Assembly (NCBI RefSeq): GCF_001027745.1
Contig: NZ_LECU01000004.1
Coordinates: 496,001-560,000, forward strand
Reading direction: 5' to 3'
Source: Pedobacter sp. BMA
GTDB taxonomy: Bacteria > Bacteroidota > Bacteroidia > Sphingobacteriales > Sphingobacteriaceae
DNA: 64,000 bases
Shown here: positions 1 through 64,000 of the stretch, piece by piece
How the letters are laid out: each line of letters opens with the position of its first letter
Numbering within the stretch: the stretch's first letter is position 1
Position numbers and translations under genes: made by a program
The notes under the pieces: generated by a model
Told to the model about the DNA's origin: nothing
Seen by the model: the letters and a program-made list of their open reading frames with translations, nothing else
Database searches by the model: none

Positions 1-2
1 AA

Positions 3-959
3 TTTCTGACCAGTGAAAAAATTCAATTTAAAACCTACAAAGACCAGGTCATTTTTGAAAAAGGAGAAATCTTAAAAGCCGATAAAACACCCTATACAGT
101 ATTTACCCCATTTTACAAGCAGTGGCATGCTAAATTGAATGATTTTTATACCAAACCCTATCCCACTAAAAAATATTTCAGCAACTTATTTAAAACAAAA
201 CACCTGGCTATCCCGGCCTTAGCTGAAATGGGTTTTGAAGAAAGCAGGCTAAGGTTTCCCAAACTGAGCTACAAAGATAAATTAGATGACTATGCCAAAG
301 AGCGTGATTTTCCTGCTTTAGATTCAACAACCCACATCGGATTACACCTGCGTTTTGGCACATTAAGTATCAGAAAGGCTGTAAAAGATGCGCTGGATGC
401 TAAATCGAATGTATGGCTTTCGGAACTGGCCTGGAGAGAATTTTACATGATGATTCTTTGGCATTTCCCCTATGCGGCATTTGATTCATATAAAAAACAG
501 TATGATAAAATCAAGTGGCGCAACAATGAAAAGGAGTTCAAAGCCTGGTGTTCGGGCAATACAGGCTACCCAATAGTTGATGCCGGAATGAGACAGCTGA
601 ACGAAACCGGCTGGATGCACAACCGCGTGCGTATGGTGGTGGCTAGCTTCCTATCGAAGCACCTGTTGATCGACTGGCGCTGGGGTGAAGCCTATTTCGC
701 AGAAAAGTTGCTGGATTACGAAATGGCCAGTAATGTAGGTGGCTGGCAGTGGGCTGCCGGATCAGGCAATGATGCCGCCCCATATTTCAGGGTATTCAAT
801 CCAGAGCTGCAAACCAAACGTTTTGATCCTAAATTTGAATACATCAAAAAATGGGTACCGGAATATGGCACAAAAAAATATGCCCAACCATTGGTTGAGC
901 ATACATTTGCACGTGAAAGAGTGCTGAAAGTTTTTAAAGAAGCTTTATCTAGTTCGTAA
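3..959 (+). CDS. phrB: Deoxyribodipyrimidine photolyase / cryptochrome family, 3' part
   Basis: C-terminal two thirds of a photolyase-family flavoprotein, which uses light to split pyrimidine dimers in DNA. The frame is open to the left window edge and codes for family-typical sequence (VFTPFYKQW) before the TTG at 135, so the gene starts outside the window and 135 is not its start. The FAD-binding half is clear: WLSELAWREF, TGYPIVDAGMRQL, GWMHNRVRM, and ASNVGGWQWAAGSGNDAAPYFR followed by FNP. Tryptophans of the electron-transfer chain appear to be present. The antenna-binding N-terminus is missing, so class I CPD photolyase cannot be fully separated from a cryptochrome; the Asn in the ASNVGGWQW segment fits a CPD photolyase. 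The gene converges on the FKBP gene and their 3' ends overlap by 11 bp. Confidence 0.92.
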   Translation, partial: FLTSEKIQFKTYKDQVIFEKGEILKADKTPYTVFTPFYKQWHAKLNDFYTKPYPTKKYFSNLFKTKHLAIPALAEMGFEESRLRFPKLSYKDKLDDYAKERDFPALDSTTHIGLHLRFGTLSIRKAVKDALDAKSNVWLSELAWREFYMMILWHFPYAAFDSYKKQYDKIKWRNNEKEFKAWCSGNTGYPIVDAGMRQLNETGWMHNRVRMVVASFLSKHLLIDWRWGEAYFAEKLLDYEMASNVGGWQWAAGSGNDAAPYFRVFNPELQTKRFDPKFEYIKKWVPEYGTKKYAQPLVEHTFARERVLKVFKEALSSS

Positions 960-1875
960 CGCTTACGATTTCGACGTCGAAATCAAGTATAGCATTGGGC
1001 GGAACACTGCCGCTACCTGATGTACCATAACCTAAATCAGATGGAATAAACATTCTGAATTTGGCTCCTGCAGTGAACTTTGGAATAATCTTTCCCCAGC
1101 CGGTTATTACTCCAGTAAGTGTTGTTGTGTATGTACCGTCTGTAGAAGAGTCAAAAACAGTTCCGTCAATAAATCTCCCGGTATATTTAACAACTAGTGA
1201 ACTTGATTCGCTAATAGGATCCACTCCAGTTCCTGTAGTCGTAGTAATGTAATATACCCTCGATACATCCTTAGTCGCCGTTAAACCTTTAGTGGCCAAA
1301 TAATTTGTTATTTTATAATCATCAAACTGCCATTGTTTTGCGTAAGCATAACTCGTTAAGGTAATATCAAGATTTTCGTTTGATGGAATGCTTCCCGCTC
1401 CGTTTCTGCCAAATGCTAAATAAGAAGGCAATAAAATGCGTGCAGAACCACCTGGTTTCAATTTCAATGCTGCCGTGCGGAAAGCTGGTATATTCCAGGC
1501 GCTCGCGGTATTTTGACCAGGGGCAAGCAATGATGACTGATAAAAGCTGTTAAGATATCCTACATACGTCCCTAAATTAGCGTAGGTTGGCGACTGTAAG
1601 TATTGCGTACCGCTGCTCATCGATTTGATTGTGACATCATATAATATCGAATCTTTATTTGCAAACAATGAACCAGTCGTCGGATTGGTAACCTGATAGT
1701 AGAAACCTGTTTTAAGTGAATCAGGTACCATCGAAGTCAGTTTATTCTTGGATATATAAGCCGCTATAGCCGAATCATCAACAGTTTGTATAGAATCATA
1801 CTCCTTTTTACAGGAGCTGAATATTGTTGAAGCCACGATAAGTGTCAGGAGGCTAAGTTTGGTAAAATTGTTCAT
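949..1875 (-). CDS. FKBP-type peptidyl-prolyl isomerase lipoprotein, two domains
   Basis: Predicted envelope lipoprotein of 308 residues that should assist folding by isomerising Xaa-Pro bonds. It has a short lipoprotein signal (IFSSC, Cys at about 22, followed by KKE). Residues about 60-180 look like a degenerate FKBP domain (GGSARILLPSYLAFG). Residues about 215-308 form a more typical one (VVKYTGRFIDGTVFDSS, FRMFIPSDLGYG, NAILDFDVEIV). Such tandem-domain FKBP lipoproteins are common in Bacteroidota. The start is the ATG giving the lipobox at the normal distance. The neighbour at 2058-2504 is a single-domain paralogue and a third copy survives only as a fragment between them. Whether the first domain is active cannot be told. 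Confidence 0.9.
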   Translation of the reverse strand: MNNFTKLSLLTLIVASTIFSSCKKEYDSIQTVDDSAIAAYISKNKLTSMVPDSLKTGFYYQVTNPTTGSLFANKDSILYDVTIKSMSSGTQYLQSPTYANLGTYVGYLNSFYQSSLLAPGQNTASAWNIPAFRTAALKLKPGGSARILLPSYLAFGRNGAGSIPSNENLDITLTSYAYAKQWQFDDYKITNYLATKGLTATKDVSRVYYITTTTGTGVDPISESSSLVVKYTGRFIDGTVFDSSTDGTYTTTLTGVITGWGKIIPKFTAGAKFRMFIPSDLGYGTSGSGSVPPNAILDFDVEIVSVTN

Positions 1876-1878
1876 TTA

Positions 1879-1953
1879 TTATTGTACGTCTGTAAGTGTA
1901 ATTGTAAAATCGAGTATTGAATTGGCAGAGACATTACCTGCAAAAATAAGCTT
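1879..1953 (-). pseudogene. Remnant of an FKBP-type isomerase gene (last 24 codons)
   Basis: Directly upstream of the FKBP gene ending at 949, the minus strand reads in frame AGNVSANSILDFTITLTDVQ and then a stop (TAA at 1881-1879). This closely matches the ends of both intact neighbours (IPGNSVLDFTIQLSNTQ and VPPNAILDFDVEIVSVTN). Reading upstream, the similarity is cut off by an in-frame stop at 1954-1956 and no start is present. I read it as the tail of a third tandem FKBP gene lost by deletion or recombination. Confidence 0.75.
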
Positions 1954-2057
1954 TTAATACGGATGCTACAATTTTTAACCTATTTTAACAAAAAAGCTGA
2001 ATCATAAAGGCTTCCCTAAAGTTCCCTACCGCTACACTTTTACCTTTCGCTTCTGGC

Positions 2058-2504
2058 TTATTGTGTATTCGAAAGCTGAATAGTAAAATCAAGTACAGAG
2101 TTTCCAGGAATTGGTCCGGCAGAACTGCTTCCATAACCCAGGCTTGGTGGTACAATTAAACGGATTTCTCCTCCCTTTTGAATTTTGGGTATGCCTATTC
2201 TCCAGCCTTGAATCAAATCAGCAAGATTGAAGGTTTGTTCTTTACCGCCTCCGTTATCGAAAACACTACCATCCAGTAATCTACCTTCATATTTAATCGT
2301 AATTCTGGTATTTGCAGGATAAGTAAAAGTCCCGCTACCAGGTTTGATGATCTGGTAATACAATCCGGAATTATCTTTCGTTGCATTGATATTATTTTCT
2401 GCAATAAAATCAGCAATCTGCTTTTCGGTATCTTTATCTTTTTTACAAGCTGTAAAAGTCGCTGTAAACAATAGGATAACAGTTAGTAGTTTAAACTTAT
2501 TCAT
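2058..2504 (-). CDS. FKBP-type peptidyl-prolyl isomerase lipoprotein, single domain
   Basis: Small envelope FKBP of 148 residues. The ATG at 2504 gives a clean lipoprotein signal (MNKFKLLTVILLFTATFTAC, then KKDKD). A longer frame from 2540 would put 12 extra residues in front and run through a promoter-like box, so 2504 is preferred. One FKBP domain spans about residues 45-148 (ITIKYEGRLLDGSVFDNG, IRLIVPPSLGYG, NSVLDFTIQL). It is paralogous to the gene ending at 949, and the pair probably arose by tandem duplication. Confidence 0.9.
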   Translation of the reverse strand: MNKFKLLTVILLFTATFTACKKDKDTEKQIADFIAENNINATKDNSGLYYQIIKPGSGTFTYPANTRITIKYEGRLLDGSVFDNGGGKEQTFNLADLIQGWRIGIPKIQKGGEIRLIVPPSLGYGSSSAGPIPGNSVLDFTIQLSNTQ

Positions 2505-2508
2505 GCCG

Positions 2509-2516
2509 CAAAAGTA
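2509..2516 (-). promoter_or_regulatory. Candidate -7 box TACTTTTG for the single-domain FKBP gene
   Basis: The minus strand reads TACTTTTG four bases before the ATG at 2504, an exact match to the Bacteroidota -7 consensus TAnnTTTG. No TTG was found at 19-21 bases upstream, so support is partial. If used, the transcript would be almost leaderless and the upstream ATG at 2540 could not be translated. Confidence 0.3.
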
Positions 2517-2677
2517 GGATTTTAAAAATATTAATTTCATTACAATGCTGCTAAATCACTATTTTTTATTCGAGCGGGTGAGGTTTAACCATATCAGGAA
2601 TGTAAGTACATTTTAGATTCAAACCCTATTTTGCCTTAAATGCTTTATATGTTAAAAAAATCACCTAATGCCATAAA

Positions 2678-2722
2678 CAAAAAAAGGTTCAGGGAAGAGC
2701 TGATAAAACCCATCCCTGAACC
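2678..2722 (-). terminator. Intrinsic terminator of the fad operon
   Basis: Perfect 10-bp stem GGTTCAGGGA (2686-2695) / TCCCTGAACC (2713-2722), followed on the minus strand by a run of T (plus-strand A at 2679-2685). It lies 22 bp beyond the fadE stop codon. Confidence 0.85.
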
Positions 2723-2743
2723 ACAAACCCTCAATACAAAAAC

Positions 2744-4537
2744 CTAAAAAACATATTTATTCGCCTCAATCAACTGTTGTGCAACACGTTGACGGGCATC
2801 CTTAACATTAAATGGCTCTACTTTGGTAAAGCGGCGCAAGCCAACCAGCATCATGCGTTGCTCATCACCTTCAGCAAAAGCCCATAGTGCTTCTTTACCG
2901 GCTTTCGCAACCCCATCCACAGCCTCAACCATATAAATCCTTAATAAATCCAGCTGACCCGCTGTTGCATCCTCTCCTTTTGTTGCTACCAGTTTCTCTG
3001 TTCTCAATAGAGCCGATTCGAGTACGTAAACATAACCAGCCATATCGGCGATGTTCATTAAAATCTCCTGTTCCTTACTTAAGGTCATCATCAGTTTTTG
3101 AACCGCAGCCCCTGCCACCATTAAAGTCGCTTTCTTCAAGTTAGCCAGCACTTTTTTCTCGGCAGCAAATAAGGTAGTATCCTCCTCGCCAAAATCAGGA
3201 ATACTCATTAATTCCGCAGCAACCGCAGTTGCCGGAGTCATTAAGTCCAGTTCACCTTTCATGGCGCGTTTCAACATCATATCAACGGTAAGCAAACGGT
3301 TAATCTCATTCGTGCCTTCAAAAATCCTGTTGATCCGGGCATCGCGGTAGGCCCTGTCCATCGGTGCATCAGCACTAAAACCCATACCACCATAAATCTG
3401 AACTCCTTCATCAACGGTATAGTCTAAAGCCTCAGAACCCCAGACTTTCAAAATAGCGCACTCCACTGCAAACTGCTCCACCGATTTCAGCCTCGCCTTG
3501 CCCGACTCCATACCTCCTTCAACTAATGCATCATAGGTATCATCAATATTTTGCCCCGCGCGATAGTTTGCCGCATCAACTGCATATAGCTTGGAAGCAA
3601 TTTCCGCAATTTTAAAGCGGATGGCACCATACTTCGAAATCGGACGGCCGAACTGACTGCGTTCATTCGAGTAGTTAATGGCTGTATTCAAAGTGGCCTT
3701 CGACGCACCAATTGCTGCAGCAGATAGTTTGATACGGCCGATATTCAGGATGTTTACGGCAATCTTAAAACCGTTTTCCCGATCACTCAGCATATTCTCA
3801 ACCGGCACTTCACAATCGTTAAAAAACACCTGACGGGTAGAAGAACCTTTAATACCCATCTTATGCTCTTCAGGATTCATGGTAATTCCACCGAAATCTT
3901 TCTCTACAATAAATGCTGTTAGGTTTTTATCGTCGTCTATTTTAGCGAATACGATAAAGATATCTGCAAAACCACCATTGGTAATCCACATCTTCTGCCC
4001 GTTGATGATATAATGTTTACCATCATCACTCAACTTTGCTTTTGTCTTTCCGGAATTAGCATCCGATCCTGAGTTTGGTTCTGTCAGGCAGTAAGCAGCT
4101 TTCCATTCTCCTGAACCCAATTTAGGGATGTATTTTGCTTTTTGCTCTTCGTTACCGTAATACAGGATAGGCAAAGTACCAATTCCTGTATGGGCTGAAA
4201 GCGCTACCGCAAATGAATGCCCGGCACCGATCACATCAGCCACAAGCATTGAGGTATTGAAATTTTTCCCAAAACCTCCGTATTCCTCCGGTACAGAAAC
4301 ACCGAGAATTCCCAGCTCTCCCGCTTTTGTCAAAAGTGTTGGCATCAATTCAGGATCTTCCTGCTTGTCTATTTTATCTAAGTTAGGATACACTTCAGCT
4401 TCCAGAAAATCGCGACAAGTCTGTGCAATCATCTGTTGCTCTTCATCAAATTCTTCAGGGATAAATACATCCTGATATACGGTTTCCTTGATTAAGAATT
4501 CTCCGCCTTTAATTGTTTTTTTTGCAGTCGTTTCCAT
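2744..4537 (-). CDS. fadE: Acyl-CoA dehydrogenase (FadE, Bacillus-type)
   Basis: Cytoplasmic flavoenzyme of 597 residues that oxidises acyl-CoA to trans-2-enoyl-CoA, the first step of beta-oxidation. The core runs to about residue 440: AYCLTEPNSGSDA (about 148-160) and WITNG at the FAD/substrate site, RSQFGRPI, and IFEGTNEINR with the likely catalytic Glu407. The remaining 150 residues form the extra C-terminal helical domain of the long FadE/VLCAD-like branch. The length matches my recollection of B. subtilis FadE (about 594). It is the last gene of marR-fadN-fadA-fadE, 65 bp after fadA and followed by a strong terminator. Confidence 0.93.
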   Translation of the reverse strand: METTAKKTIKGGEFLIKETVYQDVFIPEEFDEEQQMIAQTCRDFLEAEVYPNLDKIDKQEDPELMPTLLTKAGELGILGVSVPEEYGGFGKNFNTSMLVADVIGAGHSFAVALSAHTGIGTLPILYYGNEEQKAKYIPKLGSGEWKAAYCLTEPNSGSDANSGKTKAKLSDDGKHYIINGQKMWITNGGFADIFIVFAKIDDDKNLTAFIVEKDFGGITMNPEEHKMGIKGSSTRQVFFNDCEVPVENMLSDRENGFKIAVNILNIGRIKLSAAAIGASKATLNTAINYSNERSQFGRPISKYGAIRFKIAEIASKLYAVDAANYRAGQNIDDTYDALVEGGMESGKARLKSVEQFAVECAILKVWGSEALDYTVDEGVQIYGGMGFSADAPMDRAYRDARINRIFEGTNEINRLLTVDMMLKRAMKGELDLMTPATAVAAELMSIPDFGEEDTTLFAAEKKVLANLKKATLMVAGAAVQKLMMTLSKEQEILMNIADMAGYVYVLESALLRTEKLVATKGEDATAGQLDLLRIYMVEAVDGVAKAGKEALWAFAEGDEQRMMLVGLRRFTKVEPFNVKDARQRVAQQLIEANKYVF

Positions 4538-4545
4538 TTTTATAA

Positions 4546-4562
4546 TATCTAATAGCGAGTAT
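4546..4562 (-). repeat. Leader element, copy in front of fadE
   Basis: A 17-base element (minus strand ATACTCGCTATTAGATA) lies 8 bases before the fadE start codon. A copy with one change lies exactly 8 bases before fadA (5787-5803). Flanking similarity continues upstream (TTGAAAGTCGC with a T-run here, TTGAAATCGCC with a T-run near 5825-5840). Its role is unknown; possibilities are a translation or mRNA-processing signal or a small dispersed repeat. Confidence 0.55.
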
Positions 4563-4602
4563 TGAAAGTCGCTTTTTTTTACACTTAATCAGTACGGTAT
4601 AG

Positions 4603-5778
4603 CTATAGCAGTTCAAATATTCCAGCTGCACCCTGTCCCGTACCTACACACATGGTAACCATTCCATATTTTTTATCCTGCCTCTTCAACTCATTTAACA
4701 TCTGCACAGAAAGCTTTGCGCCTGTACAACCCAGTGGATGACCCAATGCAATTGCCCCACCGTTTACATTGACGATATCAGGATTCAAATCCAGAGTTCT
4801 GATGATCGCTAAAGATTGAGAAGCAAATGCCTCATTCAGTTCGATCAGGTCGATATCGCTTTGTTTTAAACCTGCTTGCTTTAATGCTTTTGGAATAGCC
4901 TCAATTGGTCCAATGCCCATAATTCTCGGTGGCACGCCAGCAACGCCGTAACTCACTAATCGTGCAATCGGCTCTGCGTTCAGTTCTTTCATTTTCTTTT
5001 CAGAAACCACCAAAACAAATGCTGCACCATCTGAGGTTTGCGAAGAGTTACCGGCTGTTACACTGCCGACAGCATCGAACACAGGCTTAAGCTTAGCCAG
5101 CTTTTCCAGTGTCGTATCTGCCCGGGGCCCCTCATCGGTATCTACCACGTAAGAACGGGTTTTCTTTTTCAGGTTCTCGTCCAGGTAATTTTCTTTGACG
5201 GTGATAGGCAAAATCCCGTCTTTAAGGTGACCGTTTTTAATGGCCTGAATGGCTTTCTCATGAGATTTCAAAGAAAATGCATCCTGGTCTTCACGGCTTA
5301 CATTGTACTCTTTTGCAACTGCCTCGGCCGTTAATCCCATGCCCCAATACCAGTCGGGATTATTTTTGGCAACCTCAGCATTGGGTACCAGTTTCCAGCC
5401 ACCAAAGGGCATTCCACTCATTACTTCCACTCCACCGGCAATAATGCAATCGGCCATACCCGCTTTAATTTTCGCAACCGCGGTAGCAATGGTATCCAAA
5501 CCAGAGGCACAATAACGGTTTACCGTAACGCCAGGCACTTTATCCGTATCCAGGCCCATCAGCGAAATCATCCTGGCAATATTCAAACCTTGCTCTGCTT
5601 CTGGTGTAGCATTACCCACAATTACATCATCAATCTGTTCCTTATCCAGATTTGGAACAGAGGCAACCAATGCTCTGATTACTTCTGCAGCCAAATCATC
5701 AGCTCTTGTAAAACGAAATACGCCACGTGGAGCTTTGCCCACTGCTGTACGATATCCGGCTATAATATATGCTTCCAT
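4603..5778 (-). CDS. fadA: Acetyl-CoA C-acyltransferase (3-ketoacyl-CoA thiolase)
   Basis: Thiolase of 391 residues that releases acetyl-CoA from 3-ketoacyl-CoA, the last step of beta-oxidation. The nucleophile is Cys90 in [11 protein letters not shown]. The C-terminal half has [20 protein letters not shown] with the active His, and [13 protein letters not shown] with the second active Cys. All three catalytic motifs are intact. The gene lies between fadN and fadE; the order and the length of 391 match the B. subtilis fadNAE operon as I recall it. The 128-bp gap before it holds the leader element shared with fadE. Confidence 0.95.
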
Positions 5779-5786
5779 TGTTTTTG

Positions 5787-5803
5787 TATCTAGTAGCGAG
5801 TAT
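5787..5803 (-). repeat. Leader element, copy in front of fadA
   Basis: Minus strand ATACTCGCTACTAGATA, 16 of 17 identical to the element before fadE and at the same 8-base distance from the start codon. See the entry at 4546-4562. Confidence 0.55.
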
Positions 5804-5906
5804 CAATTATCAAGACAAAGCTCAGCTTGAAATCGCCATTTTTTAGTTTAAATCTGTTAGTAATCCCAATACTCATACCTTAATAGTCGTATCCTTGTAC
5901 TAACTT

Positions 5907-8312
5907 CTAATTCCTCAACGGTTTTCCTTTAGTAATAATCGACTGGATCCTTTCCAATGATTTTCTTTCTCCGGCCAGTGACAAAAATGCCTCCCTTTCC
6001 AGATCCAGTAAATATTGTTCACTCACTTCAGTTGGGTAGGATAAATCACCGCCACACATTACATAACCCAGTTTTTCTGAGATTTTCTTATCGTGTTCAG
6101 AAATGAAGTGTCCGGCATACATGCTATTTGCCCCTGCGTACACAATCCCCAGCCCCTGTTTACCCAGCACTTTAATATCTGTGCGCTGAACAGGTTTAGT
6201 ATAGCCTGCCTCTGCCAGCTCAATGGCTTTCGCTTTCGCATCCGCCAGTAACCTGTTTCTGTTCATCGAAATCGAGAACTTATCTTTCTGCAGATAACCC
6301 AGTTCGTAAGCTTCATAACCCGAAGTCGACACCTTTGCCATACCGATTGTCAGGAAGCGTTCTTTCAGGGCATTTTGGACAATCTGATCGTCTTTGTATT
6401 CATCAGAGGCCCGTAAAGCAAACTCTTTTGTTCCGCCGCCACCAGGAATAACACCCACACCAAATTCTACTAGCCCCATGTAAGTTTCCGCAGAAAGCTG
6501 CACATGGTCAGCGTGTAAGCTGAACTCGCAGCCACCACCAAGTGTTAAATTATGCGGCGCAACCACAACCGGAATGGATGAATAACGAATGCGCATAGAA
6601 GTATTCTGAAACATGCGGATGGCCATATTTAATTCGTCCCACTCCTGCTCTACAGCCATCATGAAAATCATCCCTACATTTGCACCGGCAGAAAAATTTG
6701 CGCCATCGTTACCAATAACCAAACCGCGGTAGTCTTTCTCGGCCATATCAATTGCCTTATTGATACCCGAGATCACATCTCCACCGATGGTATTCATTTT
6801 AGTATGGAATTCTACATTCAAGATGCCATCACCCAGATCGATAATCGAAACGCCAGAGTTTTTCCACAGCGTTTTGTTTTCACGGATGTTATCTAAAATT
6901 ATAAACTCGTCTGTACCCGGCAGCGCTTTATAGGATTTGCTTGGGATATCATAATATTTTTTAATGCCAGATTCCACTTTGTAAAATGTGGTATGGCCTG
7001 CCTGAAGCATTTCATGAATCCATGAAGCTGCCTTGTTTCCGTACTGCTCCATTCCTTCAATTCCCTCTTTAACACCAACCGCATCCCAAAGCTCAAATGG
7101 TCCTAACTCCCAGCCAAAACCTGCCCGCATCGCATCATCAATGCGATACAACTCATCTGAAATCTCCGGAATCCGGTCTGAAACATATTCAAACAACCCG
7201 AAAGAGGAATGACGGAACAATTCACCTGCTTTATCTTTTCCTTTGGCAAAAATCTTCATGCGCTCACGCAGATTCTCAACAGGCTTAGTCATTTCCAGGG
7301 TAGAAGATTTTACCTTCTGCTGTGGCTTATATTCAAGGGTTTTCAGGTCCAGCGCCAGGATCTCTGTTTTCCCTTCGGCTGTTTTTGTTTTCTTATAGAA
7401 ACCCTGTTTGGTTTTATCACCAAGCCATTTATTTTCTTCCATTTTTTGCACGTAGGCAGGAAGTTTAAATAACTCATGTGCTTTATCCTCAGGGCAATTA
7501 TCGTAAAGTCCTTTTGCTACCTTAATCATGGTATCCAGCCCAACTACATCCGAAGTACGAAAAGTAGCCGATTTTGGCCTTCCCAACGCCGGTCCCGTAA
7601 ACTTATCTACCTCCTCTACAGTCAGGTCAAGCTTTTCTACCAGATGCAATAGTGCCATAATTGAATACACCCCAACCCGGTTGGCAATAAATGCCGGCGT
7701 ATCTTTACACAAAACCGTTGTTTTGCCTAGAAATTTATCACCATAGTGCATCAGGAAATCAACAATTTCCGGCTTGGTGTGTGGTGTTGGAATGATCTCC
7801 AGCAACTTCAGGTAACGTGGCGGGTTAAAAAAGTGCGTTCCGCAGAAATTTGCCTTAAAGTCGTCACTCCTGCCTTCCGCCATCAAATGAATAGGGATAC
7901 CAGAAGTATTAGAAGTAATCAGGGTTCCGGGTTTACGGAACTGTTCTACCTGTTCAAAAACCTTCTTTTTGATATCAAGATTTTCCACCACCACTTCAAT
8001 CACCCAGTCATAACCGGCAATTTTCGACATGTCATCGTCAAAGTTTCCGGTTTTAATCTTGTTCAATACTTTTTTAGAATAAACCGGAGAAGGATTAGTT
8101 TTTACAGCAGTTTGCAACGCGGTATCTACAATCCTGTTTTTTACTACTGGTTTATCCAGTGTCAATCCTTTTGCCTGCTCTTCAGGTGTCAGCTCTTTTG
8201 GTGCAATATCTAAAAGCAAAACCTCTACACCAATATTGGCAAAATGGCATGCAATACGCGAACCCATAATCCCCGAGCCCAGAACGGCAACTTTGTTTAT
8301 GCTTCTTTTCAT
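5907..8312 (-). CDS. fadN: 3-hydroxyacyl-CoA dehydrogenase / enoyl-CoA hydratase (FadN-like)
   Basis: Bifunctional enzyme of 801 residues that hydrates enoyl-CoA and oxidises the 3-hydroxyacyl-CoA with NAD. The N-terminal Rossmann fold has VAVLGSGIMGSRIA (GxGxxG), followed by the dehydrogenase domain (SNTSGIPI, GTHFFNPPRYLKLLEI, DTPAFIANRVG). The C-terminal third is a crotonase domain (DGANFSAGANVGMIF, LGGGCEFSLHAD, GVIPGGGG). This domain order, dehydrogenase first, is that of FadN and opposite to E. coli FadB. The ATG at 8312 is chosen; it lies 1 bp after the marR stop codon, whereas a TTG at 8321 would overlap marR. Tight spacing implies co-transcription with marR. Confidence 0.93.
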   Translation of the reverse strand: MKRSINKVAVLGSGIMGSRIACHFANIGVEVLLLDIAPKELTPEEQAKGLTLDKPVVKNRIVDTALQTAVKTNPSPVYSKKVLNKIKTGNFDDDMSKIAGYDWVIEVVVENLDIKKKVFEQVEQFRKPGTLITSNTSGIPIHLMAEGRSDDFKANFCGTHFFNPPRYLKLLEIIPTPHTKPEIVDFLMHYGDKFLGKTTVLCKDTPAFIANRVGVYSIMALLHLVEKLDLTVEEVDKFTGPALGRPKSATFRTSDVVGLDTMIKVAKGLYDNCPEDKAHELFKLPAYVQKMEENKWLGDKTKQGFYKKTKTAEGKTEILALDLKTLEYKPQQKVKSSTLEMTKPVENLRERMKIFAKGKDKAGELFRHSSFGLFEYVSDRIPEISDELYRIDDAMRAGFGWELGPFELWDAVGVKEGIEGMEQYGNKAASWIHEMLQAGHTTFYKVESGIKKYYDIPSKSYKALPGTDEFIILDNIRENKTLWKNSGVSIIDLGDGILNVEFHTKMNTIGGDVISGINKAIDMAEKDYRGLVIGNDGANFSAGANVGMIFMMAVEQEWDELNMAIRMFQNTSMRIRYSSIPVVVAPHNLTLGGGCEFSLHADHVQLSAETYMGLVEFGVGVIPGGGGTKEFALRASDEYKDDQIVQNALKERFLTIGMAKVSTSGYEAYELGYLQKDKFSISMNRNRLLADAKAKAIELAEAGYTKPVQRTDIKVLGKQGLGIVYAGANSMYAGHFISEHDKKISEKLGYVMCGGDLSYPTEVSEQYLLDLEREAFLSLAGERKSLERIQSIITKGKPLRN

Positions 8313-8313
8313 G

Positions 8314-8748
8314 TTAATCAACAGTATATGCTACAGTTATATCATTTAGTTTTATCAATAGATTAATGAACGTCTCCTTTTCTTTTTTAGAGAAATGCTC
8401 GTCGAGATACTCATTAAATTTTCGAACAACACCTTTGGCCAAATGTTTTTTCTCCTTACCAAAATCAGTAAGAAACACTTTTACCGAGCGTTTATCGCCA
8501 ACAGACGTCTCACGGTAAATCAGTCCAGCCTCTTCCATGTTATTCAGCATACGCGACAAACTTGTTGCTTTCACCCCCAGTAGTCCCGCCAGGTTAGAAA
8601 CAGCAGTCCCTTCCTCATCATTAATGTTAATCAACATGTACCCGATAGCCTGTGTAATCCCAAAACTGGCCGCCATCTGGTTATACTTATTAAACATGTT
8701 CTGCCATGCAAACTTCACGTGATAATCTAATGTTTGCTGTTGTTTCAT
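8314..8748 (-). CDS. MarR-family transcriptional regulator of the fad operon
   Basis: Winged-helix DNA-binding protein of 144 residues. The recognition region is visible at about 45-95 (GTAVSNLAGLLGVKATSLSR, then MLNNMEEAGLIYRE and the wing DKRSVKVFLTDFGK). It is the first gene of the beta-oxidation operon, 1 bp before fadN, so a role as acyl-CoA-responsive repressor of fatty-acid degradation is likely, by analogy to FadR-type control. A 14-bp palindrome just downstream of its -7 box suggests autorepression, and the same core occurs upstream of fadD. The ligand is not known. Confidence 0.88.
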   Translation of the reverse strand: MKQQQTLDYHVKFAWQNMFNKYNQMAASFGITQAIGYMLININDEEGTAVSNLAGLLGVKATSLSRMLNNMEEAGLIYRETSVGDKRSVKVFLTDFGKEKKHLAKGVVRKFNEYLDEHFSKKEKETFINLLIKLNDITVAYTVD

Positions 8749-8760
8749 TTTGTTAATTTA

Positions 8761-8774
8761 TTATGCTTGCATAA
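8761..8774. promoter_or_regulatory. Palindromic operator at the marR promoter
   Basis: TTATGC-TT-GCATAA is a perfect 6-2-6 inverted repeat, 12 bp in front of the marR start codon and directly after the -7 box, where a bound dimer would block initiation. A wider pair, TTGTTA (8750-8755) / TAACAA (8772-8777), overlaps it. The 11-base core ATGCTTGCATA recurs upstream of fadD (15010-15020, minus strand). Confidence 0.65.
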
Positions 8775-8805
8775 CAAAGCTAATGAATGTATTTTGTTAT
8801 TGCAA
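8775..8805 (-). promoter_or_regulatory. Promoter of marR-fadN-fadA-fadE
   Basis: On the minus strand TTG (8805-8803), 20 bases, then TAGCTTTG (8782-8775). Both boxes and the spacing fit the Bacteroidota consensus TTG-N19/20-TAnnTTTG. Transcription would start near 8768, inside the palindromic operator. Confidence 0.65.
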
Positions 8806-8864
8806 TAGAAAAAAAGAAAATAATTGTTAAAAGATTATTATTATTGAGCCACACACAAATCACA

Positions 8865-9839
8865 ATGATTATGAGAAAACTATGGCTCCTCCTGGCCCTG
8901 GTGTTTGCATTTGGTAAGGTTGCCGAAGCCCAGGTAACCTACTACGGAAAAGAATTGTTTAACAGTCAGAAACTCCAGGTGCTTCAGCAAACTACAACGC
9001 TTTTTACCCTCCAATATAAAAACTACCAGGATCTGCAGCAATTCGATGAGGCCATCAAAAAAGTATGGACCATAACCCCTTACAAAATTATTAAGCCCGA
9101 AGAGCTATCAAAATATCAAACGGCTGAGCAGTATTCCTTCTTTTCATTTGATACTTTCAACACTAAAACGGATGAGATTCTAACCAGCAATATCATTTAC
9201 TCCCTGGCTTTGGTTACGCCGTCTGATGTGCCCAAAAAAAATAATATTTATACCCTGGCCTATGTGACCCTTTCGCCAGATTTATATACCGGCATCAATG
9301 CACAACAGCATAGTGGTGGTAAGGAAGAAATTTCAAGATCGGTGAAAAGAAATCTGGTTGGAGATTTCTATAATTCGTCTATATTCTTTAATTGGTCGCC
9401 CGGATTCTTGTCGGGCTATTTAAAACAAATCAATGATGGCTTATTGTATGGACAAAGCCGCTCGCTTGATTTCCAGTTTTACAATAAAATCCGTGTTCCG
9501 GAGCTTACCAAAGAAACATTGTATGTTCCTGAATACATCCGTCAGCTTTTTTCTGCGCAGCAGCCGGCAAGTTCCCCCTCAGATGAAAAACTGGAACAGT
9601 ATAACTACAAGCTAAAATTTGTAACCAGTCAACAGCTCGACAGCTTGATACTGGCACCTCAATCCAATCTAAAATACCTGATTTATACCAGGCGCACTAA
9701 TGATAAAATAATCAGCATATATGACAGTAAAGATAACCAGATCATCTATCAGATGTTATCACCTGGAAAACCTGATGTGGAGATGAACGACCTGAACAAA
9801 ATTAAACAGGTAATCAAGTCTATTGCCTCGAACCAATAA
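8865..9839 (+). CDS. Secreted protein of unknown function
   Basis: About 324 residues with a Sec signal peptide (MRKLWLLLALVFAFGKVAEA before QVTYYGKE) and no other membrane segment, so it is exported. I do not recognise the family. The frame is open from an ATG at 8787, but those codons overlap the divergent marR promoter and do not look like a signal; ATG 8865 or 8871 is more likely. The body is rich in aromatic and polar residues, without obvious catalytic motifs or repeats. It is divergent from marR and ends before a bidirectional terminator. A link to fatty-acid metabolism is not shown. Confidence 0.75.
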   Translation: MIMRKLWLLLALVFAFGKVAEAQVTYYGKELFNSQKLQVLQQTTTLFTLQYKNYQDLQQFDEAIKKVWTITPYKIIKPEELSKYQTAEQYSFFSFDTFNTKTDEILTSNIIYSLALVTPSDVPKKNNIYTLAYVTLSPDLYTGINAQQHSGGKEEISRSVKRNLVGDFYNSSIFFNWSPGFLSGYLKQINDGLLYGQSRSLDFQFYNKIRVPELTKETLYVPEYIRQLFSAQQPASSPSDEKLEQYNYKLKFVTSQQLDSLILAPQSNLKYLIYTRRTNDKIISIYDSKDNQIIYQMLSPGKPDVEMNDLNKIKQVIKSIASNQ

Positions 9840-9887
9840 AAATGTAAAAGTACCCTGAACAAAACTATTCAGATTTCACTAAAAAGC

Positions 9888-9919
9888 AAAAGCGCCCCGG
9901 CTAATAACCGGGGCGCTTT
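9888..9919. terminator. Bidirectional intrinsic terminator
   Basis: Perfect 12-bp stem AAAGCGCCCCGG (9889-9900) / CCGGGGCGCTTT (9908-9919) with a 7-base loop, between two converging genes, with A-rich sequence on the left and T-rich on the right. Confidence 0.85.
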
Positions 9920-9944
9920 CGTATTATATTTAAATTCGATATGC

Positions 9945-11267
9945 TTAGTAAAGCGTAAACTCTACACGACGGTTTTGTTGACGACCAGCTGCAGTTTTAT
10001 TGGTTGCAATCGGTTGATCAGGTCCGTAACCAGTAGCTTCGATACGTGATGCATTCGCACCTTGTGTTACCAGATAAGCCTTTACTGATTCAGCTCTTTC
10101 TTTTGATAAACGTAAATTCAATTCTCTTGAACCTGTAATGTCAGTATGACCAGCTAATTTCAGGCTAAAGTTTTTCTGAATCAATAAACCAGCAACGCGG
10201 TTTAAAGTTGCGAATGATTTAGAACGGATTGTCGCTTTACCTAAATCAAACTCTAAATTAGAAATCGCATCTTTAACTACTTTACGGTCTTCTTCAGTGA
10301 TGATTCTTTCAACCACTTTTTCCGGAGTTTTTAAAGGACAACCTGAACCATCTACAACGGTACCAGCCGGCGTTCCAGGGCATTTATCTAATTTATCAGC
10401 AACACCGTCACCATCTGTATCTTTTAAGATATCAGCCATCTCTGAACGCAATTTTGCATTTTCCGCTTTTTGTGCATCCAGGTCAGATTTCAAGGCATTC
10501 GCTGTATTTTTTGCAGCTACTGCTTCATCATAAGTTGCAGCAACCGGATTATGGAAAGCCAGTTGTTTTCCAGAGCCTAAAGCAAACTCTAAACCAGCAT
10601 GTGCATAGCTGTATTTGTCGTTACCGTTTCTGTAAACACCATCCAAATTATCACCATCAACATAGTTGAATGTCCAACCCAAATCAAAATTCACAGCATC
10701 TGTTAGCTTGAACTTTGCACCTAAACCTACCGGAATAATCAATTCGTTAATTGTTTTGCCACCACCAAATGCAGTTGTTCCGCCAGCGGTAGTGATAGTT
10801 GGCTGATAACCCGCAAAACCGGCACCTGCCAATGCATAAAGTTGTAATGCATTCTCTTTCTTAAACATGTCGATATTAAACATGTTAACTACAGCGTTCA
10901 AAGTTGCTGAATACTCTAATTGCGTTTCAAAAGATCTCACTGCTGAGTTATTCGCTGCGCCGCTTCCGAAAGCTTCCGTATTATCACCACTTAATTTACC
11001 TCTTACTCCATCTAAACGAAGTGAGAAGTATGGAGTAAATTGTTTTTTGATATACAAGCCATAACCAAAATTGTATTTGTTATTGCTAAAATCGTTTCTG
11101 CCACCCAGCGGTGAAACAGGTGTTAGAACTCCGGCATTAACACCGATAGACCAGGTTCTGAATTTTGCAGCCGTAGTGGCAGAAGGTGTTTCCTGCGCTA
11201 AAGCGGCCGATCCCATAAACAAACCAGCTAGTGCAACTGGCAGTGCTTTGAATAAACTTACTTTCAT
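9945..11267 (-). CDS. OmpA-family outer-membrane protein (OprF-like)
   Basis: Predicted 440-residue outer-membrane porin anchored to peptidoglycan. A signal peptide (MKVSLFKALPVALAGLFMGS, ending AALAQ) supports the ATG at 11267; the longer frame to 11303 adds a non-signal stretch. Residues about 25-240 form an eight-strand type barrel. A short helical linker follows, then a calcium-binding thrombospondin type 3 motif (DTDGDGVADKLDKCPGTP). The last 100 residues are an OmpA domain (LAGHTDITGSRELN, LSKERAESVKAYL, NRRVEFTLY). Probably a monocistronic, abundant envelope protein. Confidence 0.93.
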   Translation of the reverse strand: MKVSLFKALPVALAGLFMGSAALAQETPSATTAAKFRTWSIGVNAGVLTPVSPLGGRNDFSNNKYNFGYGLYIKKQFTPYFSLRLDGVRGKLSGDNTEAFGSGAANNSAVRSFETQLEYSATLNAVVNMFNIDMFKKENALQLYALAGAGFAGYQPTITTAGGTTAFGGGKTINELIIPVGLGAKFKLTDAVNFDLGWTFNYVDGDNLDGVYRNGNDKYSYAHAGLEFALGSGKQLAFHNPVAATYDEAVAAKNTANALKSDLDAQKAENAKLRSEMADILKDTDGDGVADKLDKCPGTPAGTVVDGSGCPLKTPEKVVERIITEEDRKVVKDAISNLEFDLGKATIRSKSFATLNRVAGLLIQKNFSLKLAGHTDITGSRELNLRLSKERAESVKAYLVTQGANASRIEATGYGPDQPIATNKTAAGRQQNRRVEFTLY

Positions 11268-11386
11268 AATTTTTGTATAACGTTGAATAAGCGTCACCGA
11301 CAATATACAATTGTTATACCAAAAATATTTTCGGCCATCAATAGTTTTTCCACAGCGGTGGAAAGCTTTTATTTGTCCAACGAAAA

Positions 11387-13108
11387 CTAATAACCAACTG
11401 CTTTATCGTCTCCCCTTGGATCAGCACCACCCTGATAATAACCCCACTTGGTTTTTAGAATGGCATCTACCCTTCCAATAGCTCCACGAGGAACGATTTT
11501 GTAGCCTTTTGCCTTCAACTTCTCAACGGCGACGCTGTCGATTGCATCTTTTTCAACATACACCTCATCCGGGAGCCATTGATGATGAAATTTTTTGGCT
11601 GCCACAGCAGGTTGCATCCCCATATCAAAATCAATTACGTTGATAATGGTTTGGAAAACGGAAGTAATGATGGTAGATCCACCTGGCGTACCCACAACCA
11701 TGAAAAGCTTTCCATCTTTCTCTATAATCGTAGGCGTCATTGAACTTAACATTCTTTTATTTGGCGCAATGGCATTGGCTTCTCCTCCAACCAAACCATA
11801 CATATTTGGTGCACCCGGTTTCACTGAAAAGTCGTCCATTTCATTGTTCAGTAAAAATCCGGCACCCTTAACCGCTACAAGCGATCCATAAGAACCGTTC
11901 AGTGTGGTAGTAATTGAAACGGCATTGCCATCATGATCAACGATAGAAAAGTGAGTAGTTTCTTCGTGTTCCTTGCCTTTAACCTCTCCCGCCAAAATCA
12001 TGCTGCTTGGTGTAGCTGCATTCCAGTTAAAATTTGCCATCCGGCCTTTATTGTAAGCAGCATCCAGCAAACCTGATTGTGGAACCGTATAAAAATCAGG
12101 ATCCCCTAAATGCGTTGCCCGGTCGGCATATACCCTCCGCTCAGCTTCCACAATCACCTGAACCGTAGAATCGGCATTATGTCCCCATCTTTTCAAAGGA
12201 TAGGGCTCTACCGATTGAAGGAGCTGAACCAGCGCAATACCACCACTTGATGTTGGTGGCATGGTAATGATTTTATAACCTCTGTAGTTTCCTGTAATGG
12301 GCTTTTTCCAGGCGGAGTGATAATTCTTCAAATCTTCTCTGGTAATCAAACCTTTTCCGCGCTGCATTTCTGCAACCAGCGAATCGGCTACTGCACCTTC
12401 ATAAAATCCTGCCCTGCCTTTTTCCTGAATGAGCTTTAAGGTATTGGCCAGTTCTTTTTGAATCAGTAAGTCATTTTCTTTCCAGGTACTTTCCAGGTTA
12501 ACAAAGGCCGTACCGTTGGGGTTAAAATCCATGAACTTTCGATGTAGTCCGTTTAATTCAGTAGCCTGACGTTTAGTGATTTTAAATCCGTTTTGAGCAA
12601 GCTCAATTGCAGGTTGCAATACCTGTGCCCATGTCAGTTTACCATATTTCTGATGGGCCTCAACCATGCCATCAACCGATCCGGGTACCCCCGCGGCTAA
12701 ATGTCCATATAAACTCTTCGCCACAATCGGGTTGCCAGACGCATCCAGATACATATCCCTGCTGGCGCCCGCAGCAGCTTTTTCCCTAAAATCCAGGGCA
12801 TTAATTTCGCCAGATGCCGAGCGGAAAACCATAAATCCGCCGCCTCCTATATTTCCGGCATTGGGATACACTACAGCCAATGCAAACTGAACAGCTACCG
12901 CTGCGTCAACCGCATTCCCTCCTTTTTTTAAAATTTCCACCCCAACTTCCGATGCTTCCGGATGGGCCGAAACGACCATTCCGTTTTTATATTCTCCGCT
13001 ATTATTCTTACCAAGCTGTCCGCCGGCACAAGCAGCAAAAACAATAGTTATCGCAATCAGTATCGAGGTAATTTTAAAATCAGTTAGGGGCTTTATAGTT
13101 TTCTGCAT
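11387..13108 (-). CDS. ggt: Gamma-glutamyltransferase, lipoprotein form
   Basis: Enzyme of 573 residues that cleaves gamma-glutamyl bonds of glutathione and related compounds and transfers the glutamyl group. It has a lipoprotein signal (IVFAACAGG, Cys at about 27), so it is probably membrane-anchored in the periplasm or at the surface. GGNAVDAAVA and NIGGGGFMV mark the large subunit; autoprocessing should occur before Thr384 (EETTHFSIVDHDGNAVS), the N-terminal nucleophile of the small subunit. MLSSMTPTI and VGTPGGSTI complete the site. Its first 29 bp overlap the end of fadD in another frame, so the two are translationally linked. Acyl-CoA and glutathione metabolism have no obvious functional link. 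Confidence 0.93.
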   Translation of the reverse strand: MQKTIKPLTDFKITSILIAITIVFAACAGGQLGKNNSGEYKNGMVVSAHPEASEVGVEILKKGGNAVDAAVAVQFALAVVYPNAGNIGGGGFMVFRSASGEINALDFREKAAAGASRDMYLDASGNPIVAKSLYGHLAAGVPGSVDGMVEAHQKYGKLTWAQVLQPAIELAQNGFKITKRQATELNGLHRKFMDFNPNGTAFVNLESTWKENDLLIQKELANTLKLIQEKGRAGFYEGAVADSLVAEMQRGKGLITREDLKNYHSAWKKPITGNYRGYKIITMPPTSSGGIALVQLLQSVEPYPLKRWGHNADSTVQVIVEAERRVYADRATHLGDPDFYTVPQSGLLDAAYNKGRMANFNWNAATPSSMILAGEVKGKEHEETTHFSIVDHDGNAVSITTTLNGSYGSLVAVKGAGFLLNNEMDDFSVKPGAPNMYGLVGGEANAIAPNKRMLSSMTPTIIEKDGKLFMVVGTPGGSTIITSVFQTIINVIDFDMGMQPAVAAKKFHHQWLPDEVYVEKDAIDSVAVEKLKAKGYKIVPRGAIGRVDAILKTKWGYYQGGADPRGDDKAVGY

Positions 13109-14855
13109 CTTTATATATTTTTTCTATGATATCGTTATTTTTCTCCGTTATAATTTTTCGTTTCAAACTTAGTTTAGGCGTTAACTCCCCGTCGTCAATA
13201 CTCCACTCTTTAGGCAATAAGGCAAATCTTTTTACCTGTTCCCATTTACCGAAATCTACATTCGCCGCCTCTATTACCTCATTATATTTCGCCTGCACCT
13301 GCGCATCTTTAATTATCTCTTCATTGCTGGTAAAACTAATTCCCTTTCGCCCGGCCCAGGTTTTCAGTGTTTCAAAATTCGGCACAATCAGCGCTGATGG
13401 AAATTTCCGGTTTTCACCCAAAACCATGATCTGCTCAATGAATATAGATTCCTTATATTTGTTCTCCAGCATTTGCGGCGCCACATACTTACCTCCCGCC
13501 GTTTTAAACATCTCTTTCTTGCGGTCGGTTATCTTCAGGAAGCGGCCGTCAATCAACTCACCAATATCACCTGTATGAAACCAGCCATCCGCATCTACGG
13601 CTTCTTTAGTGAGGTCAGGCCGGTTATAGTAACCTTTCATCACCTGATGACCTCGTGTCAATACCTCACCATCAGTTGCAATCTTCACCTCTACTCCTTT
13701 AATCACCTCACCTACGGTACCAAACATGGTTCCGCCAAAATGATTTACCGTAATCACCGGCGAGGTTTCAGTCAAACCGTAACCTTCAAAAACGGGCATA
13801 CCGGCCGCCCAGAAAATTCTGGCCAGGCGCGGGTTTAAAGCGGCACCACCAGAAACAATCACCACAATTTCTCCACCGAGGGCCTCCTGCCATTTCTTGA
13901 AGACCAGTTTCCTGGCAATTCCAAGCTTCAGGTTATACCAGGCACCGGCATCAGTCGTAAATTTCTCTGCAAGGGCCAGCGACCAGAAGAAGATACCCTT
14001 TTTAATCCCGGTAAGCGCCTTACCTTTCTCCATTATCTTATCATAGACTTTTTCCAGCAGCCGGGGGACCGTCGAAAATGCATTTGGTTTCACATGTTGT
14101 ATATCGGCTACGATAGTTTCCATGCTTTCGGCATAGTAAATCTCCATCCTGTTAAACAGGTATAGATAAATAATCATGCGTTCAAAAATATGCGACAGCG
14201 GCAGGAAGCTTAAACCTTTATTCACACCCTCGGGCATAACCACGGCAGAATTTATAAAGTTAGCCACCAGGTTATGATGGGTAAGCATTACGCCTTTCGG
14301 TGTACCTGTAGTGCCTGAGGTATAAATGATTGTTAAAATGTCCTCCGGCGTAACCTTCGCCCGGTGATCGTCAAGATTGATATCTTTACTTTGCTTTCCG
14401 TTCTCGGTAAGTATCGTCCAGCAATCTACATTTTCTATGGTATTAAAACTGTAAATTTTGATAGCCGGGTTTACTTCATCTACACAAGGTTTAATCTTTT
14501 TATATAAATCCTCATCAGCGACAAAGATGATGGCGATTTCAGCATCTTTGAGTATAAACTGGATATCATGTTCAGCGAGTGTAGGATATAGCGGGATCTG
14601 ATAGGCACCAATCTGATTGGCAGCGAAATCTGCAATATTCCACTCCGGCCGGTTATGCGACATCACTGCCACACGGCCGCCCTTGCCTATTCCGGCATTT
14701 ATTAATCCGCGACTTAAATTATCTACACTCGCACAAAAATCAGCTGTACTGTAGTTAACCCATTTGCCATTAATTTTTCCGTTAATAAACGCTTGCTTCG
14801 GTTTTTCCAGGTTGTGTTTCAATAAATCGAAAACCCTTGTAATTTCTGCCGCCAT
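13080..14855 (-). CDS. fadD: Long-chain fatty acid-CoA ligase
   Basis: AMP-forming acyl-CoA synthetase of 591 residues that activates free fatty acids for beta-oxidation or lipid synthesis. The adenylation core is clear: IIYTSGTTGTPKGVMLTHHN (P-loop, about residue 170), GYGLTETSP, GWFHTGDIG and DRKKEMFKTAGGKYVAP with the hinge to the small C-terminal domain. It is of the FAA1-like bacterial branch (long insert with FLPLSHIFERM). It is first in a two-gene unit with ggt. Its upstream region carries a -7 box and the same operator core as marR, which links it to the fad operon. Confidence 0.93.
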   Translation of the reverse strand: MAAEITRVFDLLKHNLEKPKQAFINGKINGKWVNYSTADFCASVDNLSRGLINAGIGKGGRVAVMSHNRPEWNIADFAANQIGAYQIPLYPTLAEHDIQFILKDAEIAIIFVADEDLYKKIKPCVDEVNPAIKIYSFNTIENVDCWTILTENGKQSKDINLDDHRAKVTPEDILTIIYTSGTTGTPKGVMLTHHNLVANFINSAVVMPEGVNKGLSFLPLSHIFERMIIYLYLFNRMEIYYAESMETIVADIQHVKPNAFSTVPRLLEKVYDKIMEKGKALTGIKKGIFFWSLALAEKFTTDAGAWYNLKLGIARKLVFKKWQEALGGEIVVIVSGGAALNPRLARIFWAAGMPVFEGYGLTETSPVITVNHFGGTMFGTVGEVIKGVEVKIATDGEVLTRGHQVMKGYYNRPDLTKEAVDADGWFHTGDIGELIDGRFLKITDRKKEMFKTAGGKYVAPQMLENKYKESIFIEQIMVLGENRKFPSALIVPNFETLKTWAGRKGISFTSNEEIIKDAQVQAKYNEVIEAANVDFGKWEQVKRFALLPKEWSIDDGELTPKLSLKRKIITEKNNDIIEKIYKDAENYKAPN

Positions 14856-15000
14856 ATGATGATATAATATTTGGTTAAGTTAAAAAATCCAACATTAAGA
14901 TGTACTGATCCTGATGTTTTTTAATTTAAAAATGATGTAAGGGTAACCAACCCCAAAATTTTTGCAGGTCTTTTAGTTACAGCAATAAACTTACCAATAA

Positions 15001-15020
15001 CAAAATTACTATGCAAGCAT
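15001..15020 (-). promoter_or_regulatory. Candidate fadD promoter with MarR-type operator
   Basis: On the minus strand the 11-base core ATGCTTGCATA (15020-15010), identical to the marR operator core, is followed two bases later by TAATTTTG (15008-15001), a match to the -7 consensus TAnnTTTG. No TTG was found at the usual -33 position. The operator would lie in the promoter spacer; the leader to the fadD start would be about 140 bases. Confidence 0.5.
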
Positions 15021-15109
15021 TGTTTTTTCATCTCATTAACTTTTTACCCAAAAAACAGAAACGGCATTAAAGTTGTTAGGCTGATGATATTTACAAAAAC
15101 ATTTAAATT

Positions 15110-15574
15110 ATGAAAAAGTTATTTACAATTTTTGGATGCATCGCGTTATTTGCATTAACAGCTACAACAGTTAAAGCGCAGAATTACAAAACTGGGCTAG
15201 GATTAGGAATTGACTTTGGCGATGGCGCTACATTGGTAGGTCCTTCAATCAGACACCACTTCAGTCCGAAAGCAGCCATTCAGGGTGATGTATTGTTCGG
15301 TGGAAACTCAACCATTATTCAAGGGTTCTTACAATACAATTCGGCTATTCCGGGAGCAAAAGGATTAGACTGGTATTTAGGTGGTGGTCCATCAATTCAA
15401 CTATATGATGGAGGATCAAGTTTCTATCTTGTACCAATGGTAGGTCTAGATTATAAATTTTCAGGAGCGCCTTTGGCGTTAGCCCTTGACTGGAGACCAA
15501 GACTTTATATTGGCGATAATGACAGCGATTTTAATGCTGGAAGATTTGGCTTAGGTTTCAGATATACTTTTTAG
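15110..15574 (+). CDS. Small outer-membrane beta-barrel protein
   Basis: 154 residues with a clear signal peptide (MKKLFTIFGCIALFALTATT, ending VKAQ). The mature part is alternating Gly- and aromatic-rich strands (GLGLGIDFGDGATLVGPSIR, GGGPSIQLYD, VGLDYKF, LALDWRPRLYIG) ending in FRYTF, with a C-terminal Phe as in outer-membrane barrels. It probably forms an eight-stranded barrel of the OMP_b-brl type; function unknown. It is monocistronic, followed by a terminator. No clear promoter was seen in the 250 bp before it beyond the divergent fadD signals. Confidence 0.82.
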   Translation: MKKLFTIFGCIALFALTATTVKAQNYKTGLGLGIDFGDGATLVGPSIRHHFSPKAAIQGDVLFGGNSTIIQGFLQYNSAIPGAKGLDWYLGGGPSIQLYDGGSSFYLVPMVGLDYKFSGAPLALALDWRPRLYIGDNDSDFNAGRFGLGFRYTF

Positions 15575-15594
15575 GAAATAGTAATATATTTTAG

Positions 15595-15626
15595 AACCGT
15601 TGCCTTCCAGGCAGCGGTTTTTTTTT
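15595..15626 (+). terminator. Intrinsic terminator of the small barrel gene
   Basis: Stem AACCGTTGCC (15595-15604) / GGCAGCGGTT (15610-15619), one G-T pair, followed by nine T. Confidence 0.85.
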
Positions 15627-15719
15627 GTTCTGAGGGTTAGGAATGCCCTTGCAAGCATTATAAAAGCCGATATTGGCTGAAACTAACAAATCCATATGAA
15701 ATTTGTTTCGTTGAGCCGT

Positions 15720-15892
15720 TGTTCGGGAGCTCTTCGGGAAGTGTTCGGGAAAACCCCTTGTTTGTTCGGGAAACGCTCGACTGAGCTTCGGGAAGTGTTC
15801 GGGAAGCGGTCGGGAAGTGGTCGGGAAGCCCTCGGGAATTCTCCCAGACAACATGCAGAAAAGTTCTGGACAAGTTCGGGAAATGTTCTGCC
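15720..15892. repeat. Degenerate 11-bp tandem repeat array (TCGGGA core)
   Basis: TCGGGA occurs at 15723, 15734, 15745, 15766, 15788, 15799, 15810, 15821, 15832 and 15876. All distances are 11 or a multiple of 11 except one of 21. Decayed units fill most gaps (TCGACT at 15777, TCTGGA at 15865), giving about 15 units. Because 11 is not a multiple of 3, all frames on the minus strand read similar Ser/Arg/Phe/Pro-rich peptides; these are taken as non-coding. The 500-bp gap 15627-16127 otherwise holds only an inverted repeat and a terminator. Confidence 0.8.
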
Positions 15893-15936
15893 AGCCATCG
15901 GGTGAGACCAAAGCAAAAGACGAACCCTACCCGAAG

Positions 15937-15956
15937 TTTAGGCGAACTTGCCTAAA
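15937..15956. repeat. Perfect inverted repeat, 7-6-7
   Basis: TTTAGGC-GAACTT-GCCTAAA, about 45 bp beyond the 11-bp array. There is no T-run on either side, so it is not a typical terminator. Function unknown; it may be part of the same intergenic element as the array. Confidence 0.5.
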
Positions 15957-16073
15957 TGTTGTCCCGGAGTTGTCTGGTGTAAAACTAAATAATTAGCCGG
16001 ATAACACACGATAGTGCTAACCCACCTCTGATCTTATCCAGTTTCCTTCAATTGGATCAATTCAGAAGGTTAA

Positions 16074-16105
16074 ACAAAAAAACCGCCAGGTAAACTGACG
16101 GTTTT
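16074..16105 (-). terminator. Intrinsic terminator of the M61 peptidase gene
   Basis: Stem AAACCGCCAG / CTGACGGTTT (one mismatch) with a 5-base loop. The minus strand continues with a T-run (plus-strand A at 16076-16082), 23 bp after the stop codon. Confidence 0.75.
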
Positions 16106-16127
16106 GAATTTATTGTTTATGGAATAC

Positions 16128-17960
16128 CTATTTCCCCAGCCACTTTGCAAAAACAGCTTTCTGTGCTGGCGTCGCATTGGGATTAATAGTGGCTTTCAAT
16201 CGTACACTTGGATTTTCTTTCAGGTTTAACGAAATCTCTTTATCTAAACCATCGCGTTTAATTTTAAGCTTTAGTACGTCGCCGATGTTTTTCTTTCCAA
16301 CCAATGGTAAGGTTTCTAAAGAGAGCATCGGACTTTTCAGTTTTACAGTCGAAAGTGCATCGCTTATCGTTATGTCATCTACCGACACAATTTCATCGTT
16401 CACATTTAAGCCTGCAACCCATGCCGCAGAATTCCGGGTAATTGACGTTACAGTGATTGCGCCATTGTTGTTCAACTGACCCGCAGCTCCGGTAACGGGT
16501 TTGCCTGGAGTGGCATTTTCCGTAGTCACATCTACTCCGGCGTAACCAAAGTATTTTACATATTCAGCATCGTCAACACCGTTTACATACTTGGCCCAGA
16601 AACTGGTAAAACTGATGCCTGAAACCTTTTCAACCATTGCTTTAAATTCAGCATCGGTGTAGCCACGTTTAAGGGTTTTACATTGCCAGTACATCGCCTT
16701 CATCACATCATCCAGACTTTTTGCACCCTTGGTAGCGTTGATAATTTCCAGGTCCATTAAAATCCCGATCACCTCCCCTTTATTGTAATAAGAGATAGAA
16801 TTGTTTTTTGAATTCTCATTCGGACGATAGCCGATAATCCACGCATCATAACTGGAAGATGCAGCCGACTGGTATTTTGCACCCGGTGTATTTAACACGG
16901 TGCCTATTGCACCCGCCAAATCAGTTACAAATGTCGCTTCATCATTAAAACCAGCCCTATGCATATATTTATTCTCATAGTAAGAAGTGAAACCCTCCGC
17001 TACCCAAAGATTGGTTGTGTAATTCTCATTATCATAATCAAAAGGGCCCAAAGCTACCGGACGCAGGCGCTTTACATTCCACAGGTGATGATATTCGTGA
17101 GCTACCAATGCCAAAAAGCCTTTGTAACCTGCTTCAGTTGAATAGGCATTTCTGGAAGCGCCAAGGGTTGTAGAGTTTAAATGCTCCAAACCGCCCCCGC
17201 CACGTTGAAAGTTATGCACGATAAAAACGTAATGCTTATTTGGGTTTTCACCATATACTGCAGTGGGCTTTTCGACAATTTTAGCCATATCTACTTTTAG
17301 CTTTTCCTTATCGTAATTTCCACCACCATACATGGCCACTTCATGACGGACACCCGCAGCAGTAAACTCAAATACATCCTGATTGCCAACTTCTATAGGG
17401 CTATCGTATAAAATATCAAAGTCTGATGCTTTATAGGTGAAAGCCTGACCTGAAACAGGCTCTAAACCTGTAGAAACCTTACTCCAGGTACTAAATGGTA
17501 TAATCTTAACCGTACTGGGTGATTTGATCATCCCGTCAGGATGCATAAAAATACCTGTTGGCGATAAGAAGGCATGCGATTCATCAATAAAAGCGGTACG
17601 CACTGAAATTTCGAATGCATAAACCCGGTAATTGATCTGAATATTTGATGCCTTTGCTGAGAAAATCCTCCAGGTATTTTTCCTTACTTTTTCTACTCTG
17701 GCAATTTTTCCGCCGGCAGTAGCCTTGAATTCTTCAACACTTTTCTCAAATTCACGCACTAAATACGATCCGGGAGTCCAAACCGGCATCTTAACATCAA
17801 CGTAATCTTTGGCCAGGCCCGAAATATTCATCTGAACTTCTGCGTAATGCGCTTGCGGCTCCTTAAATGAAACCTCGAAGCCAATTTTCACCTGTGCTTG
17901 TGCTCCCATAATACACGTTAGTAGTAAAACTAAACTTAAAACTGATTTTTTATTAAACAT
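16128..17960 (-). CDS. M61-family (glycyl) aminopeptidase with PDZ domain
   Basis: Exported zinc peptidase of 610 residues. The signal peptide (MFNKKSVLSLVLLLTCIMGA, then QAQ) places the start at 17960; the frame continues 7 codons upstream over a promoter-like box. The N-terminal part is the M61 beta-domain. The catalytic motif is HEYHHLWNVKRLRP (HExxH, first His at about 288), followed by LWVAEGFTSYYENKYMHRAG with the third zinc ligand Glu. A PDZ domain lies at about 475-580 (GAITVTSITRNSAAWVAGLN, VNDEIVSVDD). Known members remove N-terminal Gly or Ala. Substrate here unknown; single gene with its own terminator. Confidence 0.92.
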   Translation of the reverse strand: MFNKKSVLSLVLLLTCIMGAQAQVKIGFEVSFKEPQAHYAEVQMNISGLAKDYVDVKMPVWTPGSYLVREFEKSVEEFKATAGGKIARVEKVRKNTWRIFSAKASNIQINYRVYAFEISVRTAFIDESHAFLSPTGIFMHPDGMIKSPSTVKIIPFSTWSKVSTGLEPVSGQAFTYKASDFDILYDSPIEVGNQDVFEFTAAGVRHEVAMYGGGNYDKEKLKVDMAKIVEKPTAVYGENPNKHYVFIVHNFQRGGGGLEHLNSTTLGASRNAYSTEAGYKGFLALVAHEYHHLWNVKRLRPVALGPFDYDNENYTTNLWVAEGFTSYYENKYMHRAGFNDEATFVTDLAGAIGTVLNTPGAKYQSAASSSYDAWIIGYRPNENSKNNSISYYNKGEVIGILMDLEIINATKGAKSLDDVMKAMYWQCKTLKRGYTDAEFKAMVEKVSGISFTSFWAKYVNGVDDAEYVKYFGYAGVDVTTENATPGKPVTGAAGQLNNNGAITVTSITRNSAAWVAGLNVNDEIVSVDDITISDALSTVKLKSPMLSLETLPLVGKKNIGDVLKLKIKRDGLDKEISLNLKENPSVRLKATINPNATPAQKAVFAKWLGK

Positions 17961-17978
17961 ATTGAATGTGCTTTGCCA

Positions 17979-17986
17979 CAAATTTA
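17979..17986 (-). promoter_or_regulatory. Candidate -7 box TAAATTTG for the M61 peptidase
   Basis: Exact match to TAnnTTTG on the minus strand, 18 bases before the ATG at 17960. No TTG lies at the expected -33 distance. It overlaps the longer frame's start at 17981 and so supports the shorter start. Confidence 0.4.
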
Positions 17987-18196
17987 GATTTATTGAAGAT
18001 GATTTAGCATAAAATTAATACTTATGGTGTAAAATAGTTGTTTCGCTCAGGGCCCAACGCAGCTTCATGTACCATCCCGTATGGTAACATCTTAAATACA
18101 ACAAATTTTGGACTAAACTATTTGGATATTTTTACACTCTATTCTGTAGCGTTAATTTAGTTTTAATGCACAGATAAGCAGAACTCAAATATAAAC

Positions 18197-19294
18197 ATGA
18201 AGAAAAGGTATATCATTTATACTGTTTTGGCTTTAGGCCTCGCCTATTTAGTATACTACAGAATTAACGCGAACAAAAAATTAGAAGGCAAGGGCGCTGC
18301 TTCATCCGGACAAGGTAAGGGTGCCGATAAAGGAAAAGGAAGTGGTCCTGCACCCATGGTGGTAGATGGAATGGTGGTAAAAACTACTTCTTTCGACACC
18401 GACCTGGAAGTAACCGGCGTGATCGAAGCCAACGAATCTGTGGTATTAAAAAGCGAAGTTTCAGGTTTGGTTACCGGAATCTTTTTCACTGAGGGAACAA
18501 ATGTATCCAAAGGCAGTGTTCTGGTAAAAGTGAACGATCGAGACATCCAGGCGCAACTTCAGGAAGCATTGACTAAACAGAAGCTATCAGGCACAAATGA
18601 AAACAGGGCAAAACAACTTTTGGAAAAAGGAGCGATAAGTCAGGAAGAATATGATACCTCACTTGCCGACCTCAAGTCGCTTCAGGCGCAATCCCAGCTC
18701 ATCAGGGCACAGCTGGCGAAAACAACCATCAGGGCACCCTTTTCAGGAAGAATTGGCTTAAGGAGTATTTCTGCAGGTACATATTTAACCCCTGCAACAG
18801 TAATTGCCAATCTGGTAAGTACAAACCCCATCAAGATTACTTTCTCTGTTCCGGAAAAATATGCTGGTCAGATTAAAATGGGTTCATCAATTAATTTTAC
18901 TACCGATGGTGTCTCTGCACAGAATACCGGAAAGGTTTATGCTATCGAACCGGGAATTAATGCAGCAACGAGAACTTTACAAATCAGAGCACTGGCGCCC
19001 AATGCCGACAATAAGCTTCTTCCTGGTGCATTTGCCAAAATAAAACTAGCGCTGAATACTTTACCGAATGCCATTTTAATTCCTAATCAGGCCATTATTC
19101 CTGTGTTAAAAGGCAAGATTGTGTATATTCAAAAGAATGGAAAAGCTCAGGAGGCAAAGGTGGAAGCCGGAACACGTACTGACGAAAATATCGTAATCAC
19201 ATCGGGATTAAAAGTTGGCGACACCGTTTTAACCACGGGTTCTATGGCTTTAAAAAAGGATGCTCCGGTAAAAGTTAATTTAGTTAAAAATTAA
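18197..19294 (+). CDS. RND efflux system periplasmic adaptor (membrane fusion protein)
   Basis: 365 residues, first gene of a three-gene RND operon. An N-terminal membrane anchor (IIYTVLALGLAYLVYY) is followed by a Gly/Lys-rich linker. Then come the barrel-sandwich half (VTGVIEANESVVLKSEVSGL), a short coiled-coil hairpin (about 120-165), the second lipoyl half (TTIRAPFSGRIGLRSISAGT), and beta-barrel and membrane-proximal domains (PGAFAKIKLAL, IPNQAIIPVL). It bridges the inner-membrane pump and the TolC-like channel. The pump gene follows after 2 bp. No local regulator gene is seen. Confidence 0.92.
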   Translation: MKKRYIIYTVLALGLAYLVYYRINANKKLEGKGAASSGQGKGADKGKGSGPAPMVVDGMVVKTTSFDTDLEVTGVIEANESVVLKSEVSGLVTGIFFTEGTNVSKGSVLVKVNDRDIQAQLQEALTKQKLSGTNENRAKQLLEKGAISQEEYDTSLADLKSLQAQSQLIRAQLAKTTIRAPFSGRIGLRSISAGTYLTPATVIANLVSTNPIKITFSVPEKYAGQIKMGSSINFTTDGVSAQNTGKVYAIEPGINAATRTLQIRALAPNADNKLLPGAFAKIKLALNTLPNAILIPNQAIIPVLKGKIVYIQKNGKAQEAKVEAGTRTDENIVITSGLKVGDTVLTTGSMALKKDAPVKVNLVKN

Positions 19295-19296
19295 AG

Positions 19297-22200
19297 ATGA
19301 GTATTTCCACCACCAGTATTAAAAGACCGGTTCTAGCGATTGTAATGAACCTGCTGATTGTCCTTTTCGGGATTATCGGTTATACCTTTCTTGGTGTTCG
19401 CGAATATCCGTCTATCGATCCGACAGTAGTTTCCGTAAGAACATCCTATCCGGGTGCAAATGCCGACATTATCGAATCGCAGATTACCGAACCACTGGAA
19501 AAATCAATCAATTCTATTGATGGAATCCGGAATATATCCTCATCCAGTAACCAGGGTACCAGCAACATTACAATCGAATTTAATCTGGATAAAAATATTG
19601 AGGAGGCTGCGAACGACGTAAGAGATAAAGTTTCGCAGGCCGCCAGAACACTTCCAAAAGACATTGATGGCTTGCCGACAGTAAGTAAAGCGGATGCAAA
19701 CTCCGACCCTATCGTTTCCATGACCATCCAAAGCGATAAAAGAAATACGCTTGAGCTGAGTGATTTTGCTGAAAATGTGATCGCCGACCGGATCCAGACT
19801 ATCCCCGGGGTGAGTAGTGTACAGATTCAGGGCCAGCGAAAATATTCGATGCGGATCTGGATGGACCCCAATAAGCTAAGTGCTTACGGTTTAACTTCAC
19901 AGGATATTGTTACCGCACTGGATAATGAAAACGTTGAACTTCCATCTGGTAAAATCACTGGCCAAACTACTGAGCTAACGGTTAAAACCCTGGGAAAACT
20001 AACCAATGAGGATGAATTTAATAACCTGATTCTAAAATCCGACAGCAACCAGGTGGTACAGCTGAAAGATGTTGGCTATGCAGTTCTGGGATCTGAGAAC
20101 GAAGAAACAATTTTGAGGGAGTCGGGCCGCCCCATGGTTGCTGTAGCCATTATTCCTCAACCTGGAGCTAATTACCTCGACATCAGCAAAGAGTTTTACA
20201 AACGTTTTGACAAGCTGAAGGCTGATATGCCTAAAGACATTAAACTAAATGTTTCTTTAGATAATACCTTATTTATTAAACGATCGGTTACAGAGGTAGC
20301 CGAAACCATTGGTTTATCACTGGTACTGGTAATTCTGATCATTTACCTGTTTTTCAGGGATTGGGCCATTGCATTCCGGCCTTTAATTGATATCCCGGTG
20401 TCATTGGTATTTACATTTTTTATCATGTATGCTTTTGGTTTTTCCATTAACGTACTCAGCCTGCTGGCCATCGTACTGGCTACCGGACTGGTAGTAGATG
20501 ATGGTATCGTGGTTACTGAAAATATATTTAAGAAAGTTGAAGAAGGTATGTCGCCCTTTGAGGCCGCAATTAAAGGTTCAAATGAGATTTTCTTCGCGGT
20601 AATTTCCATATCCATTACCCTGGCCGCAGTATTCCTTCCCGTAATTTTCCTTCAGGGATTTGTTGGCCGTTTATTCAGGGAATTTGGGATTGTAATCGGT
20701 GCAGCGGTATTAATTTCTGCGTTTGTGTCGCTCACCTTAACCCCTATGCTCAATGCCTATTTAATGAAACCAGGCGGACATAAGCCTTCCAGGTTTTACA
20801 ACTGGACTGAACCTTATTTCGTAAAACTGAACGATGCTTACGAATCCAACCTCAATAAGTTTTTAGACAAAAGATGGCTTTCCATTCCCATCATTGTGAT
20901 TTGTGTAGGACTGATATTCCTGTTCTGGAAAATATTACCAAAGGAAACCGCTCCTTATGATGACAGGAGTGCCATTAACATTAATGCGACATTGCCAGAG
21001 GGTGCTTCTTTCACATCAACGGATCAGTTTATCATGAAACTGAACCAGCTGGTGATCGATTCCGTTCCTGAGAAAAATGTGAATATCACGATTACCTCCC
21101 CTGGTTTTGGTGGCGCAGGCTCTACCAACTCCGGTTTCGTAAGAATGGGATTAATTAATCCGGAAGACAGGGAACGCACGCAGAAGGATATTGCTGATAT
21201 GCTTACCAAAGCCACAAAAAAATATACCGAAGGAAAAGTAATCGTAAATCAGCAACCTACAATCTCAGTAGGCAGGCGCGGTGGTTTGCCGATAAGTTAT
21301 ATCATTCAGGCGCAGAACTTCGAAAAACTAAGGGAGAAGGTTCCTCTGTTTATGGACGAGGTAGCGAAAGATCCTACCTTCACCGTATCGGATGTAAACC
21401 TGAAATTTAACAAACCTGAAATTAACCTGACCATCAACCGGGATAAAGCAAAAAATCTGGGTGTATCGATAGCTGATATTGCGCAGACTTTAAATCTTGG
21501 CCTGAGCGGACAGCGGTTTTCGTATTTTTTCATGAACGGAAAACAATATCAGGTAATTGGTCAGTTCGACCGAACCGATAGAAAAGATCCGCTTGATTTA
21601 AGTTCTGTTTATGTGCGTAATGATAAAGGGGAGCTGATTCAGCTCGACAATCTGGTTACTGCAAAAGAAGAAAGCAGTCCTCCTCAGTTATACCGGAACA
21701 ACCGTTTCATTGCTGCAACGGTTTCGGCAGGCCTGGCACCAGGAAAAAGTATCGGTGAGGGGATTGATGCCATGGATGCCATTTCTAAAAAAGTATTGGA
21801 TGAAACTTTCTCAACCGATCTAAGCGGGGAATCAAGGGATTTTAAAGAAAGCTCTTCGAATACAGTGTTTGCATTTGGCTTGGCACTACTATTGGTTTAC
21901 CTGATTTTATCAGCGCAATTTGAAAGCTTTAAAGATCCGATCATCATCATTTTAACTGTGCCGATGGCTGTAGCCGGTGCCTTTTTATCTTTATGGTTAT
22001 GTGGTCAAAGCTGGAATATCTTCAGCCAGATTGGTACCATTATGTTAATTGGTCTGGTAACTAAAAACGGGATTTTAATTGTTGAATTTGCCAACCAGCT
22101 TAAGGAGAAAGGAATTCCCATCCCTGAAGCCATTAGGGAAGCAGCTGTTTCACGTTTGCGGCCGATATTGATGACCAGTTTGGCGATTGCCATTGGCGCG

Positions 22201-22407
22201 CTACCCATCGCACTTGCGCTAGGCGCAGCCGCAAAAAGCAGAATGAGTATGGGAACTGTGATTGTGGGTGGAACCATGTTTTCCCTCGTACTAACTTTAT
22301 TTGTCATTCCTGCCATTTACTCTTACTGGGCAAAACCTTACAAACCTAACAAACAGTTGAAAGATGCGCACCGCTTTGAACAGGAGGCTTTACACAATGA
22401 AGAATAA
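19297..22407 (+). CDS. RND efflux pump, inner-membrane transporter (HAE1 family)
   Basis: Proton-driven exporter of 1036 residues with two repeats of six membrane segments and two large periplasmic loops. TM1 (PVLAIVMNLLIVLFGIIGYT) is followed by REYPSIDPTVVSVRTSYPGA, typical of the family. TM4 has LATGLVVDDGIVVTENIF with the paired Asp of the proton relay. The second half has FGLALLLVYLILSAQFES, IGLVTKNGILIVEFANQ and SRLRPILMTSLAIAIGALP. Members export drugs, dyes or lipids; the substrate cannot be told. It forms a tripartite system with the genes on either side. Confidence 0.95.
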   Translation: MSISTTSIKRPVLAIVMNLLIVLFGIIGYTFLGVREYPSIDPTVVSVRTSYPGANADIIESQITEPLEKSINSIDGIRNISSSSNQGTSNITIEFNLDKNIEEAANDVRDKVSQAARTLPKDIDGLPTVSKADANSDPIVSMTIQSDKRNTLELSDFAENVIADRIQTIPGVSSVQIQGQRKYSMRIWMDPNKLSAYGLTSQDIVTALDNENVELPSGKITGQTTELTVKTLGKLTNEDEFNNLILKSDSNQVVQLKDVGYAVLGSENEETILRESGRPMVAVAIIPQPGANYLDISKEFYKRFDKLKADMPKDIKLNVSLDNTLFIKRSVTEVAETIGLSLVLVILIIYLFFRDWAIAFRPLIDIPVSLVFTFFIMYAFGFSINVLSLLAIVLATGLVVDDGIVVTENIFKKVEEGMSPFEAAIKGSNEIFFAVISISITLAAVFLPVIFLQGFVGRLFREFGIVIGAAVLISAFVSLTLTPMLNAYLMKPGGHKPSRFYNWTEPYFVKLNDAYESNLNKFLDKRWLSIPIIVICVGLIFLFWKILPKETAPYDDRSAININATLPEGASFTSTDQFIMKLNQLVIDSVPEKNVNITITSPGFGGAGSTNSGFVRMGLINPEDRERTQKDIADMLTKATKKYTEGKVIVNQQPTISVGRRGGLPISYIIQAQNFEKLREKVPLFMDEVAKDPTFTVSDVNLKFNKPEINLTINRDKAKNLGVSIADIAQTLNLGLSGQRFSYFFMNGKQYQVIGQFDRTDRKDPLDLSSVYVRNDKGELIQLDNLVTAKEESSPPQLYRNNRFIAATVSAGLAPGKSIGEGIDAMDAISKKVLDETFSTDLSGESRDFKESSSNTVFAFGLALLLVYLILSAQFESFKDPIIIILTVPMAVAGAFLSLWLCGQSWNIFSQIGTIMLIGLVTKNGILIVEFANQLKEKGIPIPEAIREAAVSRLRPILMTSLAIAIGALPIALALGAAAKSRMSMGTVIVGGTMFSLVLTLFVIPAIYSYWAKPYKPNKQLKDAHRFEQEALHNEE
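22382..22387 (+). promoter_or_regulatory. Strong Shine-Dalgarno sequence setting the TolC-family start
   Basis: AGGAGG, 9 bases before the ATG at 22397, inside the end of the pump gene. Such a site is rare in Bacteroidota and in this window. It argues for the start at 22397 rather than 22364. Confidence 0.5.
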
Positions 22408-23719
22408 GATGGGTAAAAGATTAAGCATGTTTCTTTTCATTTTAAGCTTATCCCTTTCGGGTTTTGCTCAAGAGAAACTTAGCCTGCATGACGCAATTAG
22501 TATCGCGCTGCAAAATAACTACGATATCAAAATAAGCAAAAATGAAGTTTTGATAGCTAAGAATAATGCTAATATCGGCAATGCCGGGATGTTGCCAACC
22601 TTGACCGGAACATATTCAAACGGAGGAAGTATTCAAAATACGCGACAGTCGCCGGCAACTGGTGCAGAAAGGGTCATTACCGGGGCGAGGAGTACCAATA
22701 ACGATCTGGGGGCCGATTTAAACTGGACTGTATTTGATGGCTTTAGCATGTTTGCGAATTACGACCGCTTGAAGGAGTTACAAAAGCAGGGTGAGGCTAC
22801 TTCACGGTTAGCCATATTAACAACGGTTGCCGATGTGGTTACCGCCTACTACGATATTGTAAGGCAACAGCAGCTGTTAATTGCTGCCGATAGTGCAATG
22901 GATGTTTCAGTATTGCGCACTAACATTGCTAAAACGAAACTTCAGCTGGGCAGAGGTTCAAAATTAGATGTATTAACAGCCCAGGTTGATTACAACACCG
23001 ATACCTCAAACTATCTTCAGGTTAAAAATGCTTTACAGGTTGCAAAAGTCCGTCTGAATCAAATTATGGTGAGAGACATCAGCACCAATTTTGCAGTTAC
23101 CAACAGCATAGAAGTAGATAAAAGAATTTTATTCACCAGCCAGGCCGAGCTGGCAGAAAAGCAAAATCCCAATGTGCAGTACGCTTTCATCAATCAGCGC
23201 ATCGCGGCATTAAATCTAAAATCAATCAGGGGGGCGAGATATCCCGCAATCAGCCTTAATTCGGGTTATAGCCGGTCTAACAGTACCACCCCTACCGGCT
23301 TTAACCAGAAATTCGCAGCGAATGGATTTACCTACGGTGTTACCGCCAGCCTGAATCTTTTTAACGGTTTTTTGCAAAGGCAACAGGAAAGAAATGCAAA
23401 AATTGAAATAGAAACGGCGGGTTTAAACCTGAATAAAACAAAGCTTGATGTGAATGCACAACTGCTTACAGCCTATCAGAATTACAGTACCTATCTCGAT
23501 TTAATTAAGCTGGAGCAGCGTAACGTAGATAATGCAAAAGAGAATCTCGACATTACCCTGGCCAAATACAGGCTGGGAAGTATTGCTCCGCTGGAATTGA
23601 GAGAGGCACAACGCAATGCCATTGATGCGCAAAACCGGTTCATCGAAATGCAGTACCAGGCAAAAATTGCGGAAACTACATTGAAAGAAATCAGTGGAAA
23701 TATAGATTTATCCAATTAA
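22397..23719 (+). CDS. TolC-family outer-membrane efflux channel
   Basis: 440-residue outer-membrane component of the RND system. It has a signal peptide (MGKRLSMFLFILSLSLSGFA before QEKLS), then the two-fold repeated TolC pattern: LHDAISIALQNNYDIKISKN near the N-terminus and long heptad helices (KLRLGRGSKLDVLTAQ-like and KYRLGSIAPLELREAQ segments) with strands between. The start overlaps the pump gene by 11 bp, with a strong ribosome-binding site in the overlap. Confidence 0.92.
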   Translation: MKNKMGKRLSMFLFILSLSLSGFAQEKLSLHDAISIALQNNYDIKISKNEVLIAKNNANIGNAGMLPTLTGTYSNGGSIQNTRQSPATGAERVITGARSTNNDLGADLNWTVFDGFSMFANYDRLKELQKQGEATSRLAILTTVADVVTAYYDIVRQQQLLIAADSAMDVSVLRTNIAKTKLQLGRGSKLDVLTAQVDYNTDTSNYLQVKNALQVAKVRLNQIMVRDISTNFAVTNSIEVDKRILFTSQAELAEKQNPNVQYAFINQRIAALNLKSIRGARYPAISLNSGYSRSNSTTPTGFNQKFAANGFTYGVTASLNLFNGFLQRQQERNAKIEIETAGLNLNKTKLDVNAQLLTAYQNYSTYLDLIKLEQRNVDNAKENLDITLAKYRLGSIAPLELREAQRNAIDAQNRFIEMQYQAKIAETTLKEISGNIDLSN

Positions 23720-23735
23720 TCTCTATATTTAGTGC

Positions 23736-24599
23736 ATGATACTTGTTGCAGATAGTGGCTCATCAAAAACCGATTGGATGGGCTATCTTGATGGTGAGAC
23801 CATTAAGTTCAATACCCCTGGAATAAATCCTTATTTTTTAAATGAGCAAGACATCAGCAAGCTGATTTTGAAAAATGAAACTGTTGTTCAATACGCCGAT
23901 CAGGTGAAGGAAATTTACTTTTTTGGGGCAGGCTGTTCATCTCCCGATAAACATGAAGTAGTTTCAAACGGACTTTCGGCTGTATTTACCAAATCATTCA
24001 TCTCGGTAGACCATGATTTACTCGGATCTGTATATGCTACCTGTGGCAGCAGTGAAGGTTTAAATTGCATCCTGGGCACAGGCTCAAACATCTGCTATTT
24101 TGATGGAAAGAAGATTCACGACGGGCACCATGGCTTAGGTTATGTGTTGGGAGATGAAGGATCAGGAACTTTCTTCGGTAAGAAGGTATTATTGGCTTAT
24201 TTATATAATAAAATGCCCGCTTTGCTGGCTGCTCAATTTAAAAAAGCATTCCCTGCAGATAAAGAGCAGATTATTACTAATGTGTACCAGAAGTCTTTCC
24301 CTAATATTTACCTCGCCGGCTTCAGCCGCTTTATGGCGAATCATAAGGATCATCCTTTTATCCAGGAAATACTGAGAACGGGGTTCCAGGAATTTGTAGA
24401 TACCAATGTGAAAGACTATCCTAAATACAAAAATGTTCCTTGTCATTTTGTAGGTTCTATTGCCTACTATTATCAGGATGAACTTATTGCTGTTTTGAAA
24501 GAAAACAAGATCGAGCCCGGAAAAATACTTCAGAAGCCCATAGATGAGCTTTTTAACTTCATTCTCGAAAAAGAAGGTATTATTAAGCAAGCCAGCTAG
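23736..24599 (+). CDS. BadF/BadG-type ATPase, N-acetylglucosamine kinase-like
   Basis: Cytoplasmic sugar-kinase-fold protein of 287 residues. ILVADSGSSKTDW is the phosphate 1 motif, CILGTGSNICYFDG the phosphate 2 motif, and LGDEGSGTFFGKK matches N-acetylglucosamine kinases. The family includes mammalian NAGK and many Bacteroidota proteins thought to phosphorylate GlcNAc released from cell-wall turnover. It lies 16 bp after the TolC-family gene on the same strand and could be read through from that operon, but the functions are unrelated. The substrate is inferred from family resemblance. Confidence 0.85.
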   Translation: MILVADSGSSKTDWMGYLDGETIKFNTPGINPYFLNEQDISKLILKNETVVQYADQVKEIYFFGAGCSSPDKHEVVSNGLSAVFTKSFISVDHDLLGSVYATCGSSEGLNCILGTGSNICYFDGKKIHDGHHGLGYVLGDEGSGTFFGKKVLLAYLYNKMPALLAAQFKKAFPADKEQIITNVYQKSFPNIYLAGFSRFMANHKDHPFIQEILRTGFQEFVDTNVKDYPKYKNVPCHFVGSIAYYYQDELIAVLKENKIEPGKILQKPIDELFNFILEKEGIIKQAS

Positions 24600-24674
24600 G
24601 TACCTGTTTTTGGGGTATAAACTTATTGTTAAAATATTCTTAAGATTTTAAACATAAGCACATACATTTTGTTA

Positions 24675-24682
24675 TAATTTTG
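24675..24682 (+). promoter_or_regulatory. Candidate -7 box TAATTTTG for the receiver protein
   Basis: Exact match to TAnnTTTG, 25 bases before the ATG at 24708. No TTG at the usual -33 position. Confidence 0.35.
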
Positions 24683-24707
24683 GAAGCAGAACAATTGCGC
24701 AGAACAT

Positions 24708-25097
24708 ATGAAGAGAATATTAGTAGTGGACGATGATATTGAAGTTTTAGAAACTATTCAATTGATACTTGAAATTGGTGGATTTAAAGTTTCCGCACTT
24801 AATGACGGTGAAGAAGTATTTAACCGCATTGAAAGCTTTAATCCAGATCTCATTTTACTGGACATTTCCCTGGGCCACATTGACGGACGTGTTTTATGTG
24901 AACAATTAAAATCCATTGAAAGTACGTCTAAAATCCCAATTCTGCTGATATCTGGTTTATATGATCAGAAAGATTTTACCACACTGAATTATGGACAGGA
25001 TGATTTCCTTTCAAAACCTTTCCAAATGGATGTGCTTTTGAAAAAAATAGCAAAAATCCTCTCACTGGAACAAGACCAGAGTCATTTACTGAATTAG
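24708..25097 (+). CDS. Single-domain response regulator (CheY-like receiver)
   Basis: 129 residues, a lone receiver domain without output domain. Acidic residues DDD at 8-10, phosphoacceptor Asp52 in LILLDISLG, Ser in LLISGLY and Lys in FLSKPFQMD complete the active site. It probably passes a phosphate or binds a partner protein. No histidine kinase is adjacent. It has its own promoter-like box and a terminator. Confidence 0.9.
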   Translation: MKRILVVDDDIEVLETIQLILEIGGFKVSALNDGEEVFNRIESFNPDLILLDISLGHIDGRVLCEQLKSIESTSKIPILLISGLYDQKDFTTLNYGQDDFLSKPFQMDVLLKKIAKILSLEQDQSHLLN

Positions 25098-25115
25098 TTC
25101 ATATATACTTATCAC

Positions 25116-25152
25116 AAAGCCAGGAAACCAAAGTGTTTACCTGGCTTTTTTA
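25116..25152 (+). terminator. Intrinsic terminator of the receiver gene
   Basis: Stem AAAGCCAGG (25116-25124) / CCTGGCTTT (25140-25148) with a T-run to 25151. Confidence 0.8.
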
Positions 25153-25256
25153 TTCACCCTCTTTATGTTTCCCGTCCGCTTTCTGTCATTTTGACAAATA
25201 ACACTGTTTGGAACAGGCATTGATATGCAAGTGTAGATTAAATAATTTATTTACAT

Positions 25257-27143
25257 ATGAGCATACAGGAAAAAGGAAATATTTCGATTCACACTGAGAA
25301 TATTTTCCCGATAATTAAAAAGTTTTTATACTCGGATAACGAGATTTTTCTTCGCGAGCTGGTTTCTAATGCTGTTGATGCTGTACAGAAAATTAAAAGA
25401 CTTGGGTCATTAGGTCAGTTTAATGGCGAAGTTGGCCAGCCACTCGTAAAGGTTGCGGTTGATAAAGACGCTAAAACCATTACCATCAGCGACAATGGAT
25501 TGGGTATGACTGCCGAGGAGATCAAAAAATACATCAACCAGGTAGCATTTTCAGGCGCCAGCGAATTTGTTGAAAAGTTTAAAGATGCTAAAGACGCCAA
25601 CGAAATCATTGGTAAATTCGGTTTAGGCTTTTACTCAGCATTCATGGTTGCAGATCTGGTAGAGATTCAAACACTATCTTTCCAGGAAGGTTCTGAACCT
25701 GCCCGTTGGGTTTGTGATGGAAGCACTGAATTTGAAATTACAGAAGGTAACAGAACCACCCGCGGAACTGATATCATCCTACACGTAAACAAAGATTCTG
25801 AAGAGTTTCTGGAAGCCTCGAAGCTTCAGGAAATACTGGATAAGTACGCTAAATTCTTACCTGTGCCTATCCAGTTTGGTACAAAAACCGAATCGGTAGA
25901 AGATGGTGAAGATTCAGAAGGAAAAAAACAATATAAAGATGTAGAAGTTGATAACATCATCAATACTACAAACCCGATCTGGACAAAGGCACCTGCAGAT
26001 TTGTCAGACGAAGATTACTTAAGCTTCTACCGGGAATTATATCCGTTCAGCGAAGAGCCATTGTTCTGGATCCACCTGAATGTAGATTATCCATTCAACC
26101 TAACTGGTGTTTTGTATTTCCCTAAGTTGAAAAACGACTTTGAAATGCAGCGCAACAAAATCAAGTTGTATTCACGCCAGGTATTCATTACCGATGAGGT
26201 AAAAGACATCGTTCCGGAATTCCTGATGTTACTTCATGGAGTGATTGATTCACCAGATATTCCACTTAACGTATCACGTAGTTTCTTACAGGCTGATAGC
26301 AATGTAAAGAAAATCAATAACTACATCACCAAAAAAGTAGCAGACAAGCTTTCTGAACTTTTTAAACAAGACCGTAAATCTTTCGAAGATAAATGGAAAG
26401 ACATAGGTTTGTTTGTAAAGTATGGTATGATCAGCGAGGAGAAATTCTATGACAAAGCTAAAGACTTCGCTTTGGTTGGAAATACCAAAAGTGAGCTGTT
26501 TACTTTAAATGAATACAAAGAGAAAGTAGCACCGTTGCAAACCGACAAGAATGGAACAGTTGTTTACCTATACTCTAATGATGCCTCGAAACAAGATGCC
26601 TTCATCCAATCGGCCAATAAAAAGGATTACGATGTACTGGTGCTGGATTCTCCTATCGACAATCACTTCATTAATCAGCTGGAGCAAAAACTAGAGAAAA
26701 CGACTATTAAGCGTGTAGATTCTAGTGTTGCGGATAAGCTGATTGATAAAGACGAAGTTAATGAACATGTGTTAAGTGAGGACCAGGTAAAAGAAGTAAC
26801 CACTATTTTCGAAAAAGCCATTACCAAACCAGGTATGCAGGTAGAGGTAGTTGCCTTAAACCCCGACGAATTACCGGTAACAATTACCATGGATGAATTC
26901 ATGCGCCGGATGAAAGACATGGCTGCTATGGGTGGCGGTATGGGCTTCTATGGTCAGATGCCAGATAGTTATAAAGTTGCGATTAACGGAAACCATAAGC
27001 TGGTAAGCAAAATTTTGAAAACTGAAGGCGAGGAACAAAGCAACCTGGCTAAGCAAGCTGTTGATTTAGCTTTATTGGCTCAGGGAATGCTAAAAGGTGC
27101 AGAGCTAACAGCATTTGTAAGCAGAAGCGTAGAGTTGATTTAA
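25257..27143 (+). CDS. htpG: Molecular chaperone HtpG (Hsp90)
   Basis: ATP-dependent chaperone of 628 residues, about the length of E. coli HtpG. The N-terminal GHKL ATPase domain has FLRELVSNAVDAVQKI (Glu and Asn for ATP/Mg), TISDNGLGMT and GKFGLGFYSAFMVAD. The middle domain has NLTGVLYFPKL, KLYSRQVFITD and LNVSRSFLQAD with the conserved Arg that contacts ATP. The C-terminal dimerisation domain follows. Monocistronic with its own terminator. No heat-shock promoter motif was recognised. Confidence 0.97.
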   Translation: MSIQEKGNISIHTENIFPIIKKFLYSDNEIFLRELVSNAVDAVQKIKRLGSLGQFNGEVGQPLVKVAVDKDAKTITISDNGLGMTAEEIKKYINQVAFSGASEFVEKFKDAKDANEIIGKFGLGFYSAFMVADLVEIQTLSFQEGSEPARWVCDGSTEFEITEGNRTTRGTDIILHVNKDSEEFLEASKLQEILDKYAKFLPVPIQFGTKTESVEDGEDSEGKKQYKDVEVDNIINTTNPIWTKAPADLSDEDYLSFYRELYPFSEEPLFWIHLNVDYPFNLTGVLYFPKLKNDFEMQRNKIKLYSRQVFITDEVKDIVPEFLMLLHGVIDSPDIPLNVSRSFLQADSNVKKINNYITKKVADKLSELFKQDRKSFEDKWKDIGLFVKYGMISEEKFYDKAKDFALVGNTKSELFTLNEYKEKVAPLQTDKNGTVVYLYSNDASKQDAFIQSANKKDYDVLVLDSPIDNHFINQLEQKLEKTTIKRVDSSVADKLIDKDEVNEHVLSEDQVKEVTTIFEKAITKPGMQVEVVALNPDELPVTITMDEFMRRMKDMAAMGGGMGFYGQMPDSYKVAINGNHKLVSKILKTEGEEQSNLAKQAVDLALLAQGMLKGAELTAFVSRSVELI

Positions 27144-27165
27144 ACTAATCTACTTTTAACATAAG

Positions 27166-27193
27166 AAAGAGAAGCTAGCGCTTCTCTTTTTTT
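27166..27193 (+). terminator. Intrinsic terminator of htpG
   Basis: Perfect 10-bp stem AAAGAGAAGC / GCTTCTCTTT with a TAGC loop, followed by T to 27193. Its T-run is also the left end of the 303-bp inverted-repeat element. Confidence 0.85.
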
Positions 27194-27221
27194 GTTTTAC
27201 GGCATGAGTACATCAATTTAT

Positions 27222-27315
27222 CACCTTAGACAACGAACACTTAGTTTCATAATATTAATTACTATTCCTTAACTCAGGTAAGCTAAGGTGCCTTAGGTGT
27301 TGATAGAAAAGGAAA
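27222..27315. repeat. Direct repeat copy 1 (94 bp)
   Basis: Begins CACCTTAGACAACGAACAC and ends GTGTTGATAGAAAAGGAAA. It differs from copy 2 at only two bases plus one inserted A. Each copy carries an internal inverted repeat (here CACCTTAG at 27222 / CTAAGGTG at 27283-27290). Confidence 0.85.
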
Positions 27316-27332
27316 CCTCGCAGCATATTCAC

Positions 27333-27427
27333 CACCTTAAACAACGAACACTTAAGTTTCATAATATTAATTACTATTCCCTAACTCAGGTAAGCTAAGG
27401 TGCCTTAGGTGTTGATAGAAAAGGAAA
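27333..27427. repeat. Direct repeat copy 2 (95 bp)
   Basis: Near-identical to 27222-27315 and separated from it by 17 bp. Confidence 0.85.
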
Positions 27428-27486
27428 TGTGTAGCGCAGACTCAGAAACCTGAGATGGTGATTAAAACCCAAATGCCGTAAAACAA

Positions 27487-27512
27487 AAAATCCTGATGGT
27501 GATCAGGATTTT
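27487..27512 (-). terminator. Intrinsic terminator of the HsdR-N-like gene
   Basis: Perfect 11-bp stem AAAATCCTGAT (27487-27497) / ATCAGGATTTT (27502-27512) with a GGTG loop. The minus strand continues TTTTTTG into the right inverted repeat of the 303-bp element. Confidence 0.8.
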
Positions 27513-27560
27513 AGGGTAAGAATTTTCGGGAACTCTTAGATTAAAATAAATATTTTTCGA

Positions 27561-28043
27561 CTATGCCGGCTTGTGCTCAACTTTGAAGTAATCTTTATGA
27601 TCTTCAATCATTTTAGCAATTGTTGCTGCTTTAGTATCTGTAAGTTTAAACTCAAATGCTGGTTCCTGGTTCTTTTTAGAACGCACCATTTTATCTGTAT
27701 AAAAGCGGTAAACCAATCCGTTAGTAAGCAGACCGTACTTAGCTTTAGTTTTGCGAAAATACTTTGATAAACGTGAATCGTGAATATCAAGGTTATCATC
27801 GTGGTGTTTACATTCTACCAAAATGGTCGGCTCGCCGTCTTTCATAATGGTATAATCTACTTTTTTGCTTTTCTTAACGCCAAAATCCAAAACAGCTTCA
27901 GTCTGAACTTCTGAAGGATCGAAACCTAAAATCTGAATAAAGGGCATTACTAACGCATTTCTGGTTAAGTCTTCGGACTGCACCTGAGGAAGCATCTTCT
28001 TAACTCTCGTGGCAAATTGGCCAATTTCATCTTTCAGTTCCAT
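27561..28043 (-). CDS. Stand-alone HsdR N-terminal-like nuclease-fold protein
   Basis: 160 residues resembling the N-terminal nuclease domain of type I restriction subunit R, without helicase domains. The PD-(D/E)XK site is visible: Asp63 in KKVDYTI and Glu77-x-Lys79 in ILVECKHHD. LTRNALVMPFIQILGFDPSE and LLTNGLVYRFYTD are typical of the HSDR_N group. No hsdM or hsdS is nearby, so it is not a type I system. It could be a small nuclease or a DNA-binding relic. The unknown gene 33 bp upstream on the same strand is probably co-transcribed. Confidence 0.85.
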   Translation of the reverse strand: MELKDEIGQFATRVKKMLPQVQSEDLTRNALVMPFIQILGFDPSEVQTEAVLDFGVKKSKKVDYTIMKDGEPTILVECKHHDDNLDIHDSRLSKYFRKTKAKYGLLTNGLVYRFYTDKMVRSKKNQEPAFEFKLTDTKAATIAKMIEDHKDYFKVEHKPA

Positions 28044-28076
28044 GTTAACTTATTGATTATATTTTTATAGGGATGA

Positions 28077-28448
28077 TTAATTGCTGCAATACTGGTTAAA
28101 TACAGTATTTACATTAGAAATGATCTGATCTAAACCTCTCTTATCGAAGAAGTTTCTGTTCAACATCGCAACCATATAGTTCAACTTGGTTACATCTGTT
28201 GCCTGCATTGCAGACTGAAAATTTCTAATTCCGTCTTTAATTGCCTGTTGTACATAGGTACGTACAATTAAAAACGATTTTTTAAAAGCAAATTCAGTTT
28301 CACGCTCACCTCTGTTGGGTGCATAGAAATTAAGTTTGGTGTATTCTTTTTGCATTCTCTGATAGATATCAGCAGAAATTGCCTGATTACCAATGATCCC
28401 TTTGTAATAAATATTGTTTAATAAAAACTCGTATTCGTTGTGTCTCAT
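28077..28448 (-). CDS. Conserved-looking protein of unknown function
   Basis: 123 residues, soluble, with no signal or membrane segment and mainly helical by composition. Family not recognised. Notable segments: EYEFLLNNIYYKGIIGNQA, FYAPNRGERETEFAFKKSFL, and a C-terminal FDKRGLDQIISNVNTVFN. It lies 33 bp before the HsdR-N-like gene on the same strand, so the two probably act together or are at least co-expressed. Composition and codon use look native. The 350 bp upstream hold the repeats at 28655-28717 but no clear promoter for this gene. Confidence 0.7.
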   Translation of the reverse strand: MRHNEYEFLLNNIYYKGIIGNQAISADIYQRMQKEYTKLNFYAPNRGERETEFAFKKSFLIVRTYVQQAIKDGIRNFQSAMQATDVTKLNYMVAMLNRNFFDKRGLDQIISNVNTVFNQYCSN

Positions 28449-28654
28449 TGCAATGTTTCTTAGGGTATTATTTTAATAATCTTTTTGTGTTTACCAACCC
28501 ATTATTGTATGGCCTGTTTTTAATTTGCTTATCTACAGGCTACACAAGATTGGGCAGGCAGATGTTGTTTTTAATTGAAGATGTTAATCATTCAATTATT
28601 TGTTTTTGGCAAACAGTATAAAGATTAGAAAAAGATTAGGGTACATTTATTTTT

Positions 28655-28708
28655 TTACATGAACCCGTTAGTTTATTACATGAAACCTGAAGTCCATTAC
28701 ACAAAAAC
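28655..28708 (+). promoter_or_regulatory. Triple 21-bp-spaced direct repeat upstream of the LytTR regulator
   Basis: TTACATGAACCC (28655), TTACATGAAACC (28676) and TTACACAAAAAC (28697) are spaced exactly 21 bases apart. Spacing of two helical turns between direct repeats is typical of LytTR-domain binding sites, and the gene 95 bp downstream encodes such a regulator. The same motif and spacing recur at 30144-30197. The rest of the gap 28449-28802 shows nothing else clear. Confidence 0.65.
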
Positions 28709-28802
28709 AATAGCCCTATTTTTTTTTTGATACTTTGCTGAAGCCATTCCTTTTTTTATTTAACTTGCATCAATTCACTCCAAACAGACAGAATAAGAAA
28801 TC

Positions 28803-29546
28803 ATGAATCTAAAATGCGTTGTGATAGACGACGAGCAACATGCAATTGAGGTGCTAACTGACCATATTGCGGAGATGCCAGGTCTTACAATTTTTAAGAC
28901 ATTTACCAGCCCTGTTCAGGCATTGACAGAGATCAGTGTAGACGATGAAATTGATTTATTGTTCATGGATATTGATATGCCTGGAATCAATGGAATTGAA
29001 CTGGCTAAAAACATCAGGGAAAAGAGTAAGTATCTTATCTTTACAACAGCTCACCCCGACTATGCCCTACAGGCATTCGATGTGCAGTCAGACCAATACC
29101 TGCTGAAGCCGATATCATTTGCAAAGTTTGCTCTGGGAATTGACAGAATCCTAAAAAAAGAGGCTAATAATGCTAAGGCTTCGCTTAAAGAAGTAGAACA
29201 GGTTTCTGCTCTTTATATCAAAGGCGATCACAAGTATGCTTTCTCCAATATTGCGATTGATGAAATATTATATATCAAAGCTTTACAGAATTACATACAA
29301 ATTATTACCAAATCGGAGACGCATACCACGTACCTTACCCTGAAAGAAATCGAAAAAGCTTTGGAAAACCACGCCTTTATCCGGGTAAATAAATCGAATA
29401 TTGTGGCTAAGTCGGCAATAAAAAAGGTTGATGGAAATATTATCCGTTTAGTAAATAACGAAATGATCCAGATTGGCGAAGGCTATAAAGAAGCTTTCTT
29501 CGCCTATGTACAGAGTAGTTTATTGAAATCTAACAGAAGTCAGTAA
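28803..29546 (+). CDS. LytTR-family response regulator
   Basis: 247 residues. The receiver domain (1-120) has phosphoacceptor Asp56 in LLFMDIDMPG, Thr in LIFTTAHPDYA and Lys in YLLKPISF. A LytTR DNA-binding domain follows (about 145-240): DEILYIKALQNYIQI, TYLTLKEIEKAL, FIRVNKSNIVAKSAI. The likely kinase is the His_kinase protein at 30205-31320, separated from it by three small RiPP precursor genes on the other strand. The stop codon lies 5 bp from the end of the first precursor gene. It probably controls the precursors through the 21-bp repeats. Confidence 0.93.
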   Translation: MNLKCVVIDDEQHAIEVLTDHIAEMPGLTIFKTFTSPVQALTEISVDDEIDLLFMDIDMPGINGIELAKNIREKSKYLIFTTAHPDYALQAFDVQSDQYLLKPISFAKFALGIDRILKKEANNAKASLKEVEQVSALYIKGDHKYAFSNIAIDEILYIKALQNYIQIITKSETHTTYLTLKEIEKALENHAFIRVNKSNIVAKSAIKKVDGNIIRLVNNEMIQIGEGYKEAFFAYVQSSLLKSNRSQ

Positions 29547-29551
29547 ACCAG

Positions 29552-29692
29552 TTAGATAGCAACAATCCAGCTCGTCATTACAGTATGGCTTTGATCACCT
29601 GTGGGATTGGTACTGAAATTATTCTGATTTTTGACGTTTTTAAAAACGAAAACAGTTTTCTTGGCAAGTTTTGATGTATTCTGATTTTTCAT
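29552..29692 (-). CDS. RiPP precursor peptide A (Cys-free, LanB-associated)
   Basis: 46-residue peptide beginning MKNQNTSKLAKKTVFVFKN and ending HTVMTSWIVAI. A Lys-rich leader-like part (about 1-21) precedes a 23-residue end identical in all three tandem copies. That end has three Ser and four Thr and no Cys, Lys or Arg. Against copy B the 23 shared residues use different codons at about 11 places, including an AGT/TCT Ser switch, so the protein sequence is under selection. It is 38 bp after peptide B, same strand, and close to a lantibiotic dehydratase. The precursor role is inferred from context. Confidence 0.8.
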   Translation of the reverse strand: MKNQNTSKLAKKTVFVFKNVKNQNNFSTNPTGDQSHTVMTSWIVAI

Positions 29693-29730
29693 GATGAATT
29701 TTATATTGAAATGATGAATTGTTATAAGTA

Positions 29731-29871
29731 TTAAATTGCAACAATCCAGCTTGTCATTACGGTATGGCTTTGATCACCGGTTGGGTTAGTAGAAAAGTTA
29801 TTCTGAGCTTTAACATTCTTAAAAACAAAAACCGTTTTCTTAGTAAGTTTTGATGTATTTTGATTTTTCAT
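29731..29871 (-). CDS. RiPP precursor peptide B (Cys-free, LanB-associated)
   Basis: 46 residues, MKNQNTSKLTKKTVFVFKN start, differing from peptide A only at residues 10 (Thr for Ala) and 22 (Ala for Asn). The last 23 residues are identical to A and C. The start-codon context (AATTCATC before ATG) is repeated in front of A, which shows duplication of the whole unit. No transmembrane or Sec signal; the leader is probably read by the dehydratase. Confidence 0.8.
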   Translation of the reverse strand: MKNQNTSKLTKKTVFVFKNVKAQNNFSTNPTGDQSHTVMTSWIVAI

Positions 29872-29910
29872 GATGAATTCTTTTTTTAAATGATGAGGGT
29901 GAAATAGATA

Positions 29911-30063
29911 TTAGATTGCAACGATCCAGCTTGTCATAACGGTGTGGCTTTGATCACCAGTTGGATTTGTAGAAAAGTTATTCTGAGCCTTAACATTTTT
30001 AAAAACAAAAACAGTTTTCTTTGCAAGTTTCGAAGTTGTGGTGTTGTTATTTTGAGTTGCCAT
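29911..30063 (-). CDS. RiPP precursor peptide C (Cys-free, LanB-associated)
   Basis: 50 residues, first gene of the tandem set. A longer start (MATQNNNTTTSKLAKK) is followed by the same TVFVFKNVKAQ and the identical 23-residue end. It is separated from the divergent histidine kinase gene by 141 bp that hold the 21-bp-spaced repeats. Periods between the three starts are 179 and 192 bp. A plus-strand frame across this gene (29944-30165) is a shadow. Confidence 0.8.
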   Translation of the reverse strand: MATQNNNTTTSKLAKKTVFVFKNVKAQNNFSTNPTGDQSHTVMTSWIVAI

Positions 30064-30143
30064 TTTAATTATTATTTAGTTGTATTTTTCGTTGTTATTA
30101 ATTTCTGTAAAGGTGCGCCGTTAAGTTTAGGCTATCCATTTTT

Positions 30144-30197
30144 TTACACAAACCCTAGCATTTAAAAGATAAAAACCTCATTTACGTAGATAAAAAC
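30144..30197 (+). promoter_or_regulatory. Triple 21-bp-spaced direct repeat between precursors and kinase
   Basis: TTACACAAACCC (30144), AAAGATAAAAAC (30165) and GTAGATAAAAAC (30186) are spaced exactly 21 bases; the last two share AGATAAAAACCT. They resemble the set before the LytTR regulator. They lie 81-134 bp upstream of precursor C and end 7 bp before the kinase start, so they may act as activator sites for the precursors, as control sites for the kinase, or both. Confidence 0.65.
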
Positions 30198-30204
30198 CTA
30201 AAAA

Positions 30205-31320
30205 ATGTCTTTATTACCCTTTCAAAAATTTTTCAGAAACTATAAAATCCATTTATTAATCTGGAGTTTGTACATCATATATGAAGTATTCATTTTAGGA
30301 TATGCAAGTAAAAGATTCAGGGAACCTGGTGACTATGTCATTATTTACCTGGTCAACATTTCTACTTTCTACCTTTATGCTTTTTTTCTAAAAAAAATTC
30401 TAAATGATCAAAAGCTTTCACTTAGAATAATAAAGATTTCCTTGCTGATTGTATTCATTATTATAAATTATACCATCTCAACTTATATTCTGATTATTCT
30501 CTTCGAGAAAATTAAATTGATCGAAGAAAACTCATCCCCAGCTTTCGATAAAAATTTCATTGTACCGTGTATTTATCGCTCAATACTTTTCATTGGTTAT
30601 TCTACCGGCTACGTCTACATCCTGAAATCTTTTGAAGATAGGAAAAAAGTAGAAGCACTTGAACGTCAAACCCTTGTTACACAAATCGAAAAGCAGACTT
30701 TGGAAAATGATTTGGTGCAATCGCAAAATAACTACCTCCGGAGTCAGATTAATCCTCATTTTTTATTCAATACATTAAATTTCATCTATAACGATGCGCG
30801 CAAGAAGGCACCCATGGCTGCAGACGCAATTATGAACCTGGCAGAAATGATGCGCTATGCATTAAAAAGACCCGAAGCATCGGAAATGGTTCCGCTAAAT
30901 GAGGAAATTGAACAAATTGAACACCTGATCAACCTCCATAAGCTTAGAACAGCGAATACAATTAATCTGGAATTGGAAGTGGTTGGTGACTTATTTGGTT
31001 TACGCTTCCCCCCGCTTATCCTCCTTACTCTGGTGGAAAATATTTTTAAGCACGGTAATGTTACGCACTCCACACAACCTGCAGTAATTAAAATTGTATA
31101 CGAAAATAACAACTTAAATATCACAACCATCAATATGGTAAACGATAATAAAGGAAAACAAACTGAAAGTCATCACGTTGGAATAGACAACATTAATAAA
31201 CGTTTGGCCAACTTTTATGGCGAAGATTATTTATTCAGATACTACAGGGATCCTTTGAACAGATACATTACAGAAATCGATATCGACGTCATCAATCCAC
31301 TGGCTAAACTCAACCGTTAA
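30205..31320 (+). CDS. LytS/YehU-type sensor histidine kinase
   Basis: 371 residues. Four membrane segments at about 14-33, 44-62, 73-100 and 121-140 form the sensor part, without a large extracellular loop. A short coiled coil (145-178) leads to a His_kinase domain with His185 in QINPHFLFNTLNFIYND and an ATP-binding part (LILLTLVENIFKHG, HHVGIDNINKRL). It is the presumed partner of the LytTR regulator at 28803-29546. The gene converges on the dehydratase, the stop codons overlapping by 4 bp. Possible signals include the mature peptide; this is conjecture. Confidence 0.92.
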   Translation: MSLLPFQKFFRNYKIHLLIWSLYIIYEVFILGYASKRFREPGDYVIIYLVNISTFYLYAFFLKKILNDQKLSLRIIKISLLIVFIIINYTISTYILIILFEKIKLIEENSSPAFDKNFIVPCIYRSILFIGYSTGYVYILKSFEDRKKVEALERQTLVTQIEKQTLENDLVQSQNNYLRSQINPHFLFNTLNFIYNDARKKAPMAADAIMNLAEMMRYALKRPEASEMVPLNEEIEQIEHLINLHKLRTANTINLELEVVGDLFGLRFPPLILLTLVENIFKHGNVTHSTQPAVIKIVYENNNLNITTINMVNDNKGKQTESHHVGIDNINKRLANFYGEDYLFRYYRDPLNRYITEIDIDVINPLAKLNR

Positions 31321-34109
31321 CAACTCATAGCCTTTTGCCTTTGCAGCTCTTTGAGCAAAAAGTAGTACATAACCATTTCGTAAACCCGTTGATCTTTATT
31401 GAACAGACGGTTAACATGCATGTGCATCAGGTCGCTAAAGAGTTTAAAACGCCTTTGAGATGGACATTCCCCCAATGTCTTAATAAAGCTTTGGGCAAAA
31501 GCGGTAACTTTTGCCTGCTGCGCATCAGTAAATGCTTGAGGTAATGCGTTCTTAAACAACTGATACTGGCTGTTTAGCTTTTTGAAATCCGACGCATCAA
31601 GCTCATGTTCCTCATTGAATACGTCAGATATGAGTTTTGCCAGACTGATAAAATCTTTACCGTCGAAATCTACCGCAGCTTTAATCATCGCGATCAGGTT
31701 CAGGCAGTACCAGTATTTGTCAAATGGTTCGGATATTGTTTCAAATAACGACAGCACATATTCGCTATCAATATTGAAATGATCTTCAACCGCCACGATC
31801 AACTCAGCACCATAACGGGCAAGCTCTCTCTTATAGGTTTTGATCTGGACATCAGAAATCAGTCCGCAACTTAGGTATAAGTCAAGACCGCCCACAAAAG
31901 CGGAAGTAAGCAGCTGCCCATCTTGCCGATCATTTAGTAATATTCTAAAGCGAATGTGGTTTCCCCCCTCATTATACCGGATAAAGAACCAGCTTTTGAT
32001 GTGATCAGCATATTGGTCGACGAAAGGTGCAATAGTGTCCGCCAGGATCTGATCAGTACGTTGCTGATGGCAGAAAATTTCAAAATACAGCCACTCCTCT
32101 CCGGGTGGAAAGCTTTCTTTCACCTCTAAAAAAGAATCCGGCTGACTTATTCCATGATAAATTTTCTCCTTATGGTAAAGACCCAGAACGAACTGGGCGA
32201 GATAGGGCTTCCCGTACTCATCCATCACCGCGTTGGCATCGGGTAGCACCACTTCTTCAATGTAAAAGCTTTCTTGTTTCTGTATGTATAGCAAAAAGGC
32301 GCTTAAATCTTCATCACGATCCAAATGAAAACACAGGGTTTGATCCGACAGGCCTGTTTTAAAATAGGCACTTACATTCCTGTGTTTCAAATAATCCCTG
32401 CACTGTTCAATGGCTATCGGTTGTTTGTCGTGGTAGAAATTTGCCTTATAAAGCTTCCATTTACGGGGACTCAACACCACGTTCTGATACTGGAGTCGCG
32501 GATAGTCATCCATTTCCGGAAATAAGCCATCCAGCGGAAGTGAAAGACTCGTTTGGGCATGATGGTGTTGTAAGTCGCACAGCATACGGAACACGGATAA
32601 ATCAGACCTCGTATAATTGTAAGCAGATGCCATTTTCGGAACTATCCGCTTGTTCAGACTTTTGGACCTGAGAATGATTTCCGAGTTTCTGATGGAAATC
32701 TGAATGTCATTGAGTGAAAGTGGTTCTCTGGAGGTATCAAAATTTAAAATCGAAAGCTGGTGCTGATAAACCAGCTTCCTCCGGTTGATATTATCTACTG
32801 AAGCCTCAACCATATAGGCCACATCAAAAAACAACACATCCGGATTTGCCTCCTGCTCAATAGCAGCAATTTGTTTACAATAGGTTTCCACGGCACCACT
32901 GGCCATCGTAAAACGTCCACTTAGTGCATTTGCCGTCGGCCCGCCAATCTGATCTGCAAAGATTAAACCATCTGCAATCCGTAAAAGCATACTGATAGAG
33001 TTTGGTAGCGGATTCCTTTTTCCCAGGGGCGGAATGGAAAGCTTATTCAGGAAAATCGTTTCTCCATCTTTAAACTGTTGTGTATAAAGCTTTTGCGATA
33101 TTAAAGCCTTCACATCCCGGCCATCCGGTTTTTTCTGCTTGCGGATGCCAAGCTGCGTAATTAAATCATCACCATTCCCGGCGTGCTCCAGTTCATCATA
33201 ACCCACTCCTAATTCGGGGTCAAGGGCATGCATAAGGGGAACTTCCTTACCTTCAAATTTCTTGATAAATTTCTTTATAAATAACGCTAAGGCTTCCCGT
33301 TCACCTGCAGGAAGAATACCCTGCATAAAAGCTATGGCATCTGGTATGCTTTGTAAATCCTGTTGTGAGAGACTGCCCCAGGCATTTCTTTCTGCAATGA
33401 TATAGGTGGGCGAATCAACCTCCGTTTTTAAACCTATCCGGGTGAAATAATCTTCCCCTATAATATTTGCATCATAATTGGTAAAAATCAGCTGTAAATC
33501 GTGCATGTCGCGTAGCAGGTCGTGAAGGGCCAAGGTTCCCGGTTCATCCAGACCCAGTTTCTCTGGCAGGTCATTTAACCGAAGGGGCACCAGGCAGGCA
33601 TGCAGTATTTGAAGCACCAGGCCATCCTGTTCAATCTCGGCCAGCTCAAATAAACCATTGCTACAGGCAATGTACCGGATGGTATCGGGCAGCAGATAAA
33701 AGCTACTGTTACTGAATATTAAACAGTTATTGGCAATTAACTGACTAAAATCAAAATTGATATTATTTTTTAACGGCCAATCCATCAGGGATGTTGAATG
33801 CTGCTCACGATTGATCGTAACAGGCGTTACATCAGCAGAAAACGCGTGGTTTAATATACTGAAACTGGCAAAGGTTCCGTAGGGTGTAGATCGAAATTTA
33901 GCACGGTTAAAATACTTCCAGATCGTAAAGTAAACCTTTGGCGGTAACGCTGAAAGTTCACTGGCACTTACATCCTTAATGGTTTCATAAAAATCCGATG
34001 ATGATATGGCAATGGCCGCTTTTAATTCCTCCCAACAATCTGTTAATTCGGTTAAATAAGAAAACCTTGGGGTCCTGAATACTACTGTGGGGTGGATATT
34101 AACTTTCAT
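31317..34109 (-). CDS. LanB-type lantibiotic dehydratase, full length
   Basis: 930-residue enzyme expected to dehydrate Ser and Thr of a precursor peptide using glutamyl-tRNA. The glutamylation domain (about 1-640) has NRAKFRSTPYGTF, where Arg69, Arg73 and Thr75 match the spacing of NisB Arg83/Arg87/Thr89. The elimination domain (about 668-930) has WFFIRYNEGGNHIRFRI with Arg720 and Arg722, ELARYG with Arg765, and MHMHVNRL with His896. These correspond, from memory, to NisB Arg784, Arg786, Arg826 and His961, so both half-reactions look possible. No LanC, protease or ABC exporter lies in the window. The likely substrates are the three peptides at 29552-30063. Confidence 0.9.
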   Translation of the reverse strand: MKVNIHPTVVFRTPRFSYLTELTDCWEELKAAIAISSSDFYETIKDVSASELSALPPKVYFTIWKYFNRAKFRSTPYGTFASFSILNHAFSADVTPVTINREQHSTSLMDWPLKNNINFDFSQLIANNCLIFSNSSFYLLPDTIRYIACSNGLFELAEIEQDGLVLQILHACLVPLRLNDLPEKLGLDEPGTLALHDLLRDMHDLQLIFTNYDANIIGEDYFTRIGLKTEVDSPTYIIAERNAWGSLSQQDLQSIPDAIAFMQGILPAGEREALALFIKKFIKKFEGKEVPLMHALDPELGVGYDELEHAGNGDDLITQLGIRKQKKPDGRDVKALISQKLYTQQFKDGETIFLNKLSIPPLGKRNPLPNSISMLLRIADGLIFADQIGGPTANALSGRFTMASGAVETYCKQIAAIEQEANPDVLFFDVAYMVEASVDNINRRKLVYQHQLSILNFDTSREPLSLNDIQISIRNSEIILRSKSLNKRIVPKMASAYNYTRSDLSVFRMLCDLQHHHAQTSLSLPLDGLFPEMDDYPRLQYQNVVLSPRKWKLYKANFYHDKQPIAIEQCRDYLKHRNVSAYFKTGLSDQTLCFHLDRDEDLSAFLLYIQKQESFYIEEVVLPDANAVMDEYGKPYLAQFVLGLYHKEKIYHGISQPDSFLEVKESFPPGEEWLYFEIFCHQQRTDQILADTIAPFVDQYADHIKSWFFIRYNEGGNHIRFRILLNDRQDGQLLTSAFVGGLDLYLSCGLISDVQIKTYKRELARYGAELIVAVEDHFNIDSEYVLSLFETISEPFDKYWYCLNLIAMIKAAVDFDGKDFISLAKLISDVFNEEHELDASDFKKLNSQYQLFKNALPQAFTDAQQAKVTAFAQSFIKTLGECPSQRRFKLFSDLMHMHVNRLFNKDQRVYEMVMYYFLLKELQRQKAMSC

Positions 34110-34136
34110 TTGCAGGTTGTGAACAGGTGAAAATTA

Positions 34137-34166
34137 CAAAGATTATTTTGAAAATATAATAAACAA
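34137..34166 (-). promoter_or_regulatory. Candidate promoter of the lantibiotic dehydratase gene
   Basis: Minus strand TTG (34166-34164), 18 bases, then TAATCTTTG (34145-34137). The -7 box has one base too many against TAnnTTTG, so support is moderate. The leader would be about 20 bases. Confidence 0.35.
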
Positions 34167-34223
34167 AATTCACGCACTGCCCTTACCGCCGTCATTATGA
34201 ATAATCCCCGGCTGCTACAAACC

Positions 34224-34254
34224 AAAAAGAGGCTGCTTTTTAAGGCAACCTCTT
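34224..34254 (-). terminator. Intrinsic terminator of the adhesin cassette
   Basis: Stem AAGAGGCTGC (34227-34236) / GCAACCTCTT (34245-34254), one mismatch, with a T-run on the minus strand, 23 bp beyond the stop codon at 34278. Confidence 0.75.
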
Positions 34255-34277
34255 GATTATAAATGATTAGATATGTT

Positions 34278-36278
34278 CTATTTTTTGGTAACCTTAAACT
34301 CAGTCCTTCTGTTTTTTGCCCTTCCTGCTGGATTGTCTTTCTTCTTCCTGCCGTAGCCAATTGTATTTGGAGCGATAGGCATAGATTCACCATATCCCTT
34401 AGAAGTCATTCTGTTGGCAGCAATACCTTTACTGATCAGATAATCTACACAAGATTGTGCCCTGCGGTTGGAAAGGTCAAGGTTATACTCATCGGTACCA
34501 ATATTATCCGTATGTGCACTTAACTCAATTTCCATTTCAGGATTATCCTCCATAATCGGAATCAGGAAGTCGAGTACCAGTTTCGATGGTTCGGTCAAAT
34601 CAGCACTGTCAAACTCATAGTACACATTATCGAGTGTAATCGGAATGCCCAGCTTAAAAGGACTTAAACAGTAATCCTTATAGATCAGTGTATCGGCTTT
34701 TGCCAATTCCTCATAAGGATAGGTTTTCGTAATGGTAAAATAATTATCTTTTGAAAAAGCCAGTTTAACCGGGCGTTTTGAATCTACCTGAAAAGTATAC
34801 ACCCCATCAGTACCGGTGGTCATTTTTTGTTCGCTCTCTACGTTGGTTAGCGTAACCGACGCATCTGCAAGTGGTTTTTTAGTTTTACAGTCCGTTAAAA
34901 TACCCTTAACCGTTAGGAATTCTTTTCTGATTTCGAAAACTTCTAAACAGCATGACGATTCCCTGTCCGAGCTAATGAATCCTCTTGTCCCATTATTATC
35001 TGTCGCTGTGAAATAAACATCATCTTTTGAGGAGTTAAAAGGATAGCCCAGGTTTTTAGGTTTGGCCCAGGTAATCAGGTCGCCCTCAGCTTCAAAGAAA
35101 TCAAGACCGCCGAGCCCCACCCTGCCATCTGTACTAAAAAGGAGTTTTTTAGTTCTAACATTATAATATGGAGCGCGTTCGTCGTCTTCCGTATTGATGT
35201 CGGCACCCAGGTTAACCGGTTGCCCTAAAGTTCCATCTTCGCGGATGGTACAGAACCAGATATCATATCTCCCAAAGCCCCCGGAACGGTCAGAAGAAAA
35301 AAGCAAATACTTACCGTCACCAGTTACAAAAGGTTGTGTTGAATTGAAATCCCTGCTGTTTACTTCCAGACCAAGCGGTAAGGGGTCGCTCCATTTTTCA
35401 CCGGTTCTCCTGGCACTATAAATGGAGTAGTTCCCTTTGTCTATCCAGCCGGTAAAGTATAAGGTATTGCCATCAGGCGAAAAGCTTGGTGCCGCAACTT
35501 CTAAATTTTTTGGAAAAGTAATATCTACTGATTTAACTGAAACATCAGCTGCGGTTAAATCTCCGCTTGCTTTATACAGGTTATTAATAAATGGGTTGTT
35601 TTTTGTTGACACCTGCACTTCGCCTGCATCCGTTTTAACAATATCCTTTTTGCTTCCCACCGCAACCGGACGTGAGGAGGTAAAATAGAAGTCGCCATTG
35701 ATTTTTACCGGGGCATAGTTGGAGCCTAAACCATTGATATGACCTGGCATTTTCTTAATCTGAACCATCCTTGGGAAACGCATTTCTTCAATGGCAAATT
35801 TGCATGACTCAATTTCTTTCTGCGCATCTTTGGTTAACGGATCACCTGCATTTTTTTGTATAAACTGTGAGAATGCGGTTATGGCCTGCGTAAACTTTCT
35901 GTTGGCCCTTAGCGATTCTGCATAATAGAAAAGTGCTTTTCTAAAGCGCGTATTGCTGAAAGTGATGGCCACGCCATAGTATTTCTCAGCCTCGTTAAAC
36001 TCCCTGTAAAGTCTGCTCGACTCGGCCAGGTTGTAAATAGAGCCTTCATAATCTTCGATCACCCGCTCGTCAGTCGCTGTTTTTCTTTCCTTTCCATAAG
36101 GCAAAACCGCCTGAGCACTATCGCCGGTAATCTTTAATGCCTTTTTATAGAAAGTAGATGCTGCATAGTAATCTCCGTTCTCGAAGTAAGTATCGGCAAC
36201 TCTTTTATAATTGACCACATATTGGGCATGTGCAAAACCGCAAAAAGCTATTAATAAAATGAGTAATGTTTTTTTCAT
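34278..36278 (-). CDS. PorE-like OmpA-family protein (TPR, WD40-like repeats, OmpA)
   Basis: 666 residues with a signal peptide (MKKTLLILLIAFCGFAHA). TPR-like helices (about 25-150) are followed by WD40-like PD40 strands (about 200-430: FSPDGNTLYFTGWI, GKYLLFSSDRSGGFGRYDIW), a carboxypeptidase-regulatory-like fold (about 445-520) and a C-terminal OmpA domain (about 555-666: LSAHTDNIGTDEYN, LSNRRAQSCVDYLI). This layout is that of PorE and related peptidoglycan-binding proteins of the type IX secretion system. It is the last gene of the adhesin-PorP/SprF-OmpA cassette, 9 bp after the PorP/SprF gene. It probably anchors the outer-membrane partner to the cell wall. Confidence 0.9.
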   Translation of the reverse strand: MKKTLLILLIAFCGFAHAQYVVNYKRVADTYFENGDYYAASTFYKKALKITGDSAQAVLPYGKERKTATDERVIEDYEGSIYNLAESSRLYREFNEAEKYYGVAITFSNTRFRKALFYYAESLRANRKFTQAITAFSQFIQKNAGDPLTKDAQKEIESCKFAIEEMRFPRMVQIKKMPGHINGLGSNYAPVKINGDFYFTSSRPVAVGSKKDIVKTDAGEVQVSTKNNPFINNLYKASGDLTAADVSVKSVDITFPKNLEVAAPSFSPDGNTLYFTGWIDKGNYSIYSARRTGEKWSDPLPLGLEVNSRDFNSTQPFVTGDGKYLLFSSDRSGGFGRYDIWFCTIREDGTLGQPVNLGADINTEDDERAPYYNVRTKKLLFSTDGRVGLGGLDFFEAEGDLITWAKPKNLGYPFNSSKDDVYFTATDNNGTRGFISSDRESSCCLEVFEIRKEFLTVKGILTDCKTKKPLADASVTLTNVESEQKMTTGTDGVYTFQVDSKRPVKLAFSKDNYFTITKTYPYEELAKADTLIYKDYCLSPFKLGIPITLDNVYYEFDSADLTEPSKLVLDFLIPIMEDNPEMEIELSAHTDNIGTDEYNLDLSNRRAQSCVDYLISKGIAANRMTSKGYGESMPIAPNTIGYGRKKKDNPAGRAKNRRTEFKVTKK

Positions 36279-36287
36279 TTTCTTAAA

Positions 36288-37289
36288 TTATAAACGTGGA
36301 CAAAAGAAGTTTGGACCGATAATACCATTACGTCCGATCAGTGAAATGGATAATTCTAAACCACCATTGCTATTGGAAGCGCGATTAAATGACGATGTAT
36401 TTACATCATAACTTAAACCAAATACCATGTTTTTTAATTGTAACCCCACAAAAGCAATTGCGGCATCTTTTAAACGATAGTTACCGCCAAAAAGAATATT
36501 TGCGCTTGGGTTAACATTCAACTGGGCATATGCACCCAGAGAAGTTTCGCTGGTATTTCCCTGCGACATATACAAGGCATTGGGAACAATATCCAATAGT
36601 TGGGATGCTTTTATACGTGCACCACCATGTGCAGTAAAACGAACCGGGATACGGGAGTTCGTTCCGGAAAAGCGATCCATCGGGCGGGTTAAATGCGCAG
36701 CACTAACACCTGCAAATACGTTCACATTCTGGTTAGGATTTCCATCAAAAAACATTACACCCGCATTCACATCCGGTACAAGTGATGATTGCGAAGAAAG
36801 CGTCTCCCCACTCATCATCCCGCCGTCATAACCCGAAAGCGGATTAAACTGGTTTCCGAAACGCGCCTGGGAAAAATCAAAACTTCTGTTAATCACTCCC
36901 GCCTGTAATCCAAAATTTACTGTCTGCAAACCCTCTCTACCAAAACGTAAACGGTACGACCCGGAAACGAGAGCGGTGAGGTAGTTAAAATCTAACTCAC
37001 CTGCTCTTTGGTTTAATACGGTTGCACCGAAAGCGAAATTCTTTTTGGGGGCAAGATCAAAAGATGCTCCCCCGGTTAAAAACGAGCTGTTAAGTGAACT
37101 CCATTGTTGTTTGAAGTTTACCGAACCACGGTAATCACCATCAATAACGCCTGTTAATGCCGGGTTTAACCAAAGCGGATAGGCATAATACTGTGAAAAG
37201 TGGGGATCCGTTTGTGCAAAGGATTTAGTTGTACACAACGCTAATCCAACTATTGCCACATATATTTTAAAAGCCGATAGTAGTTTCAT
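36288..37289 (-). CDS. PorP/SprF-family type IX secretion membrane protein
   Basis: 333-residue outer-membrane barrel. The signal peptide MKLLSAFKIYVAIVGLALCT (ending SFAQ) sets the start at 37289; the frame runs further to 37358 without signal features. TDPHFSQYYAYPLWLNPALT is the hallmark N-terminus of PorP/SprF, and the rest is Gly/aromatic strands. In Flavobacterium, SprF is needed for secretion or attachment of the adhesin SprB encoded next to it. The position directly after the giant adhesin gene indicates the same role here. Confidence 0.93.
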   Translation of the reverse strand: MKLLSAFKIYVAIVGLALCTTKSFAQTDPHFSQYYAYPLWLNPALTGVIDGDYRGSVNFKQQWSSLNSSFLTGGASFDLAPKKNFAFGATVLNQRAGELDFNYLTALVSGSYRLRFGREGLQTVNFGLQAGVINRSFDFSQARFGNQFNPLSGYDGGMMSGETLSSQSSLVPDVNAGVMFFDGNPNQNVNVFAGVSAAHLTRPMDRFSGTNSRIPVRFTAHGGARIKASQLLDIVPNALYMSQGNTSETSLGAYAQLNVNPSANILFGGNYRLKDAAIAFVGLQLKNMVFGLSYDVNTSSFNRASNSNGGLELSISLIGRNGIIGPNFFCPRL

Positions 37290-37357
37290 GGTATTTATTT
37301 TTAACTGTTTATTATTTAATCCGCTTCTGACGCGCACAGTGCACTCAATGCTTTCCA

Positions 37358-40300
37358 TTATCTAATTAGGGTTACTGTTCCTTTTCTCATTGTTGTTGTA
37401 CCATCTTTAAAGGTGACATCAACGATGTATACATATACTCCGATTGGCTGATTTACACCTTTGAAAGTTCCGTCCCATCCGGCATTCATATTATCCGTTT
37501 GGTAAATTAACTGACCCCATTGCGTGTAAATCGTCATTTTTGCACTGGCTATGGTGGTACCGTAGATCATGAACGTATCATTCTTGCCATCGTTATTTGG
37601 CGTAAATGCGTTCGGGATATACACTTCATTTCCAAACGGATTAGTCGCTTTACCGGTAACCGCAGCAGATGTGCTGGTTTGACAATCAAGCTGTCCTTTC
37701 ACCCTTACGATGATTGTTGCACTTTGATCAGGTTTTAAACCAAGTACCGTGTATGAAGTTCCTGTAGCACCATTTGTTGGGCTAATCCAGGTGAGGCCAT
37801 TATCAAGTGATACCTCGTAAGCGGTGGCACCATTTACCGCAGGCCATGCAAATACAATACTGTTGGCCGTAGTGGTTTGCACTGAAACAACTGGTTTATC
37901 AAGCACCGGAAGTACAGTAACGGTTACTGCTGTTCTGGTTGGACTCGCACAGCCGCCTACTGCAATACTTTCTACATAATAAGTTGTAGTTGCCGTTAAA
38001 GCTGGCGTGGTAAAGGTTGTACCTTCAGCCAGAATGCTGCCTCCTGAACTTGCTGCATACCACCTGTAAACAAGGCCTGTTATTGGGTTATTTACCGTTA
38101 ACACGGTAGAACTGCCCGAACAAAGTGTACCGTTTGCTGCCGTTACCGAAGCTGGTGCTACCGGAACCGGTAAGGCTACTACATTAACAGGTGTTCTGTT
38201 GGCTGATGTACATGATCCGTTAGTACCTTCTACATAGTAGGTAATGTTTGCAGTGATAGCAGGAGTGGTAAAGTTTACGCCTGTACCTGCAATGGTTCCA
38301 CCGGTTGCCGTAGTGTACCAGTTATAGGTTACTCCGGTTTGCGGATTTGTTACCGTTAATATAGCAGGACTTCCGGTACAAACATTTACTGTTGTAGAGG
38401 CAACCGTTGGCACCGTTGGTTTAACATTCACCGTTACGGTTACTTTTACTCTGCCGCCGCTGTTGTTACAGCCACCCGCTCCTGTTGCAATTACATAAAA
38501 ATCTGTATTTGCAGTTAAAGCACCCGTGGTATAGCTGGTTCCGGTAAATAATAAGTTACCGCCTGTAGCTGCACTGTACCATTCGTAAGTTACGCCCGTT
38601 TGTGCGTTGCTTATGGTTAAAGTGGTAGCATCGCCTGCACAGATGTTAGTGCCATTTGTTGCCACTACCGGATTATTTGGAGCAGCGTTAACGGTGATGG
38701 TTACCACACGTGCTGTTGCCGGTGTGTTTTCACACTTGTTACTTCCTTTAACAGTTACATAATAAGTGGTAGTGGCTGATAATGCAGGTGTTGTAAATAC
38801 TGCACCCGTGAAAACTGGCGTAGTTAAGGCTGCATTGCTGTACCACGTAAATATCGGACTGGTTACTGTTGTAGATGAAGCAGTTAGTATTGCTGTGGAA
38901 TTGGTACAAATGGTTGTCGAACCACTCACTGCAATATCACTGGCCACGGCTACCGGATTCACCGTAATCGTTACCGCCTTAGCGTTAGCCGCTGTGTTCT
39001 CGCATTTATCAGCGCCCTTAACCGTGACATAGTATGTAGTTGTGGTGGTTAAGTTTGGCGTAGTAAATATAGGGCCGGTGAAAGCTACACTGGTTAATGA
39101 AGCATCATTGTACCAGGTAAATACCGGACTGGTTACTGTTGTTGAACTTGCAGTGATTACCGCCGTACCCGATCCGCATATGGTAGCAGGAGCCGACAAT
39201 GTAATGTCTGACTGAACTGCGCCTGCATTTACATTTACGGTTACTACTTTGGCCGTTGCCGCAGAATTTTCACATCTGTTGGCACCTTTTACAGTTAGGT
39301 AATATTTCGTCGTAGTCGTTAACGCTGGTGTAATGAACGTTGGACCTACGAAGGCTACCGTTGTTAAAGCGGCATCAGTATACCAGGTGAATACCGGACT
39401 GGTTACTGTTGTTGAGCTTGCTGCCAGGGTTGCGGTGCTGCCTGCGCAAATCGTTGCATCCGCTGCAGTAATGTCGGCCGCAGTTGAAACCGGATTTACG
39501 GTTAAGCTTACCGCTCTTGCAGTTGCGGCAGAATTTTCGCACTTGTTACTTCCTCTTACAGTTACATAGTAAGTAGTATTGGTTGTTAGTACCGGCGTGG
39601 TGAACACTGCTCCTGTAAACACAGCAGTAGTTAAGGCTGCATCGCTATACCAGGTAAATACCGGACTGGTAACTGTGGTAGATGAAGCAGTTAATACCGC
39701 GGAAGAACCTGCACAAACTGCAGTTGAACCACTTACCGTGATATCTGTTGCTACCGCAACCGGATTAACGGTCACCGTTACCGCTTTTGCATCAGCAGCT
39801 GAGTTTTCACATTTATTTGCACCCTTAACCGTTACATAATATGTAGTGGTAGTGGTTAAGCTCGGAGTGGTAAATATCGGTCCGGTGAAGGCAACACTCG
39901 TTAGTGATGCATCATTGTACCAGGTAAATACCGGGCTGGTAACTGTGGTAGAACTTGCGTTGATTACTGCTGTTCCTGATCCGCAGATGGTGGCAGGGGT
40001 TGACAAGGTTATATCGGCTTGTACCGCAGCTGGATTCACATTTACAGTGACAACCTTGGCAGTAATGGCTGTATTTTCACATTTATTATCGCCTTTAACT
40101 GTTACATAATATGTAGTAGTGCTGGTTAAAGCAGGGGTAATGAAGGTTGGCCCTACAAATGCCACTGTTGTTAAAGCCGCATTGCTATACCAGGTGAAGG
40201 TTGGGTTAGTTACTGTTGTTGTACTGGCAGCAAGTGTTGCTGTTGATCCTGCACATACAGTTGCATCGGCAGCAGTAATATCGGCGGCAGTCGAAACCGG

Positions 40301-43300
40301 ACTTACTGTTATGGTGACTACCCTTGCAGTGCCTGGTGCATTTTCACATTTATTATCACCTTTAACCGTCACATAGTATGTGGTAGTACTGTTTAAGGCC
40401 GGAGTGGTGAAACTTGCACCAATAAAGCTGATATTAGTCAGTGCAGCATCGCTATACCAGGTAAATACCGGATTGGTAACTGTTGGTGATGTTGCAGACA
40501 ATACCGCTGTTGAGCCTGCACACGCTATAGTGCTGCCATTTACGATAATATCAGTGGTAACAGCCAGTGGATTAACCGTAACGGTTACCATTTTAGCAGT
40601 TGCAGCATTGCTTTCGCATTTGTTGCTGCCTTTTACGGTTACATAATAATTTGTGGTAGTAGTTAAACCTGTAACGGTGAAGGTTGGACCCGTAAATACC
40701 GGAACGGTTAACGAAGCATCACTGTACCAAGTAAATACCGGCTGCGTAACAGTAGTACTTGACGCCATCAGCAACACGGTAGAACCTGAACAGATCTGAG
40801 CGTTGCTTACTGCAATATCGGTAGCTACTGCAACCGGATTAACGGTTACTGTTACAACTTTGGCTGTAGCCTGTGTATTTTCACACTTATTATCGCCTTT
40901 AACAGTTACATAATAAGTGGTGTTAGCTGTTAAAGCTGGAGTTGTGAAGTTTGGTCCGGTAAAGGCAACAGTTGTTAAAGTTGCATTGCTATACCAGGTA
41001 AATACCGGATTAACCACTGTTGTACTTCCGGCAGATAAGGCTGCTGTAGAACCTGTACAAACTGATGTTGGTCCGCTCACAGTGATATCAGCATCCGTTG
41101 CGATAGGATTAACCGTAATGGTAATTGCCCGTGCGGTAGCAGCTGTATTTTCACATTTATTGGTTCCACTTACTGTTACATAATAAGTTGTTGTAGCAGT
41201 TAAGTTTGGTGTAACAAACACCGGACCTGTAAATACTTTAGTAGACAAATCGGCTGTGCTGTACCAGCTGAATACCGGATTCGTTACCGTTGTGCTGGTT
41301 GCAGTTAAGCTTACCGTTGCGCCCCCGCATACCGTACTGGTGCCTGTTACGCTGATATCAGCAGCCACTGCTACCGGATTCACCGTAACAATGATTTCTT
41401 TAGCATTACCAGGTGTGTTCGCACATTTATTGGTGCCGCTAACGGTTACATAATAACGTGTTGTTGCAGTTATAGCAGGTGTATTGAACACTGCGCCTAC
41501 AAAAGCAACCTGTGTTAAGGCTGCGTCAGTGTACCATGTAAATATCGGACTGGTTACTGTGCTGCTGCTTGCAGTTAATGTAGTAGTTCCAGATGCACAC
41601 AATGTTGTTCCACCAGTTACCGTAATATCAGATGCTAAAGCCGCTGGATTTACAGTGATAGAAACTTTTGTACGTGTTGGATTTGAACAGCTACTGCCGC
41701 TCACCGCTTCAACGTAGTAATCATATACGCCAGGTAGCAGGGATGCAGAGGTAGTAAAATTGCTGTTGTTATTTACCAGCATGTTTCCTCCGGTAGCTGC
41801 ATCGTACCAGTTATAAGTAACACCTGCAACGGCCTGAACACTTAATGTTGCAGATGATCCTACGCAGGTAGAAGCCGGATTTGTTGTGCTCGCAATCGGA
41901 GTTACCGGCGGAGGTAAAATCATTACTACAACTGGAGTTGCAGGGCTCTCACAACCATTGGCTGTTGCAGTTACATTAAAGGTATAAGTTCCTGCAGCTA
42001 ATGCCGGGTTGGTGGTATAAGTAATACCATCAGCCTGGTAGGTAGTTCCGAGGTACCATTTATAGGTAATTCCTGCCTGAGGATTGGATACGCTTAAGGT
42101 TGCTGAAGATCCCTGACAAGCACTTGCTGTTGCTGCCGCCACAGTTGGTTTGGTAATGGTTCTTTGTGCGTAATCGAAGTTAACCGAAGTCAATGCACCT
42201 AAAATGCCTGAGCTTAGTCTTAATTCCACACCATCGAATCTGCTTGTTGGGATGTAGGTTAAGATGGCAGAATTTCCACCGCCTAGTAAATTTAATGTAA
42301 TTAGTGGATTAGAGATCGAAGTTACATCATTATTGCTGGTGTTGCCCTGGAAGGTGGTTACCGTTAGGTTTTGTAAAAGCGCAACTGATAACAACTGAGC
42401 TGGTACAGTAACTTTTACCCTTAAGGTGTCACCCACATTTGATAATCCAGGGAAGCCAACCTGATGATAAACGGAAGCACCAAGAGCACCTACCGGAATA
42501 ACCAGACTAGATCCTGTGTTTACATCATTATCAACCGCAAAAGTCGGATTAATTACGCCTGCAAGTAACGCAACACCGCTTACTCCGCTGGCAACAGTGG
42601 TAGTTGCTGAACCGCATGGTGTAGTTACCGGAGGTTGATTAATTACTGTTACTGTAACTGATGCACGGCTGGTAGCAGTACATCCGCCAGCAACGCTAGC
42701 CTCTACGTAGTAAGTTTTTGTTGCAGTTAATTGTGGTGTTACAAATGTTTCACCAGTAAATACCGGCACACCTCCATTCGCCTGTTCGTACCAGGTAATG
42801 GTGGCACCTGCAGTACTTGACGTAGCTTTTAGTACCGCTACTGAATTGGAGGTGATGGTAATAGACGGAGGCGTAATTACCGGAATATCAATTGTTCCTA
42901 AAGTAATGGTAGCCTCTGTTCTGGCCGAGGAAGTTCCGCAGGCATTAACCGCTGCTACGAAATAACTTCTGTTAGCAGTAATCAGAGGCGTTGTAAAACT
43001 GTCGCCGGTAATCAATACAGTTGTTGAGGTTGCATCATCATACCAGTTATAGGTCATTCCTGCTACAGGATTTTGTACTTGTAGGGTAACCAAAGTATTA
43101 GGACAAGTATTTACCGCAGCATTTAAAAGCGTTGGTGCAACTGGCGCCGGACTGGTAGTTACGTTCACTACTGTTTTATAGCTCACACATCCAGTTGCAG
43201 ACACAGCTGCCACAAAGAATCTGGTATCGCCTGTTAATGTTGGCGTAGTGAACACTATACCGTCTTTACCCGTTTGGTAAGCACCGCTGGCATCATACCA

Positions 43301-46300
43301 CCTGTAAGTTAAACCTGCTGATGGATTGCTCACACTGAGCTGTGCAGTAGAGCCAACACAAGATGTTACATTCGAAGATGTAACAGTTGGCGCAACCAGT
43401 ACGCGCTGAGCATAATTTACATCTATTGATGTTAATGCGCCTAATACGCCTGAATTTAACCTAACCTCTACCCCGTCGAATACGCTTGTTGGAACAAAAG
43501 TTACCAGTGCCTGGGTATTTCCACTTAGTAACTGAATATTTAAGGTATTGTTATTTAATAATCGCGAATCGCCATTGCTGTTGGTACCCACGTATGTGGT
43601 TACCGATGCATTGCCCAATAAGGCCAGCGACAATAATTTGCCTGGAGTTGAAACCAGTACACGAACAGTATCGCCCACAGTTGAAAGTGAACCAAAGCCT
43701 AAACGCTGATATACTGAGGCACCTAAAGCACCTACCGGCATTAATAATGATGAGGCTGTTTGTGTGTCGTTATCAATTGCTGATGTTGGATTAAACACAC
43801 CCGCAAGTAAAGCCACTCCGGTTACGCCACCGGTTTGTGTTGTTGCAGCTTCGCAAGGAACAGGATTTGGAGATCCGTTTCCATTAACCGTAATGGTAAT
43901 CTGAACACGGCTGGCTGAAGCACAACCATTTGTTGAAACTGCTTCCACGTAGTAAGTTGTGGTGGCGGTTAATGGCGGCGTTACATATGTGGTACCAGTA
44001 TATATCGGCGTTGTTGAAGTTGCCGAACTGTACCAGTTTAACGTATTGGTTGCATCAGCAGAAGTTGCCGTGATAATTGCAGACTGACCTGGACTTACTG
44101 TAGAGGCGTTTGCACTTACTACAGGGAGCGCCGGACGAGGGTTAACGGTAACCGCAGCAACCGCACGGGCTGCACTTGTACAATTTCCTTGCGCAGCTTC
44201 AACATAGTAAGTCGTATTGGCTAAAAGAGCAGGTGTGATAAATACCGGTCCTGTGTAAACCAAAGTACCGGCTGTTGCCGCATCATACCATCTGTAAGTT
44301 ATGGCTGCATCAGGATTTTGAACCGATAAAGTTGCGGTAGATCCTGCACAAACATTCACAATTGTAGCCAGTATTGGTGTTGGCAACGCAGGTGTTACCG
44401 TAACAGTAACCGGTACTCTGGTGGTATTGGCACAAGTGCCTTTACTCACCTCTATGTAATAAGTTGTTGTTGCGGTTAAAGCTGGGGTAGTGAATGTTTC
44501 ACCTGTACCCAATTGTGTACCGCCAGTAGCTGCATCGAACCAGGCAAGTGTTGTTCCACCGTTAGCAGTTGCAGTTAAAGTAGCCGTACTACCCGAACAA
44601 ATGGTTTGATTTCCGGCAGTTACCGTTGGATTCGGATAAACTGTAGTTGCTCCATAAATATCCAGGCTGGTAAGCGCTGTAAGTACACCTCCAAAATTAA
44701 CCTGTACCCTATCAAATGCCCCGCCCCCAACAATGGTTGCAGCAAAGCGGTTACCTGATAAAAGTTGAAGGTTTAGCAGTGAGGAGTTCAATTGAACGGT
44801 TCTGACAAGTGTCGTTCCGTTTAATACATTTAAAGTGACATTGCTTAATAAACCAACATCAGCTAAGCCACCTGGCAATGCCAGTTCTAAGCGGATGCTA
44901 TCGGTAGCTGTGCCTGGAGTGGTAAAAATAAGTTGTTGATATCCCGTTGATGCAACACCAACAGCCAGCGTAATTCTGGTAAAGTTAGTCGCATCAGCAT
45001 CTGTAGAATTACCTGCACCTGCAATATTACACAACAAGCAAATTCCGGTAATACCTGAATTCTGACTGCTTGCTGCATTACATGCTGTACCACCGCCACC
45101 GTTAATTACAGTAACTGTAACCGGAACACGTGTAGCACTTGGGCAACCTGATGCATTTGTTGTTTCAACATAATAAGTAGTAGTGGTTGATAGTGCCGGA
45201 GTAGTAAACGAACCACCTGTTGCCAGGGCCGTTCCTCCGGTTGGAGCAGCATACCAGGAAATGGTGTTTCCTGCATCGGCCGTTGCCACTAAAGTAGTGC
45301 TTTGTCCCGCATTAATTACCTGACTGTTGGTAGTAACCGTAGCTGGATTCGCAGCAGGGTTTACAGAAACCGTAACCGCTGTTCTTGAACTCACAGCAGT
45401 TCCCGAAACAGCTTCAACATAATACACCGTTTGTGCCGTTACAGCTGGCGTAACAAAAACGCCGGTATTGTTGGTTACCAAAGGTGTACTTCCTGTAGAA
45501 GCGTACCAGTTATAAGTAACACCAGCTTGTAAGTTGCTTACGCTCAAGGTAGCCGGGCTGCCTGAACATACTGTAGCCGCAGCCACAACCGGTGCATTCA
45601 CTGTTACGGTTAATGCATAGGCTGTAGTTGCCTTATTTCCGTTTGCATCTGTTGCAGTTAACGAAATGGTATAAGTTCCACCTAACGTTGGTGTGCCAGT
45701 AATCTCTCTGGTGGCTGTATTAAAGCTTAATCCCGGAGGTAAGCCTGTGGCCAGATAGGTGTACGGAGCTGTGCCACCAGTTACTGCTGGTAGTGTTTGA
45801 GTTGGATAAGAAGTACCTACAATACCATTCGGCAATGTAGCCCCAGGTAAAGATAGCACCCCTATAACCCGCAGGCCGTAGTTATTACTTGCTGTTTTGC
45901 CCTGACTATCAGTTACCGTTAAACCAATGGAGTAATTACCCGCCTGAGTTGGTGTACCTGTGATTTCCCTTGTTGCAGCATTGAAAGCTAATCCTGGAGG
46001 GAGGTTAGAAGCCACATAAGTAAAAGGACCAACACCCCCTACTGCCGAAGGCAAAGTTTGTGTGGCATATACGTTGCCTTCCATACCATCAGGTAAAGTG
46101 GCGTTAGGTAAACTCAAAGGATCGGCTACCGAAATGGTGTAATTGTTAGCAGCAGTTCTGCCTTTATTATCGGTAACCGTAACGGCAACAGTATAAGTAC
46201 CTGCCTGAGTTGGCGTACCGGTAATTTCGCGGGTTGTTGGATTGAACGTTAATCCCGGAGGCAAACCTGTTGCTGTATAAGTATAAGGAACAGTTCCGCC

Positions 46301-49300
46301 TGTTGCAGAAGGAATAATCTGCGTAGTGTAAACAGTTCCTGTTGTTCCGTTCGCTAAGGTTGCTGGTGGCAATGCCAAAGGATCAACAACGCTTAAAGTA
46401 TAGTTAGATGTAATGGTATTACCATTTGCATCAGTTACTGTAACCGGGATTGTATAGTTACCAACCTGTGTTGGTGTTCCGGTAATTTCTCTCGTATTTG
46501 GATTAAAAACCAATCCCGGAGGAATGCCTGTTGCAGTATAGGTATAAGGACCTGTTCCACCTGTAGCAGCAGGAATACCATTAGTGGTATAGGCTGTACC
46601 TGTTGTACCATCCGGCAATGCGCCAGGGGTAAGTGCTAAAGCAGGTGTTACAGTCAAAGTAAATGTTGCGGTAACCGAACAGTTTTTAGTATCCGTTACT
46701 ACAACATCGAAAGTAGGATTTCCGGTTGCAGTAGGGGTACCGCTTACCAACCCAGTGGTTGATAGGGTTAGTCCTGCTGGCAAAGTACTACCCGAAGCAA
46801 GCGCATAGGTATAACCTGGGGTACCACCTGTTGCCACAGGAAGCTGTACACTATATGGTGATGCAATTGTGGCATTTTTTAAGGTGCTGCCGGCAAATAC
46901 AATTGCCGGGTTTACCGTAACTGTTACCGGAATTCTGGTTGGGTTCGGACAGCCGTTTTTGCTAACCTCAATATAAAAAGTAGTTGTTGCTGTTAAAGCA
47001 GGTGTTGTGAAAGTTGATCCTGAAGTTCCGGTTCCGCCGGTGGCTGTTGTAAACCATGTTAGTACGGTATTTTCAGCCGGAGTTACGGAGAAAGTAGCTG
47101 TACTACCATTACAAATGCTTTGTGCACCTGTAATGATGGTTGGGTTTGGATAGATAATTCTTGCGCCATAAATATCTAGACTGCTTAACGCAGAAACAAC
47201 TGCGGCAAAGCTCACCTGAACACGGTCGTAAACACCGCCAGCGGCAACAGTAGCCGTAAAACGGTTACCACCCAACAGGCTTAGGTTTAACAAACCCGAA
47301 TTAATGGTTACTGTTCTGACTACCGTGGTACCGTTTAATACGGTTACGGTAATATTGTTCAGTACGCCAACATCAGCCAGACCACTTGGCAAACCAAGAT
47401 CTAGTTGAATGCTGTCTGACGCTACCCTGGCAAGCGATTGCGGGAAGATTAATTGCTGATATCCTGTTGCACCAACACCAACTGCCAAAGAAATACGGGT
47501 GAAGTTAGCGGCATCAGTATCAGTTGAATTGCCGGCATTTGCTATGTTACATAACACGCAGATTCCGTTGATTCCGGAATTTTGACTCGCTGCGGCGTTA
47601 CACGATGCGCCACCACCATTGTTGATTACGGTAACAGTTACCGGTACACGTGTTGCACTGGCACAACCTGCAGAACTGTTCGTTTGAACGTAGTAAGTTG
47701 TAGTGGCCGTTAATACCGGAGTAGTGAAAGTATTTGTATTTGAAAGTGAGGTTCCTCCTGTTGGAGTTGCGTACCAGCTTATGGTATTTCCTGCATCGGC
47801 CGTAGCGGCTAAAGTAGTGGTCTGGCCGCTGTTAATTACCTGATTCGCGGTAGTAATGGTTGCAAGTGTAGCAGGCGGGTTAACCGAAACGTTAACCTGA
47901 GTTCTGCTGCTCACAGCCGATCCTGAAACGGCCTCCACATAAAACACGGTAGATGAAGTTACAACCGGTGTGGTGAAAGTGCCGGTATTTCCGGTAACCA
48001 GCGGTGTACTGCCGGTTGAGGCATACCAGTTATAGGTTACGCCTGCTTGCGTATTGCTTACCGTTAAAGTAGCGGTGCTACCTGAACAAACAGTTGCAGA
48101 TGCTACAACCGGCGCATTTACAGTAACGTTAAGTGCGTAAGTGGTAGTTGCTTTATTGTTATTGGTATCTGTTGCTGTAAGAGAAATGGTATAAGGACCG
48201 CCAGTTGTCGGCGTGCCTGAAATTTCCCTTGTTGTCGGGTTAAATGTTAAGCCTGGAGGCAATCCTGTTGCCGCATAGGTAAATGAACCTGTACCTCCAG
48301 ATGCTGCCGGAAGTGTTTGTGGCAGGTAAGATGTACCCACAACTCCGTTAGGCAAAGTTCTGGTTGGTAAATTCACCGTACCCACAACTCTTATAGCATA
48401 ACTGTTGCTTGCCGTTTTACCCTGACTATCAGTAACGGTTACACCAATTGTGTAATTACCCGCTTCCGTAGGCATACCTGAAAGGATTCTTGTTGTAGGG
48501 TCAAATGTTAAGCCTGCAGGAACAGAAGTAGCTACATAAGTGTAAGGACCAACACCGCCTGTAGCTGCAGGAAGCGTTTGCGCAGCGTAAACCGCCCCTA
48601 CATTTCCATCCGGCAAGGTAGCTGATGGAAGTAACAATGGGTCGTTCACTACAATGGTATAATTTGTAGTAATGGTTTTTCCATCGCCATCCGTTACCGT
48701 TACTGGAACAGTATAGGTGCCTGAAGCTGTAGGTGTTCCGGCGATAGCCCTTGTTGTAGGGTTAAATGTTAATCCCGGAGGCAAGCCAGTAGCGGTGTAA
48801 GTATATGGAGTTGAACCACCTGTAGCCGAAGGAATAATCTGGGTAGTATAAACAGTACCAGTTGTACCATCGGCCAGTGTTGCCAGCGGTAATACCAGTG
48901 GATCTGTAATTTTAACAGTATAGTTCGATGTAACCGTGTTTCCATTTGCATCTGTCACCGTTACAGGAATCGTATAGTTTCCGGGAACAGTCGGTGTTCC
49001 GGTGATTTCCCTTGTAGTCGGATCAAATGCTAATCCTGGAGGCAGGTTAGTTGCAGTATAAGTATATGGACCGGTACCCCCTGTTGCAGAAGGAATGATT
49101 TGTGTTGAATAAACTGTTCCGGTTACCCCATCAGGCAAATTGCCCGGAGTTAACACTAATGCGCCAGTTACCACTAAAGTGTAGCTCGCTGTAGCTGTAC
49201 AGTTTTTGGTGTCAGTTGCGGTTATTGAGAAATTGTAAGTTCCGGGAACTGTAGGCGTACCAGAAATAATACCTGATGATGAAAGTGTTAAACCTGCGGG

Positions 49301-50833
49301 AAGTGAGCTTCCTGAAGCCAGGGTATAGGTGTAACCTGCGGTACCACCGGTTGCGGGAGTAATTTGTTTCGAATATCCAAATCCCGGGGTTGCATTGGCC
49401 AGTGTTGTAGTATTGAAAACAATTGCGGGATTTACGGTAACGGTTACCGGAACCCTAACGGATTCATTTGTACATCCGATTTTGCGTGATGCAACATAAT
49501 AGGTTTTATTTGCGGTTAAAGCCGGTGTGGTGAACGTTCCATTATAAGCAGTAGCGGCTAAGGCGGTTCCGTCTTCAGCTACATCATACCATACCAATTG
49601 GTTGGTGGAAGCTGTGGTAGCCGTTAACGCTGCTGTAGAATTGAAGCAAACATTAATAGCATTGGAGGCTGGCGCTACAAATGTAGGAAATGCCGGACTT
49701 CTGGTTACGCCGTAGATGTCCAGGTATTGCGTTAAGTTTGCACTTACAATATTGTTTAATTTGATGGTTACCCGATCAAAAGCCACACCTGGTGCTATTG
49801 GAACGGTAGCCACCTGATTGTTATTGAAAAGACCCAGTAAATCAAGGCCAATGATATTTGCGCCTGTTGTACGGTAAACTTCCTGATTGTTATTATAGGC
49901 AATAATGTCAACAGCACTCAGCAAATTGAGGTTCAACAATGCAGGCGACGTTTTAAACCTGATATTAATGTTATCTGTTGTAGCAGATAAATTTGGAAAG
50001 TAAATATTTACACTTTTAGAAGCTGCAACACCTAGTACGCCTGTGCTGAGTCGGTAAAAGTTTGTTCTGTCATCGTCAATGATGTTCTGAAACTCAAAAT
50101 TCTGGGATCCTGACAGGCCCAGTGCATCGAGTGAAATTCCTTCTTCATCGAAATTGGCAAATACATTGGCATCGCAATTATCATTTCCTGAAATGTTGAA
50201 AGCATAGTATACGTTTGTTTTACCGGTAGTAGATAATGCGACGGCAGTGGTCAGGTCGGTGATTACGATTCTATCATAGGTTACACTCGGTGTTAGCGCG
50301 ATATAGGTAAATCCGTTTTTATCTTTAACTACCTTTATATTTGAGTTATTATTGAATCCTGCCAATGTACTTCCACTAAGAACAGTGGTGCCTGATGAGT
50401 TTTGCGCTGCTATATCGATACGGTGATCGCCGATGACCAGTCCGCCAACAACATTGGCAAGCGTACCGCCAAGCGTTCCTCCCAATAAGGCGTTTAGTGC
50501 TGAAGCATCGAAATCTATACGAACATACGTAGTACGATTTGCCGGAATATTACCCGGGAACTGCAGCACAATGCCGGAAGAGTATGCCCCTAATCCTAAC
50601 AATGCACCTCCATACGAATTCAGCGTAGCAAAATTGCCATCGCTGGTGCTGATTGCATTATTGATGTTATCAATATGCGTAGCACTTCCCGCAGTTGGAG
50701 TTACAACAGTCGCAAAATTTTTAGTTTGCGCATACGATTGTGATTGGAAGAGCGTTAATAGAATGATGATTGCAAGCGCAAAGGCTTTGCAATGTATCCC
50801 AGTTAAGGAACGTTTGGTAAAGGTTTTCATCAT
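37358..50833 (-). CDS. Giant repeat adhesin with type B T9SS C-terminal domain
   Basis: 4491-residue secreted surface protein. It has a signal peptide (AFALAIIILLTLFQSQSYAQ). About 370 N-terminal residues form two carbohydrate/discoidin-like sandwich domains. Two tandem blocks of about 840 residues follow, each with six putative-Ig (He_PIG) modules (GTPTVPGNYTIPVTVTDANG), Ig-like modules with VCSGSTATL, and one sandwich domain. Next come two copies of a sandwich plus Ig block and 11 tandem Ig-like units of about 89 residues, most with two Cys (VCAGS and NKCEN). A fibronectin-like stretch and the gliding-motility C-terminal domain end the protein (YIPNAFTPNNDGKNDTF, WDGTFKGVNQPIGVYVYIV). Exported by the T9SS with the SprF partner next door. 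The ligand is unknown. Confidence 0.92.
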   Translation of the reverse strand: MMKTFTKRSLTGIHCKAFALAIIILLTLFQSQSYAQTKNFATVVTPTAGSATHIDNINNAISTSDGNFATLNSYGGALLGLGAYSSGIVLQFPGNIPANRTTYVRIDFDASALNALLGGTLGGTLANVVGGLVIGDHRIDIAAQNSSGTTVLSGSTLAGFNNNSNIKVVKDKNGFTYIALTPSVTYDRIVITDLTTAVALSTTGKTNVYYAFNISGNDNCDANVFANFDEEGISLDALGLSGSQNFEFQNIIDDDRTNFYRLSTGVLGVAASKSVNIYFPNLSATTDNINIRFKTSPALLNLNLLSAVDIIAYNNNQEVYRTTGANIIGLDLLGLFNNNQVATVPIAPGVAFDRVTIKLNNIVSANLTQYLDIYGVTRSPAFPTFVAPASNAINVCFNSTAALTATTASTNQLVWYDVAEDGTALAATAYNGTFTTPALTANKTYYVASRKIGCTNESVRVPVTVTVNPAIVFNTTTLANATPGFGYSKQITPATGGTAGYTYTLASGSSLPAGLTLSSSGIISGTPTVPGTYNFSITATDTKNCTATASYTLVVTGALVLTPGNLPDGVTGTVYSTQIIPSATGGTGPYTYTATNLPPGLAFDPTTREITGTPTVPGNYTIPVTVTDANGNTVTSNYTVKITDPLVLPLATLADGTTGTVYTTQIIPSATGGSTPYTYTATGLPPGLTFNPTTRAIAGTPTASGTYTVPVTVTDGDGKTITTNYTIVVNDPLLLPSATLPDGNVGAVYAAQTLPAATGGVGPYTYVATSVPAGLTFDPTTRILSGMPTEAGNYTIGVTVTDSQGKTASNSYAIRVVGTVNLPTRTLPNGVVGTSYLPQTLPAASGGTGSFTYAATGLPPGLTFNPTTREISGTPTTGGPYTISLTATDTNNNKATTTYALNVTVNAPVVASATVCSGSTATLTVSNTQAGVTYNWYASTGSTPLVTGNTGTFTTPVVTSSTVFYVEAVSGSAVSSRTQVNVSVNPPATLATITTANQVINSGQTTTLAATADAGNTISWYATPTGGTSLSNTNTFTTPVLTATTTYYVQTNSSAGCASATRVPVTVTVINNGGGASCNAAASQNSGINGICVLCNIANAGNSTDTDAANFTRISLAVGVGATGYQQLIFPQSLARVASDSIQLDLGLPSGLADVGVLNNITVTVLNGTTVVRTVTINSGLLNLSLLGGNRFTATVAAGGVYDRVQVSFAAVVSALSSLDIYGARIIYPNPTIITGAQSICNGSTATFSVTPAENTVLTWFTTATGGTGTSGSTFTTPALTATTTFYIEVSKNGCPNPTRIPVTVTVNPAIVFAGSTLKNATIASPYSVQLPVATGGTPGYTYALASGSTLPAGLTLSTTGLVSGTPTATGNPTFDVVVTDTKNCSVTATFTLTVTPALALTPGALPDGTTGTAYTTNGIPAATGGTGPYTYTATGIPPGLVFNPNTREITGTPTQVGNYTIPVTVTDANGNTITSNYTLSVVDPLALPPATLANGTTGTVYTTQIIPSATGGTVPYTYTATGLPPGLTFNPTTREITGTPTQAGTYTVAVTVTDNKGRTAANNYTISVADPLSLPNATLPDGMEGNVYATQTLPSAVGGVGPFTYVASNLPPGLAFNAATREITGTPTQAGNYSIGLTVTDSQGKTASNNYGLRVIGVLSLPGATLPNGIVGTSYPTQTLPAVTGGTAPYTYLATGLPPGLSFNTATREITGTPTLGGTYTISLTATDANGNKATTAYALTVTVNAPVVAAATVCSGSPATLSVSNLQAGVTYNWYASTGSTPLVTNNTGVFVTPAVTAQTVYYVEAVSGTAVSSRTAVTVSVNPAANPATVTTNSQVINAGQSTTLVATADAGNTISWYAAPTGGTALATGGSFTTPALSTTTTYYVETTNASGCPSATRVPVTVTVINGGGGTACNAASSQNSGITGICLLCNIAGAGNSTDADATNFTRITLAVGVASTGYQQLIFTTPGTATDSIRLELALPGGLADVGLLSNVTLNVLNGTTLVRTVQLNSSLLNLQLLSGNRFAATIVGGGAFDRVQVNFGGVLTALTSLDIYGATTVYPNPTVTAGNQTICSGSTATLTATANGGTTLAWFDAATGGTQLGTGETFTTPALTATTTYYIEVSKGTCANTTRVPVTVTVTPALPTPILATIVNVCAGSTATLSVQNPDAAITYRWYDAATAGTLVYTGPVFITPALLANTTYYVEAAQGNCTSAARAVAAVTVNPRPALPVVSANASTVSPGQSAIITATSADATNTLNWYSSATSTTPIYTGTTYVTPPLTATTTYYVEAVSTNGCASASRVQITITVNGNGSPNPVPCEAATTQTGGVTGVALLAGVFNPTSAIDNDTQTASSLLMPVGALGASVYQRLGFGSLSTVGDTVRVLVSTPGKLLSLALLGNASVTTYVGTNSNGDSRLLNNNTLNIQLLSGNTQALVTFVPTSVFDGVEVRLNSGVLGALTSIDVNYAQRVLVAPTVTSSNVTSCVGSTAQLSVSNPSAGLTYRWYDASGAYQTGKDGIVFTTPTLTGDTRFFVAAVSATGCVSYKTVVNVTTSPAPVAPTLLNAAVNTCPNTLVTLQVQNPVAGMTYNWYDDATSTTVLITGDSFTTPLITANRSYFVAAVNACGTSSARTEATITLGTIDIPVITPPSITITSNSVAVLKATSSTAGATITWYEQANGGVPVFTGETFVTPQLTATKTYYVEASVAGGCTATSRASVTVTVINQPPVTTPCGSATTTVASGVSGVALLAGVINPTFAVDNDVNTGSSLVIPVGALGASVYHQVGFPGLSNVGDTLRVKVTVPAQLLSVALLQNLTVTTFQGNTSNNDVTSISNPLITLNLLGGGNSAILTYIPTSRFDGVELRLSSGILGALTSVNFDYAQRTITKPTVAAATASACQGSSATLSVSNPQAGITYKWYLGTTYQADGITYTTNPALAAGTYTFNVTATANGCESPATPVVVMILPPPVTPIASTTNPASTCVGSSATLSVQAVAGVTYNWYDAATGGNMLVNNNSNFTTSASLLPGVYDYYVEAVSGSSCSNPTRTKVSITVNPAALASDITVTGGTTLCASGTTTLTASSSTVTSPIFTWYTDAALTQVAFVGAVFNTPAITATTRYYVTVSGTNKCANTPGNAKEIIVTVNPVAVAADISVTGTSTVCGGATVSLTATSTTVTNPVFSWYSTADLSTKVFTGPVFVTPNLTATTTYYVTVSGTNKCENTAATARAITITVNPIATDADITVSGPTSVCTGSTAALSAGSTTVVNPVFTWYSNATLTTVAFTGPNFTTPALTANTTYYVTVKGDNKCENTQATAKVVTVTVNPVAVATDIAVSNAQICSGSTVLLMASSTTVTQPVFTWYSDASLTVPVFTGPTFTVTGLTTTTNYYVTVKGSNKCESNAATAKMVTVTVNPLAVTTDIIVNGSTIACAGSTAVLSATSPTVTNPVFTWYSDAALTNISFIGASFTTPALNSTTTYYVTVKGDNKCENAPGTARVVTITVSPVSTAADITAADATVCAGSTATLAASTTTVTNPTFTWYSNAALTTVAFVGPTFITPALTSTTTYYVTVKGDNKCENTAITAKVVTVNVNPAAVQADITLSTPATICGSGTAVINASSTTVTSPVFTWYNDASLTSVAFTGPIFTTPSLTTTTTYYVTVKGANKCENSAADAKAVTVTVNPVAVATDITVSGSTAVCAGSSAVLTASSTTVTSPVFTWYSDAALTTAVFTGAVFTTPVLTTNTTYYVTVRGSNKCENSAATARAVSLTVNPVSTAADITAADATICAGSTATLAASSTTVTSPVFTWYTDAALTTVAFVGPTFITPALTTTTKYYLTVKGANRCENSAATAKVVTVNVNAGAVQSDITLSAPATICGSGTAVITASSTTVTSPVFTWYNDASLTSVAFTGPIFTTPNLTTTTTYYVTVKGADKCENTAANAKAVTITVNPVAVASDIAVSGSTTICTNSTAILTASSTTVTSPIFTWYSNAALTTPVFTGAVFTTPALSATTTYYVTVKGSNKCENTPATARVVTITVNAAPNNPVVATNGTNICAGDATTLTISNAQTGVTYEWYSAATGGNLLFTGTSYTTGALTANTDFYVIATGAGGCNNSGGRVKVTVTVNVKPTVPTVASTTVNVCTGSPAILTVTNPQTGVTYNWYTTATGGTIAGTGVNFTTPAITANITYYVEGTNGSCTSANRTPVNVVALPVPVAPASVTAANGTLCSGSSTVLTVNNPITGLVYRWYAASSGGSILAEGTTFTTPALTATTTYYVESIAVGGCASPTRTAVTVTVLPVLDKPVVSVQTTTANSIVFAWPAVNGATAYEVSLDNGLTWISPTNGATGTSYTVLGLKPDQSATIIVRVKGQLDCQTSTSAAVTGKATNPFGNEVYIPNAFTPNNDGKNDTFMIYGTTIASAKMTIYTQWGQLIYQTDNMNAGWDGTFKGVNQPIGVYVYIVDVTFKDGTTTMRKGTVTLIR
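38690..41640 (-). repeat. Eleven tandem Ig-like repeats of about 268 bp in the adhesin
   Basis: Eleven units of about 89 residues, each reading ADIT..C.GSTA.L..SSTTVTSPVFTWY and ending NKCEN.A.TA..VTVTVNP. Units 6-8 and 9-11 correspond one to one, which shows a further duplication of a three-unit block of about 0.8 kb. Boundaries are approximate. Confidence 0.85.
42610..43860 (-). repeat. Sandwich plus Ig block, two copies about 1.24 kb apart, in the adhesin
   Basis: The domain with GVALLAGVFNPTSAIDND and GALGASVYQRLGF, whose coding starts near 43860, recurs as GVALLAGVINPTFAVDND and GALGASVYHQVGF starting near 42620. The two are clearly homologous and each is followed by Ig-like modules. 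Boundaries are approximate. Confidence 0.7.
44390..49430 (-). repeat. Tandem duplication of a 2.5-kb block in the adhesin
   Basis: Two consecutive blocks (about 49430-46910 and 46910-44390) have the same domain order and closely similar protein sequence, for example NSGINGICVLCNIANAGNST against NSGITGICLLCNIAGAGNST. Boundaries are approximate. Confidence 0.8.
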
Positions 50834-50975
50834 GTCAGGCGTAATTTAGGATGACTTACTAGGTAGTTTGTGCGTATCTGGCCAAGCCTTATTCGCGCAT
50901 TATATAATTATGACAAATCTATATTTTGGATGATTACCAATCTTATCCATTGCTATTCATTCACTGACCGAATCT

Positions 50976-51059
50976 CTTTATTCATTTCATTCATAGCGTG
51001 AATAAAGACTTAAAAGATTTCACTGTTTGTGAAATTATGATGACATTAGCGTAGTCATC
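50976..51059. promoter_or_regulatory. Three successive inverted repeats in the divergent promoter region
   Basis: CTTTATTCA (50976-50984) / TGAATAAAG (50999-51007); ATTTCAC (51017-51023) / GTGAAAT (51029-51035); GATGAC (51039-51044) / GTCATC (51054-51059). All are perfect. They lie between the adhesin and the NACHT-like gene, the last only 13 bp before the latter's start codon. Probable protein-binding sites; target unknown. Confidence 0.5.
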
Positions 51060-51072
51060 CATCTATATATAA

Positions 51073-53664
51073 ATGAACGCTAACGAACTCCTTATTGAAC
51101 TCAGGAAGTTTGTACTTATAAAGTCAGGACTGAGGAATATAGACCCTGCACATTGTAAGATCATCTCTGAGTACGTATTCCAGGAAACTAAGAATTATGT
51201 AAGTGAAACGACCATTAAGCGTTTTTTTGGCTTTGCGAATACTTTGCATAAATTTTCTTTATTCACCTTAAATAGTTTATCACAATATATTGGTTATGAC
51301 GACTGGGATTCCTTTTGCAGGGACAAGGAAAGTCAAACCACATCAGCACAAAGTATATGGCAGGATCTTCGGCTAAAAGCACAGGCTATTACCGAGGTTG
51401 CGCTGGTATCGAAAAAAAACAACTCTGGCGTGCCCTTTCATGCAACATCAAACCGGAGTTTTTACTATCCTGATCTGGATTATTTTTTAAAAAACAACTA
51501 TCAGTTTTCAACTATCAGCGCTCAACCCGGACAAGGGAAATCTATCCTGCTGGCACACATGGCTGAACATTTTTTTGTTTCTGAACATGCGATCTATAAA
51601 AATGATATCGTATTACTAATCAACTCAACCGTTTTAACGCGCATTATTTCCGGAGGAGGCACACTGAAAGATTGGTTTTTAAAAGAATTTAAATTCGAAA
51701 GCATTAGTGAACTAGTTAACTTTTTCAAGAAGAATCCGGAAAAGCGCGAAGGACGTTTTGTGATATTTGTTGATGGCATCGATGAATTCCTGTCGAAGTC
51801 TGAATACTTTAAAACATTTATCGATTTCCTGTATAGCATTGAGGAAAACAATTTTTTAAAAATCATATTTGGCTTCAGAACCAATACCTGGATTAATTTA
51901 CAGCCGGCCATTTCAGGATCAGCGTTTTTGAACAAAACCTGGTACACCGGATTATTTTATGATGAAGATACCCTGAGTAATCTTCCCTCATTAAATAATG
52001 AAGAAATTTTATCCACGCTAAGTTACATCGAGAACAAGGTGATATCGGTAGCAGATGTGAGTCCGAAACTAATGGCATTGTTCAAAACACCGTTCTGGCT
52101 TCAGGTTTATTTCAAACTAAAGGATGAAAATAAATTACTAGAACTTGGCAATCCCTTACTTTGTTATGAGTTAATTCACTATTTTTTAGAAAAAAGGGTG
52201 TTTTTGGCTAAGAAAAGCACTGAGAAAATATTCCTACTTAAAAAATTAAGCGATTGTATTTCTGAACGTGACAATAAGCTGAGGGTGCATAAAGAAAAAC
52301 TGTTAACTTATGTAAACACTTATCCTGAGGCTTATGAAGAATTGTTACAGGCAGGTATTATCGTTGAAGAGAAAAGGCTCAGTACAGCAATTCCAACAGA
52401 GGTAGTCAGATTTCTAAATGAGGATATTTACACTTATTTTTTATTCATTCAGATTACAGAGAGATTTGAATATCGTTCATCTAAAGGGTTTTTTGAACAT
52501 ATCCTGCAATCGTTCGACAAAGACAGCGTTCTACGGTCTCATATTCTGCATTGGTCGATCAGATTTTGCATTAACAGAAATGAAATAGCAGAGTTAAAGA
52601 ATATTTTTAAACTCCCTTTTTCAAATCAGGAGAAGAACCAATCATTTGATTTTATCTGTTATACCGCTAAATATGAGCTCACCAGGCCCAGCGGCAATTT
52701 TAACAAATTATCGGTAGGTGTCGATTTTATAGACATTATGGCTTCCGGCCGTACGATGAGTAGCCTCTACAAAGAAACCATAAGAAGTATTTCTGAAAAC
52801 GTACTTAATGAAGATGTGCAGATTATGCTTCATATTATTGAGTGTAACCTGGCACTTATAGACGTAGATAAAACTTCGCTGCTGAACACCATGCAACTGT
52901 TAAAGCGGAATTATAAGCGGTTGGGTGAATTATTCCCAATAAATCCTTACGATTTGATTTTATACTTCTATAACAATATGATTAATAAGCCTAATGAAAG
53001 CAAAACGCTGGAAGATAAAATTATTAAGCTTTGTCAGGAAATAGACCGGAACGGACCGAAGAAAAATGATGAGATCACAACCGAGGAAATTTTGTGTTAC
53101 CGAATGGTGCTCCTCACACTCTTTTCTCAGAAAAACTATGCTGAATGCCATCGCTTTATAATGGCCATTCTAAACAAATACCCCAATATCTTTTTCATCA
53201 GGCATTCGGTATTCTCTCCGTTTTTGATTTTGCATCTTGGACAAACCTATCTGAAGCTTAATTACTTAAAAAAAGCACATCGCATCATCCAATTCATGGA
53301 TAAAATCATAGATAGTGAATATACGTATTACACGAATTTTATTTTGACAGGTTTTAGCATGTTTAAATCTACCTTTTACAATAGCATTCACAATTATGAG
53401 CAAGCCGTTGCAGAGGCAGATAATGGTTTAACCATTGCAGTAAAGCATGATTTTAAGATGTTCGAAATTGCACTGATACTCAGTAAGATTGAAGCTTTAA
53501 AACATACAGAAGCATCCGAAGAGGTATCCAATACAATAAAAGAGTTGTTGAATTTCTTAACGGCCAACAGAATCTCTATGCCTGAATACTCTAATCTGAA
53601 TAGTGACGATTTTGAGAATACTTTTAAAATCCTGAAGTCATACCGGAAACATCAAACCATGTAA
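51073..53664 (+). CDS. NACHT-like STAND NTPase with helical C-terminus
   Basis: 863 residues. The N-terminal 85 residues look like a DNA-binding or sensor domain (YVSETTIKRFFGF, FTLNSLSQYIGYDDWDSFC). An NTPase follows: Walker A AQPGQGKS (150-157) and Walker B FVIFVDGIDEF (230-239), whose DGIDE is typical of NACHT proteins. The rest (about 330-863) is helical and TPR-like, with ILHLGQTYLKLNYLKKAHRI near the end. STAND NTPases act in signalling, transcription control or phage defence. Here it is a single gene divergent from a giant adhesin, so it may regulate the adhesin. I know no exact function. Confidence 0.8.
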   Translation: MNANELLIELRKFVLIKSGLRNIDPAHCKIISEYVFQETKNYVSETTIKRFFGFANTLHKFSLFTLNSLSQYIGYDDWDSFCRDKESQTTSAQSIWQDLRLKAQAITEVALVSKKNNSGVPFHATSNRSFYYPDLDYFLKNNYQFSTISAQPGQGKSILLAHMAEHFFVSEHAIYKNDIVLLINSTVLTRIISGGGTLKDWFLKEFKFESISELVNFFKKNPEKREGRFVIFVDGIDEFLSKSEYFKTFIDFLYSIEENNFLKIIFGFRTNTWINLQPAISGSAFLNKTWYTGLFYDEDTLSNLPSLNNEEILSTLSYIENKVISVADVSPKLMALFKTPFWLQVYFKLKDENKLLELGNPLLCYELIHYFLEKRVFLAKKSTEKIFLLKKLSDCISERDNKLRVHKEKLLTYVNTYPEAYEELLQAGIIVEEKRLSTAIPTEVVRFLNEDIYTYFLFIQITERFEYRSSKGFFEHILQSFDKDSVLRSHILHWSIRFCINRNEIAELKNIFKLPFSNQEKNQSFDFICYTAKYELTRPSGNFNKLSVGVDFIDIMASGRTMSSLYKETIRSISENVLNEDVQIMLHIIECNLALIDVDKTSLLNTMQLLKRNYKRLGELFPINPYDLILYFYNNMINKPNESKTLEDKIIKLCQEIDRNGPKKNDEITTEEILCYRMVLLTLFSQKNYAECHRFIMAILNKYPNIFFIRHSVFSPFLILHLGQTYLKLNYLKKAHRIIQFMDKIIDSEYTYYTNFILTGFSMFKSTFYNSIHNYEQAVAEADNGLTIAVKHDFKMFEIALILSKIEALKHTEASEEVSNTIKELLNFLTANRISMPEYSNLNSDDFENTFKILKSYRKHQTM

Positions 53665-53734
53665 ATGGATTGGGGTGAGCTAAACCTTGGATGAATATAT
53701 TTTGTTTAGATATATCCATCCAATAATTATCCGA

Positions 53735-54574
53735 CTACTTAATCAAATTATAAAGTTCGTCCAGTTTTGGCGAAAGCACGATCTCAATCCTTCTGTTCTT
53801 GCTTCTACCGTCTGCATTCGCGTTTGTTCCCAAAGGCTGAAATTCTCCCTTACCTGTAGCGGTCATCCTTACCCCTTCAACTTTCTCGTTTTCGGTGAGG
53901 TATCGTACTACTGAAGTTGCACGAAGTACACTTAAATCCCAATTGTCTTTAATCTGCCCCAGGTTATTTATTTTCTGGTTGTCTGTATGTCCTTCAACAG
54001 CGATATTAATCTCAGGTTGCTGCTTTAGTACATTAGCCAGCTGGGTTAGTGCTTGTTTACCCTTATCATCAATAATGATACTACCGGAAGGAAATAGTAA
54101 TTTATCAGTTAGGGAAACATATACTTTACCATTCTTTATTTCCACCGTTAATCCGCTTTTGGTAAATCCAAGTAGAGCTTGTTGTAGCTTTTCTTTTAGT
54201 GCATTCGTAGCTTCATCACGCTTGCGCAGCACCTCTTCTACCTCTTTCAAGCGTTTTTCGCGCGCTGCCAGGTCACCGGATAACTTGGTGATCTCTGAAG
54301 ATGAGTTACTCTTTAGCTTTTTGTAATTCGCATCAACCGTGTTATAGCTCGATTGCAGGTCGCGGAGTTCTTCGGCCATTAAAGTGGTGTCCTTCTTTAA
54401 CCTGTTAACTTCTTTTTCGAGATTTTCAATTTTGATTAATCCCTCATTGAAAGCAGTATATAGTGAATCTTTGGTACCCAGAAGCGCCTTGTATTTTTTA
54501 GGCGATAAAACCACACAAGAAGTAAGCGAAGAGAGAAATAAGAGAAAGGCAAAAGCTAAAAAGGTCTGTTTCAT
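53735..54574 (-). CDS. OmpA-family lipoprotein with coiled coil
   Basis: 279 residues. The lipoprotein signal MKQTFLAFAFLLFLSSLTSC supports the ATG at 54574; a longer frame to 54631 has no signal. A long coiled coil (about 30-140: LIKIENLEKEVNRLKKD, LAAREKRLKEVEEVLRKR) is followed by an OmpA domain (about 165-275: LFPSGSIIIDDKGKQAL, VEGHTDNQKINN, ATGKGEFQPL, KNRRIEIVLSP). It is probably an outer-membrane lipoprotein that spans toward the peptidoglycan. Same strand as the DUF2461 gene, 25 bp after it. Confidence 0.9.
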   Translation of the reverse strand: MKQTFLAFAFLLFLSSLTSCVVLSPKKYKALLGTKDSLYTAFNEGLIKIENLEKEVNRLKKDTTLMAEELRDLQSSYNTVDANYKKLKSNSSSEITKLSGDLAAREKRLKEVEEVLRKRDEATNALKEKLQQALLGFTKSGLTVEIKNGKVYVSLTDKLLFPSGSIIIDDKGKQALTQLANVLKQQPEINIAVEGHTDNQKINNLGQIKDNWDLSVLRATSVVRYLTENEKVEGVRMTATGKGEFQPLGTNANADGRSKNRRIEIVLSPKLDELYNLIK

Positions 54575-54599
54575 TATATTATTTGATGTCGTGTTTGAT

Positions 54600-55259
54600 T
54601 TACGCATTGATCGCGTTCCGTAAAAATGCAACTAATGGTTGTACCGTTGCAAAAGAACTTATCAACTTATTAACGAGTGCAGGTTTAAAAAATTCTTCAT
54701 CCGCAATTTTCATAGTCGCTTCAAAGCTTTTTAACTTTAAAAACTCAATGTTAGGGTCCTCCGGATCGTAACCTTTAGGTGCATTTTTAAGCGCATTCTC
54801 TGTACCTAATTTGAAGCTCTTTTTAAAATCCTTGTTTTCTATAATTTCTTTAAAGTCATCGAAATTATAATCAATCTCCTGTCTGATCAGTTTTAGATGG
54901 GTCGCTTCGGGCATCCAGTAACCACCGGCAATAAAGCTCTTTCCCGGCTGAATGTGCAGGTAATATCCTGGCTCATTGCTACCTTTCTTAGTGGCAAACC
55001 ATATCCCAAAGTTGTTTTTATAAGGGTCTTTATTTTTACTAAACCGCACATCACGGTAAATGCGCATCAGGCTTTTTTTAGGGTCTGCTTCTGCCGATAA
55101 TGCCGGATCAACCTTTGCTATTTCCGGAATGAGTTGCGTTACCAGTTCCAGCACATTAGCTTTCGCCTCCTCATAAACGGCTTTATTTTCGGCAAACCAT
55201 TCACGGTTATTGTTTTCAGATACGTCTTTTATAAATTGAAGGGTTTCTTTTTTTAACAT
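54600..55259 (-). CDS. DUF2461-family protein
   Basis: 219 residues, cytoplasmic. ETLQFIKDVSENNNREWFAE, RIYRDVRFSKNKDPYK, WFATKKGSNEPGYYLHIQPG and AGGYWMPEATHLKLIR are family hallmarks (TIGR02453 group). No catalytic function is established for the family. The ATG at 55259 is chosen because the family begins close to the ETLQFIKD motif; the frame extends 16 codons further without conserved features. Confidence 0.88.
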   Translation of the reverse strand: MLKKETLQFIKDVSENNNREWFAENKAVYEEAKANVLELVTQLIPEIAKVDPALSAEADPKKSLMRIYRDVRFSKNKDPYKNNFGIWFATKKGSNEPGYYLHIQPGKSFIAGGYWMPEATHLKLIRQEIDYNFDDFKEIIENKDFKKSFKLGTENALKNAPKGYDPEDPNIEFLKLKSFEATMKIADEEFFKPALVNKLISSFATVQPLVAFLRNAINA

Positions 55260-55354
55260 AGGGTTTCTGTAGTTTAGAGGATAATGGCCTGCCTTCATAA
55301 GTGACAACCCGCCAGCTTAACAATTCAATAGCTTAAACAGTTTAGCAATTTAGC

Positions 55355-55750
55355 TTACTGATCGTACCAGGCTTTATATTTGATATTTGGCGACAAGATG
55401 TGGAGCAATATAATCCTTGAATAACGGTAATTGAAAGGATAAAGCACGAAACAACCTGCGAAAATCACGATCAGATATGCCCAGAAAGTATCGTCAGTTA
55501 AAGGACCGGCAAACAGGTAGGTAACGTAGCTGGCAAACAGCATTTCCAGCACATTCATTGCATAACTTACATACATGGCGGCATAAAAGTAGCCAGGTTC
55601 GATCTCAATGCGCTGTGCACAATGTCCGCAGATTTCTTTAGTATGCTGAATGTTCCATCCGTACATGCTACCGGTAAAGATATTGCCTCTGCGGCAATGC
55701 GGGCACTTACAACGTACAATTGCTGATAATTTTGAGGTCCCTCCCGCCAT
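55355..55750 (-). CDS. DUF983-family membrane protein
   Basis: 131 residues. A zinc-ribbon-like N-terminus with two CxxC pairs (CKCPHCRRGNIF and ICGHCAQR) is followed by two membrane segments (about 58-80 and 86-108). This is the DUF983 pattern; function unknown. The start is 1 bp after the stop of the small QCAMC protein upstream, so the two are one transcription unit. Confidence 0.9.
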   Translation of the reverse strand: MAGGTSKLSAIVRCKCPHCRRGNIFTGSMYGWNIQHTKEICGHCAQRIEIEPGYFYAAMYVSYAMNVLEMLFASYVTYLFAGPLTDDTFWAYLIVIFAGCFVLYPFNYRYSRIILLHILSPNIKYKAWYDQ

Positions 55751-55751
55751 A

Positions 55752-56024
55752 CTAATTCAGGTTGAACGGCTCTTTCTTCATATTAAGCTGAATGTTTTTC
55801 TTACGGTATTTTTTATACCAGATTACCCCCACAATCATTGCCATTAAATATGGAATAGCCAACAAGTATAGTACCCCGGTATTTAAGCCTGCAGACACTG
55901 TATTTCCGTTTTTGATACCTTGTTCAGCGTTGATGCTGCACATGGCACATTGTGCATTGGCCTGAAGCATGAACGCAAAAGTGAGAACGAATGTTAGTAT
56001 GGTAAAAACCAGTTTCTTTTTCAT
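55752..56024 (-). CDS. Small QCAMC-type membrane protein
   Basis: 90 residues. A signal peptide (ending AFMLQANA) is followed at once by QCAMC at the mature N-terminus, a short loop (NTVSAGLNTGVLYLLAIPYL), one membrane segment and a basic tail (KKYRKKN). I recall similar small proteins as common in Bacteroidota, without assigned function. The exposed CxxC suggests metal binding or redox activity. It is coupled to the DUF983 gene, which also has CxxC pairs. Confidence 0.8.
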   Translation of the reverse strand: MKKKLVFTILTFVLTFAFMLQANAQCAMCSINAEQGIKNGNTVSAGLNTGVLYLLAIPYLMAMIVGVIWYKKYRKKNIQLNMKKEPFNLN

Positions 56025-56075
56025 CAGTACAAATATAAAGATTTAACGGATGGAGGGAGGCAAAAATTATGTCAT

Positions 56076-56103
56076 AAAAAAGCCCCCGATAAATCGGGGG
56101 CTT
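56076..56103 (-). terminator. Intrinsic terminator of the SusC/SusD operon
   Basis: Perfect 11-bp stem AAGCCCCCGAT (56080-56090) / ATCGGGGGCTT (56093-56103) with a 2-base loop and a T-run on the minus strand, 22 bp beyond the last gene. Confidence 0.9.
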
Positions 56104-56125
56104 GGAGAGAGCAAACTTTAAAATA

Positions 56126-57472
56126 TTATTGAAGCGCCCCAGAAAAAGTAAAATTCGGATTTTCAATACTTTTAAATTGAGCGTACAGACCACCGCTTAT
56201 CGGATCAGATAGATAATCGACTGTGAAAGTATTTACGTTTAAGCGTTGACCTAAAAGGGCAGCCATGAACGGAACAATTAGCGTCCCGTTACCATCTGCA
56301 TCAACGTAGGTAAATTTAAAAATACCATCGCTACCTCTAGTATACGTATAATTTAATGTACCAACATACTGTGTTGCATTTTGAGGCATATTAACTTTCA
56401 AAGTCATTTTCTTAGTGGTGTTATTGAAAGTATAAGTCATTTGTTCCAGCCTGAGCGCATATCCTCCATTCAACATCGCAGAGGCTGCTGTCGCCCTTCT
56501 ACTTATGTATTCAGAACCCCAACCAGTATAAGTTGTCGCATTTGGAAGTACCACGTTACCATAACTTGCGCCCAATAATAGATAAAGCGGCGTTAGAGGT
56601 GCGGTACTATTTTTCACAATATATTCCTTTCCGGTCGAATCATATAATGCTAAAGTTGATGCATCTTTCCATAAAATTTTAACAAATGTAATTGAACTGT
56701 ACTTTAGATCGGTTCCTAGTAAAAACGGTCCATCTAACGTAAATGCAAATTTTGTGCTTGCGGTAGCAGTAGTTACTCCATCAGCCAATACACCAGTCAA
56801 TGTTAGTCGTTTTCCCCCGGCTACATTATTGGTCGTATTAATTGAGATTCCCGCTTTTATAGTTGATGTACCCGAAACTATTTCGATGTATGGATATTTA
56901 TTGGTTGAAAAAAAGCTCTTAACTTTATCAATTGCTGTTTTTAATCCTGCGCTCTCATAAGCAGCACGCTGTGTTGCAGTTGCCTTAACCATTTTAAGAG
57001 ACTGCCTATATCTCTTGCCGGTAAATATGATGCTATCACCTGATGATCGGTCATAAATAAAGTCAACGTCACTTTTGAAACCTGTCCCACGATTGCCGCC
57101 CAAAGTAGCAGGATCGGGATCATTTAGCATCGTGATATAGTTAAAAGTGTCAAAGACTAAATCCACACCTTGATCTTGCTTAACCCGATAATAAGAGGCA
57201 TACTCTGTTGTAGATGATGCATCATTTAAATCCGCATACATTTTAACATTTTCTGCCGCATCAAATTTCATAAAAAAGCTGTAACCTCCACCATCCGCAG
57301 TGGGTGTTATTGCAATCCAACCATTTTCAGCACTGCTCAAAATATTTTTCACTTTGGCAATTGCCTCCCCCATCCTTACCTCAGGATCTTCATCGAATTT
57401 AGAGACAAACGATGATTTCTTGCAGCCTGCAAATATAAACAGGCAAGCAAATAGAAATATTAATCTTTTCAT
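56126..57472 (-). CDS. DUF4302-family lipoprotein
   Basis: 448 residues with a lipoprotein signal (MKRLIFLFACLFIFAGC). Domain hallmarks are AENGWIAITPTADGGGYSFF and FDTFNYITMLNDPDP with many beta strands. DUF4302 proteins accompany SusC/SusD pairs and a zinc metallohydrolase in Bacteroidota. Probably a surface lipoprotein that binds a peptide or similar substrate. It is the last gene of the operon, 11 bp after the metallohydrolase. Confidence 0.88.
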   Translation of the reverse strand: MKRLIFLFACLFIFAGCKKSSFVSKFDEDPEVRMGEAIAKVKNILSSAENGWIAITPTADGGGYSFFMKFDAAENVKMYADLNDASSTTEYASYYRVKQDQGVDLVFDTFNYITMLNDPDPATLGGNRGTGFKSDVDFIYDRSSGDSIIFTGKRYRQSLKMVKATATQRAAYESAGLKTAIDKVKSFFSTNKYPYIEIVSGTSTIKAGISINTTNNVAGGKRLTLTGVLADGVTTATASTKFAFTLDGPFLLGTDLKYSSITFVKILWKDASTLALYDSTGKEYIVKNSTAPLTPLYLLLGASYGNVVLPNATTYTGWGSEYISRRATAASAMLNGGYALRLEQMTYTFNNTTKKMTLKVNMPQNATQYVGTLNYTYTRGSDGIFKFTYVDADGNGTLIVPFMAALLGQRLNVNTFTVDYLSDPISGGLYAQFKSIENPNFTFSGALQ

Positions 57473-57483
57473 ATCAGTTAAGT

Positions 57484-58848
57484 TTATTGTCCTAAAGCAC
57501 CATAGAAATAATTTGCTGGCGTTCCGCTTACATAAAACCCACCAAAATTGGTGTAGGTACCTGTATTATAAGAAGCTGGTAACCAATCAGCAATAAAATT
57601 ATTGTTATTTAGGTAAGTTAGTAAAGGTTGTACAGATGTCAATAATAGAGCAGCATTTCCTGTAGGTGCAGTCGATGATAATGTAAACTTAACTGCACCA
57701 GTGGCATCGTTAACAGACATTGTAAAATTGTAGGTAGCAACGTAATTGGTCGTGCCCTGACTAAAATTCACATCCATTGTCATAGCAGTTGCAGAGGTAA
57801 AGTTTAATTTAACGGATCCAAAACCCAAATTAAAGCCTGATAAACCTATGACATTTGCCTTTGAAGTTTGGTAAGCGGTTCTGAACTGATCGGAGATACC
57901 ATAAGTGCTGTATGTAACATCGTTATCAAGATTGATGGTCATACTTTTATACAAATTCCTGTTCAACCAATAGCCGAAAGAAATAGATGGATCTTTGATG
58001 GTATTTTTGAGATAATTCTGAACTTCTTTCTGCAACTTTCTAAAGTCGATACCAAAAGCTGTATTAAAATAGTTAACTACATTCGATTCTTTGAGTTTCA
58101 ATCTGCTTTTAGCAGTTGCATTAGAAGTATTCGCATAATTATCATAATAAGATTGCCCAGAAACAAGCAAGGTTGCGGTTGTTTCAGCATAATCTTCAGT
58201 AGGACTGCCACTTGCATAACTTCCTAAAAATCCATTATCTTTCGCAGTGGCTGCAGAAGTTAATGTCCAGGGCTGCTTGTAAGTTCCACCCGATATGGCT
58301 TCAAAATCGATGGGAATCGCTACCGTTTGGTTTAATATATGTGTAAATTCATGATGTATTACATACAGTCGAGAATTGACAAAACTTGGTGCAAGACTAA
58401 AGCTATTTAGCCCATATAGGGTTACCCTTCGCCCACCTGCTGCTGTCCCAGCGATAGCTGAACCATCAGTTTGGTATTTCGCGGAGCCGTATAGAACCCA
58501 TTCTTTTGGATTGGTACGTTGGACAAAATCCAATCCGGCAATTTTGAGATATGGCGCAAGATATCCATCCGATACAGTTTGCATCATTGGCCTAACATTC
58601 TCAGGCTTCAGAGGAGCAACATCAGCTGCTGCATCTCCATAATAATACCGGTTATATCTGTAGATCACTTTCATGTTATACGGATCTAGCAGATTGGTAT
58701 TTAGCCATTTGTCCAAATCAGTATTGGTCTCCGGCATGTCTAAATTATACTTATTGAAGTCAACATCTAAATCCTCAGTCTTCCTGCATGAGGTGGCAAT
58801 AGTCAAGATTATTGCTAAGGCCAATGAATTTTTAATAAAATTTTTCAT
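57484..58848 (-). CDS. Substrate import-associated zinc metallohydrolase lipoprotein
   Basis: 454 residues, with a lipoprotein signal (ALAIILTIATSC). The zinc site is HHEFTHILNQT (HExxH). The AETTATLL segment downstream may carry a further ligand. It belongs to the group of HExxH lipoproteins that occur beside SusC/SusD (Peptidase_Mx1-like). It probably cleaves a peptide substrate at the cell surface before import. It follows SusD after 7 bp. Confidence 0.9.
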   Translation of the reverse strand: MKNFIKNSLALAIILTIATSCRKTEDLDVDFNKYNLDMPETNTDLDKWLNTNLLDPYNMKVIYRYNRYYYGDAAADVAPLKPENVRPMMQTVSDGYLAPYLKIAGLDFVQRTNPKEWVLYGSAKYQTDGSAIAGTAAGGRRVTLYGLNSFSLAPSFVNSRLYVIHHEFTHILNQTVAIPIDFEAISGGTYKQPWTLTSAATAKDNGFLGSYASGSPTEDYAETTATLLVSGQSYYDNYANTSNATAKSRLKLKESNVVNYFNTAFGIDFRKLQKEVQNYLKNTIKDPSISFGYWLNRNLYKSMTINLDNDVTYSTYGISDQFRTAYQTSKANVIGLSGFNLGFGSVKLNFTSATAMTMDVNFSQGTTNYVATYNFTMSVNDATGAVKFTLSSTAPTGNAALLLTSVQPLLTYLNNNNFIADWLPASYNTGTYTNFGGFYVSGTPANYFYGALGQ

Positions 58849-58855
58849 ATATTAG

Positions 58856-60319
58856 TTATCTAGGATTTAGTTCTACGCCTGAAAGTTTTACCTCGTTTGG
58901 CAATTGAAATAATCTTCTTGGATCATTTGGTTTTAGCTCCATAAAAGTTTCAACACCAACATTGCTATAAACATTATGTCTTACAGTCAAACCTGTACGG
59001 ACAATGTCCATCCACCTAATGCCTTCTTCCAAAAACTCAGCTTTCTTAGATTCCAGTATAGTTTTAATCAAAGCTTGTTTCGTATCACTTATATTGTAGA
59101 ATAGCTTTATTTTATCTAGTGTTACTACATCTGTGTTAGCGTTGTAATTTCTAATTCTAACTTTAAGAAAATCATTGATATCCTTTAGAGCATTTTCATT
59201 GTTACCCAATTGCGCATAAGCTTCAGCCCTATTCATCAAAGTTTCATCTGCAGTAAGAAGCGGAACTACCAAATATGGATATCCAATTCCAGGCCCAGTA
59301 TAAAAAAAATAGTACAAATACTTAAGAGTATTGTAATTACCAGCACTCCATTGGTAAACTTTATTAGCTAGTATTTTACCGCTTGCATTTGGAGAGGTGA
59401 ACATCCTCACCAGCTTATTACCTATTCCATGATTTGGAGTGTTTTCATAAGTATATGTACTGTAAGCATTACCAAGCATGATTGCAGTACGCTGTTCTGT
59501 TTTTGTATAATTTGCCCTGAAATCATTATTAGTCATTTCATATAGTGTTGTCGAAACAGGTCTCATATTATTTACGAAATCATTTCCGGGAACAGTCAAA
59601 TTTGCATGATCAATTACTTTTTGCCAATCGCCAAGAAATAGATAAAAGCGGGATGCAAATGCATGGGCAGCCGAAGGAGTGAAGTGATATTTTGGAACAG
59701 TGTATGCGCTTGCTGATAGTAGAGGCAATCCTTCCTCTAGATCTTTTTTTATTTTATCATAGGTTTCCTGTACTGTACCTCTTGAATATTGCTTGATTGG
59801 TTCAGTTTCAGGGACAGTAACATATGGAACACCCGGAGAGCTATTAGTACCTCCAATTTCATATGGCTTGGCAAAGAATACAGCCAACATAAAATGCGCA
59901 TACGCCCTGGCCACCAATGCCTCCCCCTTATACGGAAGAACAGCATTCCCAAAATTTCCATTTTCTATAGCTTGCAAAGCCTGATTAGCAGCTGCGATAG
60001 CCTCATAACAACCATTCCAGTATGATCCTGCGCTATTAGTAGGGGTGCCCGATACATCTTCCCAATAGTATGGTTTGTCCCATAACTCATTTAGTGATCC
60101 TACACCTCTTTCCTTTTCTTCCGTATTGTCTGATGCAGCCTCTGCAAATGTGATGTAATGAGCGGAAGGATATGCAGTTCCGGTTAACTGTGCCACTTTA
60201 GCCACAGTAGTTATTTCTGTTCTGTTATCTGGAACCTCATCAAGAAACTTCTTGCACGATTCCAACGATACTAAAATTGCAATACCGGATAATATGATTG
60301 TTGATTTTATTAGTTTCAT
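58856..60319 (-). CDS. SusD/RagB-family nutrient-binding outer-membrane lipoprotein
   Basis: 487 residues. The lipobox is LESC (ILVSLESCKKFLDEVPDN). TPR-like helices and the C-terminal region with LMNRAEAYAQLGNNENALKD and EEGIRWMDIVRTG are typical of SusD. It forms the lid of the SusC barrel and captures the substrate. The start is 11 bp after the SusC stop, and the partner metallohydrolase and DUF4302 protein follow. The ligand is probably a peptide or protein, judged from the peptidase in the operon. Confidence 0.95.
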   Translation of the reverse strand: MKLIKSTIILSGIAILVSLESCKKFLDEVPDNRTEITTVAKVAQLTGTAYPSAHYITFAEAASDNTEEKERGVGSLNELWDKPYYWEDVSGTPTNSAGSYWNGCYEAIAAANQALQAIENGNFGNAVLPYKGEALVARAYAHFMLAVFFAKPYEIGGTNSSPGVPYVTVPETEPIKQYSRGTVQETYDKIKKDLEEGLPLLSASAYTVPKYHFTPSAAHAFASRFYLFLGDWQKVIDHANLTVPGNDFVNNMRPVSTTLYEMTNNDFRANYTKTEQRTAIMLGNAYSTYTYENTPNHGIGNKLVRMFTSPNASGKILANKVYQWSAGNYNTLKYLYYFFYTGPGIGYPYLVVPLLTADETLMNRAEAYAQLGNNENALKDINDFLKVRIRNYNANTDVVTLDKIKLFYNISDTKQALIKTILESKKAEFLEEGIRWMDIVRTGLTVRHNVYSNVGVETFMELKPNDPRRLFQLPNEVKLSGVELNPR

Positions 60320-60330
60320 AGTCTTATAGG

Positions 60331-63300
60331 TTAAAAACCAATTCTTAGTGATAGCGTAAATTGTGTTGGAACAGGTAATGCGACACCTCCGGTAGAAAAG
60401 AATTCTGGATCCTCTCCATTCAAACGTTTATCAGCATACAGTACAGCCACATTATCACAAGCTGCAATAAGTGATGCATTTGACATTCTGAATTTTGAGG
60501 TGATCTTCTTAGGAATATCATAGCTCGCGGTGATTCTGGACAGTTTGAGATAATCCCCGCTCACCACACGCTCGGTTGAATAATTATAAAGATTATATGG
60601 ATAACTTGCATTAGTTGTAGCCCCTGACGAAGTCAAAATATTAGCAGCAGTTACCGGATCCAGTAACGCAGGAATGTTTGTTATTCTTTCATCACCTGGC
60701 ATGATCCATCTGTTTAATACATCACGACTAAGAGTTGTCATATCCGAATAAGAAGCTGCAATTGCTGGAGCTAAACGCAAAGCATTTCCTGCCGAAAACT
60801 TGAATAAAGCAGAAAGAGAAAAATTTTTATATCTAAACTGGTTAAAGAAACCACCTGTCGTTGTAGGGTCTGTTGGACCTTCATACTTTAAGATTTCAAT
60901 TTCATCCCCTTGAAGGCCGATATTCGTAGTTGCTTTCCCGTCAACACCATAAAAGGTCGGATAGCCGTACTGTGGATTTAAGCCTGCAAACTGGACTGAA
61001 AATAATCCTCTCTGAGGGTAGCCCAAAACGGCACCACCTGTCGCTGATACTGCTCTCCAAATATTAGGTAAGGCATCCAGCTCTGTAATTTTTGTTCTAT
61101 TGAATGCGAAGTTGAAATTAGTACTCCATTTGAAATCACCAGAATTAATAGGTGACCCTGAAACAGTGAACTCTATACCTCTGCTATTCATGGCTGCATA
61201 ATTTGCTGTTTTTGTAAATTCACCGCCTATACCAGAAGTATTTAAGCTTCCTAGCAAATCATGAATGGTACGGTTATAAACATCGACAGAAAGGTTCACC
61301 TTGTTTTTGAAGAACCTCAAATCCAGCCCAATGTTGGCATCATAGGATTTTTCCCAAGTAAGTTGAGTATTCTGAAGAGTAGAAATATATGTTTGAACCT
61401 CTTGATCTTTTAACAATTGTCTTCTTGAGATTTGGTCGTAAAACACTGGCAGGGAGTTAGTGGCGTTACCAATACTTGCTGTTAGTCCATACGAACCACG
61501 TAGTACGGCGTAGGTAACGATATCATTCTTCGGCCAGAAACTTTCTTGGTCGGCATTCCATGAACCAGAAACATTCCACGTTGGTAACCACCTTGCATTT
61601 CTACTTCTTCCCATCTTGTTCGAGCCATCATATCGTGTAGTTGCATTGAAGCTATAACGTCCTTCATATGAATAAGCTGCTCGTAGCATATAGGCAACAT
61701 AGCGTTCATAGTTTTTACCCATGCCAAAATAGGCTTTACCTGCTTCGCCAGCCTCTTTAAAGTACAAATAGCTGGGATTAACTAATCCTCCATTTTCATA
61801 CTGATAACCGATACCGTTGAAATATTGATTTTGTCTGTCGATAGACCTGACTTCCATAGATCCAAAAACATTTAGCAGATGTTTATCATTCCAATTTTTA
61901 TCGTAAACGAGATCATGTCTGAAATAGTAATTAGTTAAGTTATCACCAGCGGTATTGTAAAATCCCCCGGTTGGCAAAACACTGGTTGGTAAACCGGTTG
62001 GATTTGCTGAATCGATATATAAATATTGGTTATCACCATCCCTAGTGGCGTTCCCGCCAGAGCGGAATGCTAAAGCTTGGTTTGATTGCTCCAATACATA
62101 GCTTTGTCTTTCTGATTTAGAGAAACGATATGCAGCATTTATAGAGTAGGTTAGCGCTGGAATGATTTTATACTTTACCCCGCCTTGAACTTTAATATCA
62201 AGCATTTGAAGCGTAGTGTAATTGTTTTCTAATTCATTGAGAATATTAAACGGCGCATAATTTCTTACAAAATATTCAAGGTTACCATTTTCATCATAAG
62301 GTGTAATTAAACGACTCGTATTGCGGGCATAATTGTAAGGATTGACGTCAAATTCGCGGTAGTAACTACCATATACCGGATCAGATTGCCTGTCGGAGTT
62401 TCCGCTTGGTGTTCTCTGGTTACGAACAGATCCAGTAGTTAAGAGTTCGAAACTTAATTTTTTACTTGGAGCAAAATTTACTCTGAAGTTAGCAGTAAAA
62501 CGATCTACGTTACTTCCAATAGTCTGACCTTTATCATTCAGATAAGATGTGGAAGCATAAGTCTGAAATTTTTCGGTACCAGAGGTTACACTTAGAGAGT
62601 GTTCCTGTTTTAAAGAGTTTTTATAAAGAATATCAAACCAATCAGTATTTGCATTGGCATATCTATTTAAAAAATTGGAAACACTCGCTTTATCATATTT
62701 CAAAGCAAATGTTTTTGTAGCCGGATCATAATTATAAAGCTGATTATACATTTTATAAAAGATGCCACCGTCCTGACCACTTGATGATCCTGGAATCTGA
62801 TATGCACCTTTGTTAAAATATTCAATCAAAACAGACATTTGTTCGTCTGAATTTAAAATATCTGTTCCTTCGTAACTCGGTTTGGAATAGGTTGTAAAGT
62901 TACCAGTATAGCTGATTTTTGGAGCGCCCTCAGTTTGTCTACCTTTTTTAGTAGTGACCACGATAACCCCATTCATAGCTCTAGCACCATACATTGCTGT
63001 TGCTGCCGCGTCCTTTAGTATATTGAAACTTTCAATATCATCGGCGTTCAAACCTGCTACTGATGAACCAAGTAAAGTATTAGCATCTCCACTGGACAAA
63101 GCTTCATTAGAAATATTCACAACGTCTTCCAAAATAATTCCATCAACAACCCAAAGCGGCTTGTTATCTCCAGATAAAGAAGTTGCACCACGAACACGAA
63201 TTTTAGGGGCTGCACCAAAGGTTCCCGAAACATTTTGTAATGTTACACCGGCGACCTGACCTTCCAACATCCGGCTAATATCGGATACACCTAACCTTTC

Positions 63301-64000
63301 TACTTCGGATACTTTAAGCTGAGTAGCAGCTCCTGTAAATAATTTTCTATCTAACTGTTGATAACCGGTCGAAACTACATTTACTTCTTTCAATTGCGCT
63401 GCATCTTCTTCAAGTGTTACATTAATCGTTGTTCTCGAACCTATTTCAACCTCAACGTTTTTGTATCCGATATAGCTGAAAACTAACGTGGCCCCTTCTT
63501 TGACGGAAATTGAATAATCGCCGCTACTCGTGGTAGAGACAGCGTTTGCAGCACCTTTCTCGCGCACGCTAACTCCAGGTAACACGGAACCACTCTTATC
63601 CCTTACCTTGCCCGTTACACGAACAGCAACAAAGAAATCCACTACCTTATCTAGTATTGATCTTTCTTTTAAACTAATGAGAATTGTCTTATCTTCTATG
63701 GTATAGGTAAGATCCCTATCGGCAATGATTTTTGCCATAACCTCTTCAATCGTAGCTCGGTTAAAACTAGCATTAATTGTGGTGGTACTTTTGATTTTAT
63801 TGGTTGATAACAAAACGTCATACCCAGATTGCTGCCTAATTTCCTTAAACATTCTTTCCAGGGTAACATTTCTTTCTTTTAATGTAATGAACTGGCCATA
63901 GGTAGCGGCACTTACCTGCATGAGGGAAGTCAACAGAACAGCCGTAATTAACTTCATCATTAATAATAATTTAGGTATGTAGCGTCGTTGCGTACATAAA
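60331..64000 (-). CDS. SusC/RagA TonB-dependent transporter with STN domain, 5' end missing
   Basis: At least 1220 residues. The frame stays open from the ATG at 63960 to the window edge and reads QRRYIPKLLLMMKLITAVLL, typical of the N-terminus of this branch, so the true start lies outside. After the signal (QVSAATYGQ) comes an STN domain (about 25-95), then a carboxypeptidase-like domain (VRVTGKVRDKSGSVLPGVSV), the TonB plug (GYQQLDRKLFTGAATQLKV, MYGARAMNGVIVVTTKKGR) and a 22-strand barrel ending FTLSLRIGF. The STN domain implies signalling to a FecR anti-sigma factor, whose gene would be expected just beyond the right edge. Confidence 0.93.
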   Translation of the reverse strand, partial: LCTQRRYIPKLLLMMKLITAVLLTSLMQVSAATYGQFITLKERNVTLERMFKEIRQQSGYDVLLSTNKIKSTTTINASFNRATIEEVMAKIIADRDLTYTIEDKTILISLKERSILDKVVDFFVAVRVTGKVRDKSGSVLPGVSVREKGAANAVSTTSSGDYSISVKEGATLVFSYIGYKNVEVEIGSRTTINVTLEEDAAQLKEVNVVSTGYQQLDRKLFTGAATQLKVSEVERLGVSDISRMLEGQVAGVTLQNVSGTFGAAPKIRVRGATSLSGDNKPLWVVDGIILEDVVNISNEALSSGDANTLLGSSVAGLNADDIESFNILKDAAATAMYGARAMNGVIVVTTKKGRQTEGAPKISYTGNFTTYSKPSYEGTDILNSDEQMSVLIEYFNKGAYQIPGSSSGQDGGIFYKMYNQLYNYDPATKTFALKYDKASVSNFLNRYANANTDWFDILYKNSLKQEHSLSVTSGTEKFQTYASTSYLNDKGQTIGSNVDRFTANFRVNFAPSKKLSFELLTTGSVRNQRTPSGNSDRQSDPVYGSYYREFDVNPYNYARNTSRLITPYDENGNLEYFVRNYAPFNILNELENNYTTLQMLDIKVQGGVKYKIIPALTYSINAAYRFSKSERQSYVLEQSNQALAFRSGGNATRDGDNQYLYIDSANPTGLPTSVLPTGGFYNTAGDNLTNYYFRHDLVYDKNWNDKHLLNVFGSMEVRSIDRQNQYFNGIGYQYENGGLVNPSYLYFKEAGEAGKAYFGMGKNYERYVAYMLRAAYSYEGRYSFNATTRYDGSNKMGRSRNARWLPTWNVSGSWNADQESFWPKNDIVTYAVLRGSYGLTASIGNATNSLPVFYDQISRRQLLKDQEVQTYISTLQNTQLTWEKSYDANIGLDLRFFKNKVNLSVDVYNRTIHDLLGSLNTSGIGGEFTKTANYAAMNSRGIEFTVSGSPINSGDFKWSTNFNFAFNRTKITELDALPNIWRAVSATGGAVLGYPQRGLFSVQFAGLNPQYGYPTFYGVDGKATTNIGLQGDEIEILKYEGPTDPTTTGGFFNQFRYKNFSLSALFKFSAGNALRLAPAIAASYSDMTTLSRDVLNRWIMPGDERITNIPALLDPVTAANILTSSGATTNASYPYNLYNYSTERVVSGDYLKLSRITASYDIPKKITSKFRMSNASLIAACDNVAVLYADKRLNGEDPEFFSTGGVALPVPTQFTLSLRIGF

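Follow-up and report, generated by a model that had tools for sequence, protein, structure and literature searches.

The agr system (AgrD-AgrC-AgrA) combines a small peptide gene, a membrane kinase with a variable sensor and a LytTR response regulator in a co-varying specificity block, with maturation by AgrB. The goadsporin and thiopeptide dehydratases (GodF, TbtB) are LanB-like enzymes that make dehydroamino acids without LanC rings. Among the cyanotins, which belong to class II, some precursors are free of Cys and cannot become lanthipeptides, as described in passages of PMC7268733, and passages of PMC12328550 and PMC10609062 cite Pedobacter lusitanus NL19 for class I lanthipeptides including PedA15. 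How does the locus described here, located in a 64,000-nt window (the whole stretch of Pedobacter DNA that was analysed; Table 1), compare with these systems? With nisin-type class I systems (NisB/NisC, NisK/NisR) it shares a full-length enzyme of the LanB family, a leader-core precursor and two-component regulation; it differs from them in having no LanC, a Cys-free precursor and, among the neighbour clusters identified, no gene for transport, proteolysis or immunity that recurs, as well as in its LytTR regulator and in the further peptide-kinase trios found in one genome. With agr it has in common the small peptide gene, the membrane kinase with a variable sensor (in our analysis the kinase resembles the agr type), the LytTR regulator and the co-varying specificity block, but the host is Gram-negative, maturation by LanB is predicted in place of AgrB, and an agr-like thiolactone is impossible because the peptides lack Cys. 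As in the goadsporin and thiopeptide systems, LanB-like formation of dehydroamino acids without LanC rings is predicted; those enzymes, however, are split, whereas the present LanB is full-length, and none of the named clusters of 101 loci has an azole or pyridine enzyme as a recurrent neighbour of the module. The cyanotins, likewise including Cys-free precursors, depend by contrast on a LanM-type enzyme, and the cyanotin passages contain no pairing with a kinase. P. lusitanus NL19 shares genus and enzyme class, but its products are set apart by thioether rings, which they carry by virtue of being described as lanthipeptides. Among the titles and abstract openings listed by searches of open-licence literature, none concerned LanB substrates that are free of Cys and coupled to a LytTR system.

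Table 1. Features of the peptide-kinase-LanB locus (window positions)
Feature	Coordinates	Strand	Remarks
LytTR response regulator	28803..29546	+	247 aa; Response_reg + LytTR (Pfam)
Peptide gene 1	29552..29692	-	46 aa; KxxxFxxK leader, Cys-free Ser/Thr-rich core
Peptide gene 2	29731..29871	-	46 aa
Peptide gene 3	29911..30063	-	50 aa; transcribed first of the three
Direct repeats, 21-bp period, peptide promoter	30146..30198	-	candidate regulator site; binding predicted
PF06580 histidine kinase	30205..31320	+	371 aa (Pfam)
LanB-type dehydratase	31317..34109	-	930 aa; residues for glutamylation and elimination retained
-7-like promoter element upstream of LanB	34129..34145	-	conserved; TAATCTTTGTAATTTTC

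The three peptide genes lie in a 658-nt gap between the regulator and kinase ORFs, where the first-pass annotation had already recognised three small genes in seemingly empty DNA; the peptides are near-identical (peptides 2 and 3 are 96% and 91% identical to peptide 1). It had also placed them within 1.3 kb of LanB, the actual spacing to the nearest being 1254 nt, and had read three Ser, four Thr and no Cys in a shared C-terminal part of 23 residues, which indeed has this composition and is identical in all three peptides. The family has no Pfam or NCBIfam match; a protein search nevertheless returns 71 proteins at E<=1, including the window's own, and since the leader also has a pN/pS of 0.26 (41 loci), these are genes above chance expectation. 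The KxxxFxxK leader motif is unchanged in all 111 peptide copies from the 41 loci. The promoter repeats comprise two exact copies at 30167-30198 and a weaker third one downstream, and, in a search for a wider regulon, the two-repeat pattern (<=3 mismatches) matched at the window site only.

LanB holds both domains in one protein (Lant_dehydr_N, E 1e-55; Lant_dehydr_C, E 5e-53; Pfam) and is the sole match to PF14028 in the whole genome. In a phmmer alignment to NisB 4wd9, its residues Y66, R69, R73 and T75 correspond to NisB Y80, R83, R87 and T89, R720 and R722 to R784 and R786, H896 to H961, and R765 to R826, which we take to be a functional residue as well. According to passages of PMC4341554, NisB Y80F and H961A are inactive, and mutants of R83, R87, T89 and R784 are impaired to varying degrees; R826 is not mentioned in that paper. 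All 101 of 101 LanBs have the same elimination residues at R720, R722 and H896, which, together with the domains and the alignment, bears out the earlier description of a full-length enzyme with its catalytic residues in place. A fold search shows that the predicted model has a NisB/MibB-like fold (best matches MadB, NisB and MibB; GodF and TbtB were also matched). A PEARL, a small LanB-like tRNA-dependent ligase without an elimination domain, is ruled out by the presence of Lant_dehydr_C and the retained elimination residues. Upstream of LanB lies a conserved element of the -7-like type. Judged from these sequence features, the Ser and Thr residues of the three peptides are likely dehydrated by LanB.

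LanC, said to be absent from the 64 kb, is absent from the entire genome (no PF05147 match; 5.04 Mb, 100% complete, 20 contigs). Likewise, PF05147 is without a match in 28 of the 56 genomes of the genus that carry a close LanB, and in the other 28 the match is on a different contig or >200 kb from LanB (lists read by eye), the exception being genome G410, whose LanC, 6 kb off, was rejected as a module member because it adjoins its own second LanB of 1032 aa; the search for a linked lanC that had been proposed thus reveals none belonging to the module. Cys is absent from all three window peptides and from 107 of the 111 copies; one Pedobacter species of the close clade carries Cys in four of its five copies. 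The Cys-free character of the precursors therefore holds for the window and for most copies but is not a strict rule in the wider family, where some relatives have one Cys, often close to the C-terminus. Because lanthionine and methyllanthionine rings within a peptide require Cys, they cannot form in the Cys-free peptides. Of the hallmarks of class I lanthipeptides, both Cys in the precursor core and a LanC in the genome are lacking.

The expected co-occurrence of peptides and dehydratase is found across the genus: a peptide match is present in all 56 genomes whose full-length LanB is >=50% identical, and a LanB match in 70/71 peptide-positive genomes, compared with one peptide-positive among 30 LanB-negative genomes (Fisher p 3e-9). 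The regulator and the kinase flanking the peptides recur just as consistently, both being beside LanB in 77/80 named loci (regulator and kinase, respectively: 41/41 and 41/41 in close loci, 38/40 and 35/40 in distant loci, 20/20 and 20/20 in loci with ~1005-aa LanBs). When ORFs of >=100 aa were clustered over 101 loci and part of the clusters scanned with Pfam, no exporter, protease, outer-membrane route or immunity gene proved recurrent with the module among the clusters identified. Hsp90, HSDR_N, SUF, SusD, PorP and OmpA neighbours were rejected as maturation genes, representing apparent housekeeping or local synteny (Pfam), and a few recurring neighbours had no Pfam match. As in agr/nis-type signalling, then, the peptide gene adjoins a kinase and a regulator; dedicated export and processing genes are absent from the clusters identified. 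Three more peptide-kinase-regulator trios occur in the same genome with no LanB nearby, and gap peptides were found at 11/43 kinase loci in three LanB-positive genomes versus 0/30 in two LanB-negative ones. These trios imply that a single LanB may serve several channels, although modification at them is a guess, as their peptides are not beside LanB.

The peptide core co-varies with the membrane sensor of its cognate kinase, i.e. the variable N-terminal part of about 140 residues, in which four membrane helices are predicted (partial Mantel r 0.59, p 0.002), whereas four other comparisons, including LanB, the regulator and a housekeeping gene, gave r 0.02-0.15 (p>=0.08), it being understood that the Mantel tests and lag z-scores remove shared ancestry only partly. 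In 20 disjoint pairs, the Spearman correlation with the peptide core is 0.81 for the sensor and 0.31 for LanB. The RiPP reading of the first-pass annotation (LanB, Cys-free substrates, no linked cyclase) stands on conservation, co-occurrence and residues, but it stops at chemistry, missing the kinase-regulator pair, the trios and the co-variation, which change the most likely role of the peptides. We consider it reasonably probable that the module is a dehydrated-peptide signalling system, in which LanB likely dehydrates the peptides and the product is likely the signal for the neighbouring kinase. LanB would bind the conserved leader and convert core residues to dehydrobutyrine and dehydroalanine, with no lanthionine rings being formed; the mature peptide, released by an unlinked exporter and protease, would reach the kinase's membrane sensor, probably at two predicted periplasmic loops, and the regulator would activate the peptide promoter via the 21-bp repeats. 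Acting in trans on the remote trios, LanB could be the shared maturation enzyme of several channels.

Could the dehydrated linear peptide instead be an antimicrobial, with the kinase and regulator only controlling its production, perhaps by nisin-like autoinduction? Most LanB relatives make antimicrobials, and tandem copies with varied cores would suit a weapon. Nisin, moreover, is itself sensed by its own NisK/NisR, according to passages of PMC8895600. Nevertheless, the core variation tracks the sensor, extra trios exist without a nearby LanB, and the clusters identified in the 101 loci contain no recurrent immunity or export gene, so that a regulated bacteriocin appears unlikely. Another concern is that peptide genes and sensor codons are adjacent, the peptides lying no further than about 140 nt from where the kinase gene starts, so the co-variation could come from shared recombination: the sensor block would recombine as a unit, dragging along peptide genes whose LanB products have another role. 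In line with this, a control kinase that sits beside ABC-transporter genes and lacks a peptide of this kind swaps its sensor in 37/57 near pairs, compared with 41/57 for the peptide kinase (a second control kinase: 0/46), and sensor-kinase contrast is equally large in 27 control kinase pairs and three peptide-kinase pairs; neither sensor swaps nor sensor hypervariability alone was therefore retained as an argument. Yet peptide distance correlates better with the cognate than with the control sensor (r 0.67 versus 0.30), in 4/4 pairs the divergent block is bounded by the regulator gene on one side and stops close to residue 140 of the kinase on the other, and the three additional trios keep peptide, kinase and regulator together, which makes purely positional linkage improbable; the co-variation with the sensor domain expected of agr/nis-type signals is thus present, with physical linkage as a possible cause. 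Finally, that LanB does not dehydrate the peptides, glutamylating without elimination or using another substrate while they act unmodified, could appeal to the trios away from LanB and to a peptide product known here from genes alone, but is very doubtful given the invariant elimination residues and leader motif and the 0/30 gap peptides in LanB-negative genomes.

Returning to dehydrated-peptide signalling, we are evenly divided on a broader proposal, namely a Gram-negative pheromone system in which a stand-alone LanB supplies linear dehydroamino-acid peptides to several kinase-regulator channels in each cell, where peptide-sensor pherotypes can be exchanged and dehydration serves signalling rather than lanthionine rings. 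Genome mining anchored on LanC, as described in passages of PMC7268733 and PMC3091789, starts from a gene that is absent from this module. If the proposal is true, lanthipeptide-type dehydratases would have a second, cyclase-free career in signalling, and Bacteroidota would communicate by peptides in a way familiar chiefly from Gram-positives, in a form new to Gram-negative bacteria. Soil bacteria would then hold many natural peptide-sensor pairs, making signal specificity directly testable.

Three tandem peptide genes occupy, on the opposite strand, the 658-nt space between the genes of a LytTR response regulator and a PF06580 histidine kinase, the latter gene converging on, and overlapping by 4 nt, that of the lantibiotic-type dehydratase LanB. 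As the first-pass annotation had described, all three peptides have an identical 23-residue tail with three Ser, four Thr and no Cys; a leader, KLxKKTVFVFK, is likewise common to them. Judged from sequence, they are evidently real genes.

Genes neighbouring the peptide array in the window
Feature	Position	Strand
LytTR response regulator	28803-29546	+
PF06580 histidine kinase	30205-31320	+
LanB, 930 aa	31317-34109	-
OmpA/PorE-like gene, PorP/SprF gene and 4491-aa ORF, upstream of LanB	34278-50833	-

A protein search with the window peptide returned 71 proteins at E<=1, its own included, and the organisms named among them were Pedobacter and one record called Flavobacterium sp. W4I14. Co-occurrence of peptide and LanB across genomes, raised as a check in the first-pass annotation, is borne out: the peptide profile matches 71 of the 145 genus genomes (E<=0.01) and LanB 115 (E<=1e-30), LanB being present in 70 of the 71 peptide-positive genomes and the peptide in only one of the 30 that lack LanB (G421, 80% complete; Fisher p 3e-9 with genomes counted as independent). 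A close LanB, i.e. full-length and at least 50% identical to that of the window, occurs in 56 genomes, and every one has a peptide match. The 41 of these 56 loci that were examined hold 111 peptides (E<=1e-3; 100 unique, 1 to 8 per locus), a few of them broken; the leader pN/pS is 0.26, all 111 copies keep the K, F and K that define the KxxxFxxK motif, and the core is 11.6% Ser and 14.2% Thr. Cys appears in four copies, all at L061 (P. rhodius). The first copy lies ~1250 nt from LanB in most loci, a distance close to the kinase gene's own length. Some tandem copies are frame-shifted or truncated at L049 and L068, which suggests copy turnover in the array. Relatives at L072, L085, L098, L107, L109, L206, L209, L234 and L239 carry Cys near the C-terminus (a single residue in most, but two or three at L107 and at L109), which would permit one thioether ring in these peptides.

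Aligned with NisB and read against the mutational data of PMC4341554, LanB has the glutamylation and elimination residues in place, as the first-pass annotation had stated. Most (Y66, R69, R73, R720, R722, H896) are identical in all 101 LanBs compared; T75 is kept in 41/41 close LanBs and replaced in 4/40 distant and 7/17 ~1005-aa ones, and R765 is Lys in 3/17 of the last group. The best fold matches of the AlphaFold model (pLDDT 86, pTM 0.73) are MadB, NisB and MibB, then TbtB and GodF. In its dehydration step LanB would function as NisB does. The absence of the cyclase LanC noted for the window extends to the whole genome (5.04 Mb, 100% complete), where LanB has one match and LanC (PF05147) none. 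Nor is a lanC generally linked elsewhere: LanC is matched in 52 of the 145 genus genomes and absent from 28 of the 56 with a close LanB, and in the remainder it lies on another contig or >200 kb off, except in G410, whose LanC was not assigned to the module, since it sits beside a separate 1032-aa LanB. PMC10352776 reports no LanB in Bacteroidales, and PMC3091789 and PMC7268733 describe LanC-based screening.

When ORFs of at least 100 aa were clustered in 101 loci, the regulator was found in 41/41 close, 38/40 distant and 20/20 ~1005-aa LanB loci; the corresponding counts for the kinase are 41/41, 35/40 and 20/20, a spread that no other gene except LanB matches. Hsp90 and HSDR_N genes, present in 41/41 close loci and none of the others, are read as synteny; no exporter, protease or outer-membrane route was identified among the clustered loci. 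Kinase and regulator both lie within 5 kb of LanB in 77 of 80 named loci (L203 and Chitinophaga L226 have neither gene, L237 lacks the regulator), the estimated chance of such a kinase neighbour being ~3% for a 5-Mb genome that encodes 16 of these kinases. The peptide is matched (E<0.1) in 23/40 distant loci; most of the remainder have probable candidates under a looser text filter whose output was judged by eye. The 20 ~1005-aa LanB loci had been picked as controls, but in ten of them a short Thr-rich peptide is encoded divergently from the kinase, while L131 has a Cys-rich precursor of the classical kind. Among the named loci, a peptide of the Thr-rich sort was seen at 7 of 11 non-Pedobacter loci listed (Mucilaginibacter, Taibaiella, Olivibacter, Sphingobacterium). 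Loci L112-L128, with ~1005-aa LanBs, adjoin SusD-type, MauE-type or SUF genes, and ten of them have in common a ~386-aa protein, unmatched in Pfam, close to where the peptide lies. An OmpA/PorE-like gene stands beside LanB in 31/41 close loci and a PorP/SprF gene in 30/41.

The region from the kinase to the first peptide is conserved across the 41 loci and carries direct repeats with a 21-bp period (self-identity at lag 21 of 0.48 vs ~0.30 in shuffles, shoulders at lags 19-23, second peak at 42). The best repeat has at least 9/11 matches in 31 loci, 19 of them at lag 21; 45 other loci show a clear excess at lag 21 only (z 6.0, the lag z-scores ignoring shared ancestry). A search of the own genome for two such repeats in tandem (<=3 mismatches) finds a single site, the one in the window. 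Going by the usual form of LytTR sites, the regulator would be expected to bind these repeats. Upstream of LanB a -7-like element is conserved, and the consensus of that region contains no 21-bp-type repeat.

Over the 41 loci, with one peptide per locus, mean distance was 0.52 for the peptide core, 0.53 for kinase residues 1-150, 0.18 for the rest of the kinase, 0.09 for the regulator, 0.39 for LanB and 0.06 for the adjoining Hsp90. Partial correlation with peptide distance reached 0.59 for the sensor, the variable N-terminal membrane part of the kinase (p 0.002, the lowest value that 499 permutations allow); the other comparisons gave 0.02 to 0.15 (p 0.08 to 0.42). Over 20 disjoint nearest pairs, the sensor had a Spearman coefficient of 0.81, compared with 0.40 in the kinase half and 0.31 in LanB. 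When the comparison is made in sliding segments, peaks fall at residues 31-60 and 91-120; they overlie the two loops (residues 36-40 and 103-115) of a sensor predicted to have four helices (pLDDT 81, pTM 0.46), and these loops probably face the periplasm. Four close-relative pairs compared at the DNA level are 0.81-0.99 identical in LanB as well as in the kinase half; identity is 0.49-0.70 across the sensor codons, 0.70-0.77 in the promoter bin, at most 0.80 in the peptide bins and at least 0.91 in the regulator, and a same-type pair shows no fall over the sensor/promoter/peptide stretch. Among 59 pairs with LanB distance <0.15, sensor distance is at least 0.35 in 42 (mean peptide distance 0.42), <0.15 in eight (peptide 0.07) and between in nine.

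Could physical linkage by itself cause this co-variation? The sensor-kinase contrast across distant species is not special to peptide kinases (identity 0.51 for sensor and 0.89 for kinase in three peptide-kinase pairs; 0.47 and 0.81 in 27 control pairs). Among near pairs from 14 genomes, a control kinase adjoining ABC-transporter genes swaps its sensor nearly as often (37/57) as the peptide kinase (41/57), a second control never (0/46), and linkage is a live rival; yet the cognate sensor tracks peptide distance more closely (r 0.67, partial 0.67) than the sensor of the first control does (0.30, partial 0.26). That first control, the PF06580 kinase beside ABC-transporter-type genes at L146 (contig C6 of the own genome, near 516.8 kb), and its orthologues L299-L312 have near-identical kinase halves between species and sensor halves of strongly different types; no Thr-rich peptide is linked to them.

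The proposal that LanB-dehydrated, Cys-free peptides would be signals read by the neighbouring kinase can be set beside known systems. NisB-type systems have enzyme and regulation in common with the window locus but need LanC and Cys, both absent here, and the locus is therefore not filed as a lanthipeptide. With agr-type signalling it shares the logic; the deciding feature of such signalling, kinase activation by the peptide, is here predicted. Within the available text of the open-licence literature, no paper was found combining Cys-free LanB substrates with a kinase-regulator pair.

Like-styled peptides also lie between regulator and kinase on contigs C8 (L137), C9 (L138) and C2 (L157) of the own genome, with no LanB near any of these trios of peptide, kinase and regulator; large genes with SusC-like starts, a likeness judged by eye, are near L137 and L138. 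Five other genomes have one additional weak-profile peptide locus each, three with the trio (L140, L141, L143); L142 has kinase and regulator with the peptide below the filter, and L139 the peptide, the pair being absent from the list. A gap-peptide rule, set after the own-genome peptides had been seen (opposite strand, a length of 30-75 aa, no more than 600 nt upstream of the kinase, four or more K/R among the first 25 residues and six or more S/T among the last 25), found peptides at 4/16, 3/7 and 4/20 kinase loci of three LanB-positive genomes vs 0/11 and 0/19 in two LanB-negative ones, 19 of the 37 kinase matches of G362 being covered (Fisher p 0.002). Those 37 PF06580 matches of G362, which has no LanB, compare with 16 for the own genome and between 7 and 20 for three further genomes. 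Since trios occur without a nearby LanB, and each of the three LanB-positive genomes has a single LanB match, LanB would act in trans on trios elsewhere in the genome.
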